DNA of 64,000 bases, from positions 14,002,001 to 14,066,000 of the forward strand of contig CM057235.1 in NCBI GenBank assembly GCA_029891385.1. Direction: 5' to 3'. A program made the translations under genes and the position numbers. Each line of letters opens with the position of its first letter. The first letter of the stretch is position 1. This document shows positions 1-64,000 of the stretch, piece by piece. This DNA comes from Erythroxylum novogranatense (Eukaryota > Streptophyta > Magnoliopsida > Malpighiales > Erythroxylaceae). The notes under the pieces are model-generated. The model worked only from the letters and a program-made list of their open reading frames with translations, did not search any database and was not told where the DNA came from.

Positions 1-2433
1 TAAAACCATTGAAATCACAATTCATTACTCATTTGGAATCCTATGGATCTAGTCATAATCAAAACACCGAAGTACGTTCAGTGGAATAACCCTAGTTTAT
101 AAAATTTTAAGAGCGCACTCACTGTACCCGTTCCACGTTTCTCACTCAGTCTTTCTCAATTCATTTCAAATGGCTAAGATTTTTAGGTGAAGATGTAGGG
201 AAATTTGTTACGAGTCCCATGGTTCAAGAATCAATTCATTTGGGTGTCTAAAGAAGAAGTTATGGTCAGACAAAAAAAGATAGAAGAAACGAAACTCAAA
301 AGAAGCAAAACACAAAAGAAATAAAGCACAAAAGAAGTAAAACACAGAAGAAGTAAAACACAAAAGAAGACACGTCAGTAAAACACAGAAGAAGACACAT
401 CAATAAAACATAGAAGAAGACACGTCAGCAAAACACAGAGGAAGACGTGTCAGCAAAATACAGAAGAAGATGCGTCAGCAAAACATAGACAAAGCAAAAC
501 TTAGAAGGAACAAAACACAGAAGGAACAAAACACAGAAGGAGTGAAACACAGAAGGAACAAAACATAGAAGGAAGAAATCTCAGAAGGAGTGAAACTCAT
601 AAGGAACAAAACACAAAAGGAACAAAACTCAAAAGTAGCGAAGCACAAAAGGAACAAAACACATAAAGAATAAAACTTAGAAAAAGCGAAACTCAGAAGG
701 AACAAAACACATAAATAAGAAAACTCAGAAAAAGCAAAACTCAAAAGGAACAAAACACAAAAGAAACAAAACTCAAAATGAGCAAAACTCAAAAGGAACA
801 AAACACAAAAGAAACAAAACTCAAAAAGAGCGAAACACAGAAGGAACAAAACTTAGAAAAAAGCGAAACTCAGAAGGAACAAAACACAAAAGGAAGAAAA
901 CTCAAAAGGAGCGAAATACAGAAGGAAGAAAACTAAAAAAAAAGTGAAACTCAGAAGGAACAAAACACAGAAGAAACAAAACTCAAAAGGAGCGAAACAC
1001 AAAAGGAACAAAACACAGAAGGAAGAAAACTCAAAAGGAGAAAAACACAGAAGGAACAAAACACAAAAGGAAAAAAAAAACTCAAAAGGAACGAAACTTA
1101 GAAAGAACAAAACACATAAGGAACAAAACTCAGAAGGAGCGAAACACAAAAGGAAGAAAAATCAGAAGGAGCGAAACACAAAATGAACAAAACATAGAAG
1201 GAACAAAACTTAGAAGGAGTGAAACTCAGAAGGAATAAAACACAGAAGGAACAAAACTCAGAAGGAGCGACACATAGAAGGAACAAAACACAAAAGGAAC
1301 AAAACTCAAAAGGAGCGAAACACAGAAGAAGTTAAAGATAAAAGAAACAACTTCGTTTTTGAACATCTTCCCTTACAAGGCTCCTGACTTTCAGCTCAGA
1401 TGTCCAAGTTTTCATACTATATATTGTTGGAAAGATAAAAGGAAGATTTATAACTTTCATAAAAGCCATTTTGACGAATCTATCTAGATTGGTATAGAAA
1501 TTTTACTGAAATTGCAGATCAAGTTATTGCTATCTCAACTTCAACATCACTTTTTCATCACCTAAACACTAATAATCTTTCAAAAACTAAAATTAACACT
1601 ATATCCAAATTTTTCCTCCCAACCACACAGTTCTTATGAATATACACTTAAATGCCATTTCCATGCAGATGATAATAATTCATCAACTTTCTTCATAAAT
1701 CCCAAACTCTAAAAGATTTATTCACTACTTATCTTTTGAAAACTCCAAAATCTTCAAGCCCTAAACTCCATGCAATTTACGTACTTCACTGAAGACAATG
1801 ACCAGCTTCTAGTTTTTCTTAGGGTAGAAGACACAAATAGCAAACTGGGTTTGGTGTAGGAAGGAAAAGCAGAGGAATCTCTTAGAAGGGGTTCGATGGA
1901 AGACTCTATGTATGGAAAGAAAACTTGAAGATGATCCCAATGAAGAATAAACTTAGAAATATAACTAAACATTTCAACTTTCAGAGAGCAGTAGCCTACT
2001 TCTAGCAAAAGTACCAAGCCTAAGTGACATTTGTCACTTCCCTCACATCTAAGCTCTAACTTAGTTTCTTTTGAAACTAACTCCCCTAAACTCCCATCTT
2101 TACAATTCAACTATTTCCAAATCTTCATTTGATGTCTTTTTCCTATTTTCTATAATTTTCCCCAAAATTTATGCTTAAATTCACCAAATTCACAAATACA
2201 ATAATCTTACTAACCAATAGAATTTTCAATATAGATAAATTCAAAATTCTCAGAACACTTAAAAATCACAACATAAAAAAATTATACCTGGAATTATTCA
2301 TGAATGCATGTACAATCTTTTTCATGTGTCACAACTTCACCATACATATGCATGAATATGGAAATGCATTTCTAACTCTCATTGATCACTTAAAATTACC
2401 ATTTTAACCTTCCCACAAGGATGGGATGTTACA
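1..2433. mobile_element. Partial LTR-like sequence (3' part) containing a minisatellite
   Basis: The stretch ends in GGGATGTTACA at 2423-2433, the same terminal motif that closes the 12766-17047 element, and it is followed by a related junction sequence. The left end lies outside the window. Inside it are the 16-bp minisatellite (289-1331) and low-GC text that includes a 'gttggaaag' phrase similar to one found in the 12766-17047 element. No coding region is convincing. I infer that it is the right part of a long LTR of a Ty3/gypsy-type element. Without the left end or a target duplication this stays tentative. Confidence 0.4.
289..1331. repeat. 16-bp minisatellite with a 25-bp variant block
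   Basis: The array is built from a degenerate 16-bp unit, consensus about aaaacacagaaggaac, alternating with aaaactcaaaaggagc. From about 369 to 484 the unit is 25 bp: the same 16 bp plus a 9-bp spacer resembling cacgtcagt, in about five copies. The 16-bp form then resumes to about 1331, giving roughly 60 units overall. Because 16 is not a multiple of 3 and the unit contains no minus-strand stop, long repetitive open frames appear on the minus strand. These are artefacts of the repeat. Confidence 0.9.
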
Positions 2434-3594
2434 TTTGTCACTTATTCCCAATGCCACATCACACTATTTCATAGGCCTAATCAACCTAAATTCCTATATA
2501 TCAATTTGTCTTGCTCTTTAACATTTTTCTTAGACCAGATGCATATATCACCTCATCAATTCCTCAATTGTAACGATAAATTTCCAATCTACTAATTATA
2601 ATCCGTCAATTCATGTTATCGGTAAATCAAAATACAAAACATTGGGAATGCACATTCATATCACATTCATTTTTGTTCCATGCTTCGAAATATGTCAATT
2701 GAGTACACATACTATCTTGCACTATTTTCTAAATAATGATTCATAAGTGTATACGAATATTATGCATGTGAATGAAATACACCTCATAAATTCTTAGATA
2801 AAATAACTCATGTGACTCAATCTAGCAATTTAATCTCTTAACAATTTTAGGAGGTAGGATATTACATATGGTACTTATCACATATAAGCCTTAAATCCAA
2901 ATCCAACCTTTATTAAGGTTATTACAAACCATCAAAGAAACTATGAGTTCCAATATGTCTCATTGCATTAAATATAACTCAAAAACAAATTGAACATTTC
3001 TAAAACAAAACACAATCTCCTTAGCCTCTATGATTGTCTTTGCCCCAGTCTTTAAACCTTCTTATCAGAATCTATATAGAGACAAAACCACCGTGTTAAG
3101 CATAAAGCTTAGTGAGGAAATAACTAAACAAGATATAATTTGGTGATTGTTTCTAACAGTCTTCTAACATTCACATATGCATATTTAGATCACATTTTGA
3201 GTAATCTTTAATTGTTCATAATAAAGCGCAATCCAAACAATATGTATCTTAGAACATAATATAACATATCAAAACAGGATATATTTGCTTCAGAGCAAAA
3301 CTTACAAGTATCAGAACAGAACATCATAATATCATAACCAAACCTTAAAGTACCGGAACAGAACTTGTCTGTATCAAAACAATATATGATTATATCAAAA
3401 CAAAACTTAGTTATTTCATAACAGAGTTTGATTATATCATAACTGAGCATGTAACAAAATATAAAACAAGTTAGCCTACTAATCCCTTTTGCAGAAGTGG
3501 ATAACGGGACCAGAACAGAAAATACATATGTTTAGTATCTAAAACAAAAGAGCCTTAAGTCTCTGAAACAGAAGACATAGAAATGTCTGATTAG
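2434..3594. other. Decayed repeat sequence, no gene seen
   Basis: No coding exon is recognisable. A second degenerate LTR-like terminus (ggatattaca) lies at about 2864-2874 and is followed by tatggtactta, much like the junctions at 2433 and 17047. The stretch 3200-3480 has many repeats of the type 'tatcaaaacaga'. It probably derives from the same long-LTR family, but no boundaries could be set. Confidence 0.4.
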
Positions 3595-4703
3595 TATTTA
3601 GGCTCGAATCCCTTTAAACCCTTAACAGATTGATCTTTTATCAAGCAATTTTTTTATTGATGCATTGAACCATGGAGACTCCTAGGGTATACTAGCAGTT
3701 GACCTTGAGTCTACTAACAACTCATCTTAAGGTCTCTAACCTAATTACTCAGGTTAAATCTTGTAGGAATGTGTTACTGATTTATGAGTCCCTCTATTAG
3801 GTTTGACCTTAATCCGAAAGATTTATGTCATTTGATCTCTAGTGTTGCAATCAACTCCTTCGAATTATGGTAGATCTATTCACACTAGTATTTCTAAATC
3901 TCTACATATGAAATTAGATCTATTCACACTAGGATTTCTAAATCTCTACATATGAAATTAGATTATGATATAATATTCTCAGGTTATTAGAACATAAATA
4001 AAATGTGTAATCAGATCACAATATATCAAACAACCAATTGCATTAATAAAATAATCAAATCATATCAAAGTATTAACATAAGGTTCATCTAAACTAAATA
4101 CTAGTTGGACATTTAGTTACATATTATCGAACATGAAATCAAACATACATTGAAAGAAAAACGAATTGAAAACAATGGAATCATAATTATAAATCTCCCT
4201 GATTGTCTGCTATCAAATGTTCTTGTAATGTAAAGGCTTAATCTTGTATTATAATTGATCTTTCAATGATATCTTCGTGTTTTCCACTTCTTTTAACCAA
4301 AATTGCACATAAAAAATGAGTCTCACTCCTGGAAATTGCCTCCCAATGTCTCCTCCTTTCATTAGCTACCGAAAATATCTTTTTATATTAAAAACTAGAA
4401 TTTTTGGGACTTACATGATATGGTACATGATCATGTATCAAACCGTGTAAGTCCAAAAATTCCTAAAATTGCAAAAATGCATGATTGTGTGAAAGTGCAT
4501 GGTCGTACACTCGTTCCAGATTGTTGATTCTTTGTTTTACATCGCATCTTCGTCTGAATTCTTCTCCTTAAGTCCATGAAGGCAATTATACTCTTTAAAC
4601 ACACTTAAAAAGGATTAAGTTCCAAATATATATAAAAATATAAAATATCAAGCAAGAATACACTAAATATGAGGTAAAATTATGATCACTTATGTATCTA
4701 TTA
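3595..4703 (-). repeat. LTR remnant (3' LTR of the minus-strand element)
   Basis: This is the direct copy of the outer part of the 7918-9289 LTR, ending atctatta where the other copy ends atctatca. A short tandem duplication (cactaggatttctaaatctctacatatg) lies at about 3888-3960. The inner 250 bp expected by comparison are absent, replaced by unrelated sequence upstream of 3595. Confidence 0.55.
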
Positions 4704-7700
4704 AATATCCCCACACTTAAGTTTTTGTTTGTCCTCAACCAAATCATAATCAAAATTATAAATTTTACAACATCAATCCATCATCAATTTCAACATGTCC
4801 ATTCATACTATACATCATCATATCCTATTGAATGAACTTAAAATACAATTAGAGTCAAGTAGTCCTAAAATTAACTTCCTAAGCAATATTAATAGTAATC
4901 ACATCAACAATTGCATTGAAATCAAAAGCATGTCTCCTTACAACCTCACCAAGATTTCACTCAATGCACTCAAGTGTTTAAGGTGAAAAGCATCAAAACT
5001 CTCAAACAATGCATAATAGAATTCTTACTATATACTTGTAATAAAATCATATCTCCACCACTTATGTATAAAATAAAAACAAAAATAAAAAAATTATTTA
5101 TAAAGCTGTAACGAGGCTTAGGTAAGATATGATTGGGATAATATAAAGGGTTAAATTGAAGGAAATTTACTACGGAATATATTTTAAGACTTGTTTACAA
5201 GTATGCACGGGTCATTTCAATGCAACTCTATTGGTACCCAAAATTGTTTTTTTTTCTTTTTTCTTTTTTTTTCATTTTTATGCTTTTTTTCTCTATCTTT
5301 TTACAATAATTTCAAGCAGTTTCATCATGTGCCACAATTAAAGAACTAGTGGACCTTTCAAGAATTTCAAGTCTCAAACAAGTAAATAATGAAAATAACC
5401 TTAAAGGTTCAAAACAATAAAAAGGTCTTCAAAGAAAAATAAGATAAAGGTTATTATATGGGTTTAATCAATGAAAAAGACTAAGACTCAACTTGTTTAT
5501 TCCTAAAGGTAAATTTTTGGATATGGTAATTTCAAAAAACTAGGCTAAAGCAAGTTGGTGAATCTAAGTGTCTTCATTATATTAATGCTTCTAATTCAAC
5601 AAATATGATCTCAACATGCATAATAAAAGCAAGTTCTAAAATTATTCTACTATGTGTGATATCACACATATGAAAGAATAAAAAGAGCTAAAACATTTTG
5701 AAAATTTACTCCTTAGGCTCAAAAACTCATAAAAATGGGTATATATGTGTGTAAATAATATGCAATTACGAAAAATATGACTTAGAAAGCTAATTTCATT
5801 CTAACCATCATCTTTTGCATACCAATTCAAGTCAATATTCAACGATAAAGTAGAGTATTAATAGATAGATTCAATTAATTCAAGACATTAGTTAAAAATT
5901 TATTATTAGGATTATAATAAGCTTGAAGAAATCAGTTAAAAAATTTAATAAACTCATACTCATACTTAAAGTTGTACATTGTTCTTAATGTATACAATAT
6001 AAAAACCATTTATGAAAAAGTGAGAGGGTTTAGTGGTACTTTCCTGATTATAACAATTTCTCTAACTCTGATCCATCCAATATGAAACTAACATCCTTGC
6101 AAAATATAAAAGAAAAGGATAAAAAGAAACAAAAAAGTCAACGTATCTAGTGCATAAGACTTACCACTTTGTGAGGGTCATCCACCTACGCAACCTTCCC
6201 CTTGTATGAAAGCAAAAACTATAACATAATAGAAAATAAAATCTTATAATAATATGAAAGAAAAAATAAATAATATAGAAATTGAAATAAAATTAAAACT
6301 AGCTTATAAATTGCCTCCCATGCAACACTTCTTTAACATCGATAGCTCGATGTAGCCTTTATGCTCAACTTCATCCTGGATCAATAATCAATGGCTTGCT
6401 TCAACCCTTTTCTCCACAAAACAATTTCGTAGCTTATAAACAAACCACATGTTGCAAAATAATCATAAGGATATAATTTATCAAATTAATAAATCCAATT
6501 TCAAGCAATAATGCCCTTTTTAATGACAAACTATTAATGAAAGAGGGAATAACAAAACTTCCTATATCATTGATTGTTTTGAACAACTTGTCTTTGAGGA
6601 AGTGGGCCCTTCGTACTTAAGGTCACTACTAACAGCTCATCAGTAGTTTCCTTACTTGGTTCCTCCACCAGTTCTTTCTTAAGCACCTTATCTACTCTTC
6701 TTTTTTTTCTTCTTCTTCCTGAACAGAGGCTTCTAGCTCATCTTTTTTAGTTATCTTTTGCCACTATGTTACTTTCTCTTTTTGGATGAAGGCTTCTTTG
6801 TCTTCTTCTTCAAGAGGCTCTTCTTCACTACCAGGGGTGATTGTCTCTCGGTTGATAATATTAATATCAGTAAAACTAGGCAAACTCCCTTACATCTCGT
6901 CAAATAATATATCCATTAGCTGATCAAATTGATTCACCATATTATCCATTTCCTAATGCCTCATGTTTTAATCTTGAATAAACTTGGTCATCATATTTTT
7001 TAGAATTGCAGTTACCTCCTCATCTTCTTAATATGTATCTTCATTCATGAAATTGGCCTTTGTCTCTTCTACACTTTGAGATGGTTGGAAGCTCAAATTA
7101 TACTCATCATATGTAGGTAAAGAAAGCCTCTAATTGAATGCACGTTGACTAGCTACTTTGTTGGCAAGGCATTTTATTAGTCAATTTGCAATACTTTCTT
7201 TTTTTTCTTTCCTAGAAGCTCTTTTTGGAATATCCCTCTATTCATGAAACCAACCTTTGTCTTTTCTTTACTCTCAAATGCACATCGATCAACTTTCATT
7301 TTAGCAAGGGTTTCCATTAATTTATCTTTCAAAGATGGCTCGTTAACTGGATATGCTTGCTGCCCTAAATATCCAGCTAAAGTGTAATCGTTCCATTTAT
7401 AAGTATAAGAACTATTCCACTTTAAATTGTATCATTCTCTTATAATGTACCTTGAGGTCGATTGTATATACTTGATTGCTCCCATATATAAGTAGGTGCT
7501 TGACATTCATGATTGTACTAATAACTCCCACCAATGTCGCTACATGATTTGAATATTAGTTGAGCTTCTAAAAACATATAAGAACACCTCACTCTGTCAT
7601 ATGGTGATGTCATAGTTTGTGAAGACATATTCTAACTCCCATAAAAATCTTGCCTGCTCCATCCTTTCATTGTGAGTTGTGGCTATAACAATGAATCATA

Positions 7701-7917
7701 ATTCCTATTATAAACTACAAACTTGAGATCAAGTAGATAAATTGAAAATAATTAAATTAATAAACCATTAATACAATAAGATAAAATAAAATAAAATAAA
7801 TACAAAAGAAAAATTAAAAAAAGAAAATAAGAACAAAATAAAATGAAAATGACTACATTAATAACATTTAGGCTTTCCTAATATGAGAGTCCTCAGCAAC
7901 GACACAAAAAACTTAAT
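4704..7917 (-). other. Internal region of the decayed LTR element
   Basis: No intact reading frame is present. On the minus strand, a frame interrupted by stops runs through about 7650-6550 and reads like the charged, glutamate-rich tail of a plant retroelement gag. The phrase ttgcctcccatgcaacactt at about 6310 is characteristic of non-coding internal regions of plant LTR elements, in my recollection. The stretch 4704-6300 is AT-rich with nothing else recognised. Confidence 0.4.
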
Positions 7918-9289
7918 TGACCTATTTCATGATAGTCAATATTATAATAAATCAAAAGTGCACGACATAGTTGTAGCCAATACCAATAAGTATAAGTCGA
8001 TCTCACAAAGACTATTAATACTATTAATTACCCTTCCCATATTATCTACTCTATGAATTGATTTTAGACTTTTAATAATAAATTAAATTAAATTAAATAA
8101 TTAAAGAAATAAAAAACAATAATGAATGTAAAGACAACAGATTTCATATGAAAACTATTGTTATCAAAAATTAGTATATAGGTTTGAATTCCTTACACCC
8201 TTAATAAATTGATCTTTTATCAAGTAATTGTTTTATTGATGTATTGGATCGTGGAGACTCCTACGGTATGTTAGTAGCTGACCTTGAGTCTACTAACAGC
8301 TAATCCTACAATCTCTAACCAAATTACTCGGGTTAAATATTATAGAATTATGTTACCGATTGATGAGTCCCTCTATTAGGTTTGACTTTGATATAGAAGA
8401 TTTATGTCATCCTATCTCTTGGGTTGTAATCAATTCCTTATAATTACGGTAAATCTATTCACACTAGAATTTCTCAATCTTTACGTATAAAATCATATTA
8501 TGATAATATTTTTGAGCTATTTGAACAGAAATAAAACGCGTAATTAGATCACAATATATCAAACAACCAATTACATTAATAAGAGAATCAAATCATATCA
8601 AAGTGTTAACATAAGGTTCATCTAACCTAAATATTAACTGGATGTTTAGTTACACATTATCGAACATGATAATGAAAGAAAATCAAATCGAAAACAATGG
8701 AATCATAATTCTAAATCTCTCTAATTGTCTTCTATCGAATGTTCTTGCGATGTAGAGACTTGATCTTACATTTCGATAGATTTTTCAAAGGAATCTTCAT
8801 GTTTTTCACTTCTTTTGACCAAACTTGCACCTAGAGAATAGGTCCCACTTTTGGAAATTGCCTCCCAACATCTCCACCTTTCATTAGCTGCTGAAAAGTC
8901 TTTTATAATAAAAGCTAGGGTTTCTAGGACTTACATGGTCTAGTACACAGTTTCACAATGTTAGGTATTTTTTGACTTACATCGTCTTATACACGGTTTC
9001 ACAATTTTAGGCATTTTTGGTACACGATTTCGCAATTTCAAGCATTTTAAAATCGTGAAAATGTATGATCATATGAAAGTGCATGGCTGTGCCCTCCTTC
9101 CAAATTGTTTATTCTCTATTTTATACCTCATTTTCATATGAAATTTCCTCTTTTAAGTCTATGAAGGTAATTATACTTTGCAAACACACTTGAAACAAAT
9201 CAAGTACCAATTATATACCAAAAGGATAAAATATAAAGAAAGAATGCATTAAATATGAGGTAAAATTACGACCAATTATGCATCTATCA
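7918..9289 (-). repeat. LTR (5' LTR of the minus-strand element)
   Basis: The copy spans 1,372 bp. On the minus strand it begins TGATAGATGCAT and ends ...GGTCA, next to the decayed primer-binding site at about 7885-7917. Its outer part aligns with 3595-4703, for example in the 'gagactcctacggtatg' and 'gtccctctattagg' phrases. It is also related, in inverted orientation, to the LTR at about 9600-11813. Confidence 0.6.
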
Positions 9290-9599
9290 TAGTCCTAAGT
9301 ACTTAAAGGATTTCTTGGATGAATGGAGACGTGAAATTTGGATCACCATTTGACATAATGGTTGGGGATTTAGAGAAATGAAGATCTAGCTTTTTCTTTT
9401 GATCACTACTAGTTGTAATAATCTTCTAAACTCCTCTAGAGAGTCCATCAGTAATAGCACTGAATGTTTATCTACCCCATATAGAAGAGCTCATTCGTTA
9501 ATGAAAAAATGAAAAATTTTCATTTCCTACATTTGTAACGAAAGTTGAAGGATCCTTTTAGAGTAATTTGGTAAGAGATCATCCTAATAAGAAACTTGA

Positions 9600-12000
9600 T
9601 AGATGTTAATTTAACTATAATTGTAAACCCATATTTGATATATTTTGTTTCATGTCTTATAATTTTGTTTTATTTTTGGTACTTAATTCTCTTTAAGTGC
9701 ATTTATGCCTTCATGAACCAAAAGGAGAAGAATTCAAATAAAATCATGGCATAAAATAAAGATTTGAAGCAACTTAGGACCTACATGACAGTGTATAGTA
9801 ATCGTGTTAATCTCTATAAACATGTCAAGATTAAAGAATTTTAGTTCTAGTCGTGTGGAGTTACATGCCCGTATATCTTGACATGCACGATTGTATACGT
9901 TGTCTTGTATGTCTCTGTGCTGATATATCGTGAATTTAGGTATTTTTAAGCAGTTTTGAGGCATAAGGCATATTCGAAGGCGACAATCTTGATCAAGGGA
10001 CGAGGAAATCATGAAGAATATATCAAGAGACCCAAGAAGATCCAATTGAAGAAAAAGGGAGATTAGAATTATGATGTCTTTGCTTCTATTAGTTTTTTTT
10101 TGCATATTTATCTTTGGTTTTGTTTTCCGTGATTAGTAACTAAGTTGTTTAGTGTCTAGGTATGATGAACCTTAAGTTAGGATAACAATATGTTTTGATC
10201 TTTTACTTAATGCATTTAAATTGATTGGTTTATTGTGATTCAATTATGTGTTTTATTCTTGTTCTAATGTATCCAAAATATTAGTGTATAATTTGATTTC
10301 ATATGATTGACATTGAGAAATCCTCTTGTACAAATAGATCTATTATAATTAGAAGGAGTTGCATGTAAATGTAGAGATAAGTCGACATAAATCTTCTTAA
10401 TTAGGGTCGAATCTAATAGCAAAATTCATGAATCGATAATACAATCCTAGGGGTTTTAATGAGAAAGAGTTCCGTTAATTAATTGATGGATTAGTTATTA
10501 ATAGTCTTGAGAAAAATATTAGCATAAGATAAAAATTTTCACGATCTAATAATCAAATAATATGATTGCATGATAAAAGGTTACTTAGGATCTACGTGAC
10601 CTTGTATAGTGATCATGTAAGTCTCTATAAACATGTCAAGATTAAAGAATTTAATTATATTCTTGTGAAGTTACATGCCTGTATATCTTGACATACACGG
10701 TCGTATATGTTGTTTTGTATGTCTCTATGCTTTGTTAGGTATTTTTAAATATGCATAGTCTCCTATACGCCTGTGTAAGTAACTGAGTATATCCTAGAAA
10801 TCCTAAATTTTATTATAAAAGGACATGAGTAGAGGAAAACAAAAGAAAGCCAAATTTTTAAGCAGTTTTGAGGCATAAGGCATATTCAGAGGCGACAATT
10901 TTGACCAAGGGACGAGGAAATGATGAAGAATATATCAAGAGACCCATAGATAACAACATCAAATCCAAACTTACAAGAAGATCCAATTGAAGAAAAAGGG
11001 AGATTTAGAATTATGATGTCTTTGTTTCTTTTTCTTTTTTTTGCATATTTATCTTTGGTTTTGTTTTCCATCATTAGTAACTAAGTTGTTTAGTGTCTAG
11101 GTGTGATGAACCTTAAGTTAGGATAACAGTATGTTTTGATCTTTTACTTAATACATTTATATTGATTGGTTTATTGTGATTCAATTATGTGTTGTATTCT
11201 TGTTCAAATATATCCAAAATATTAGTGCATAATTTGATTTCATATGATTGATATTGAGAAATTCTCTTGTACGAATAAATCTATTATAATTGGAAGGAGT
11301 TGTATGTAAACGTAGAGATAAGCCGACATAAATCTTCTTAATTAAGGTTGAATCTAATAGCAAAATTCATGAATCGATAATACAATCCTAGGGGTTTTAA
11401 TGAGAAAGAGTTTCGTTAATCAATTGATGGATTAGTTGTTAATAGTCATGAGAAAAATATTAATATAAGATAAGAATTTTCACGGTCTAATAATCAATAA
11501 TATGATTGCATGATAAAAGGTTGATAATTCAAGGATTCTTAGGAGATTCATCCATTGGACACTATTACTTGATATTAATTTTTCTAAGTAATTTCCTTTA
11601 TTCTACATTCATTATTATTTCCAGCTTTAGTTTATTTTTAAAATTTTTAATTAAAATCCAAAATCTAATTTATAGGTTAGATAATAGAAATGGGTTAATT
11701 ACTAATACTTATTATCTTCGTGGGATCGGCCCGTATTTATCTATGCTAACTATAACTATACTTGTGAACTTGTAGTAAAATTTTAATATTAACATTAATC
11801 CAAATCAACCAAGTTTTTGGAGTCATTATCGGGGACAATAATATTAGGAAAGCCTAGATTTTATTAATCTAACTATTATTTTTTGTATGTATTTTATTTT
11901 TCTAGTATTTAACTTTATTTACTTATTCATTTAATTTTCTTTTGAACTTCTCTACTTGAGTTTATGATTTATTGTTAGGATTTACAATTCATTGTAATAC
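9600..12000 (+). mobile_element. LTR plus primer-binding region of a related element, plus orientation
   Basis: A long LTR-like sequence ends at about 11813 (...ccaaatca) and is followed by accaagtttttggagtcattatcgggga. That is a decayed version of the tttttggcgccgttgccgggga primer-binding phrase, so this copy points rightwards, opposite to the 3595-9289 element. The LTR contains a tandem duplication of about 0.8-0.9 kb (see separate entry). After about 11850 the interior fades into AT-rich sequence without coding. The left boundary is approximate. Confidence 0.5.
9771..11522 (+). repeat. Tandem duplication inside the LTR
   Basis: Unit 1 (about 9771-10581) and unit 2 (about 10582-11522) are direct repeats. 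Both begin 'acttagga(c/t)ctac(a/g)tgac', run through 'taagcagttttgaggcataaggcatattc' and end 'atgattgcatgataaaagg'. Unit 2 holds about 110 bp at 10750-10860 and about 30 bp near 10950 that unit 1 lacks, so the copies diverged by deletion or insertion after duplication. The open frames seen here on the minus strand are repeat-derived and probably not genes. Confidence 0.7.
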
Positions 12001-12042
12001 CGGCAACTAACAATAGAAGAGCAGACAATACTTTTATAAGAG

Positions 12043-12459
12043 CTATGATGTGTCATCTCCTATGGTAACATCACCATATTGGAAAAGAAAGGTTTGATGA
12101 CATATTTTTGGAAACTCAATTGAATTCCATACTGTGTTGCGACAATTATGAGAGTAACCATTATAATCATAAATGTCGGGCATCAAATTACATGTGGGAT
12201 AAACCAAACATGCACAATCAACCTTAAAGTGCACCATACAAGAATATTTATAATTTAAAGGGCAGTAAGTCTTACGCTTATGGATGGAATGATCACTCGC
12301 AACTTTATCAAATATTTCAAATAGAATATCCTCATTTTTTATAAGACCAGGTGTATCAATGAGCTTCAAAAACATCGTTCCTTTAGCATAATAAACTAAA
12401 AAATTGATAATAGACTCATTTTTTATTTGTCCAACGATTTCACATGATTGAATACCCAT
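12043..12459 (-). pseudogene. hAT-type transposase fragment (DUF659-like)
   Basis: A 138-codon frame contains INFLVYYAKGTMFLKLID and, further on, IKNEDILFEIFDKV. These resemble the DUF659 region of plant hAT-derived proteins (INFLVY..KGT.FLKS.D...K....LFE.FD.VV). The characteristic continuation with a VTDN motif is missing, the rest of the frame is unrelated to it, and no zinc finger or dimerisation domain is near. I take it as a short dead remnant. The match is from memory of the family and moderate. Confidence 0.4.
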
Positions 12460-12765
12460 AAGTTGACTGAGTCATTCTTATTTCATTCAAATAACTTTTT
12501 ACTTTACAACTAATGCTGCTCAAAAGATTACCTCTATATTCATCAATTTTAGAACATTTGTATCTTAAACCATAAGAGAAAATAATATCCACTATAGGCT
12601 GGTAATAATAAGACTAAGTATAATTGAACGATACACATGTATCATACTACCATCTAAACATGTTATTTATATTATAAGGTACTACAAATTGAAAGTTGTG
12701 CTTTATAAATTATTCATGGAGCAGAAAAAGTTAGACATCTGTCTTCTTCTTTTTGTCACATCAAG

Positions 12766-15700
12766 TGTAACATCCCTTCTTGTTGAAACATTAACTTAGA
12801 ATCGATAGTTTGATAGATGCCACAGAACCAATGAACCAACACAATCAACTCACAAGTCACAACTATTTTGCAGGAAAACAACTCAAAAAACACAAAAAAA
12901 AAACAATCAACAACCCAAGAGCTGTGACCCGCAGGTCGCGGGTCTGCGTTAGTTTAGCGAATCAAATGGATATTGGGGCGAGCTACAAGGTCACAGCCAT
13001 GTAGGGATAAGTCGGTGGCTATCGCAATGAGGAGCTAGTACCTGGTGATGTCTCGGTGAGAAGTTGTCGAGCTAGTACAGTGGTGCCTAGTGACGTATTA
13101 AGGTCATGCCGTCATGGGGATACGACAAGGAGGAGTTGATGGCTATTGCAAAAGAATTACAATTGTTATTCGATGGATACTGATATTTCAAATATCGGTA
13201 TTCGTAACAGATATGATGTAGCGCCCCCTTACCATAGGGTATCCACCGGAACGCCCGTAGGTCGTTCCGATACATATCCTACGACAAGAGACCACTACCG
13301 ACAACAACCACTACACTCCTCATGGCATCACAATCATAAAACAGTTATAAGAAATTGACCACTTTTTAAAACCAAATTAGATTCCATTTCATTCATTCAA
13401 AACTCAGTAATTCACAATCACAAGATTTTTAGTTTACATGTTCCACATATTGTACGCTAAGTAACATATCAGATCTTGCATAATAAATGATCTAACTATC
13501 GGTCTCCAAAAGAAAGCCCACCGACCGACCTTTGAGCCATCGCTTCTCTCGCCAATCCACAAGATATACTGGCTCTACAATTCCGAGGAGCTATCTGCTC
13601 ACACTTAGGCCTCGAAAAATAAGTTGCAATTTTGGGTGAGTTTTGCGAACTCAATGAGAAACCATCATCGATGGTTCTCCCAATTCATGCATCATGTAAG
13701 CATGAAACAAGATACACGCAGAAATTATACAAAACACAACATTAATACAATCCACAGAACAATTACAGATAAAGACAAGAAATATACACCCGCTAAAAAT
13801 ATTGCCGCTATTGAATCCAGATGAAATGCACATGTGACTCTTTTCCATTCATTTCAAGATTGTGACCGAGCGATATCGCTGATCAAGATAGACGCGTCTG
13901 GGGAGAATTATCTCCCGTCGAGCTCGAGGCTCGGTTCAGTATATCGAGCTCTAGGCTCGGTTCAGTACAGTGGCGCCTCGGTTCACAACTTTCCTTTTAA
14001 CAGTGTGATGTATTTGTGCATGAATGCACATGTTTCACAACAGTAAACATGGTATTTCACAGTCCAATATTCAATCCAATTAAACAGTTACCTCATGTAA
14101 ATTCACAGTCAGTAATACCACATGTAATCCACGTAATCCCCGTAGGGTAATCAATCACAATTATAATTCACGTAATCCCCGTAGGGCAATCAATCACAAT
14201 TATAATTCACGTAATCCCCGTAGGGCAATCAATCACAGTAAACACATAGATTGGAATAACCAACTAGGTTACTCACCTAATAACTTCCACGCTAACGCCG
14301 GGAAGTCTCTGCCAAATCTGTGGAACGGTGGTCCACTGGAGCCTCTAGAACAAATTAAATGAATAACCATTACCATTGGTGTAAATGATTAAACAATGCA
14401 CATGAAATCAGTAAAATGTGTATAATGCATGTTCATGGCAATCCCGGCCCTAAACCAATATTTCCCCATAATAAAATTCTATGAAAATTTAGAAATCCAT
14501 AGGCTGACGGTGCAATTCGGACCTCTATAGTCCCCAATTAAATAAAACAAGGATTCACCGTCTGCTAATAGGGGCTACGTCAAATTCCGCCTAAAATTCC
14601 CATTTTCTCATAAAATGAAATTAAATATTCAACGAATCCGATGCCTCTGGAATCAGGTCAATCGGACGTCGGACGGAAAAGAAATTGACAAAGAAACCAA
14701 AACCCTTTATATGCCAATTAATAAATAATAAAATCCCCTTTCCCCTTTGTCCTAACACACCAACCCACTTCCAACATTCATAACTTTTTACACACAAGTC
14801 AGAACATTATAAATTATATCTCATTGGAAAGCTTATGAAATTCTCTACAATTCTCAAGAAGACCATAAAAATCAATTCCAACCCTAAGGGTATCAAATAA
14901 CCCATCAAACCTTCTGCCTACTAAATTTTCATCAACACAGGGCAGTACATTTACAATGTCATAACTCACTGATTCTTCAGTAATAAATTACCACAAAAAT
15001 ATGGTCAACAAGTTCACAATGTCTTCTACAACTTTCATGAACAACCCAAAATCAAATTCTATTGCAAACCAAGTCAATTAATTCATCTAATGTTACTGTC
15101 CCTGAAATCCTTCACCTTGGGCAGTAATTTTACAAGAAGTATAACTTCCAGTATACAAGTCAATAAATTCAGAACTTTATATCCCTGAAAAGATAACATC
15201 TCAAACTTCAATTTTCATGAAGCACTCAACATCCAATTCGATCTCTAACAATTTGAAAACTGTTATGGAAGTTTCTGTTATCATCAGCCATTCATAACCT
15301 AATGTAGGATCAGTTTTGAAAATCATATCTCCCAATTCTGACTTCTAAAATTACATACCAAATATCAATTTCAAGATAATCTCTTCCTCTACAACTTTTC
15401 AGAAGCTCACTCACACCAATTCAGTCCACATAAAATGTTAAAATTGCCTCAAATCAGTAAACTCACAAAATCACACTTAAACTAGGTTTCATCCAAAATG
15501 CTCAAAACCAGCCATTAGTAATCAATTCATATCTCCCAACACACAATTCCAAAAATAGCAAGATCAGTAGAAATGGAAAGATAATCAAATATGCTACAAC
15601 TTCCATGAAGACCATTCTCCCTAATTCCATCTCAATTAATTCATAAAAATCAACAAAACTCAGATGTCATGGTTGCGGTTACTGTTCACAGGCAATGGAA

Positions 15701-17047
15701 CAGTAACTTTCCATGCAAAATTTCACCCTTCTATCATTGAACTTCAACAACACCTATTTCACACTAAATTAAAGCCAACATCCCAAAGTTTCAGTGGCCA
15801 CTAACCTTACCTCATTTGCATTTCTACACAATAAGTTATGAATAAAACAGTAACATCAATTAAAATTCCAACTTTCCAGATTTAAGGTTAACCTTAGTTC
15901 ACCCACTTCTAATTCCTTTTTCACATCACTAGACATCAAAATAAATACAAATTAAATATAAATACAGTCATACATATATTAGGGCTAACACTGAAAATTT
16001 TACAGCATTCAATTCCTCCATTCAAAACTCAATTAATTACCCTTGTTCAATTCAAAATCAAACCACATCATTAACTTCAATGCATCTTCATCTAACCTCA
16101 TCCCCTTTTCTTCAAATTATAATAATCATCACTTTAATGCCCACCTATACCTAATACATGCTTTAAACCCTTTTATTAACTATCCCACACTATCATGGCA
16201 TTGAATCCATATAAAAGACATCATTTAAACTCAATTACTTAAATGAAACTTACCTAACACAATTCTCCTTCAAAGGTTCAACTTCCAACTTTTACCTTCT
16301 AACTTCTATATCAAGCTACCACCTTTTCCTTCTCAAGAATATACCATACTCATCATCATCTAGCTTTGATGGATTAAGAGATGGGAGCTTAAAGTTGCAA
16401 AGAGAGATGAGAGAAAGAGAGCAAAAATTCGATTGTTTAAAAGAGAGTTTGTGTGTGTGTTTTGGATGAACCATGCCTTAAACCAATTCCTCCTTTCCTT
16501 CTTTAAAACATACTCATCCGTAAGCTTTTAGAGGAGCATTTAATGAGCCCTTTGTCTTGGCAATTTATGATTGGTTCTTACTTAAAGAAAAGTCAAAATA
16601 TATTTATTTAATCCAGGTCAAAATTCTACTCCAATTAACTCTAATGACCCTACCGTCATCCCAAAATAATATACCCAATATTATCGTACACTGGTAGCGA
16701 TTTTTGCTACCGAGAATTGACCGATTCGCCACTTGGCGATTTTACCGGTCCGGGAATTTTCTCCGGAAAAATCCAGAAAAATTCCTAAAAATCCCTAAAA
16801 AATGTAAAACGATTTATGGCACAGTCAAAATAATTTTCCAAACTCCATTACCCCATTAATTTCCCACAAGAGTTCAATTTCAACCCTAAGCCGGAATATG
16901 ACATGAATGCATGTATACTACGTGCATGTGCAACCAATCAGTAATTATAGAGGCTATATGCTGTATGCGCATGCCGAGATATAATTAAATATCCCGAACC
17001 CATCCTAATTACCAAAATGCCCTTCCTATAGGAGAGGGGATGTTACA
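12766..17047. mobile_element. Long sequence with LTR-type ends (probable solo LTR, 4.3 kb)
   Basis: The segment begins TGTAACATCCC and ends GGGATGTTACA, an exact 11-bp terminal inversion of the kind typical of long LTRs of plant chromodomain Ty3/gypsy elements. It has no coding capacity. It carries internal tandem repeats (13918-13975 and 14130-14238). Flanking 5-mers (tcaag on the left, tatga on the right) do not match, so either one flank has changed or the copy is part of a larger, deleted element. Orientation is uncertain. Confidence 0.55.
14130..14240. repeat. 39-bp tandem repeat, about 2.8 copies
   Basis: Three consecutive copies begin cacgtaatccccgtaggg (14130, 14169 and 14208) with a 39-bp period and one or two substitutions. 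They lie inside the 4.3-kb LTR-like element. A second small duplication built around 'tcgagct(c/g)gaggctcggttcagta' sits just upstream at about 13918-13975. Confidence 0.85.
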
Positions 17048-17206
17048 TATGATACTATTGTAGTGAATACCATCTTTTGACTGATACAACACATACTATT
17101 CATACCACTTCTTACCCTTGGATTGGTCCAATTAGTTGCAATTGAGTGAGCTTTTCAACTTTTCCTAGTAAACAAATCCGAATTGACCCGACTCGGTAAG
17201 GGATCC

Positions 17207-17660
17207 TGATAAAGACTTTAAGAAAGTCACACCCTAAAAGTTAACTTATGAGGGTAGAAAGTTCAAAGTTCTTATAAATCTCATATCAATTTTGTGTTTA
17301 ATCAATATGGGATTCAAGTCCCATATCTTACAATTAGATCAAACCGTAACATTCGTCCTCCTATAAAGATCAATATCTTCATTGGTCACGGCTGACACTT
17401 TCAGGTCATCATTCTATGGGTCACCACTTTGAGATCCTTGTTGATCACGACTGGCACTTCCAGGCCACCATTCCATGGGCCACCACTTTAAGACCAGCTC
17501 TGATATCAATTGATAAAGACTTTAGGAGAGTCACATCTCAAAAGTTAGCTTATAAGGATAGAGAGCTCAAAATCTTTATAAATCTTATATCAATTTTGTA
17601 TTTAATCAATATAGGATTCAAGTCTTATACCTTATCTTACAATTAGATCAAAGCGTAACT
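17207..17660. mobile_element. TRIM-like terminal-repeat element
   Basis: Two direct repeats of about 145-150 bp (17207-17351 and 17511-17660), both starting tgataaagacttta, flank about 160 bp without coding. The interior contains twice-repeated 'ggtcac...ctg(a)cactt(t/c)caggcca(c/t)cattc' text and ends 'ccagctctgatatcaat' just before the right repeat. The 5-mers next to the ends are gatcc (17202-17206) and aatcc (17661-17665), a 4/5 match consistent with an aged target duplication. The size, structure and absence of coding fit a terminal-repeat retrotransposon in miniature. No 5S-like segment was recognised, so it is not Cassandra. Confidence 0.75.
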
Positions 17661-17770
17661 AATCCCTCCGCCATTTGCGAAGTATAAAAGACACATTAAA
17701 CACAAAGACTCCAGAAGGCCGAAGCTCCTGTAATAAGTTGATCCGAAATCGACTTGTAAACCCCACTTTC

Positions 17771-19160
17771 ACCCCCTGTTTGGAAAGGGTTGAATTGAAT
17801 TCAAGTATGTAATTGAATTCAATTCAGCCGTTTGGAACAATAAGAAATGTTAGAATTCAATCCCCACGTGAGTTGAATCCCTCCTTCCTTTGTTATTTCA
17901 ATTCACGTTGTAACTTGTGTGAATTGAAATCACCAACAACTGGATTTTGCTTCAACAGCTACCAAGTACCACCTCTTCTCCTCTTTTTCAACCCCTTCAT
18001 TTTCTTTAACAACAATAATTATAATTATAATTATAATAATTATTATATTATTATTATTATTAAGGAAAAATAATCGACTAATAATATAAATAATATTAAT
18101 AATAATTAAGGTCATAGTAATAATAATAATAATATTATTATTATTATATTTTTATTATAAATATAAAAATTATATTATTAATTCAATTGTTTTATATTCA
18201 ATTCAATAATATAATTTCATTAATATATTATTAAATTATCTTCAAAATATATAAACTTCAATTTATAATTGATTTAATAACTAAAATAAATTAAATAAAT
18301 ATTAAGTTTTAGACAACACGTTAATTTTAAAATATTTCATTTTATTTAATTAATAATTTATTTATAAATATTATATAAGAGATTAAAATAAATTTAATTA
18401 ATTAAAAAAGCTTGCTTAGTTTTTGTTTTTAATTAATTAAATTTATTTTAATCTCTTATATAATATTTATAAATAAATTATTAATTAAATAAAATGAATC
18501 ATTTTAAAATTAAATTAAATTTATATTTGATTTAATAACTAAAATAATTTAAATAAATTGTAAGTTTTAGATAAAACGTTAATTTTACAATGTTTCATTT
18601 TATATATATCGTTAAATTATCTTCAAAATATAAACTTCAATTTATATTTGATTTAATAATTAAAATAATTTAAATAAATATTATGTTTTAGATAAGAATT
18701 TAATTTTAAAATGTTTCATTTAATTTAATTAATAAAATATTAATAAATATTATATAAGAAATTAAAATAAATTTTAATTAATTAAAATTTTAAAACTTCA
18801 TATAAAATTAAACTTTTATCTAAAACTTCATATTTATTTAAATTATTTTTAATTATTAAATCTAAATTTATTTAAATAATATTATCCAAAATATAAATCA
18901 TTATCAAATTAGTGATCTTTATTTTTTTCTAATCTAATTTCTGTTAATATATTATTAAATTATCTTCAAAATATATAATTTCAGTGTAATTGAATTCAAT
19001 TCTAATATTACTAAATTTGTTCCAAATAGTGTAATTGAATTCAATTCTAATATTACTAGATTTGTTCTAAATATTGTAAATTGAATTCAATCCCAACTTT
19101 ATTAATGTAATTGAATTCAATTCGTTCACGAATTCAATTAGAAGGTTTTCAAACAGCCCG
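17771..19160. mobile_element. AT-rich composite element with terminal inverted repeats
   Basis: The left end (CCTGTTTGGAAAGGG followed by TTGAATTGAATTC) is mirrored at the right end, whose reverse complement reads CTGTTTGAAAACC...AATTGAATTC. The interior is more than 80 percent A+T by eye and holds an 88-bp-arm palindrome, repeated 'gatttaataa(c/t)taaaataa' units of about 190 bp, and direct repeats of 'gtaattgaattcaattctaatattact' at 18985-19075. No transposase is present. It looks like a large non-autonomous DNA element, but no target duplication was found, so the superfamily is open. It ends about 120 bp upstream of the SAM gene start codon. Confidence 0.55.
18321..18513. repeat. Near-perfect palindrome, 88-bp arms, 17-bp loop
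   Basis: Arm 18321-18408 and arm 18426-18513 are reverse complements. The inner 60 or so bases appear perfect, and only two adjacent bases differ in the outer part (atatttcat against atgattcat in the other orientation). The spacer is 18409-18425 (agcttgcttagtttttg). Transcription would give a long hairpin. Confidence 0.9.
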
Positions 19161-19279
19161 TCAGTCCTGCTAATTTCGAGGCACTAGGGTTACTATTCCC
19201 TCTTTCACTCACGCGATCAATTTCGAAATCTATAACCATTATTACTTGAAGTACCAGAGATAGGTTAGGGTTTTCAAGG

Positions 19280-22036
19280 ATGTACGCTGATCGAGTGGAG
19301 GCTGCGTCCAAAAGATCGATAAACGACCGCCTTAATGGCATCTCCGTTGATGATTCGATGCGTCGACGTCGGGTAACTGGAAAGAGGTTTTCTTTTTTCT
19401 CACCCACTCTGTTGTTGGTGTAGACTTGTTCATGATTGAAAATAATGCTCGCATTTTGATATAGGGGAGACGGATGCGTATTATTGATGATGATACGGGA
19501 TTTTTTAAGTCCCGCCTCTTGGATGGTTGTTTTTCTGGTCGATTGATGCCATTTCTAGTTGGATTTTAACGTGGTTGGAACAATATTGGGATTTGAAGCA
19601 TAATCTTTTTTACGTCATACGTTTTTTATCTTCTTGCTTCGTGTGGTACATAGGGTATTGCTAGAATTGTAAGCTTGCTATTAAAATAATGGATGCTCAA
19701 ATTGTTTAAAGGTCCAATTTTATTTCTTGTATCTAATTAGGAGGGTGTTGAATTTCTTGCCTAGTATTGTGACTGGCATCTCTTGTTTCTGCATTACTCT
19801 CTCAGATTCTGTGGTGTGTTCAGAACCACATTGTTTTCTAGTTAATGGCGTAATTTATGCAGGCAGAGACAGGATGATAAATGGGAACATGATCTTTTTG
19901 AGAGTGACGAACCACATCTTGAAAGTATGCATTTATTCTAACCTCACACAACTAAGTGTTGGATGAAAATGGATCAACTATATAGGGTTTTGACTTTTTG
20001 TAAATGGCTTGTGAAGAACGCAAAGTTGGCCCACTAGATCTTAGACAAAAGCTCCAAAGGAAAAGTCTTCAGCAATCATCTCAAGGTGTGAAGGGATCAG
20101 TTTCTGGTTTGCGTGATCTGCGTGAAAAGTTATCTGGAGCTATAAACTCCCAACCAGTTAATATTGATCCATCTAAACCAAAGCTGGAGGCTGCTAAAAC
20201 AACCAGGAAAAATGTTGCTGTTGAAACTCCTGAACCACAGATTAAAACTTCTGTTGGTGTGACTTCTAGGAAAAGATTACAGCAAAAGGTATATACATTC
20301 ACGCATGATGTTGAATGTCATACCCTGAAGTACTTATTATTTTTCCATATGCAATGACATTATGGTCCTTTATGTCGTTCCTAGTTTCTTATGATTATAT
20401 CCTGCCATAATTTTTAAACTGTTGGAACATGGCCTGGGTTATATGAAGTATTCCCTGGGGATGTACTATTTTGAATATAAACTTTGACTATGCCTTTAGT
20501 AACACATGCAACCAAGATACCATCATTTAGAGAGTAGATAGTAATGTTGCTTGATAATTGATGTTTTTGGTTTAAGATTTAAGTTATCTATTATTATACA
20601 GCAGTAGATAAAGAAAAATTCTTTAATGGACCTATAAACGTGTGACTACTGGCATGATTTGTCCTTTTTAAGGTTGATAAGCACTTAGATATCCTTAAAA
20701 GAGCTTCATGGATGCAAATTTATCACATTCTTGGGATCCCAACTTTATTCAAACTTGAAAGAGAGTTTTAACTTTAAGCCCCCAAAAAATATTGCGAATG
20801 TATTAGTATGATTGTGATGCCTTAAATTTGACAATTAATCTGTTGTTCATAGCCACACATGTACGGCTTATCGGTGCAACTTGTAAATGCCTTCTTGTTG
20901 CAGGTAGATTCATCAGTGGATAGTTTTCTGCAGTCATTGGATCTTGAAAAGTATCTCATTACGTTTCAGGCAGAAGAGGTAAGTACTATTTGTTTTTTGC
21001 TCTGTAATTAGGTTAGGAAATCTTATTAGGCGTGCTCCATTTTTTGCAGGTTGATATGACAGCTCTTATACACATGACTGATGAGGACCTCAAGGCTATG
21101 GGAATACCTATGGTAAACTTTATGTCACTTATTCTTCACGGCATGAATATCTTTTTCTCCCAAATGCTTATAGTAAAATTTGGTAACCATTCTTATCATC
21201 TTGCCATTACGTCATGTGACTGTAAGTTTGAATTTTCTTTGGTATTTTACAACTTCAGGAATCCTCATCCTTAATGTCAATTGGGATTATCCTTTCTATT
21301 GGCTGATGTTAATTAGGCTAACCTGTTATTAGATGGTTCAAAAACTTTTACATGGTCGTATTTGTCATTTAGTGCCGGATTCTTGTATACTGTTAATAAT
21401 CTCCTAGGCATTTAGCTTGTTAGATTGTGCATAACATGTTTGGGTCAATGTCCACAGGTACACATGCAGCCATGTGTATACACGTTATTGAAGTTCTTTA
21501 GGTTTTTCTTGTCATTATATTATCCTGTGTTTATTACTTTTTTATCTGTGAAATAGGCTAATCATGTCTTTCTGTTGCATTGTTTTGAAACTTAAAGACA
21601 TGGTTAACACCTAAATTTCCTTATTTCAGCTATCCTATACAAGGGCTGAAAAAAATGTTAATTGTTTCCATCTTATTCTTTTCAACTGTGAGTGGTTCTT
21701 GTTCTATGAACAGATGATTCAGTTTAGTTCAATTGCATTGATCTTCCATTGTTCCACCATTTTCACTTTTTAAAAATTACTCGCTTTCATTTATTCTTGT
21801 TCAGTTTGGTGCAATGTGGCAATTGAGTTTGTCCTGACTTTCTTGGCTTCTTAATTTCTTCGTTTTTTTTACCCTGAACGGTCCACTTAGTAACTACCTG
21901 AATGCCTTTCATTCATGACATTCCTGGTCTTGCTACTCTCTTCCCCTCTTCTACATCTAATTAGCTCTCTGGTTAACTTTTGTTGTTTTAGGGCCCACGG
22001 AAGAAGATACTCTTAGCATTGGAATCTAGGGGCTGA
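19280..22036 (+). CDS. SAM-domain protein of the conserved plant MYADRVEA type
   Basis: This six-exon gene was reconstructed from the sequence: 19280-19386, 19863-19924, 20017-20288, 20904-20978, 21050-21112 and 21992-22036 (207 codons plus stop). All introns are GT-AG and phases close exactly. The start gives MYADRVEAASKRSINDRLNG, then RQRQDDKWEHDLFE across the exon 1/2 junction. A basic, charged middle follows (DLRQKLQRKSLQQ; SGLRDLREKLSG). A C-terminal sterile alpha motif runs from about residue 149 (VDSFLQSLDLEKYLITFQAE, then VDMTALIHMTDEDLKAMGIP and GPRKKILLALES). SAM domains mediate protein or RNA binding, and the plant family is otherwise uncharacterised to my knowledge. No TE interrupts the exons. 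The composite TIR element ends about 120 bp before the ATG and may abut the promoter. Confidence 0.88.
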
Positions 22037-22239
22037 ATTGGCACTGTATATCAAATGGATGATTGGTGTGGTTTTCACGCGGGGATGTGCTTTGGTTGAT
22101 GTGGGCCTGCAAGCCTTTTTCTCTGAAAGTGGTTCCGGTCTGGCTTATAATTTGTATTAACTGGAGAGGGAAAGGGAGCAGGGGAGGATGATTGCACAAA
22201 TACACTTTTCTTTTTCCCCATAATCTCATACAATTTTCG

Positions 22240-23087
22240 TTCCCACAACTTTTTAAAAGTAGTACCAGCTAGACACCATTCATGAATGTACTACCCTTTA
22301 CTATTAACATTTTCACCTATCGATAAATTTAACAACTTTAATCTTCAGAAAACGTTTAAATATAATTCCAAAGTAACGGATAAGTTGATGTCATTAATTT
22401 TTTTGTACAGTTAACAATGGCTTAGCAGTTTTTAATATTTATTTATTGTTCTACGAACCCTATCATAACAATATGGGGCTTATTTTTAAAAAAACTATAT
22501 GCTTTATTTTTCTAAGAAAAAAAATATAAATATATTATTTACTACGAAAACAGGAATTCTTGAGTGTTCCGAACCATTTTTCTTAGGCATCACTCGTCCA
22601 ACTTGGAGGGATCGATCTAGAATTTTTTTCGAGTTGGTTAGAATTTTAATGAATGCAAAATTTTATTTTTAATGAAGTTAAATTTTGATGGGAGTTAAAT
22701 TTTATTTTTTATGGGATCAAAATTTAAAATAATAATTTTTATATGAAAATTTTTAGAGGGAATGAAGGCAAGTGCCCCCATTTTGGATTCGTCCATGCCA
22801 ACCTGTAACATGTAACAAAAAGATATACATGTTTGGTGGTTGAAATCTCATTCTTGATATATTTTTAGTAACAAATTATTCTTTTGTTTGGTTGAAGAAA
22901 ACATATATAATATTTGATTCAAACTCTTCATCTATTCCTTGTATTTGAGGAATAAATAAACTCATCAGTCCCTTATCTTAATCTATTTCATGCAATTTTG
23001 AGAATAAAACTGAAAACATGTCGTAATTACTTAACTATATAAAAAAATGTGTTTCAATAAAAAAAAACTAACGCCTTTTAACAAACC
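22240..23087. other. Intergenic, no gene seen
   Basis: This is the AT-rich sequence downstream of the SAM gene. Beyond a likely 3' UTR I see only low-complexity text and phrases such as 'aaattttgatgggagttaaattt', which look repeat-derived. Confidence 0.5.
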
Positions 23088-23096
23088 CTTTTGCTC

Positions 23097-23903
23097 TATG
23101 TAGCACGGATATGGACACGCGACACGCGACATGAATACGGAGACACACTAATTTCTAAAATTTGGTAGACACGAACACGACATATATATATATATATATA
23201 AAATAAAATTCCAACAATGACAAAAACACTAAGCCTTGTCTACCATAATCCTTGATAAACTGCTCATATTTCATGCTACATCAAATCCTTTTCTGTGAGT
23301 CTGATAACACCTCATATAGTATACGTTTTATATATGATCATCTATAATCATACAAAGTTACTGTCTTGCAAGAAATGGAAGACACTTGTTGTCCATTGAC
23401 AAATTAAAACTGTAATTTTAGTTTGAGTTCTATGCATTAGAAAATGGATGGCACGCCTAAAAGGAACATAACTACATCTGTCTTTGACCATTTTATTCCC
23501 TAATTTCCAGAAGTAACTTTACATACTTGAATGACGTTATCCAAGAAAGGCAGCACCACAAAGGAGAAACGAAGATGGAAGTTGAAGAACCAGCATAGAC
23601 GTGAAGGAGCAGATGGAAGCTACACCTCAAAAGCGTCATATGAAGAGCAGATGGAAGGTGAAAAGTCTTGGCACAATGGTATTATTTCAGACGAAAATGA
23701 AAAGTCCAATGGTGTGTCCGAGTCGTCTCAAGACGTGTGTCCAACCGTGTCCAGGCCGTCTCAAGAGGTATCCGAGCCATGTCCAAGCCAAAATTTTTCT
23801 TAATGCCGACACATACAGACACGTGTCTAACACATGTCCACCACGTGTCGAGTGGGTGTCCGTGTCAGACACGGCTCCATTTTGTCGTGTCCGTGCTTCT
23901 TAG
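23097..23903. mobile_element. Mutator-like non-autonomous element with 9-bp target duplication
   Basis: The nonanucleotide CTTTTGCTC occurs exactly on both sides (23088-23096 and 23904-23912). The element starts tatgtagcacggatatggacacg and ends cgtgtccgtgcttcttag, whose reverse complement (ctaagaagcacggacacg) matches the start, giving a short imperfect terminal inverted repeat. A 9-bp target duplication is typical of the Mutator superfamily. The interior has many copies of gacacg/cgtgtc motifs and a 90-codon frame (23531-23803) that I do not recognise. No MULE transposase is present. Confidence 0.75.
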
Positions 23904-24199
23904 CTTTTGCTCAAGCAATCTTTACCCTCCTTTCACCTCCTAATACACACCAACATGATAGAGGTGGAAATGATGCATAATGATCCATGCAGAAGATGAT
24001 AGAAAGGACATAGCAGAAACAAAAAAGGAGACGATGTAGTATAAGGAGTAGTTGTTAGTAGCTAAATGAATGTATAGGATAGTGCCAAGTGTACAGATGT
24101 GATTGGATGAATAGTAACAATTGTGTTCATCGTTGATATAGCTGTAGGTTGGATGGAAGAGGGTAACAAATCAACTGTAATTGTTTCTCTCAATAATCA

Positions 24200-25332
24200 G
24201 ACTTCTCTCTCGTAATGACGATGGGGGAGGAATGAGTTATGCTGATGGTAACTTATTCATTTTCACATATCCTGGACAAACATATGAACGTTCAACAAGA
24301 AGAATATTAACAAAGGAAGAAATTAAAGCTACCCATGGTTACATTTTGTTGAATTGTTAAGAGGTTCAACCTTTCGTGCAGTAAGTTGAAAATGATTATA
24401 TCGGTTTTCAAATTTTGCGTTGTGTATAACTGAAATGCATAATAATATTTTTAGATTATACGAAGAATTGTTACGCGAGCTAATGTCAGACAAAACACAT
24501 GATGATATAAATAAAGAAGTTGGAAGACACTTTCCTCGATAGTTCAAGAGATATGTAAGTTTTCACTTACAAATATACAAATGATTGAATTATAAGATTT
24601 AAGTTATCAAATGACATTATACTCTTTGATATGATAATATCTTTTATGTAGGCCTTAGAAAATCCAATAGAAAACAAGTTTATATATAATCTTGCAAAGG
24701 GATCTCTGCAAACTGCTAAATCTCTTGTGTATTTCGTTAATGAAAACAAATATCATATAGAATATCATGGTCATAGCGTGGCAACAATAAAAGTGGAGTT
24801 TGCATATAGAGAGAATTAATGTATTACTATGGTAAAATTATTGAGATCCTTGAAATTGAGTACCTTGCATTGCCAATAAAGGGAAGTGTAATATTTAAGT
24901 GTGACTGGTTTGACACGATTCCAAATATTAGAACAAAAGTACATAGTCGATACAATTTAGTTGAAATCAACAACCAAAGAAGATTGAGACAAATTGAACC
25001 GTTCATATTGGCAATGCAAGCAAAACAGGTATGTTATGTTCCTTTTCCAAGTTTATGATGAGATAAGTCAGATTGGTTGACTGTTTGCAAAGTTAAACCT
25101 ATAGGTGTTTTTGAATCATATGGAAAAGGAGAACGGAGAATTGAAAGTGAAGCGTTCCAATAAGATGTTTATGAAATAAATGCATGTGTCACATAGGACA
25201 ATAATGAACCTTTGAACGATCCATCTAACGAATATGTTGAAATTTCATCTGAAGATGATGACGAGGGCTAGAGATCTGAAGAGGAGCTGGAGTTTGATTC
25301 ATATTCTTCAGAAAAAAATTATTGTAATTTAT
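24200..25332 (+). pseudogene. CACTA transposase (tnp2) C-terminal part with DUF4216, broken
   Basis: The segments in order read HGYILLNC (then a stop) EVQPFV at about 24330; NPIENKFIYNLAKGSLQTAK at about 24660; VNENKYHIEYHG; then a 79-codon frame (24819-25058) with YYGKIIEILEIEYLALP, VIFKCDWFD, YNLVEINNQRRLRQIEPFIL and AKQVCYVPFPS. The last block is the DUF4216 signature. It continues with DWLTVCKVKPIGVFESYGKG and an acidic tail ending near 25332. Frame changes, possible introns and stops interrupt it, so no functional product is expected. The N-terminal half is missing. Confidence 0.8.
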
Positions 25333-26519
25333 AATTAAGTTATGATAGTGATTAATTTGTGTTTATAATTGCATATTTTATTCAAGAAAATGAATTATTT
25401 CCTTTTCAATATATTGTGTAAAATATTTAATTCAAATTCTTAATCAAAAAATGTTGACATGGCGACTGGTTCCGAATTGTAGTAATTCATTCCGTTGGGA
25501 GGAATGTGGCAAAATTGTCCTTACTGAACGATTAATCAATGTAGGAAAAATGTCTACTTCATACATTAATGATTGCCTTCCATGACCGGTCTTCTACTTC
25601 AAGGTGTTTAGTATAGTATGAACAACGTCACTTTCTTCATCATGAAAATCTCATTTTCTTTTATGAAGCTATTATATATATTCACATTTGATGGTATATA
25701 CAACATGTTATTTTAAGCCTCCTTGAATCTCGAAGATGACATGTATGCCTATGGAAACGGGAGCGATGGTTAGCACGGTCTATAAAGGATTAAGGAAATC
25801 AGTTGTTTTGGAAAATTCGTCAATTCTACATACCTCATCTGGACATTCATATATGCATGTCACTCTAAATTTGGTTCATTTAACTGTTTTATAATTTGAC
25901 AATATCTAAGTTCTATATTGATTGGTGCTTTAGGAAAACCATTTCATACTAGCAGTTCATCTGGAGAGACTGTCTTCATACTAAATCTGGTGACTCATTC
26001 ATTGTATCCTCTATAAGTTTAGCTATAGCGGAAACATTGTTGCAAGAAGATGATAAAAATCCTACACCTGAGAGAAGAACTATTGCTGTTTCAATTAATG
26101 CGTTCGAACATGTCAGGACCCTTATCGTGAATCCAGACATCGGGGATTCATTTACTTTTACCGACTCTCATATCACTTGGAATCCAAGAAAATAATTATA
26201 TCATTGTCATTTATCGACACAATACACTAAACTCAGCTTTAAAGTTGATTTATTGTTGTATCTGTAAGAATTTGTCAAACAACCTCCCTACTAGTTAGGG
26301 CTAAAGCGTCCTATTGAGTGTGTGTTTCTTATTCTATGACTTTAACAATTGTTAACCTTTTAATTCAAAGTTTATACTTGAATATGATATTCAACAAATC
26401 GCCTTATTTCTCTTTGAATTTAATATTTTGTAAAATATTTAATTCAAATTCTTATATTTCTAGAAAATTCTATAAACAATGAATTTCAGGTACAAATATA
26501 TCAGTAAAGAGACAACGTG
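25333..26519. other. CACTA internal spacer, no gene seen
   Basis: This is AT-rich sequence between the two transposon genes. It contains only short frames without recognisable motifs. Confidence 0.5.
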
Positions 26520-28170
26520 ATGTAATACAGCCCAGGTTTAGAGGCATGTTTGGAGGCTCTTATTGTGAAGGTCAACCATCACAGTCTACATCTGCAACTG
26601 AATTACCTCCTCCCCCTCCAGGGCCTACAGTTGCAGATAACGCATCACTTGCTGCTCCTCATGCTACACCAATTAGCACTCCTACATCGTCCACTACCCC
26701 CATATCGGATGGAGGAGACGACCGTTAGCCTGAAGCTAAGGAAGCTAATGAAAGAACGTACATAAAAATTGTTAATAATCTGTAAGTTAAATCACATGAA
26801 ACACTATATGTTTATAATTAATTTATATGTTTAAATTTTTGCAAATGGTATAAAATTATTTGTTCTTATATTAGGCTGATTCCGTTTGGATCGTATTCCA
26901 GAAATATGACATCTAAATTTAAGGAGAGGATTGATTCTGAGGGTTATATATATAAACAAATCTCTCTCAGGCCACAAAGGCATTTTACTTGTAGGAGTTT
27001 AAGGTACAATAACAAATTTTTATTCTTTTTTAATTGATTTGTATTCATTAATAACATAAATATTATTACATTATAAGTTACCCATTTTTTTTCATATTTA
27101 TTTCAGAAAGCATTTTTCTGGGATTCTGATTTCGACGTAGTCATGCATAAAATATGTGAGAGGCGAGCTCGTATACATTATCGTGACTTTATTGGTGTGA
27201 TACACAAGACTGATGTACGACTGCCTTATATATCAGAGCAAATATGAAGTCGTTAGCAGGAGTATTGGACATCACCTCTAGGTCAGAGCGTAACTCAACC
27301 AACAAACATGGATGATTGGGGGAAGAGAATCTTCCCGTACATACGGGAGAATCAATTACCCACCATAAGCATGCAGAGAAACTTATAAGTATCTAAACTT
27401 TACACTTATATTCTAATTGATTTACTTTGATATATTTCAATTTAAATTGATGTGTGAATGTTGGAATGAAAATATGTGTGTTATGGATAATGATAATGAT
27501 ATAAATGTCTTGTGTTATATATGATTATGTTGAGTTATTTTATTTGTTTAACAGGGGATAAATATCATAAAATAGAGAAAACTTTGCAGAATTTTTTATA
27601 AAATCTAGTTCACATATAATATTTTAGGTTAAATATGCAGGAAAATTCTGTGGGCATCAAGTCTACACCTACTTAGGTCTTTTTACACACTCACATGAAG
27701 AAACATGAAGGTGTGACATTTTTCAATACCCAATGTAGAGAATTAAATGTATATGAAATTTATGATTTAACATTATTTCTTAATAATTATTACTTACTAA
27801 TATAAACATTGTCTCCTAATAGTACCAAATACAAGAAAGCATTCAGCAACAGTCCCAGGACAAAGAAACTGTTGATCAGAGTCAAACGTATCTTGATGCA
27901 ATGTGTGGTAGGAATCGTCATGGAAAGATCTTTGGGCTAGATTCATTTGCGAACACATGTGATTCGCAATCCTTCACCTCCAATACAGCAACATCTAGTA
28001 GACGGTCGCAAACCAATGAAGTCAATCAGCTTCGGACGGGAGTGGACACATTGATGGACTACATAGCTCAGTTGAGACATGAACTAGATGAGTTGAAGGC
28101 GAGGAGTAGCACCTTAGAGCATCCGCGGTCACTACGACATGAAGATTGTTGTAGTCTTTTGCTTTGAATT
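26520..28170 (+). pseudogene. Plant Transposase_24-type protein of the CACTA element, broken
   Basis: A proline-rich start (ELPPPPPGP, 26546-26728) is followed across frame changes by a block near 26880 and by FWDSDFDVVMHKICERRARI at about 27117-27240. The 27901-28167 frame gives MCGRNRHGKIFGLDSF, then a coiled region RTGVDTLMDYIAQLRHELDE. This order and the CGRN..GKIFGLDS motif match the second protein commonly encoded by plant CACTA elements. Introns or frameshifts separate the pieces, and stops occur between them. Confidence 0.65.
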
Positions 28171-29135
28171 ACAAAGACTTATTATGTACACTCTAATGTT
28201 TTTGTTATTAATGAAGAAAATTTTAACTTTATATCATCAATTAACTTTTTGTTTAAACAAATCAAAATATTATGCATAGATAATTCATAACTATTGAAAT
28301 TATGCATTAATCATAAGATCATGAAATAAAATTAAATGTCGGAAAATTTTAAAAAAATTTTCTAGTTTTCTTTACCGACGAAAAATAAAAGTATGTCGAT
28401 AAAATACAATATATTTACCGACAAAAAAATAAACTATCGGTAAAATGTTAGGTATTTACTAACGGTTACTCTTCGTTCTGTCGAAAATATTATAAATTGT
28501 CAGGTTTTTTTGAACTACAATTCACCGACAGACAATTACAACCGTCGGAAACTATTGCGACGGAATATTTTATTCCGTCGAAAAATTTACCAACGGCTTA
28601 TAGAAAGTAAATATTCCGTCGAAAAATTTACCAACAGCTTACAAGTCCTTCCGTCGATATATTTATCGGCTGTTACATAATATATCCATCGACAAATTTG
28701 CCTACAGTCATTTTAACGACAAATTTGCCTGTCGATTAATTTCGTCGCTAATTTATATTACCATCTAAATATCATCATTTTCTGTCAAAAATTTACATCG
28801 CTAATCGCCAGTTTTCTTGTAGTGTTGCACAAGGATGGTACGTTGACATAAGATGAATGGGAAGACATTAGCTATGATTTTACTAATTTTACAAGTATTG
28901 TTAATTGTGACTAATATTATTTCGTATATAATCGTTCTAATGTTATTTTATACCTAATTGAGACTATATATAATGAATGCTGACATAAGTCAGACTAAAT
29001 TTACGAAATATATGAAAGAAAAATTAACCACTGTATAAATTTGCATCCTGATAGGTAACAACCGAGATTTACATCCCGATGGATATTAATAGAAACTGAC
29101 ATCCAAATATTAAGAAGGAACATAAATAACAAAAC

Positions 29136-31334
29136 CTAATAGCCAATATATACAGCAGCATTAACTATGTAACAGTCGTCATTCTTATCCCCCATCTCTT
29201 CAACATGTACACCACTTGAGCATATCAATCCGCCATCAACAACTTCAACATTCATAATCTTGCCACTGCAGTAGACAGAATAGAAAGAGGTTAGAAGGTG
29301 TTTGTCAATGTTGTGTAGGCTATTTTGCTGTTACATTGTTGACCAGAACAATAATTTTTAACGTCTATGCACTTGAGTGCAGGTAGGTGTGTTTTCTTGC
29401 CTGCTTTTTACAGACAAGAAACTATGGTAATCACTATGATCAATACTGAGCTGTATTGTAGAACTCTTCTCATCCATTGTATATCATTCATACCATAACA
29501 TTGCAATTCCAGGCAATTGACATTAAAGCACGCGTTATACAGCAGAGTAACCTTCTGTAATTGTGAAATAGTACAAATAACATCTTCATGCTTCTTGCAT
29601 TTTGTGATAATAACTATATGCTATAGCATGAACTTAATTTTTTAGATTAAGCGATTACATTGTTTAGGAGCAGAACACCGCAACTAGCTAGAAGAATGAT
29701 GGATTAAATTGCAGCCAAAATGTTGGAAAGCCATCTGATAATTTTCTAAAAATATCTGCATTAACTAGAAAAAGAATGAACCACTCTCAAAGATTGAAGA
29801 ATGCAAGATGTCCAATAAGTGATAGAATCCAAATATATTTGATATTAATACTTACTAAGGAAAGACAGATTTCACTCTCTCAATGTCCAAGGATTGCTGG
29901 AGAGAATGTGGGACTCCAAGCTTGATATGTAACTTCATTTGTTCAAATGTCACCCCAGGGATGGATCCTACATCAACTTATCTTAATATAGAAAGAAAAA
30001 ACAAACAACAAGCTAAAATATACGAGTGAACTACAAACATAATAGCTTTTGAATAAATAAGAATTTTCAAGGCAACAAATTCAACCACAATGTTCAGTAG
30101 CTCAGGAAGAGTACCATTAAAAACAAAGCCAACCTTCTATGTTTGAATGTTAAAATCCACTTTGCATGAACATCCATTCAATAAATTGATCTTCACAAGG
30201 TTTTACATTGTAGCGAAAACTCGTAGCCAAGATCATAATCTAAGTGCATAAAAAGTTTATTCATATATGGAGCTTGATAACAAAAGCCTAAGGTAATCAC
30301 ACATCAGTACACATATGCACTTTTTTTTAAGTGTATGAATTCAGAAGAACTTGTATCAAACGATTCCTAAAATATAAATGAAATATTCAAATTGTATAAA
30401 ATGATTTGATTCTTGACGGTGCTGGAGACAATGGCAACATTTCCAAAGAATTTCAAGGAAGTATCAAAATCAAAGTTTTTAATGAAATAGCTATAGTTAG
30501 AGATAACTATACATGACCAAGTTCATAACAAACTTTAAGTTGAGAATAAAACCTCCATCATTATTTCTAATCCCTAACAGGCCCAGGACATCAATAAAAC
30601 CCTTCTTATGTCCATTAATAGAAGATCCTCAAAGAACACCCAAGCATGGTCATTTGGTGTCTAATTTCAGAATTTCACAACTGCAAACCAATTAAAAGAA
30701 TTTTATTTATCATTGTAAGTAAATAAAAGGCATAGTCATTTGCAATACTAAAGAAGTCTTTGCAATGGCCTGCACCAGGCATTAAAATAACAAGCAACTG
30801 CATGCATATACAACATTTTAATTGAGGGGCAAATCTGAAACTCCATAACATATAAGTACATACCTCTACGAAATGCAGGAATAGAATTAGAAGATATAGC
30901 ATCCCTGCAAGCACGCATGGAAGCAGCAGTAATATCTTGCCTAACACATACAAGTTCACACCCATCAGACAATCAACTTTCTTCCAGAGATTTGAAGACC
31001 CAACACAAGGAAATATTGAATGGGCATTTATCACAATAGCATGGACTAGACTCTGAGACAAACAAGAGATCTGAAGAAAGGCAGATTATACAGACCCATG
31101 TTGATCATAGCCAACACCCATCTCAACAAACAAGAGCTTCATAGATTCATTGGAGCTCCCACCTGACTGCGTTGCTTGCATAGCTTGGAGAGTCGTGGAC
31201 TGGTGAGACACAACAAGGAATCGGTTTGATGAGTTTCGTGGGAGATTCAGATTCGAGAGATTGTGGTAATTGGTAGAGTGAGAACTGGGCAAACAAGGAA
31301 GAAGTGGCAAATTTAGGATCAAGCAGGCACTCAT
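29136..31334 (-). CDS. Lin0512-family conserved protein, probably organelle-targeted
   Basis: The four exons on the minus strand are 31334-31096, 30940-30864, 29967-29856 and 29265-29136 (185 codons plus stop), with GT-AG introns and phases that close. The N-terminus is serine/asparagine-rich with few acidic residues (MSACLILNLPLLPCLPSSHS...), consistent with a transit peptide. The family core follows: KLLFVEMGVGYDQHGQDITA; MRACRDAISSNSIPAFRRG; then VTFEQMKLHIKLGVPH and VEVVDGGLICSSG. This order (LFVE.GMG.DQHG, RA.RDAI..NSIP, V.I..P) is the Lin0512 family, known from bacteria, fungi and plants. Its biochemical function is not established as far as I know. The start at 31334 is the first in-frame ATG. 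A later Met (before QATQSGG) would remove the leader. Confidence 0.85.
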
Positions 31335-32705
31335 AACGTTGCTAATGTAGCACTACACTTATAGATATTTTGATCTTTTTATTAGTTATTTCTTTGTTAT
31401 TCCAAATTTATGTTTTCAAGCCAAACATTGATATTACATTGTCATTAGAAATTCTTAGGAACAAACCAAACTAAATAATATATATTTTGTATAATCCTCA
31501 TCTATTATATTCTTAAAGAATCATCATTCCATTCCTTATCTATTACAGCAGGTGAACCAAACACCCTGATAGAGAAGTTAGTGTAAGCTGAGACATAGCC
31601 AAGAATGTGAACAGAAACAGATATCTGAAGAGAGTGCCAAGTTGAAAGAAGAGGAAACTAAATTATGGTAAGAAATGTAAAACCACATGTACTCTTGTGG
31701 ACTTTCTGAGGGCAAAAATGTGAAAAAGACAGAAGTCAAGCAAATTTAACAGAATTGAAATGCCACATATGATAGACACCTTCAGCATCAAATGACATAG
31801 CAGACAATGGAACTGTCTCTAGATCACAAGAAGATTTGTTTAGAGTAGTTTCCACTTCGGTCATTCTAAGCTCAAGAAAAGATACAAATTAAAGACTATT
31901 TCTTTTGATTCATGAATTTATGTGACCTAAAACAAACTACAATGATTAGAGGGAGTGAAACAAGAAAACTTTTTAAATAGTAGACATAGCTATCATATTA
32001 AACAGAAGTTTGAAACAATGAATCAACATGGAATATATGTAATTTTCCACATAGGCATAACAATGACGTCAAAACAACTGTGAAAGCACATGCTTAATCA
32101 GTATTAAGTTCAAAATCTAATTTTCTCCTCCTCTACACCATTCCCTTTTCTGGTTAAAGAAAGAAATTATGTCTGAAAAAGTTCTCAAAAGTCATTCGGA
32201 AGAGGCATATGAAAATAGTAAAAATCTTCAAGTGAAGGTGACTGCACCAGAGGAAACTTTTATTTTCCCCTCTTTTGCCTGTCCTCTTCTACGATAATCT
32301 CCACACTTTTTATTCATCATTCCACTGGATTATAAGTAGTCTTCAACCCAACAAATTTAACACAAATCAGCAAAAGATTCTTTGTTGATGATCTGAAAAG
32401 TTGGGGGATACATATCCCCTCTTCATCTTCATTCCCCAACACATAATCTCACTGCTGATGGCAATTGAAAACTCATCAAAAGCATAATTGACTAGGAGCA
32501 TGAAACACTTTCGGAAAAGACTAATTTACAATTTCCTACATCGTTACAATCAACTAGGAAGCAGAGCACCTAGAATGCTGAAACGAGAAGTCAATAGAGC
32601 TAGAAGAGCAGATACAGCTTTAAAACGGGATAACACTCAAAGCAGTCGCAAAATTCAAAGCTGAAAAAACCCATGATAGAAAAAATCACAGTAACGTAAA
32701 TATAC
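31335..32705. other. Intergenic, mostly unassigned
   Basis: No complete gene is seen. A short plus-strand stretch at 31600-31671 reads like a coiled-coil exon (QECEQKQISEESAKLKEE, followed by gtaaga), but no partner exon was found. The minus strand near 31738-31866 is open without a recognised motif. No later exons of succinyl-CoA ligase are present. Confidence 0.4.
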
Positions 32706-32948
32706 CATCTTGGTGCCATATTCAATGGCTTACTCAGTGTGGAAAGTTCCATTTTTGCCAGTAATACCTTGGCAAATGACACGTTTGTTCTTGTCAACGA
32801 ACACCACCGGCGACAGTGAATTTCTAGCTAAAGACCGAGACTTTAAAAGAGACGAAGAAGAAGCCGAAGAGGGACGTGACGTTATCTTTGGTGCTTGGAA
32901 AGTCCGTTGGCTTACCTCGCCGTCTCTCTGTTCTAACGCACAGGTAAA
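32706..32948 (-). pseudogene. Orphan first exon of mitochondrial succinyl-CoA ligase alpha subunit
   Basis: The minus strand reads SSLLKSRSLARNSLSP, then VFVDKNKRVICQGITGKNG and TFHTE, a stop, and AIEYGTKM. It is followed by a normal-looking donor (GATG|GTATAT). This is the end of the presequence and the beginning of the CoA-binding domain of succinyl-CoA ligase alpha. A TAA stands where the family has glutamine, no ATG opens the frame in a credible position, and none of the downstream exons (GGVTPKKGG onward) occurs in the next 1.4 kb. It is a partial duplication of genomic origin, since the splice site is retained, and is not functional. A (TA)n run lies just upstream (about 32948-32966). 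Confidence 0.75.
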
Positions 32949-32999
32949 TATATATATATATATATAAGAAAGTAGGCTCCACATGCAATGTTATGAATA

Positions 33000-34290
33000 C
33001 TGCATCTTAGGGTTGATCAAATTAAACTCCTGAATCTAAATCATATCTTAAATTCTATCGATAATGCATCTGCTTTATATATTTTAAATTTATAAAATAG
33101 TGCCTAAATTTTTTAAAAATTGCAAAATAATCCATGTTGATATATTATACAATCAGATCAGATACTTTACTAGTTTATCGTTACATCAACCATGCTTTCA
33201 AAATCTTAATAATAAATAATAATGAAAATTAATTTAAATAACAATAATTTTAAATATTTTACATATAAATAATAACTACAATTAAGATAAACAAACACAA
33301 TTATTATCATACAATTATAAAACTAAGAATAATACAAAGCATTTAAAATATTACAATCATAATACTCAAATAAGCAAATACTATCATTAACTACAATCAA
33401 ATTATTATTAATTTCTAATTCCATAATTTTATACTTAACTAATTATTTACTAAAATTCAATACCCAAAATTAAAAAATAACCATTTAACAAATATTAAGA
33501 ATGTGTCAATTAATGTTAAGCTTTTCAATTTCACTAATTTTGATTATCAATTTTACATTTAATTATTAATTTCATATTTGATTATCAATTTTACAATTAG
33601 GTTTAAATTTTGTTTTGATTTTGATTATCAACTTTCAATTTTAAGTTTTAACAACTAATTAATCAACATCAATAATTTAAATTTAAAATATAAATTTAAA
33701 ATATAAGGTTAACCATAAGCACCAAATTATCATTAAATAAAATACATGTACAATAAAACATTTCAAATTATCAAACTCAATCTCAATTCTCATATTCAAT
33801 TGCTCAAATTCAAATTCAATTTCAATAATCAATAATTCAACAATTCAATATTAATACAATAATAAATCATAAGCTAATTTCCACCATTCAATAATCAATA
33901 AATCACCATTTCAATTTTAATTTCTAATTCACTTCCAAATCCAATTTCCAATTCCAAATTGCAAATTCCAATTCCAATTCAAAATCTAATTTCCAATCCC
34001 AAATTGCAAATTTTAATTTCTAATTAACTTCCAATTCCAATTTCCAATCCCAATTCTAAATTTTATTTCCAATCCAATTCAAAATTTTAATTCCAATCTA
34101 AATTCCAAATGTAATTTTCAATCCAATTCTAAAATATAATTCCAATTTCAATTTCAATTTCAATCTAATTCAATATTTATTTTGTAAATTTTAAAATAAT
34201 TATTTATAAGAATAAAAAATATTTTAATTGATGACAACTTTATAAGAATAAAAAAACATTTTAATTGATGACAACTTCCCATACCCTTTT
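33000..34290. repeat. AT-rich low-complexity region
   Basis: The sequence is dominated by A and T, with a drifting pattern of aattccaatttcaatt-type 6- to 12-mers between about 33780 and 34160. A 'ttttaattgatgacaactt' direct repeat occurs at 34222-34278. No coding is seen. Confidence 0.7.
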
Positions 34291-34549
34291 TCACAACCAA
34301 TGGTCTAGCACTTCGGATTCCAATATTAAGACTTAACTACATTTAATCAAAGCTTGATTCAAAACTCTCGCCCAAATGCAAGCTGAAAGTGACTTCCTAT
34401 GCTTTTTTTAGTCTTTTTTCTTACACTCTCCCACTTGCTTTTGTTTTGCTCTTTCTCGTTCTTGTTCTTCACTAACACTGTAAAGAAACAAGCTTTGCTT
34501 TCATTTTGGCAGGTCTTGTTGTTACTGAGGAGTGAAGCAGAGCCATCAA

Positions 34550-34840
34550 ATGGAGAGAAAACAAGGATTCTTCTCGGATCTGAAAGAGGAGGTGGTTCGG
34601 GTCGTCACGGCGAGGTCACGGCCCAAAGCCCCATGAGAATGCTTCACCAATGTCGAGTCTGTTGAGGAGGAGGAAGCGGCTAGGCCGACACGTGACGCAG
34701 CTTGACCCGTTGATTGTTGCGAGATCGGGGAGTTTGAGGCCAGCGGAGGCGTTGTCGGCTTGTCGCCGTTGAAGGAGCAGAGGAAGACGCGAGGAGACCA
34801 CCGGAGTCCAGATCCAGACCAGGGAGGGGTGACGAAGGGC
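34550..34840 (+). pseudogene. Frame-shifted copy of a conserved small plant protein (MERKQGFF type)
   Basis: From an ATG at 34550 the frame reads MERKQGFFSDLKEEVVRVVT and ARSRPKAP, then stops at 34634. The next reading frame continues SPMSSLLRRRKRLGRH, then VARSGSLRPAEALS. The original frame then gives SPLKEQRKTRGDHRSPDPDQ from 34763. Together these resemble a plant family of unknown function that I remember as beginning MERKQGFF..LKEEVVRGLSP and containing RSGSLRP.GEALSPLKEGPDPD. Two compensating frame changes break it. Sequencing error is possible, but the purine-rich repetitive tail (caggcaggcgg, 34835-34910) suggests decay. It is GC-rich compared with its surroundings. Confidence 0.45.
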
Positions 34841-34939
34841 GACAGACGGAGGCAGGCAAGCGGCAAACGGACGGAGGCAGGAGGCAGGCGGTAGACGGAG
34901 GCAGGCGACTGGCGACAGAGAAGAGAGAAGAGAGTGGGC

Positions 34940-35175
34940 GGCCGAAGGTGGGGGTAGTTTTTTAGGGTTTTTTTTTGGTTATTTGCAAATTAGTCCTTAG
35001 GTTTTCTAAATTTTGCGGAACTGTCTGAATTTTTCCAGTATTTTGGGTACCGGCCGGTACTGGCCGGATTTTTTCCCGGTACAATTTTTAACGTTTCGGT
35101 ACCGGATCCCGGCCGAAACGGAACAATCCAGCCAGTACCGTCCGGTACAAAACGGTATTCAGACCACTGTCCACA
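34940..35175. repeat. GC-rich palindrome cluster (CCGGCCGGTACTGGCCGG)
   Basis: After a run of T and 'ttatttgcaaattagtcctt', the sequence holds ggtaccggccggtactggccgg, then cccggtac, ggtaccggatcccggcc and gtaccgtccggtac. All are short palindromic or inverted GTACCGG units within 130 bp, ending near 'cagaccactg'. This type of text marks the terminal region of some plant DNA transposons, but no partner terminus was identified. Confidence 0.5.
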
Positions 35176-35575
35176 TGACCCTTTTTAAATCCAATAGACG
35201 GTTTGTATTGTATCATGACTATCCAGTTGTTGAGGTTTATTGATAAAGTAGAAATATGGGTTAAATCATTTGTTGTCATAATGAGTTATAATTGAAATAA
35301 ATAATATATGAAGTTTTTATTTAATTTTAAGAAAGAAACGATGTGATCGAAATTATAATAAGTTAATTTCATTCAGTTAGTGAAATTTACTTAATGCAAT
35401 ACTTAATAATAAATACAAAATACAAATTGTGATTTAATACAGTAATTAAGATTAATCATACAATAATAATTTTGGTCACAAAAGGACTAGTTAGCAAAGT
35501 TGTCTTGTTAGTGTAAATCCAAAAATCCCAAAACCTAAGCAATCACAATGAATGGTGAATACCAAGAAGCTCCAT

Positions 35576-38500
35576 TTATGTGGAAGATGAAGCAGCCTTA
35601 ACTTGAGAGCTCCATAACGCATACTTGGCATTTTCCTTCTTAGATCTTCTCCACTCTCTCAATGCTGCAAGAAGGACGTGCATCCCAACTGGCAGGAAGA
35701 AGGGCTGCATAACATAAGTTTAAAAACATCATTACTCTTCTGCCCTTGTTCGTTAAACTCGATGCACCTCGCTAATCAACCACCCTAATGGACTTTAAAG
35801 CGAGAAAGACTGCTGTTGGCTCATGCTCGTGATGATTGCAAAGTAGCTTATGTTAGAGCCAAGGTCATGCGATTACATTTTGTCTACCCACATCATACTA
35901 CAGATTGATAATCAAGAGGGCTTCGAAATCAAATGGAATCATGAACAAAAGAAGAAATCTCTAGGAACATACCGAGTAGACTGCAAAGCAGTGCTCAAAC
36001 GAAAAGTAGCTGACAGACATTATAGATGGGTGGTAAAAAGCATCTTCTGCCAGAGATCTTGCTTGCCTTGAACACACTGACAAGAAGAGAATAAATTATT
36101 AGTTAGCCCATCTCCGATCATACAAAATGTAAGCGGAAGCTTTTACCAACTTGCAACAAGATCTACACAAACAAGTAATCTACAGTATTCTTACCAGCTG
36201 AGGCACCATAAGCCCCAATCGAGGCATTGGTATGAGCTGATTTCTCTGCCTCAAGGGAAAGCTTTACCTGATCAAAGAGAACAGAAAATCTGTACATCAG
36301 TTGTTTGACTCTCGCATCTAAAAGCAGTAGAATGGAAACTATGATGCGAAGTGCTGACAGCTCAAGCAGTGGCATCTAATTCAACCAAAAAGACCAGATA
36401 AAATATTGACTACATAGAAAAGCCTAAACATTCTATGAATCACAGGTCATGAAATACAAAGCGGTACCCATTGATAATGGAAAAGACCACGTATCTCGCA
36501 CCATATTGAAATGGAATAGGAAGGAACATTTGGAAAACCTAATAATACCATAGGGCAAAGACTTGACAAGGACACGAATAGAATAGATCCTTCAAGCAAG
36601 AACAAACTGTAAGGTTGACAGTTGGAAACATGGAGAGGAGAAGGAAGCTAAAATCCTTATTTAAATATTATATCTACTGACAGCCACGGTATACATTATT
36701 CAGTGAGATTACATTCCCTGTTTACTCATTTTGGGATCCATAAACTCAGTACCAAGCGTGCATACAAGTCAACAGAACTTTATGAAAATACTACCCCAAC
36801 TTACAGGCTTCTCTTCTATTGTTTACTTGCTTTGCTAGTTTATCCCTTTTAGGTGTGTTGAGCATGGAATCCAACTTGTTTATCATTAACAAAGAAAGTA
36901 ACGGTACCCAAACTCTAATTTTCACATAAAGATACCCCCATAACTGGTGAGTAGCCTTGACCCCCGAACACACTAAAAACTAATATATCCGTCTCTACGT
37001 GCTTTAAAATTTGTGTGTGCTTACAAAGCTACCTACAAAACCTGAATAGTATATAGTTGTAGATATATCCCAATACAAGTTTTGGATTGTACCATCATCA
37101 GAATATCCAGGATCAAACAGATATCTCCTTATCCCACTGAAATGTTTTATTGACCGGGTACAGAACAATTTGACTTTGCAGTATAGAAAATGTCATATAC
37201 TGCAAAATACAGATCAGGTAGAAAGCAACCTATGACTATCGCCTAAGTGCTCATAAATTTCACCAACGAATATGATACTTATCTAGGCAACTGACCTGCT
37301 TTCCAATATCATCCATAATAATCATCCTTGGCAATGATTGAACCTGCACGCATAATTTTCATCATAATAAGCAAAGAATCAAGTTGGATGAAGGTGATAT
37401 GAGTGCCCGAACGTACCAATCTTGAAAGAGAACTAAGGGTTGTGGCACTTGAATGAAGGCTGAAGCATGTATGCTGTCGAGATAAGAAATCCAGTTCCCT
37501 ATGGAAATCAGGGTGGAGAAGATGTTGAAGCAATACTTTTTTCAAGTTTCGAAACCTTCAGCAGTTATTATTTCACTATCACACATGTCTCAGAGATTAC
37601 ATTAAAGACAAAATGTTCTCACCAATAGTTTATAAGTGTCAATAATGAAGAAAGTAAATAACTTAAACAGAAAACAGCCTGTTAGGCAGTTGGAAATGGT
37701 TTGCATTTATTCACTTTCAAGTAATTCAGGTTTTGGCAAGCAAACTTATAATGTGAATCAGCTTGGATACCATGAGTTATACAAGTCTGAACTAGACTAG
37801 CCGCTCAGAAGATCATTTTTCTTACCATTCTGTGAAGCCACTTTCACTGGCTAAAAGGTTGTACGTGCTTGATGCACCCACATAAAGGCTATTAGATTTA
37901 AGACCAAAAAGTTGCCTGAATTGCCCCATAAAAACTTCGAAGATTTTATGAAGATCCTGTTTCAAAATGTTCACGTTTCAAATTTGGGAAACATTAACAG
38001 AAGCAATCTGCAGTAGTAACACACTGATTTTGAGTTATATCACACAACCATAAAATAATTATTTGCTCATTCATTTCTTTATGTGAACCATAAATGATAA
38101 CATTCATAAACAATGAAACTAATTATGAAAAGAGCATAATAAATGAGAATGAATCACCAGCTAACAGAAAATGATATCTGTTTTTGTGTAGGATCTAGTC
38201 ACAGGGCGACTCACAAGGAAATCCTCTTTTCCCTTGTTAGAGTTCTTCCCCTTCCTAGGCCCTAAGGTTGCTACTTAGAGAACTCATCTCTGAAAAACTT
38301 TCTGTCAACTGATTGTTAGCAAAATTATGACTGCCTTCTTATTCATCCTAATGCCCTATGAAATTGGCTAATACATGAGAGTTTTTAGGAAATAAAACAT
38401 AATAGGAATCAGATAACTTATTCTCTTACTAAAATAGACTTACAAAAATAATAGACTTCTTAAATGCGATAAATACTGCCTGGATAAGATAAGCACAACA

Positions 38501-41500
38501 GAAACATGAGAAAACTACTACAAAAATATAAGATAACTTCCTAATCAACTACTACCATCAGCCTCTAATTGCTATCCTTGTATCCTAAGAATATATCTGT
38601 TAAGTTACCAGTATAATGGTAGAAAATGATTAATAGTGTAGGTCCTGTATTCAGATGAAAATCGGCAGGAAGGAAATTACAAGCAACATTCGAGAGGTGA
38701 CCTTCTGTCCTTACACATATTCTATCCTAGTAAATTATGCCTACCTAATCTCCATTCCCCTTTGTCAACTAAATTTTCCCTGAACTAAAGCCCTACCCTA
38801 ATAACCATGCCACCTCATCCTTCTAGAATCTTGCCAGCAACAAAACAAACAACTAATAAAGCAGAAATAACAGATAGCAACCCTTCAGTATCAACCTTGG
38901 GCATTTGGGCTTTCCTCTAAATCGTTTGGCCCCTTTTCTTTACTCCTGAGCAAAAAAATCTTATCTGGAGGCCTATCAATACCCCTCACTTTGAGTGTCA
39001 CCTTGCCCTCAAGGTGAAAGATGCTAATTGATAGCAATACTGATAGCAATATGGGTCTTAAACTCATATTGACATATGCTAGGAGATTCACTAAGGTAGG
39101 GAGGAGTGAGTCACCAAACGGTTAGAGAAGTTAGTTAGAGGAGAGAGAGAGATAAGATACTATATATGGGAGGGGGTAGTAGAATAGGGTATCTTTTTGG
39201 CTATTGAACTTTCTCGGCTGTGAAGCTTGAGGGGCCATTGTTGGCTGGGCATAGACCTTGAGGAATTTCCTACGAGGCTATAGCTATTATCAATAATATT
39301 ACTATATTTCCACCCATTTTCTTATCATTGGTGCTTTCATTGAGAGCCCCAGTGTATGCAAACAAGGATGGCGCAACAGAAGTGGGAAGCGATGGAGGCA
39401 CGGATGACAGCAGTAGAGACGAAGTTGATGGACCATACGGTCCAGTTGGGCAACTTACATAAGGGAGTCGACGAGCTCTCTAGAGCGTTAGCGGCGATGC
39501 ACGCTGAAATGAGGGAAGGGTTCCAACGTCAAGCCACTCACCGGACACCAGAAGTCGGGTCGAGCTTGGTGGAGCGTGGGAAGTCGGTCCAGACAGAAGG
39601 GGGCAGTGGCGTCACATCCATGGCGTCGGAAGAGCACCAGCTCCGAGCCAAGAGGATAGAGCTCCCTCCATTCCAAGGTGAAGACCCGATCGGACGGGTC
39701 TCTTGAGCGGAGATGTACTTCGCTATTCAGGGGACTCCACCGGAGCTCCGGATACAGCTGGCTCAGATCTGCATGGACGGTATGACTTGGCACTGGTTTA
39801 AGGTGCTCTTAGCGTCGAGACCAGAGTTGGACTGGGAGACCTTCAAGAGGGCCTTGTTCGATCGGTATGGAGATCGTTACGTCGGGAACCCATTTTCTCA
39901 GCTGAAGGTGTTGACACAGCAGGGTACCGTGGATGAATATGTGGAGATCTTCGAGATGTTGATGGCTTAGGTTCCTCCTCTTCCCGAAGATCAATACATG
40001 GGACTCTTCCTTGGAGGGCTGCGAGAGGACATACGGCTGGAGGTAGTAGCGCTGGATCCTTCCTCTCGCTATCGTTTGATAACAGCAGCTCATGCGGTGG
40101 AGAGGAAGCTTACTCCACCAGCACACTTCAAGCCGACTGTGGGCTGGAGACCCACGGGCGGCCCACGAGTCGGGCCTCCCAACCCGACTGCAGGGAGACG
40201 CAACTGGGAGGGACCACGAACCGATATGGACCGACCCCAGGTGCCCACCAACAACGGCGCAAACCAATGGGGGACCCGGGAGGGAGGAGCTGATCGGCGT
40301 CCCGGCATGGAGAGGACCACCGACGGACGACCCAAGGGGACCAGACACCTTTCCTACCAGGAGTTGATGGAACGGCGAATCAAGGGCTTATGTTTCAAAT
40401 GTGGGCAACACTATAGCCCTAACCATATCTGCCCGGATAAACAACTACGGCTACTGATTTGGGAGGAAAACGAAGAAGAAGAGGGAACACCTTCTGGAGT
40501 TGAGCATAAAGAGGCGACCACAGTGGGAGAAGCATGGGAGATGGTCCATCGGTGCTAGACGAAGGGCCGAGGATGGGGAATTGGTTCAATCCAAGACTCT
40601 GAAAATGGAGGGCAAGTTATCAGGGATTCCCATCTTGCTCCTCATCGACAGTGGGGCAAGCAACAACTACCTGTCGCAGGACTTGGTGAATACCTTGGGG
40701 TTGCTTGGTCGTTCCAACAAATTGTTTATGGAGTGAAATTAGGAAATGGGACCAAGTGTTTTCACGGGGTAGGTGTAGGGATTGTCGGTGATAGTTGGGA
40801 ATGTGGAACCGAGGATGGATGTTTATATTTTGCAAATGGGAGGCATCGATCCGGTTTTGGGGCTGAATGGTTGGAAACTTTGGGAGAGGTAAGGATGGAT
40901 TTTAAGCGAAAACTGTGAGTGGGGATTTAAACATGGGAAAGAAGTAGTCACCTTGGGAGGCGAGGTGGTGAGCGGTCCCAACCGACTTGACCTTGCAAGG
41001 AGTGCTTCAACCAATCGCAATGGAGGTTCGAATGAGGATTCCAGTCTTGATGATGCTGCAGATGGTGGTGATTTGGAGTTAATTTTAAGACAAAAGGCTT
41101 TGGCAAATCTAAGAGGGTTCTGTGGAGGGTTCTCTTCCAATGCAAAGAGTTCGGTTGATCAAGAATATTGTTCTCAAAGAATACAGAAGATCCTGCTAAC
41201 CTTGCTGCACATACCGTCCGAAGAATCAAGAGCAGATTGTCGAATGGCTTGTGTTGTGGAAAGGAAACCAATTGAGGAAGCTTCATGGACAGCAATGTTC
41301 AAATACAGCAACAATTCCTCCCTTCGCCTTGAGGACAAGGCAGATTCTGTAGGGGGTGGAATTGATAGCAATACTGATAGCAATATGGGTCTTAAACTCA
41401 TATTGACATATGCTAGGAGATTCACTAAGGTAGGGAGGAGTGAGTCACCAAACGGTTAGAGAAGTTAGTTAGAGGAGAGAGAGAGATGAGATACTATATA

Positions 41501-44500
41501 TGGGAGGGGGTAGTAGAATAGGGTATCTTTTTGGCCATTGAACTTTCTCGGCTGTGAAGCTTGAGGGGCCATTGTTGGCTGGGCATAGACCTTGAGGGAT
41601 TTCCTACGAGGCTATAGCTATTATCAATAATATTACTATATTTCCACCCACTTTCTTATCACTAATTTATGCTGGATGGTGCCATAAGGCTCCCATGATG
41701 GCGCAAAATATAGCAAATTCTTGCATTTGATAGCACTTCAGTGGGACTAGTAGTCCTACCAAGGATGAACCAAAGAGAGCTTATGGTTCAACTTTTCATT
41801 CCAAATCAGCTTGAAGCACTGGAGGCATCTCTATGTTGGAGGCATTAGTACCTATCAAATCCTTAAGATGTAATACATGGAAAACCAAATGGATGGTGGC
41901 TGAGTCCAACAGTCCTAACTTGTATGCCACGGGATCAAATTTCTAAACAAATAGGTAGGGGCCGAAATAGCAGGGGGTTCATTTGTTTTCTTGGCTAGTG
42001 ATCTGCTATGGTAAAGGCGAATTTTCATGTAAACAAGATCATCAATTTGGAAGTGAACATCCTTTAGATGTTGGCTTGCCTGTTTTTTCATCCATTCATC
42101 TGCCACACTCAGATGCTCCTTGACTTCTTTAAGCATCAAGTTATGTTCTTTTAACTATTCCTCTACACTTTCATTATATGTACGCCGATTTGTATACCGC
42201 AGTAAAGGCAGTGGTTACCTTCCGTATACAATTTTAAAAGGCGTGAGCTTGGTGGCTTTGTCAAAAGTAGTGTTATACTAATATTCGCACCATGGTAACT
42301 GCTACAAAGACTTCGCAAGGAACTCCAAATTCACACACAAAATGAGTCAAAATCTAAGTACGATAGTTTTAACTTTTGCAATTCAACTCAACCTTACCAA
42401 ATTCCCCGTGTTTAAGGTGTTTCCCACAAAGGCCAAAGTAGACCCACGAATTTTACTTAGCCAACACAATAAAACGAATAGCAAGAAGAAGAAATAGATG
42501 CATAAAACTTTACAGCAAGATTGTCAACCTTTATATTTCTCTCAATCGATACAAAGGATAGAAAGCTCCAACTCTCTCTAATTTAATGAATGAGTTATTT
42601 ATATGCTTTTGGAGACTTATTGGGTAAGACTACAAGAAAGTGGGCACAAGGCCACTATGTCACTAACTTAGTGGTTGACATCCCTAACCACTTTAGGCAC
42701 TACTTTAGTGGGTGATTTACATAACTTACCACTATCCCACTTCTAACTAAAAGGAACATGTGATAAATGAAGATAAGACACCTCATCCATGTTCTTTGCC
42801 ATATCCTCCCACTTCTTCCATGATTCATCCCACTAACTTTGCCACATCAGCCATAATCTTCATCCAATGGTGAAGGTTAACCACGTTTCGAGCCAATTCA
42901 CACATGATTCGCCCAATGCTCACATATGGTCCAGTCATTCGTCCACGGTCCATCATTGGAGTATAATTTCGTCTTTAGTCCCACCAAAGACGTTTTAGGC
43001 AAGCCCAACTCACCCTAGTCAAGCCAATTAACACCCCACGGTCCACCAAAGCTAACCATGCTTGATCTTAATTGGTTAAGTTACCTTGGTTCCTTTAGCA
43101 TGCCTAATCCATGCTAGACGTTGGCCAAAGCTCACCAATGGCTAGCAAAAAAGGTCCTGCAATGTTGAGGGGCTAACAGTAAGCACCTGCAACTATGGGG
43201 ATGTGTCTATACAAAACAACAGGATAAGCTTCAACGCAATGGTTGATCACTTTAGTTTAGCAGTTCGTTTGGGGGAGTTTTGATAGAGTAAAGTAGGGAA
43301 TCTCCAGAAAAATGATCGGAATGTATTAATGAAACAGTTTAGAGCTATCGCTCCCCAGCCGAAGGCCGTACAATGGACAGAAATTAGAATAATCGATAAA
43401 TCTCTCATCATTGCTAACTAACATATATTCTCCTAGGAGGTACCCGTACACCCCACATAATATTCCCTTATTCTCCCTAACGGTTAACGTACGCATGCAT
43501 CACATTCCAACTCACACTCCAACTCACGCTCCAAATCATCAATCTCCTTCCACCTCAACGTCCCGCTTCTTCTTCCTCTGATAAACCAGTAACGGTTTCG
43601 GTTCATGTCTAACAATACGCTCTCCCTGGAAACAGACCTTGTCCACAAGGTCTGACTCAGGAAATTGTCCCCTAAAATCCGAACAGCTGATCCACGTAGC
43701 TTCATCAATTCCTTTGGCAGCCCACTTGACCAACAGTTGGTGACAAGGCATGGCAGGAGGGTCGAACGTCTTGGTCTCCAGGATGCACTCAGGAATGAAA
43801 CTTGGCTGTTCAACAAGTAAGGTGGAAGGAAGCTCACCTGAAACTTGATGGTCCCCTGCTGCCTGCTTAAGTTGAGAAATGTGAAAAATGGGATGGATCC
43901 GCGAAGTCATGGGCAAGTCTAGTTTGTACACCACCGGACTGAGTTTCTGCAGCACCCGAAATGGCCCATAATAACGCGGAGTGAGTTTATGATACACTCG
44001 TTGTGCAAGAGAGGTCTGGCGATGTGGACGGATCTTTAAGTACACCCAATCATCCACCTGGAACTCAACAGAACGCCTATGTTTATTGGCCTGCTTGGTC
44101 ATTCTATGCTGCGCCCGAAGCAAATTGTAACGGAGCTGCCTCAAAATTTCATTTCGGTCCTGATGGTCTGCTGCCACTGCTGCAATCTTGAATTCTCCCG
44201 GTAAATACTGAACAAGAGTAGGAGGTTTCCGATCATACACTACTTCAAAAGGAGTAGTTTGAGTGGCGCCTTGAAAATTGGTGTTATACCAATATTCGGC
44301 CCAATGCAACCAACGACTCCAAGCTTTAGGTTGTTCAGAAGAAAAGCATCGTAAGTAAGTTTCTAAACATCTATTCAAAACTTCCGTTTGGCCATCCGTC
44401 TCCGGATGGTAAGCGGTGCTCATCTTCAGATGGGTACCCCATCCTTTGAAGAATTCCAACCAAAAATTGCTCATAAATAAAGGGTCCCTATCACTAACAA

Positions 44501-47500
44501 TGGAGTGTGGTACTCCATGAAGCCTGACAATCTCCCTAGAAAAAACTTCAGCCACCGAACGTGCAGTAAATGGATGGCGAAGACCAATGAAATGGCCATA
44601 TTTACTCAAACGGTCGACTACTACCAACACACAATCAATTCCATGGGAACGAGGCATACCAGTGATGAAATCCATAGACAAATCCTCCCATACTTGAGTG
44701 GGTATGGGTAATGGTTGCAGTAACCCCGCAGGAGCTTGGGTGTTATATTTGTTGCGTTGACAGGTTGGACATTCAGCCACAAACCTCTGAATTTGTTTCA
44801 TCATCCCCACCCAATGGACGTTGGCAGCTACTCTTCGGTACGTCCTATAGGCTCCGGAATGTCCTCCTTGAGGGGTGCAATGGAACTCTTGAATTAACTT
44901 AGGAATCCACAAGGATGTAGCAGGTAAGAATAACTTCCCCATAAAAAAGATTCTGCCATTCACAATCTGATATTTCTTGAAATCAGCAGGGCAATCAATA
45001 ATCCGCCGTTTAAGTTTCTGGTAAGCCTCATCTGCTGCCAATTCTTTATCAAGATCTGTCCATTGGGTCCAGCAAGGGAAAGAAACTGCAGACAACTCTA
45101 CATCCTCCTGACGCCTGGACAACGAATCCGCAGCCCTGTTTAAGATGCCCGGCTTGTATTCGATGTCAAATTCATACCCAATCAGCTTGGCCACCCAGTT
45201 TTGCTGAGCCGGAGTCGTGATTTGCTGTTGAAGTAAATGCTTCAAGCTACAATGATCAGTACGCACAGTGAATTTGCCCCCTATGAGATATGGTCGCCAA
45301 TGTCGGATGGCCATTACAAGGGCCATCAACTCCTTTTCATAGGCTGGTTTAGCTAAATTCCGCGGCGCCAGACTCTTGCTGTAGAAGGCAATTGGTCGGC
45401 CTCCTTGCATTAATACTGCTCCTACCCCTCCCCCGGATGCGTCACATTCTACTACAAACGTTTGGTGGAAGTCGGGCATAGCTAGGATGGGTGCCGTAGA
45501 TAAAGCTTGTTGAAGTGTGGTAAAGGCGGTTTGCGCCTCAGCGGTCCATGAAAACTTATGAGAAGACTCCTTTTTCAGTAACTCGGTCAATGGACGTGCG
45601 ATGTTCCCATAGTTTTGTATAAACCGTCGGTAGTATCTGGTTAGGCCGAGGAAGGCCCTCACCCCTCTTACTGATCGAGGTTGAGGCCATGTGAGAATAC
45701 TCACCACCTTTGCCGGATCCATAGCAACACCATCCCCTGAAATTAAGTGGCCTAAATACTCAATTTTGGTATGCCCGAACTGACTCTTCTTTTTATTGAC
45801 AGCAAAGTGTTGCTCCTCCAATATTCCCAAAACCACCACTAAGTGATCCAGATGTTCCTCCCAATCCTTGCTATAAATGAGGATATCATCAAAGAATACC
45901 AGGACATACCGGCGCAAATACGGGCGAAAAAGCTCGTTCATTGTTGCTTGAAACGTAGCCGGTGCGTTCTTCAGCCCAAAAGGCATCACCTTGAATTCAT
46001 AATGCCCGGAGTGTGTTCTAAAGGCCGTTTTAGGAACATCTCCAGCTCGTACTCGAATCTGGTGGTATCCAGATCGTAAATCGACCTTGGAATAGAACCG
46101 AGCCCCATGTAATTCATCCAATAGTTCCTGTATTACCGGAATCGGATACTTATCTGCCACAGTCACCTTGTTCAGTTCCCTATAGTCTACACAGAACCTC
46201 CACCCTCCGTTTTTCTTCCTTACTAGCAAAACGGGACTAGAAAATGGCCCAAAACTTGGCTGAATGATACCTGTTGCCAGCATCTCGGATACTTGCCATT
46301 CTATTTCATCCTTTTGCGCGTGACCATAGCGATAAGGTTTGACGCTCACAGCAGTAACTCCTTGCTGCAAGGGTATACTATGGTCAATAGCACGTCGCGG
46401 AGGCAGGCCTGAAGGCTCATTAAACAGGTTTGCAAACCTCTGAAGTAGCTGTTGTAATTTCAACTCTTGTTCAACCGAACATTCCCCCTCAGCCGAATTC
46501 AGTTCCATCAACGATGCTTGCCAAATTACCAGGCCACAACTATTCGGACTTGATTTCTGCAGAAAACGAAGTGTTGCTGGAGCATTTACGAGAGAAGGAT
46601 CTCCATCTACCTTGACTGTTCGTCCACCAAACTGGAATTCCATAGTCATACGACCCCAGTTGGCTTTAACATCGCTTAATCAAGGTAACCACGAGACTCC
46701 CAAAATGAGGTCGACTCCACCTAAGGGAAACACAAAACAATCGACCAAAAACTTAGCTCCCCCAATTTCGACAGAAACATTCCGGTAGAGACCTTGGGTC
46801 TCTTCACGACGCCCATCTCCCAACCGCACGCCAGTCCGCACCGTTGGTTCAACATGGAGTCCCATCTTCTCAGCTGCCCTTTGAGTGACGAAACAATGGC
46901 TCGCCCCACTGTCGACCATAATAATCACGGCTACACCACAACCCAGCCCTCGTAGCTTCATGGTCTGGTGACTTCCACAACCACTGAGAGCAAAATAAGG
47001 AAGTTCGAGTCCCGTGAACTGCTGTTCGATCGGAAGTTCCTGTGGCTCCATCACCGGCGGCGCCTCCTCGCCCTTGTCCTCCGACGAATCGTCGTCGGCC
47101 AATATTACTGTGTGAAGCGAGGTCCCCTGACATTGGTGAAGAGGATGGTATGGTTGGAGGCAACGGTAGCAAAGCCCCTTTGCCCTAATTTCTTGGAACT
47201 CCTTTTGGGTAAACCGTCAGACTCCTCTGGTTGGGGCTGAACCCGTTTGGCCACTGGACCTAATACTACTACCTGCAGAATGAGCTGGCCCAGTGGTCCC
47301 CCTCCAGTGACTTCCGGATTGGGCCGCTCCTGCATTTGGGTAAGTTCCCCCAGCTCTAAAGCTACTCCTCCTGCCATCGGTAACTTGGAAGGTGGTCTGT
47401 GGCCCTTTATCCCCAACTACCGACCCTGCTTTCACCCCTAAGCCAAAGTCCTCACGTTGAAAATATGTCTGTACACTCTTCTTCTTGCCCAAAACCTCCT

Positions 47501-50500
47501 GTTCATGTTCGATTTCTCTGGCCAGATTCATTGTTCGATAGAGATCTACAGCCTCATGCGAACGTATCCTTGCCCTGATCTCCTCTTTTAGCCCATTCAG
47601 AAATTGCCCAATAAAAAATTCTTCTGAACATCCTCTAACTTGTACTGCTTTTGCCACGAATTCCTGGATAAACTCATCCACTAACCCATGTTGACGAACA
47701 GCCGCTAAAGCTTCAAAGGGGTTAGTCGCCAGTGCCCCTCCAAACCTAGTCAGTACTTCTCTCTTCACGTCTTCCCAAGTCATTAGAGGTTTCCAATCCT
47801 GAAGCCAACTTATCCAGTGGAGAGCATGACCCTCCATGCTCACTAAAGCTAACGTGACCTTCTTCTCTTCCGGGGTTTCTTGCACCTGAAAATATTGCTC
47901 CGCTCGTCGGACCCAACTCATGGGATCAACACCGGTAAAGTTCGGCAGCTCAATACGCTTGGCGGCTACCTGCACATCATCAAGAGTCACTATCCGTGCC
48001 GTTGACTGCCCAGGAACAGGGGTACTGGCCGAGCCTCCCTCTGTCATCGACGAATGCCCACCCAATGTTTCTTCCACTGCTTTCCCTTTCAGCGCAGCAA
48101 CGAGCATCGATTTAATCTCACTAAGTTCTTCATCAAGCCCTGTTAGTCGTTGCTCCATCACTCCCAAACTCCTCTCTACCACTTCTAGTCTATTCTCCAT
48201 TCTGGTGTTAGTCATGGGTTCCACGCTCACCGCACCAATTTGATAGAGTAAAGTAGGGAATCTCCAGAAAAATGATCGGAATGTATTAATGAAACAGTTT
48301 AGAGCTATCGCTCCCCAGCCGAAGGCCGTACAATGGACAGAAATTAGAATAATCGATAAATCTCTCATCATTGCTAACTAACATATATTCTCCTAGGAGG
48401 TACCCGTACACCCCACATAATATTCCCTTATTCTCCCTAACGGTTAACGTACGCATGCATCACATTCCAACTCACACTCCAACTCACGCTCCAAATCATC
48501 AATCTCCTTCCACCTCAACGTCCCGCTTCTTCTTCCTCTGATAAACCAATAACGGTTTCGGTTCATGTCTAACAAGTTTACTATGAGCAAAATAGTTCCT
48601 ACCAAAATTTACTTATAAAAACTCATCTTTGTCAGACACAATAGATCCTGGAAAGCCATAGAGCTTAACAATATGCTGGACAAATAATTCAGCCATGATG
48701 AAGGCAGTGCAGGGATGTTTAATTGCAACAAAATAGGCATATTTACTGAATCTATCCACTCCCACCATAATTGCACTCAACCCTACTGATTTGTGTAGCC
48801 CTTCCACAAAATCCATATAGATATTATCCCACATCTGTTCCGAAATAGGAAAAGGCTGAAGTAATCCTATTGGAGAAAGTGATAAGGTTTTGTTTTGTTT
48901 TATTAGCCAATTTCACAACTGTACACATGTTTCTTTATATCATCCCTCATCCCTTCCCAGTAGAGCTCCATAATCACCCGCTTGTAGGTCTTTAAATAGC
49001 ATTAATGCCCTCCCACCAAAATGTCATAAATTTTAACCAAAATTTTTGGAATTAATTTTGAAATTTTAGAGAGTATCAATCTGTTCTTGTAGCAAAGCTA
49101 GCCGCCAAACAAACTCAACTTAGGTTTGCAATTTGGATCTGACTAGGTCAAGGCTACAGTCGAATCTTCTTAGAGCACTGTTACGTTGACGCACTATGTC
49201 ATTGTAATATTCAAGAGTTCGGGTATGCGAGAGAGCATCTGCTGCCTTATTTTCCTCTCTTGGTTTATATTCAATATCAAAATTAAATTCCAATAACTTA
49301 GTCCACCATCGTTAATGCTCCTCAGTGAAGAGCCTTTGCTCAAGTAACTGTTTCAAGCTATGTTGGTTAGTTTTGACCAAAAATTTTCTACCTAATAGGT
49401 AATGTTGCCACTTTTGGACTACTAATACTACAGCCATGAGTTCGCTTCTATAAACTAACTTCAAGCAAGCACACAAAGCTTGACCAAAACAACAGTTCGG
49501 TTCCGTTGCATCAATACTGCCCCTAGTCCCAAGCCTATCTCAATATTAAACTATTCATCAATATTAGGAAGAGCCAATATCAATAGTTGTACCATAGCCT
49601 TCTTAAAATGATGTATAGCTACGGCTACTTCTTCCCTCCAATTGAATGCATCTTTCTTTAACAGATGGGGCGCTATCTTTCCATAGTCTTTGACAAATTG
49701 CCAGTAGTAGCATGTTATTCCAAGGAAGCCTTGTAATTCTTTCAAAACTTTTAGTATCAGCCACTGCTCCATTACCTTCACCTTTTTAAGATCAATAGTC
49801 ACACCTTCCTTAATTACATGGCCTAGATATTTAATCTATTTTTGCAAAAAAAATAAAGCATTTTTTTAAAACTAGTGAATGCGTGATGAATTTTAAGGAT
49901 GGTTAGTACTTCCCTCAAATGTTGCAAATGCGCTTCTATGGAGCTATTGTAAGTTAGTATCTGAAAAAAAAAAAAAAACTAAGCCCCTTCTGCGACAATG
50001 GTGCGAAAATGGTATTCATGATAGTCTGAAATGTTGTTGGTGCATTGGTTATGTTGAAGGGCATGGCCAAAAACTCGTTGTCGACACATAATTTTTGGGA
50101 TATCCTTGATCTTTGCCCAAATTTGATGGTATGTTGACTTTAAATCTGGCTTAGTAAACATTCGAGCCCCTCTCAACTCATCAAATAACTCCTTCACCGT
50201 AAGGATGGGAAATTGATCAGGAATTGTCGCCTTATTCAAAGCTTAGCAATCTACATAAAATCTACAACTATCATCCTCTTTTCGACTAGGAGTATCGGGA
50301 TTCAAAAAAGGACTTAAGCTACATTGGACGATCCCTACAGTTAACATCTCCTTTACCAACCTTTCTATCTCATCCTTCTGAGTATAGGGGAACTAATAAG
50401 GTCAGAAATTGATGGGAGTTGTCCTGGGTTTTATGTTGATTTCTCGGCCTTTTTGTCACCATAGGGGAAGCTCACTTGATCAATGGAAAACTTCTTGGAA

Positions 50501-53500
50501 TTCTTCATCAATCCTCACACCTCATAAAGTTGGTCCTGTTAGCCTACACATCTCAGTCATCATTCCTTGGCATTCTTTGACAATAATCTTGACCATAACT
50601 TTTGGGGATATGACTGTTCTACTTAAACTAGGGCCCCCACATAGCACTACCGTCTTTCCCCCAATTGATGTCTTCATTGTTAAAGAGTGTTAATTGAAGT
50701 CCATGTGTCGCGTTACAAAAAGCCGTTTGAGCCCTAAGTCTTTTGAAAAGCAAAAAATCTTCTACCATCGTAACCTCTTGTATTCAAAGTACAACCCCCT
50801 TACAGATCCTTTTACTTGGTACATACATGTCAATTCCTATTGATACCCCATAACTCGCCATCTTTGTGACTAGGATGCCCAATTTTGCCACCAACTCTTC
50901 ACCGATGAAGTTATGGGAAGCCCCACAATGCCCCTTATTATTCCTCACAGTTTCATCGAGTGTGGAGAGCTTAATCCAATGATTGAATTTAGTGTCAAAC
51001 AGATTTCCCCACCAGCAACAACACTTTAGCTTCTGATTGCCCTTCATTTGTCCCTAAATTGCCTAGTGCTTCATCATAAAGAACATCTAAGATTTTCAAT
51101 TCCCAGTTTTACATCTTTTCACAAAATGATATTTTTCATCGCACTTGAAGCATAACCCCTTCTCCCTCTTGGTTTGAATTTCAGTTGCAGACATTCGTTT
51201 AAAGGTTGAATTAAGGTTATTAGGTGTAGCAGTCATGAATTTTAGGGGTGGGTTTGTTGTGTTGGTAGTTTGGTGGGTGGTTGGACTAACATTAGGTTGG
51301 GTCCAAGTGGTATATCAATTTGGGCTATAGATGACAATGGAGCTCCAATTAGTTTGGGTCTTTTTTAAAGTTGACTGCATCATTGTCCTAGACTGGGCTC
51401 AGAACCAAGTTACCTTTTTCTATCTTCTTGACTAACTCCATTAATTCTAGTAACCCTGAGCAATTCATCGTCATTAGTTCCCCCTTTTACACCTTCATCA
51501 AGCCATTAAGAAATACTGCCACTAAAGTGTCATCATCTGGTTGTTTTAGTGGAATGGTTAACGCCTCAAACTCGTTTCGATATTGCACCACCGTGGATGT
51601 CTGCCACAATGATAGGAGGCGACATTGATGAGTCCCTTTGCATTTTGGTAAGCATCTTCTCAGAAGTTGGGTCTTTAACTCATCCCATATCAGTATGGGC
51701 TGTCAATTCTCCTCCTATTGTAACCACACCAAGGCGGCGCCTCCGACACACCCGTACTGATTTCAACCTTTTTGCCTCTCTCAATTTGTTTACGAAGAAG
51801 TACCTCTCCACTAAAAGAACTGATGAGGTCAAGTCATCCTCCCTATCATATGTGGGCATCTCTAGTTTATGATCATACCTGTTGTGGCAGACTAGAACAT
51901 TACCACTAGATCCTGCTATTCCACGAGTTGCCGCCATCTCTAAACTTGAAGTTCAGTTGTGGGTCCTATCCCCACTTGACTATGCTATGCTTTTCCTCAC
52001 ATAAATGGTGCTCTTGTGAAGGGCGTTCAAGACCTCATCTAGCTTTTGGTTAAAAGAAGAAAACAAGGAGTCAAGGTGAAACAGATGACTTTCAATCACC
52101 GAAAACTTCTCTTCCATATTTTTTACTCTTGCTTCCATCCTTGTCGTTGGCATTCCCTAGGTTCTAAACAAACTTTGATACCAAATTTGTTAAGTTACCA
52201 GTAGAATAGTAGAGAATGGCTAATTTTTAGGTCTTTTATTCAAATGAAAATCAGTATGGAGGAAATTCTAGACAACATTCGAGAGGAGCGATTCTCTCCT
52301 TACACATATTATATCCTAGAACATATATGCCTACATGCTCTCTACTGCCCTCTACCGACTAAATATTCCCTTATCTGACACCCTACCCTAACAACCATCC
52401 ACCACAACCTTCTAAAATCTTGCCAGCAACAAAACAACTGCTAAAGCAAAAATATTAGATAGCAACCCTTCAATATCAACTTTAAAAATGTTGGGCTTTT
52501 CCTCTAATCAACCCCTTTTCTTTCCTTTTGAGTGGAAAAGCTTAACCAGAGGCTTATTAGTATCTTGTATATCATTATTCCCCTCCTAGACAAAGAGCTT
52601 GCTCAAGCTCGAATTCAAGATTAGTCTCTTAAAATATTCACAGAACTCCCAAGAAATCTCCTCCAATGGTAGTCCCTGCCACTGCACCAATAATTCCCAC
52701 CTTCCCTGTTGAGTGTAGATCATAAAATTGCCTCAAGGACTAGACTTGCGTTGCCTGCCAACAATGGTTTAAGAGGGACCACAGCTGAAGGTGGAGCTTC
52801 CTTGAACTCATTTAGTGTGACACATGCACCACATCATGAATTTTACTTCCCCACCAATAAGGCCAAACAACACGTGAACTTGCTAACTTGCCTAACCACC
52901 TGAAATGGGCCGAAACACTTAAGGCTAATAATTGCCTATGGGGTTATAATTTCAGCCACATCCATGCCCCCACCAAAAGTTGATCTTCTGATGGTGAAAG
53001 TCATGTGCTTGCTTCATTTTTGTTTGTCCCTGGATTATTGCTTAGACCTTTGAAGGACCCAATGAGACGCCAAACAATGTGACCTAAGTATGTCACATGG
53101 GACTACCAAAAGGTGCTCATGGATATCTAACAAACAAGTGAGCACACAATAAATTCAAAACAGTGCACAAGTGTTGTAAATGTTCAACCGATGTCATGCT
53201 ATACATCAATATGTCATATAAATAAATAAATAAGCCAACACAAACTAATGCAAGTTAGATTGAGAGATCTTGTTCATTAAGACTTGAAAGGTTGACGGAG
53301 TATTAATGAGGCTGAAAGCCATGACAAAAAACTCAAAATAGCCATGACCGGTCCAAATGTCTATAGTTACCTCATCGATCTAGCTTGGAAAAATTTCCTC
53401 GCTCCATATAATTCAACCGACAATTCCTCCACCATTAAAATAAGGAACTTATCTTCTAGCATTTAACACCCAATTGCTGACACAAAATCTCCATGACCCA

Positions 53501-56500
53501 TCATGCTTAGGAGCAAGCAACATAGGAGAGGAGAATGGTCACTAACTTGACTAATGATGCCACACGCCAACATATCCTCACATTGTCGCTCAATCTCATG
53601 ATTCTCATCTTTCAGCCAATGAGGGTATCTATAAGGTTGAACTACTACAAGCGTTGAGCTTGGGAGGAGTGCATTTTGGTGGTCACAAGCTGGAGGTAGC
53701 TTTGTTGGTTAACCAAATAAGTCTGAGAATTCAACCAATAACTTCTCTAACTCAACCTAGGGTGGAATAGACTCTTGTATATGATGAGCCCCTACCTACC
53801 TATCCAACCGTTGTCCCTACCACTTAGCTTGGTTCCCTCAAAGGTCAAAGCTCATAGTTAAATCAACAAAATCCCATGTAAAACCACAGTTGTGCTTCCT
53901 TATTAAGATGCAATGTTGTCAACTTCACCTTTTCTCCTTAGGGCGTTCACTTATTTCCAAAGAACAACTCACACTTATAGATCCAAATCAACGGAACATC
54001 AGTACTATCATATGAAGAAAATTCTAATGTAGAATACCTAGGAACAAAAGTCTCTCTGCCTTGCTCAATACTTCTTTCCTCCCTTTTGGTACTTATAGGT
54101 ATAGTTGTTGCTCGCCACCTAATTGTTGTTGTTGTCGTGCCCCTTCAACTCTTGCAAAATCTCCTCTAGTTGCAAGTTCAAATATTTTTCACTAGACTTC
54201 CACCATAGAAAATCTCTGCTTGATATTTCACATGAACACATCCATTCGGCTTGACAAGTCTATAGAGTCATCCGTGACATCTAGCTTTGATACTAAATTG
54301 ATATGTGTTTTTGAGTAGGATCTAGTCCTGAGATTACTCACAGAGAAATCCTTCTTTTATTTGCTAAAGTTCTTCCCCTATTTTTTAGGGAAAATTTTGA
54401 TTGCCTTCTTATTCATCATAATACCCTTTAAATGTGCTGAATACATAAAGTATTTAGGAACTAAAATAGAATAGGAATCTGCTAACTTATTCTCCCGCTA
54501 AAAATAGACTTTCGAAAATAACAGACTTCCTAAATAAGATAATTAGTACAAAAACACAAGATAACTACTATAGAAACATAAGATAATTTCCTAATTAGCT
54601 ACTACCATTAGCTCCTAACTTCTCTCCTTTTATATTTCTTCCATAAGAACACATCTTGCATATCATAATAATATGCATTAGAAAATTAAAATGTTTGATA
54701 CAAATGAAACGTAACATATCCATTGCTAGTTCAAGGAAATATAATGAGAAATGAAAATTATTAAAATGGAAATCTGGGAAGATTACCATCTTATGTTGAG
54801 AATGTCAAGTCCCAAACCATGACAAGTTTTACATTACTTGTTCTAGCCAATAAAACCTTCTTGATTGATTGTTTAGAAAGATGTAATCTAGGAAAAGGAA
54901 ATCTTGCGCATAATCATGCATATTAGATGCCCCCATACACAACTAAATTGCAAGCTCGAGTCCAAACAAAGTAATTCCATTCTACATGGCTTAAACACAC
55001 TTATAAGCTTTCACTACATATCATCACAAAAGATGATTTTTTTAATGTGAAACAAATAGCAATTAGTACAAGTCACCACTGTTATAGCCTAAATGAATAA
55101 GCGTAGGTAACATTAATGCTTTCATGACAAATCTAAGGGTCATGAGATTAGTCTAGGCTTGTTGAGTTGACAAATCCACTAATGACGGAACCATGAGATC
55201 CACACCTACCATTTGTACACATAATAGTAACATCTTTTCACTCAACTTTCAAAATATCATTGTTCCAACTAGAATTTCAATTATCTTTCAGTCAACCTAA
55301 GGACATTTGTTTAAACCAGCATACTGTCATACTTTGCAGCCAATAGAAAGAAAACTGACCACATGCATTACACTTCCATAGTGAGTTAAAAAGCAACTCT
55401 GGGTTTATTAGAGAAAAAATCACCTCAGTTGATAGCATATGCCTGCCAGGAAGGTTATATTCTGAATCTTTTAAACAGCTTTTTGGGTTCCATACCATGA
55501 CCCCTCCCCACATCTGCAATAAATAATTTGAAACAGTAACAACATTAGAAAATGAGCAAATAGCTAAGTTTGAAGCACATGAAGATGTGAATAACTGGAG
55601 ATATAAAGCCATTTGTGGTTGACACATCTCCATCTGGGAGCCGGAGAAGCAGAGGACATTCATTTCTAGAAGGTACATATCTGAAAAGAAAAATTAAAAT
55701 TTGAGCGGTGAGTTTTAGATAAAGATGTTTCTGTATTTATTAGCAAAAATATAGCACATAAGCGATACAAATTAAAAGGTCCCAGCAAGGAATATAACAA
55801 ACTTAAAGAAAAAGGCACTCTATGAGATCCAAATCAAGGTTTCTGCCACAGGTTTCATGCAATTAACCAAAGAGAATATGTTTTGAGATGATCTTGCCAT
55901 TTCACATGCTACTTTACAGATAATAACTAAACCCCATCATCGCATATACCACTAATAAGTTAAATAGAAAGTATAAGAGATGAGAACAAGTGAAAAAGAA
56001 TATACACCACAAATTGCAATATCTTTGACCGTCCACCTGCCGCAACAGAGGTGTCTAAATGCCATTCATTTGAGTTCACCTGTTGACACCAAAGCCTTCA
56101 GGATTGGAAAAGATGGAATATCCATATTTTCTGCTTCTTTAGTCATCAAAATGTAGTAAAAAATTGAAAGGAACATACAAAGAAAGGAAGATATCCAGCA
56201 TCAAAGATATGGCTGTGTAAATTTTCATCCCAGGAAGAAAATGCTGCCTTCGGGGTGTGGTACAAAACCTAATCAAAATGCAAGCATTAATGGAAAACAA
56301 GTCATAAAAAATTCAACGATAACAAGTTTCATAAGACCCAGAATGACGTCTTTACCTGGCTTTCAACACTAATATTAGCTATAGGTGCTAATGCTTCAAG
56401 CACGGGGGCCAATAGATTTTCATCTACCAACTCAAAATCCCTGCAAAGTAAGGTAATGAAGATTCTTGAAATCAATTCAATCGTAGTTATACCAGAATCA

Positions 56501-57490
56501 AACACATTATCAATGTAGACAATCATCAGGTATATTCCAACCTCAGTTAAAAGCCCTGTACTAAAACACATGGTTTCTCTACTTCATTATCAATCTAAAA
56601 CCATTACAAACACAACAAGCTCATTACCAATCATAAATCCAATCACCGGGATTGGAATTAAGCAGACTGAAAGAGAGAACAATCTTGCCATCAGCACCCA
56701 CAGGCATAAACTCCGAAGGAATCAAACCTTCCTCTCTGCCACCGTTGGCAAACAACTTGACCAGTACCTCCGCCGCCACTTCCTCCGCCGTCTCCAAAGC
56801 ATCCCTTCCCACTATCCAAGCGTGGCGGTGCTTTCCCACCACCGCCTTCACTCCCTTCTCCTCATTCACAACCACCACCACGCTATACACTTTACCGCCA
56901 AAACTGGAACACGCATTTCCCAACACAGACTCCAAAGCTTCATCCACAGCCTCATCATCATCAGAATCAAAGTTGATTTGACCTATGCCACCGCCACACT
57001 TGTACAAGCAAGGCAGAGGCTCCCCAAATGAGTGAAGACGACAGGCACTGTGTCCGGCCTCGACGGCGACAGTGAGAGTGAAATTAGCGGTGCATGAGCC
57101 GCATTTAGGGGTTGGGGAGGTAAGTTTGGTAATTTGGGAGAAAAGTTTGGACCGAAGAAGATCAGGATTGAAGTGATTATTGGGATTGGAAAGAATGAAG
57201 ATTGCCTGGAAATGGAAAGGGAATAGTACTGGGTTGGATTGGATGTGGTCGGAGAGGGTTTGGATCTCGCGGAAGGGAAGTGGAGAGCGGTAGATTTCTA
57301 CTGATTTCCACAACATCGGGAAACTTAGAAGGAAAGAGAAAAGGACACAGAGAGTGAGCTTGAGGCGCTTTGAACCTGGCTTTGTGTTACGCATGGTTTT
57401 GGGGTCGAAATCAAAATCAGTATGTGGTGTGTTGAGAACATCAGAAACGTTTTGCCCTGGATTTGAAGGATCTGATGAGATTTCCGCCAT
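35576..57490 (-). CDS. PIGS: GPI transamidase subunit PIG-S, 12 exons, 617 aa
   Basis: PIG-S is a subunit of the ER-membrane GPI transamidase that attaches GPI anchors to proteins. Exons in transcript order (minus strand): 57490-56628, 56440-56356, 56268-56179, 56079-56006, 55680-55596, 55513-55424, 37956-37826, 37498-37417, 37343-37296, 36267-36195, 36076-35973 and 35704-35576. All junctions are GT-AG and the sum is 1,854 nt, exactly 618 codons. An N-terminal membrane segment (about residues 43-62) is followed by the lumenal region with [20 protein letters not shown] and [14 protein letters not shown], then [32 protein letters not shown] and [11 protein letters not shown]. Later come [20 protein letters not shown] and a C-terminal membrane segment ([20 protein letters not shown]). 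Length fits plant PIG-S. Intron 6 is 17,467 bp of nested retrotransposons, and all coding exons look intact. Confidence 0.9.
39029..39327 (+). repeat. 5' LTR of element A
   Basis: This 299-bp direct repeat has its partner at 41363-41661. It contains a tatatatggga box at about 39166-39176. Confidence 0.9.
39356..40558 (+). pseudogene. Gag of element A, broken
   Basis: One frame runs from ATG 39356 to 40558 and is broken by a TGA at 39704-39706 and a TAG at 39968-39970. An N-terminal coiled region ([20 protein letters not shown]) precedes the capsid-like part ([60 protein letters not shown]). A plant-type zinc knuckle follows ([17 protein letters not shown], about 40390-40440). Protease follows in another frame. 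Confidence 0.8.
40561..40920 (+). pseudogene. Retropepsin of element A, broken
   Basis: The block [20 protein letters not shown] (with the DSG active-site motif) lies at about 40620-40680, one frame away from gag. The end of the protease domain appears as [18 protein letters not shown], ending at 40918. A stop and frame change lie between them. Confidence 0.7.
41005..41200 (+). other. Apparent host-gene fragment captured inside element A
   Basis: Between retroelement protease sequence and the pol tail an open frame reads [20 protein letters not shown], then [20 protein letters not shown] and AKSSVDQ. It does not fit any retroelement domain. It resembles a motif I recall from plant nuclear proteins ([19 protein letters not shown]...). 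The stretch stands where RT, RNase H and integrase should be. Immediately after it the frame joins the pol tail ([29 protein letters not shown]). I infer capture of host transcript sequence during reverse transcription. The match is from memory. Confidence 0.5.
41363..41661 (+). repeat. 3' LTR of element A
   Basis: This is the 299-bp partner of 39029-39327, with the same start and end bases and four transitions. Confidence 0.9.
41667..42320 (-). pseudogene. Integrase C-terminal remnant of element B
   Basis: The minus strand reads LPWCEY(stop)[14 protein letters not shown] at about 42300-42230, and then [20 protein letters not shown] and [19 protein letters not shown] (42139-41915). This is the segment after the DDE core in Ty3/gypsy integrases. 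The rest of the pol tail lies beyond element A at about 38979-39024 ([11 protein letters not shown]). Confidence 0.7.
42320..43185 (-). mobile_element. Probable solo LTR inside the integrase of element B
   Basis: Integrase homology stops near 42320 and resumes near 43190 ([11 protein letters not shown] at about 43240). The intervening 0.87 kb is non-coding. On the minus strand it starts TGTTAGCCCCTCAACATTGC, an LTR-like start, and contains a tatataaata box at about 42600 with a plausible transcript region downstream. The 5-mer to the right is gtaag, and gcaag stands near the left edge, a possible worn target duplication. The exact left end is uncertain. Confidence 0.5.
43281..43614 (-). repeat. 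3' LTR of element D
   Basis: This 334-bp repeat has its partner at 48241-48574. The last 25 pol codons extend into it. Confidence 0.92.
43539..46649 (-). CDS. Pol of element D: RT, RNase H, integrase, chromodomain-like tail
   Basis: An intact 1,036-codon frame in phase with gag. RT has [10 protein letters not shown] (residues about 152-161), [13 protein letters not shown] and the active-site VFFDD (about 251-255). RNase H runs from [13 protein letters not shown] (about 398) to AADSLSR. Integrase has an HHCC finger (H590, H597, C627, C630) and the D660, D720, E756 triad ([31 protein letters not shown]). The C-terminal [20 protein letters not shown] fits a degenerate chromodomain, used by this lineage for heterochromatin targeting. 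The ATG at 46649 is only an ORF start; translation would normally begin at gag. Confidence 0.92.
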   Translation of the reverse strand: MTMEFQFGGRTVKVDGDPSLVNAPATLRFLQKSSPNSCGLVIWQASLMELNSAEGECSVEQELKLQQLLQRFANLFNEPSGLPPRRAIDHSIPLQQGVTAVSVKPYRYGHAQKDEIEWQVSEMLATGIIQPSFGPFSSPVLLVRKKNGGWRFCVDYRELNKVTVADKYPIPVIQELLDELHGARFYSKVDLRSGYHQIRVRAGDVPKTAFRTHSGHYEFKVMPFGLKNAPATFQATMNELFRPYLRRYVLVFFDDILIYSKDWEEHLDHLVVVLGILEEQHFAVNKKKSQFGHTKIEYLGHLISGDGVAMDPAKVVSILTWPQPRSVRGVRAFLGLTRYYRRFIQNYGNIARPLTELLKKESSHKFSWTAEAQTAFTTLQQALSTAPILAMPDFHQTFVVECDASGGGVGAVLMQGGRPIAFYSKSLAPRNLAKPAYEKELMALVMAIRHWRPYLIGGKFTVRTDHCSLKHLLQQQITTPAQQNWVAKLIGYEFDIEYKPGILNRAADSLSRRQEDVELSAVSFPCWTQWTDLDKELAADEAYQKLKRRIIDCPADFKKYQIVNGRIFFMGKLFLPATSLWIPKLIQEFHCTPQGGHSGAYRTYRRVAANVHWVGMMKQIQRFVAECPTCQRNKYNTQAPAGLLQPLPIPTQVWEDLSMDFITGMPRSHGIDCVLVVVDRLSKYGHFIGLRHPFTARSVAEVFSREIVRLHGVPHSIVSDRDPLFMSNFWLEFFKGWGTHLKMSTAYHPETDGQTEVLNRCLETYLRCFSSEQPKAWSRWLHWAEYWYNTNFQGATQTTPFEVVYDRKPPTLVQYLPGEFKIAAVAADHQDRNEILRQLRYNLLRAQHRMTKQANKHRRSVEFQVDDWVYLKIRPHRQTSLAQRVYHKLTPRYYGPFRVLQKLSPVVYKLDLPMTSRIHPIFHISQLKQAAGDHQVSGELPSTLLVEQPSFIPECILETKTFDPPAMPCHQLLVKWAAKGIDEATWISCSDFRGQFPESDLVDKVCFQGERIVRHEPKPLLVYQRKKKRDVEVEGD
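46680..47216 (-). pseudogene. Zinc knuckle and retropepsin segment of element D
   Basis: This part is in the same frame as gag. It contains [16 protein letters not shown], an acidic linker, then [20 protein letters not shown] (DSG active-site motif) and [17 protein letters not shown] at 46680-46682 ends it, and the frame resumes immediately with [15 protein letters not shown]. Confidence 0.85.
47217..48215 (-). pseudogene. Gag of element D (gag-pol frame up to the first TGA)
   Basis: The start [20 protein letters not shown] at 48215 is the first ATG after the LTR and primer-binding region. The longer open frame from 48371 begins inside the LTR and is less likely. A coiled N-terminus precedes capsid-like sequence ([64 protein letters not shown]). 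The frame is stopped by TGA at 47217-47219 and continues in phase beyond it with a zinc knuckle ([14 protein letters not shown]). Confidence 0.88.
48241..48574 (-). repeat. 5' LTR of element D
   Basis: This 334-bp repeat is followed on the minus strand by aattggtgcggtgagcg, the presumed primer-binding region, before the gag start codon at 48215. Confidence 0.92.
48580..52187 (-). pseudogene. Gag-pol remains of element B (gag to integrase core)
   Basis: In minus-strand order there are: gag fragments (52160-51430); a zinc-knuckle-like [14 protein letters not shown] at about 51110-51160; a protease-like block [16 protein letters not shown] at about 50930; RT ([20 protein letters not shown] at 50239-49979, followed by [16 protein letters not shown]); RT/RNase H pieces at 49802-49551 and around 49260-49480; and the integrase core ([20 protein letters not shown] and DRFSKYAYF, 48834-48613). 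Stops and frame changes are frequent. The integrase continues on the far side of element D at 43280 and again at 42320. Confidence 0.75.
54666..55423. other. Original PIG-S intron 6 sequence, right side
   Basis: AT-rich intron sequence between the right LTR of element C and exon 6. No gene or repeat structure is recognised. The left host part of this intron is 37957-38171. Confidence 0.6.
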
Positions 57491-57591
57491 TGTTGTTGCT
57501 TCGCCAACTCACACTCTCGTCTATTTTGGTAGAAAGTTTCTTTCTGGTTGTAGTTACAGTTCCAAGGAAAAAGAGAGTCGCCAATAGCAGG

Positions 57592-57664
57592 GCTGTCTTA
57601 GCTCAGCTAGTAGAGCGTATGGGTTTTAACCAAGTGGTTGTAGTTTCGATTCCCATTGACGGCA
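57592..57664 (+). tRNA. Degenerate tRNA-Lys (anticodon UUU), possible pseudogene
   Basis: The 73-nt cloverleaf has acceptor GCTGTCT/TGACGGC (one mismatch, one GU), D-stem GCTC/GAGC (perfect), anticodon stem TATGG/CCAAG (one mismatch, one GU) and loop GTTTTAA. Anticodon TTT is at 57625-57627. The T-loop is TTCGATT on a weak stem (two mismatches). The A-box-like TAGCTCAGCTAG is good, and the B box reads GTTTCGATTCC with the conserved first GG changed to GT. A short T run (ttttt) follows about 10 bp downstream, suitable as a Pol III terminator. It lies alone in the 210 bp between the divergent PIG-S and PPR start codons. The mismatches suggest a decayed copy, but internal promoter elements are largely retained. 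Confidence 0.65.
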
Positions 57665-57700
57665 TGATATTTATTTTTCTTTGGTGGCGCTCTTTCAACG

Positions 57701-59536
57701 GTGCAACTCTCCAGACTCGAGTGGCAAATTGCGCACATTATTTATATGCAGTTGCTTCAATGGCCATATCGTCTCAAACGACTCCTGCAACTTTGCAAGG
57801 ACAAAGCATCCCTACCCCAAATCCATGCTCTCCTTATCACTACTGCTCTTTACACCCATCCAAATTCTGTAGCCTCTCTAATTTCTTCATATGTGCGTAT
57901 TGGTGACATTGTCTCTGCCCATGACGTGTTCGACAGATTGCCTCATAGACGCGTGGACATGTGTAATTCAATGGTTCTTGCTTATTCTCGCAAGAATAAT
58001 CCAAGTGAGGTTTTAAAACTTTACCGTAATATGATAGCTGAAGGAGTAACGCCCGATAGCTCCACTTTCACGGTGGCGCTGAAGGCGTGCGCGAGCTTGA
58101 TGAACTTGAGAGAGGGACAGCATATATGGAGTCAAGCGGCGGACTTTGGGTACGAGGATGACGTGTTTGTTGGATCTTCTGTTTTGAACTTGTATGTCAA
58201 ATGTGGGGAAATTAGTAAAGCTAAGGTGGTGTTTGATAAGATGGTGAAAAAGGATGTGGTTTGTTGGGGTACCATGATCGTTGGATATGTGCAGAGTGGG
58301 CAGGCTTCAGATGCGGTTGATGAGTATAGGAGGATGCAGGAGGAAGGGATAGAAGCAGATGGGGCGGTGATGGTGGGGTTGATTCAGGCTTCTGGCAATC
58401 TTGGGGACTTAAAGCTAGGTCTTTCAATTCATGGGTATGTTATTAAGAGAGAGATGCATGCGTATGATGTTGTTTGTCAAACTAGCCTTGTTGACATGTA
58501 TGCTAAGAATGGATACTTGAAGCTTGCATCTCGTGTCTTTGAGGGGATGCCCCGTAAGAATGTTGTTTCTTGGGGTGCATTGATTTCGGGCTTTGCTCAG
58601 AATGGTTTTGCTATAAATGCATTTGAATTGTTGGTTCAAATGCAGAAACTGGGATTCAAACCAGATTCTGCGTCTCTGGTGAATGCACTTTCTGCATGTT
58701 CGCAGATTGGCCATTTAAAATTTGGGATGTCTGTACACGCATATATTGTTAGAAGGCTTGATTTCGACAAAGTTTCGTATACTGCTTTGGTCGATATGTA
58801 TGCAAAATGTGGTGCCCTTGCTTGTGCTCGTTTCTTGTTTGATCAAATAGATTCCAAAGACTTGATACTGTGGAATGCGATGATTGCAAGTTATGGTATA
58901 CATGGGCATGGAGTGGAAGCTCTGTCGCTCTTTCTCAAGATGAGGGAAAGAAACTTAAAACCTGATCATGCAACCTTTAATTCTCTTCTCTCAGCTTTAA
59001 GTCACTCAGGAATGGTGGAAGAAGGTAGATACTGGTTTAATGTAATGATAAAGGAATCTAAAATCCAACCAAGTGAGAAGCATTATGTTTGCATGGTTGA
59101 CCTTTTCTCTCGAGCCGGAGAGGTGGAAAAAGCATTTCAGCTAATACAATCAATGAACAGCAAGCCAGGGCTTGCTATTTGGGTAGCTCTCCTGTCAGGT
59201 TGCCATAAATGCAGGAAGTTATCATTTGGAATGATGGCAGCAAAAAAGATTCTCGACATAAGTTCAGATGATCTGGGAATATATGCTTTAGTTTCAAACT
59301 TCTTTTCCTTGGCCAAGAAGTGGGAGGAAGTTGCCATTGTAAGAAAGAAAATGAAGGTTACTGGATTAAGGAAAGTACCTGGTTATAGTGCGGTGGAAGT
59401 GGATGGGAAGCCTGAAGTTTTTCTAATGGAATATAAATACCACCGTCGATATCTGGATATAGTGCAGGTTTTGGATGGTTTGGATGACGAAATGAAATTA
59501 ACCAAAGATAGATCAGACACCATTTTTATTGACTGA
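57701..59536 (+). CDS. PLS-class pentatricopeptide repeat protein with E/E+ domains
   Basis: This is a single-exon gene of 611 codons. PPR proteins bind organellar RNA and act in editing, splicing or stability. Repeats run from about residue 60 to 480 in P-L-S order. Examples are VDMCNSMVLAYSRKNNPSEV, VFVGSSVLNLYVKCGEISKA, VVCWGTMIVGYVQSGQASDA, TSLVDMYAKNGYLKLASRVF and LILWNAMIASYGIHGHGVEA. The C-terminus has E and E+ motifs (IWVALLSGCHKCRKLSFG; LVSNFFSLAKKWEEV; GLRKVPGYSAVEVDGKPEVF) and no DYW deaminase, so any editing role would need a partner. The closest relative I recall is Arabidopsis At3g25060, a predicted mitochondrial protein, but I cannot verify this. The start at 57701 is the first in-frame Met and lies 37 bp after the tRNA-like gene. 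Confidence 0.9.
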   Translation: MQLSRLEWQIAHIIYMQLLQWPYRLKRLLQLCKDKASLPQIHALLITTALYTHPNSVASLISSYVRIGDIVSAHDVFDRLPHRRVDMCNSMVLAYSRKNNPSEVLKLYRNMIAEGVTPDSSTFTVALKACASLMNLREGQHIWSQAADFGYEDDVFVGSSVLNLYVKCGEISKAKVVFDKMVKKDVVCWGTMIVGYVQSGQASDAVDEYRRMQEEGIEADGAVMVGLIQASGNLGDLKLGLSIHGYVIKREMHAYDVVCQTSLVDMYAKNGYLKLASRVFEGMPRKNVVSWGALISGFAQNGFAINAFELLVQMQKLGFKPDSASLVNALSACSQIGHLKFGMSVHAYIVRRLDFDKVSYTALVDMYAKCGALACARFLFDQIDSKDLILWNAMIASYGIHGHGVEALSLFLKMRERNLKPDHATFNSLLSALSHSGMVEEGRYWFNVMIKESKIQPSEKHYVCMVDLFSRAGEVEKAFQLIQSMNSKPGLAIWVALLSGCHKCRKLSFGMMAAKKILDISSDDLGIYALVSNFFSLAKKWEEVAIVRKKMKVTGLRKVPGYSAVEVDGKPEVFLMEYKYHRRYLDIVQVLDGLDDEMKLTKDRSDTIFID

Positions 59537-59539
59537 AAT

Positions 59540-60540
59540 TCAAGATGAAGTAGAGGAAATTTTGTTTGACAAGTTAAACTTGTGGAGGAATCCTAGTCTC
59601 ATCTGTCAACATATTAACAGCTGCTTTTAATGGTATGGTAAGAAGTAGCACTCAAAAAATACAGAAAAGTGCAAAATGGATGACTATGATCAAACAGACA
59701 TCTACTTCTCCTCTCCTTGGTGTATGGTGTCAAATGGAGATACCGGTGCTGTTATTTCCTACATATTTATGAAAGCTAGAGCAGGCTATTAATCTTGAGT
59801 ACACTGTTAGTCTTAAAGCAAGAGCCAGCATATTGAGACTATCATGAAAGGCTTCCACCGATGAAGAAATAATTTATTAATCAATGCTTGTGATTGCTTA
59901 ACAACAATCATATGATTTGTTATCCAATTTGAGATTGAGAAGAAATAATTTAATCAGAGGTTGATTAAAATATCATATAATTATCATAAGATGGAAACAT
60001 TCATGGTATTATATGTAATATTTTGAATTTCTTATAATTAATGAATTCCACATATCTAGAGTTATCAAAAGAAGTCATTAACTTGCTTGTTAGCACATGT
60101 TATTGATGCTTGAGAAAGATTAATAATGCATTTAAAAATTCACTGGTACTATGGGGAATAGATAGTAATTGATTAAGCTAGGTGATTCAAGTAGGATTAT
60201 TTTTAGTGAAATCAAAATTTATAAAGCTATTTAATATTTTATTGTTAATCATTCTACATTCCTTTCTTTTTATTATTTTAAGTTGAAATTTTATTCAATT
60301 ACATCCTTCCATTATTCAAATTGAATCAGAGTTAGACTAATATTGATAATTAATAAACATACTTTTATATGATGATACTCTTTCATCATTATATTACTTC
60401 TTCGTGACAATATATAAAATTTACAATAAGTTTTGATACCATTATCGTGATTGTTTTATTTATTAATATCAGTACCAAATAAAACTATTTATTTTGTATT
60501 TATTCTCTTGTTTTGGTTTTGTGCTTTCCAAAACCTCATT
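59540..60540. other. Intergenic, no gene seen
   Basis: The sequence holds the probable 3' UTR of the PPR gene and then AT-rich text. No repeat structure or coding is recognised. Confidence 0.5.
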
Positions 60541-60544
60541 TTAA

Positions 60545-61960
60545 TTAGGTGTGATAAGTGATATTTGTTATAGGATTGTCTAAGTCATTTTATGTGATAA
60601 ATGTGTATGTTTAGTATATATACTAGGATGATTAGCCCAGGTTTTGTATTATTTTAACATAACTTGCAAGTGTATGTGATTGTATAAGATAAAGTGCATA
60701 AATGAGGGTTTTTAAGCTTAGGTTTTGCATGTTTTTCATGTGTTTTGATGTATATACATCTTGCATGGTTGTATGTCAATATTTAGGCAGGATTTGGACC
60801 TTATTTGTGTTGATTATCAACTTACTTGCATATGGACTTATTGTAGGTTTTAAAAGAGAAACAAAAGAAGAAAATAAGGATGGAAAACAAGTTAGGATCG
60901 TGACCCAAATAGAAGCTGGAATTTTCTAGCTTTCCAACTAGCAATTCCAGCTTGCTCCACTTGTATCTAAATCAGTTTAAGCACCTAAAGGGGTACAAAA
61001 ACCCCCCATTTTAAACCTATAAAAGGAATAGGGTCATGTAGCACAAAAAAAGAGGAAGTTAGACACATTTTGGGAGGATTTCAAGGAGAATCAAGTGATC
61101 TCAAAGCTACCATACTAAGTTCCAGCTTTGTTCTTCAACTCATAGGCTTTCTGTTCTCTCTTTTCTCATTTATTTTTTTTAGTTATTGTGTGGGAAAGAT
61201 GTATATACTTTTGGGGATATTTTTGATGATTGTAATGGATTTCTAAGTAGATTTAGGGTTGTTCTTCCCATAACTATGTAAGAACTCGCTTTGGTTTAGC
61301 ATATAGTTTGTTTTAGTGCTTATGATGTAGACTTTATATACTTTGCTTACATTGAGAAATGGAGTTAGGAAATCAGTTTGGATGTACCACAAGAGTGGTT
61401 TGTCTTGAGAACACTTCACACATCAAGCTAACATGACATTTAGAGAGAGATCTTAGATGTTTTGATGGTTGTCCAATAGGTTACTTCATATCCATATAAC
61501 GATTAAGTAAAATATGTAGGTTGAGAGATCACATATAGAACTTTAATCATTATCTCGAGCTTAACTAGTTCAAGTATTGAGAGAGAAAGGATCAATACAT
61601 TATAATGCCCAGGACTATGCATGATTACATTACCAAAGTGAGGAATTACATGTTAGAGAGAGAATGGCCCTAACCTTTATAATTTGATTATCTAAACCAA
61701 AGTTGTGTTCTTATTTTTGTGACATTTTGAAGTGTGTTTTCTATCCTTTAAATTGTGAATTTTTGTAATTTCAATCTCTTATTATTTGGTTTACTCAAAC
61801 AAAAGTCAATTTGAATTATAAAGTGACTAACCAATCCTCAAAGGAATGATACCTTGTTGTACTATTTTATATGGGTAGTATATTTGCGATATAGCAAATT
61901 CAGTTAATTTTAAAACTTTGAGCTAAACATGAAAGAGCTATCAAGGTGCATATGACATTT
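60545..61960 (+). mobile_element. LTR-like sequence, possible solo LTR
   Basis: A cctataaaagg box (about 61015) is followed by a leader-like region. The stretch 61200-61900 resembles the right part of long plant LTRs: stepwise 'gagagagatc', 'gagagagaaaggatc' phrases, then cctcaaaggaatgatacc...tatttgcga, comparable to the end of the 9600-11813 LTR (cttcgtgggatcgg...). No partner LTR, primer-binding site or target duplication was found and the limits are approximate. Confidence 0.35.
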
Positions 61961-62352
61961 GGGAGTGATAATCCACTTATTTTTCACTTAGAGATCCACC
62001 TTATGTATTAACGAAGAAGAGAAGAGAAGAGAGAAGATTTCATGAAGTTGTAAGAACCAATACATGATCCTAAGGGAGTAAGAAATATAAATGGCATACC
62101 ATTGAAAAACTAATCGTTAAACAATCCATATATAATCAATTAACCAATAGTTTTTATGAGCTTATACATTGTCACTTACCATATTCAATCAATAACTAAA
62201 AGACCAGTTGTTTAGGTGAATAATTTTGAGATGAAATTATTAAACTTAGAAATGATTAAAGTGATTCATTGTGGACTTTTTAAGATTTGTGACATTGTTA
62301 AATATAGTCGAGTTAATGATAAAGCTCTTTACCTTCACTTATTTCCTTTATA

Positions 62353-62572
62353 TTTGAGAGACAAAGCAAAGAACTAGTTAAATTCTCTACCTTTATATTC
62401 AATCACCACTTAAAAAGATTTATTTAATGGCCTAGTGAAAGAAGCATGCCAAAGATTACATTATTGATTTGAGAGACAAAGCATAGAACTAGTTAAATTC
62501 TCTACCTCTATATCCAATCACCATTTAAAAAGATTTATTTAATGGCCTAGTGAAAGAAGCATGCCAAAGATC
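62353..62572. repeat. 115-bp tandem duplication
   Basis: Two direct copies begin tttgagagacaaagca (62353 and 62468) and end gaagcatgccaaagat. They differ at only a few positions. No gene is involved. Confidence 0.85.
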
Positions 62573-62599
62573 GCTTAAGATAGATGTTATCACTAATCT

Positions 62600-63130
62600 T
62601 ACAGTCCAAATTGCTTCTTTCCAAAAAATTTGTAGAATGGCCACCTAACAACAAATGTTATCTAAGTGTTTTTGCTAGTTTGTTCATTTTGCAGTATGCC
62701 TCACCAAGACCATAGATGCTAAGTTAATCACCTATTTAAGTTGGTACAAATAGATCAAGCTCATTATGTGGGAAATTTTAATACGTAGTAGAACAACCCT
62801 TTTTTGAGCAAGTTCAATCATGAATAACATTGTAACACCCTCTATACAGAACCTACAACCATCCACACATGTAGCAACCAAATTCTTGTATATGTATTCA
62901 ACGTTTAAAATTCTATTTAATGATATATACATATTACAAAACTCCCCAATGTTTAACATTATCATTTAACAGTAGTAATACATCTTTACATTTACATGGT
63001 AATTCAAAAGAAAATATAAAATTTCTTTTTTTATTACATGTACAATCATATGTAACTAAAAACACATTCCAAAAGTACGTTTAATTCTATCTGTTGGCCT
63101 TAGTTCCTGCAGATGTTCTTGTACCTTACT
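62600..63130. other. Intergenic, no gene seen
   Basis: AT-rich sequence. The 77-codon minus-strand frame at 62732-62965 shows no motif and is not called. Confidence 0.5.
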
Positions 63131-63136
63131 TGTTGG

Positions 63137-64000
63137 ACCCCGAATTTCTTTTTATGCTATTATTAAGTATGAATTGTGTAATTTATGTGTTTATGCCTTA
63201 GTTTGATTAAATCGGATGTATTAGTGGAAAATTGAGATTTATTGAGTTCAATGTGGTTTAAGTAGGAATTTAAGGATAAAAATAGAGGAGGGCATTTTGA
63301 GAAGGTTATTTGAGTTGGAGTGTTTTAGGCCTTGTAAGGAGGGGTAACTTGGTCTTTGTCTCCATTTAGAATTAAGAGAAAGAAGATAGAAGGAAAGGGA
63401 AAAGAGAGGAAAAGAGAAAAGGAGAAGAAGAAGTCGTCGGTGGAGGAAGAAGAGAAGAGAAAAGAGAGTTGCGATCTTTGAGGATTTCCTACAGTTTGAA
63501 GCAATTTCTAGGTAAGTTAGTTTCGTTTCTTCTTGTTTTAGTTAGTTTAAACCCTAGAATCGTTTTGTATGAGGTTAGAACCGATTATGTAGGATTTTCG
63601 GAAAAACCTAAGTGAAATCTTTGGGTTGATGAGTTGTGACGATTTTTAAGGTTTGAATGAGTTAGAATTGTAGTATAAGTCTTGAATCAAGGTTTAGGTG
63701 TGTTGCATTTGTGTTTGGGGAAGGATTGAAGTGTGAAAATGCAAAAAAGTCGGGTTTCGGAGTCGTTCTCCAGGCTCGCACGTCACGACGTGCGAATTTG
63801 CAGTCGCCGCGACGTGCGGAGGCGTGGTCTTCGCCGCGGCGAGTGTGGGCTGTTCGTCGCGACTAGCAAAACCTCCATCGCGGCGAGCGAAGCTGTTCGC
63901 CTCGGCGAACGTGCCTTCGTCACGGCGAGCGCCCTGTTTCCAGCGAAGATGAAGTTTGGTATTTTGGGCATATATTTTGCTATAGATGTCCAAATGAGGT
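63137..64000. mobile_element. Partial LTR-like sequence with a CpG-rich palindrome block
   Basis: A possible start, TGTTGGACCCCGAATTTC, is followed by a purine-rich tract (63370-63470) and a donor-like 'aggtaagtt' (63509-63517). A block of about 160 bp (63775-63935) is then built from short self-complementary CpG motifs such as cgccgcggcg and gcacgtcacgacgtgc. The architecture resembles long LTRs of plant chromodomain elements. The window ends before any right boundary. Confidence 0.35.

Follow-up and report, generated by a model that had tools for sequence, protein, structure and literature searches.

A single PIG-S gene was found in the genome assembly of Erythroxylum novogranatense, and it is very probably functional, transcribed through and spliced across an intron into which an LTR element, A, entered in the sense direction, followed by B and then by E, D and C. 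The gene lies on the minus strand of the window, by which we mean the whole stretch of 64,000 nucleotides analysed here, with position 1 as its first letter. Its intron 6 (37957..55423, minus strand; GT-AG, phase 0) extends over 17,467 bp, and the coding exons on both sides form a single intact frame.

An intact gene at a single locus

The PIG-S gene runs from an ATG at 57490 to a stop at 35576 and encodes 617 amino acids in 12 exons, all on the minus strand: exon 1 with the ATG (56628..57490), exon 2 (56356..56440), exon 3 (56179..56268), exon 4 (56006..56079), exon 5 (55596..55680), exon 6 (55424..55513, donor GAG/GTGATT), exon 7 (37826..37956, acceptor AAACAG/GATCTT), exon 8 (37417..37498), exon 9 (37296..37343), exon 10 (36195..36267), exon 11 (35973..36076) and exon 12, with the terminal TAA (35576..35704). 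The frame of exon 1 is that of PIG-S, a subunit of GPI transamidase with a part in attaching proteins to the cell surface (Pfam PF10510, 70.1 bits against a cut-off of 26). By eye, exons 5 and 6 have weak-looking donors (GTTATT and GTGATT). A sequence-only reading of the window had traced twelve exons in one phase-exact frame, and this tracing holds, since every junction is in phase and 11 of 11 introns are GT-AG; the limits it gave to exon 6 (55513-55424) and exon 7 (37956-37826), with a gap of 17,467 bp, are exact to the base. Its claim that the coding exons are undamaged is likewise borne out, the 617-residue frame being open and identical to the NCBI protein K2173_018675 of the same species (617/617 residues). 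By contrast, its concern that annotation could easily split the gene is not borne out: the public model is one unbroken protein of 617 residues. That model may itself be pure prediction.

At the junction of exons 6 and 7 (...HMLSTE/DLHKIF...) the protein aligns without a gap to 13 plant relatives, picked among the matches, and the alignment to the solved human PIG-S continues across the same point, with the C-terminal exons inside the aligned region. A second intact PIG-S locus, which, together with only partial transcription of this one, the sequence-only reading had named among the findings that would count against it, was looked for in the assembly by PF10510 and protein searches, and none was found. 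All profile matches (3/3) and all protein matches (11/11) fall at the present locus, and a second copy is rejected on this ground.

A nest of insertions in resolvable order

Intron 6 had been described from the letters as almost wholly nested LTR DNA, and this can now be made precise. As much as 16,494 of the 17,467 bp (94%) lies within the outer LTR ends of element A, and the nest resolves into four LTR elements and one probable solo LTR: A inserted into the intron, B into the 3' LTR of A, and E, D and C into B, with the relative order of D and C taken from LTR distance only. Element A (38172..54665, minus strand), the oldest LTR retrotransposon, lies in gene sense and encloses all the others. 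Its LTRs occupy 54665-54299 on one side and, on the other, 52574-52560 together with 38597-38172, this copy being split by B; an RT-like remnant is present inside 53147-53638, and no target duplication is recognisable at its flanks. Element B (38598..52559, minus strand), an old Ty3-like element also in gene sense, sits 15 bp within A's 3' LTR. Its LTRs (52559-52188 and 38978-38598) are bordered by the near match GATAC/GATAT, and it retains remnants similar to element C, of pol at 48591-50380 and of the integrase region at 42194-42299. That region is interrupted by E (42300..43178, no strand assigned), delimited by eye; this insert of 879 bp, probably a solo LTR, has the ends TG...CA and the flanks CTTAC/GTTAC.

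The two remaining elements are young, and both lie within B. Element C (43281..48574, minus strand, gene-sense) is of the Ty3/Gypsy type by its LTR pair (TG...CA, 334 bp, 1 difference), its 5-bp target duplication (AAACT on both sides) and its domain order: gag, protease, RT, RNase H and integrase follow one another, according to Pfam, in a single frame with two in-frame stops, the zinc-binding domain of the integrase scoring above the cut-off and its core (rve) below. Element D (39029..41661, plus strand), antisense as judged by eye from PPT- and PBS-like sequence, has 299-bp LTRs with 4 differences, the target duplication CTAAT identical on both sides and a 2-kb interior; the three ORFs scanned there (one minus, two plus) gave no Pfam match, and D may be a non-autonomous element, with no RT or integrase of its own. 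LTR distances, which give rough ages, are 0.27 for A and 0.24 for B (K2P for these two), 0.014 for D and 0.003 for C, and all four pairs match far above chance (BLAST E values of 3e-46 for A, 1e-76 for B, 7e-119 for D and 2e-136 for C). CpG is low in the old elements (A 0.29, B 0.24-0.39) as against 0.71 in C and 0.63 in D, while the native flanks of the intron (0.23-0.25) are as poor as A and B.

These data are best explained by an intron 6 that measured about 1 kb in the ancestor and in which every insertion spared the coding exons and both splice sites. Insertions neutral for splicing would be tolerated for two reasons: the intron does not code, and those that followed A landed in dead DNA. 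RNA polymerase II would then transcribe the entire nest, and the spliceosome would link exon 6 to exon 7 across 17.5 kb.

Probable splicing across the nest and its alternatives

The state of exons 7-12 is what makes this splicing likely, since they are undamaged despite the decay expected from the LTRs of B. Had they been idle since B inserted, they should have gathered approximately 3 stops and 5 indels, and 0 are seen (P ~3e-4, a rough value that assumes LTR-like neutral rates, with indels counted by hand and one miscounted); neither stops nor frameshifts occur in them. Conservation against the 13 relatives tells a similar story, with 67-80% for residues encoded downstream of intron 6 and 64-76% for residues 201-429. 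At columns where the 13 other sequences all agree, the Erythroxylum protein departs 6 times in 87 downstream and 4 times in 96 upstream; the same count in each of the others gives 0-6 and 0-4, which places Erythroxylum at the top of both ranges. Decayed exons 7-12 are rejected, as the frame is intact and the residues are conserved. It would take a broken gene, with exons 1-6 alone transcribed or two partial transcripts made, to turn exons 7-12 into a relic. The sense LTRs of intron 6, with their potential polyadenylation signals, could act in this way, and yet we consider such a gene very improbable: its supposed relic is open, in phase and conserved, its C-terminal exons belong to the region aligned with human PIG-S, and the assembly yielded no other PIG-S locus. 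In Arabidopsis, moreover, homozygous pigs-1 mutants are reported as unobtainable; the same report states that the death of seedlings was not rescued by a transgene, and allows a linked second mutation as its cause (PMC7437025). Even less probable is an artefact of assembly, with the nest mis-joined into the gene or confined to one haplotype. To be sure, a single assembly was examined, and the near-identical LTRs of C are a typical spot for assembly errors. However, C and D keep perfect 5-bp target duplications in their context, B lies 15 bp within the LTR of A between GATAC and GATAT, and the LTR pair of A brackets the whole set, a consistent nesting that chance joins would not produce but that may still belong to one haplotype.

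A less extreme alternative accepts full-length PIG-S and makes it conditional. Intron 6 would be heterochromatic, as the sequence-only reading had suggested, and read-through would depend on ASI1/IBM2-EDM2; were the marks lost, transcripts would end in the intron and a short protein would follow, with 429 residues and 43 more encoded by the intron, lacking the C-terminal part. This is a serious contender, to which we give somewhat less than an even chance. Genes of Arabidopsis and rice are described as behaving in this way (PMC10241880, PMC7145194), and the Erythroxylum genome holds an ASI1/IBM2-like gene. The low CpG of the old elements speaks for it indirectly, but the native flanks of the intron are just as poor. 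As for polyadenylation signals, AATAAA does occur in sense, once within the 5' LTR of B, but raw counts give fewer sense sites (6) than antisense ones (11). A further point against it is that Pfam finds no RRM in the ASI1-like protein. Within our preferred reading, that of a functional gene read through and spliced, the nest may likewise be silenced by DNA and H3K9 methylation, with ASI1/IBM2-EDM2 holding back early polyadenylation.

An ASI1/IBM2-like gene with a transposon-bearing intron of its own

The gene in question, K2173_025922, encodes a BAH domain (48.5 bits, cut-off 30.8), and a draft query of its protein matches several relatives, some of them named ANTI-SILENCING 1 or IBM2, at 44-48% identity over 97-100%. 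An RRM-like stretch can be seen by eye where Pfam gave no RRM match at E values up to 1; among the matches listed, PF00076 is found in only a few relatives. Ahead of its last two coding exons, between 40750921 and 40740330 on contig C11, this gene has an intron of 10.6 kb that contains a Ty3-like element, and its paralogue has 119 bp at the corresponding intron. In a non-exhaustive search of titles and abstract openings, we met no published case of a transposon-filled intron within ASI1/IBM2 itself. It is conceivable, if improbable, that the reader of intronic heterochromatin in Erythroxylum is itself a gene of this kind, so that the full-length mRNAs of PIG-S, of other genes with transposon-bearing introns and of ASI1 itself would all require ASI1. 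Such a feedback loop would sense the silencing of the genome and couple it to GPI anchoring, and the intron sensor of IBM1 in Arabidopsis would offer a parallel.

Transposon-filled introns in plants

PIG-S intron 6 is a clear case of a known type of plant gene, long introns filled by transposable elements being well described in grapevine and rice. The grapevine report (PMC3058033) presents introns of 3-100 kb, supported by ESTs, that LTR elements and LINEs have filled. As in PIG-S, exons there are conserved and introns swollen by LTR retrotransposons, some of them very recent; Copia elements outnumber Gypsy, whereas the PIG-S intron is of the Ty3/Gypsy type, and some of those genes were wrongly split by annotation, while the PIG-S model is unsplit. 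Splicing in grapevine was proven by transcripts (PMC3058033), and PIG-S is a single locus with a five-step nest known from its genomic sequence. In rice, where methylation was measured, heterochromatic introns are reported in 4,227 of 37,866 gene models; 93 of the 454 genes changed in relation to OsIBM2 had such introns, and about half of the introns containing transposable elements (980/1,967) had no overlap with heterochromatic ones (PMC7145194). Rice and PIG-S share a long transposon-bearing intron in a presumably active gene, in a genome with an ASI1/IBM2-like gene, but heterochromatic introns in rice are biased to the 5' end (PMC7145194) and here the intron is the sixth of 11. As cases in point from Arabidopsis, IBM1 (intron 7), RPP7 and PPD7 have intronic heterochromatin described as read by IBM2/AIPP1/EDM2 (PMC7145194, PMC10241880, PMC11265718). 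Read-through of intronic repeats yields their full-length product, as we presume for PIG-S, a different gene whose nest is far longer and made of several elements. What PIG-S displays of a gene with intronic heterochromatin is transposable elements in the intron of an otherwise intact gene. For other subunits of GPI transamidase, the gap between neighbouring matches is about 3.6 kb (PIG-T) or 1.6 kb (PIG-U), which makes 17.5 kb large, yet long gaps are not rare here.

The PIG-S gene thus offers a clean, dateable instance, in a conserved and apparently single-copy gene, of a frame kept while an intron was filled in a resolvable order. Together, PIG-S and the ASI1-like gene are two loci at which to ask whether long-lived transposon-filled introns need ASI1/IBM2-EDM2 beyond Arabidopsis and rice.

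The PIG-S gene holds a nest of retrotransposons in intron 6

PIG-S, which codes for a subunit of the GPI transamidase, extends on the minus strand from its ATG at 57490 to the end of its TAA at 35576. Its 12 exons are joined by introns that all begin with GT and end with AG (11/11), with compatible phases, and they encode a protein of 617 aa; the exon 1 frame by itself matches the PF10510 profile at 70.1 bits (cut-off 26). The sequence-only reading had described this structure exactly, and its core interpretation of the locus is sound. It had further warned that annotation could easily split the gene at intron 6 (55423-37957, 17,467 bp). This does not hold for the assembly, where the public model K2173_018675, identical to our translation at 617/617 residues, already covers intron 6 as one gene. 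Human PIG-S, for which a structure is solved, can be aligned over residues 220-598, exon 6/7 junction included, and this junction is ungapped in the alignment with 13 plant relatives that we chose out of 120 matches listed. Upstream, the interval separating PIG-S from a divergent PPR gene on the plus strand (57668-59536) holds a tRNA gene match (57592-57664; Rfam RF00005, 36.6 bits, cut-off 29) that ARAGORN did not call.

Self-comparison and reading of element borders give the order of the nest. Element A, sense to PIG-S, has LTRs at 54665-54299 and at 52574-52560 plus 38597-38172, the second being split by element B; its flanks, TATTA and TTTTC, are mismatched, as may be expected given its age. 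Element B, also sense, lies 15 bp inside the 3' LTR of A, with LTRs at 52559-52188 and 38978-38598 and flanks GATAC/GATAT. B in turn contains element C (48574-43281, sense, AAACT either side), element E (43178-42300, 879 bp, flanks CTTAC/GTTAC), a probable solo LTR recognised by eye, and element D (39029-41661, CTAAT either side), read by eye as antisense from its PPT- and PBS-like sequences. Pfam finds gag, protease, RT, RNase H and integrase in that order in C, the integrase core being under its cut-off, and the gag-pol frame has two in-frame stops, though the LTRs differ at only 1/334 positions. Three ORFs of D scanned with Pfam gave no match, and a protease-like stretch is a reading by eye. 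Only 973 bp of intron 6 remain outside A, and the ancestral intron was therefore about 1 kb long.

LTR dating uses substitution rates of 1.3e-8 and 7e-9 per site per year. With LTR distances (K2P) of 0.273 for A (363 aligned columns), 0.245 for B (370), 0.0136 for D (299) and 0.0030 for C (334), these rates place the insertions at ~10-19, ~9-17, ~0.5-1.0 and ~0.1-0.2 million years, respectively, and a slower, tree-like rate of 2.5e-9 at 55, 49, 2.7 and 0.6 million years; the order of D relative to C is that of the LTR distances alone. Elsewhere in the window, a 48-bp unit forms a tandem array of ~17 copies (493-1328, 81% matches), diverged direct and inverted repeats cluster at 3590-12296 (e.g. 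9942-10582 versus 10854-11522 at 90%), and 18001-19000 is extremely AT-rich (GC 0.09) and includes a 258-bp tandem repeat.

Is the exon 6-7 junction used?

A second intact PIG-S locus, which the sequence-only reading named, together with only partial transcription of this one, as a refutation of its account, is not found in the assembly: all matches to PF10510 (3/3) and to the PIG-S protein (11/11) fall at this locus. In Arabidopsis, attempts to obtain pigs-1 homozygotes failed; the pollen tube defect was corrected by a transgene, yet homozygous seedlings still died, for which a linked second mutation is considered possible by the authors (PMC7437025). Because only one locus is found and such homozygotes were not obtained, PIG-S is unlikely to persist as a dead single copy. 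Two indirect tests bear on the use of the junction. Had exons 7-12 been idle since B inserted, their 567 nt would be expected to carry ~69 substitutions, 3 stops and 5 indels; they show 0 stops and 0 frameshifts, with a rough P of ~2.5e-4, or ~1e-3 for idleness since A inserted. These values presuppose neutral rates like those of the LTRs, and indels were counted by hand from the LTR alignments (7 in B, 5 in A). Identity to the 13 relatives amounts to 67-80% for residues 430-617, the part encoded by exons 7-12, and to 64-76% for residues 201-429 (residues 1-200, poorly aligned, were excluded). At columns invariant in the other 13 sequences, PIG-S departs at 6/87 downstream and 4/96 upstream of intron 6; the corresponding range among those 13 is 0-6 and 0-4. 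Since the Erythroxylum protein is highest or tied in both regions, it is perhaps evolving slightly faster overall, and not clearly more so downstream.

In a transcript ending within intron 6, the exon 6 frame would stay open for another 43 residues before reaching a stop, and the product, 472 aa long, would lack its C-terminal part. AATAAA occurs in this intron 6 times in sense and 11 times in antisense, as raw counts. Heterochromatin over this intron is plausible. The ratio of observed to expected CpG is low in A (0.29), B (0.24-0.39) and E (0.44) and higher in C (0.71), D (0.63) and exon 1 (0.62); the low values may fit old methylated DNA. The sign is a weak one, because the short, AT-rich native flanks of intron 6 are equally CpG-low (0.23-0.25) and introns 7-11 stand at 0.48. 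The LTR differences of C and D together are all transitions (5/5).

All these features are within what is described for other plants. In grapevine, 2,563 EST-supported genes contain 2,697 introns that measure 3-100 kb and consist of >80% repeats, and annotation splits occur there (PMC3058033). Heterochromatic introns are present in 4,227/37,866 rice gene models; loss of OsIBM2 leads to early polyadenylation in some of these genes, and 93/454 commonly changed genes had such introns (PMC7145194). In Arabidopsis, elongating polymerase II traverses intronic heterochromatin, with premature polyadenylation in ibm2 and edm2 mutants (PMC10241880), and an intron of IBM1 acts as a sensor (PMC11265718).

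An ASI1/IBM2-like gene with its own long intron

A BAH search of the assembly gave 14 matches, two of which, on contigs C11 and C9, have BAH exons judged by eye to be of the ASI1/IBM2 type. The C11 gene (C11:40757896-40740022, minus strand, exons mapping in order) encodes the annotated protein K2173_025922, 674 aa. Many of its relatives carry the name ANTI-SILENCING 1, one being named 'ANTI-SILENCING 1, Increase in Bonsai Methylation 2, SHOOT GROWTH 1'; by similarity and these names, the gene appears ASI1/IBM2-like. Arabidopsis IBM2 is described with BAH and RRM (PMC7145194). In K2173_025922, Pfam detects the BAH domain (48.5 bits); an RRM is not among its matches, even with E allowed to reach 1, and an RRM-like stretch is visible by eye only. 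Between exons ...RTRLHMHREM and KEAVSTSHYSQ..., ahead of the last two coding exons, lies a GT-AG intron of 10,590 bp (40750920-40740331, minus strand). It contains a sense Ty3-like LTR element of 5,217 bp with CTTGT either side, LTRs of 297 and 250 bp (K2P 0.072 over 250 columns, 47 gap columns), and frames with Pfam matches to RT (85.1 bits) and RNase H (43 bits). In the C9 paralogue the corresponding intron measures 119 bp.

To be sure, the two large introns may be coincidental. With its 1.3 Gb, the genome probably has many long introns, since neighbouring matches are ~3.6 kb apart in PIG-T, another GPI transamidase subunit gene (C8:53234312-53239841), and ~1.6 kb apart in PIG-U. A literature search gave, among the matches listed, no report of an ASI1-like gene itself in the class with TE-filled introns, and this membership may be new. 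For PIG-S alone the significance is modest; it is somewhat raised by the intron of the ASI1-like gene, because of which a factor that would assist transcription across the PIG-S nest may depend on similar assistance for its own gene.
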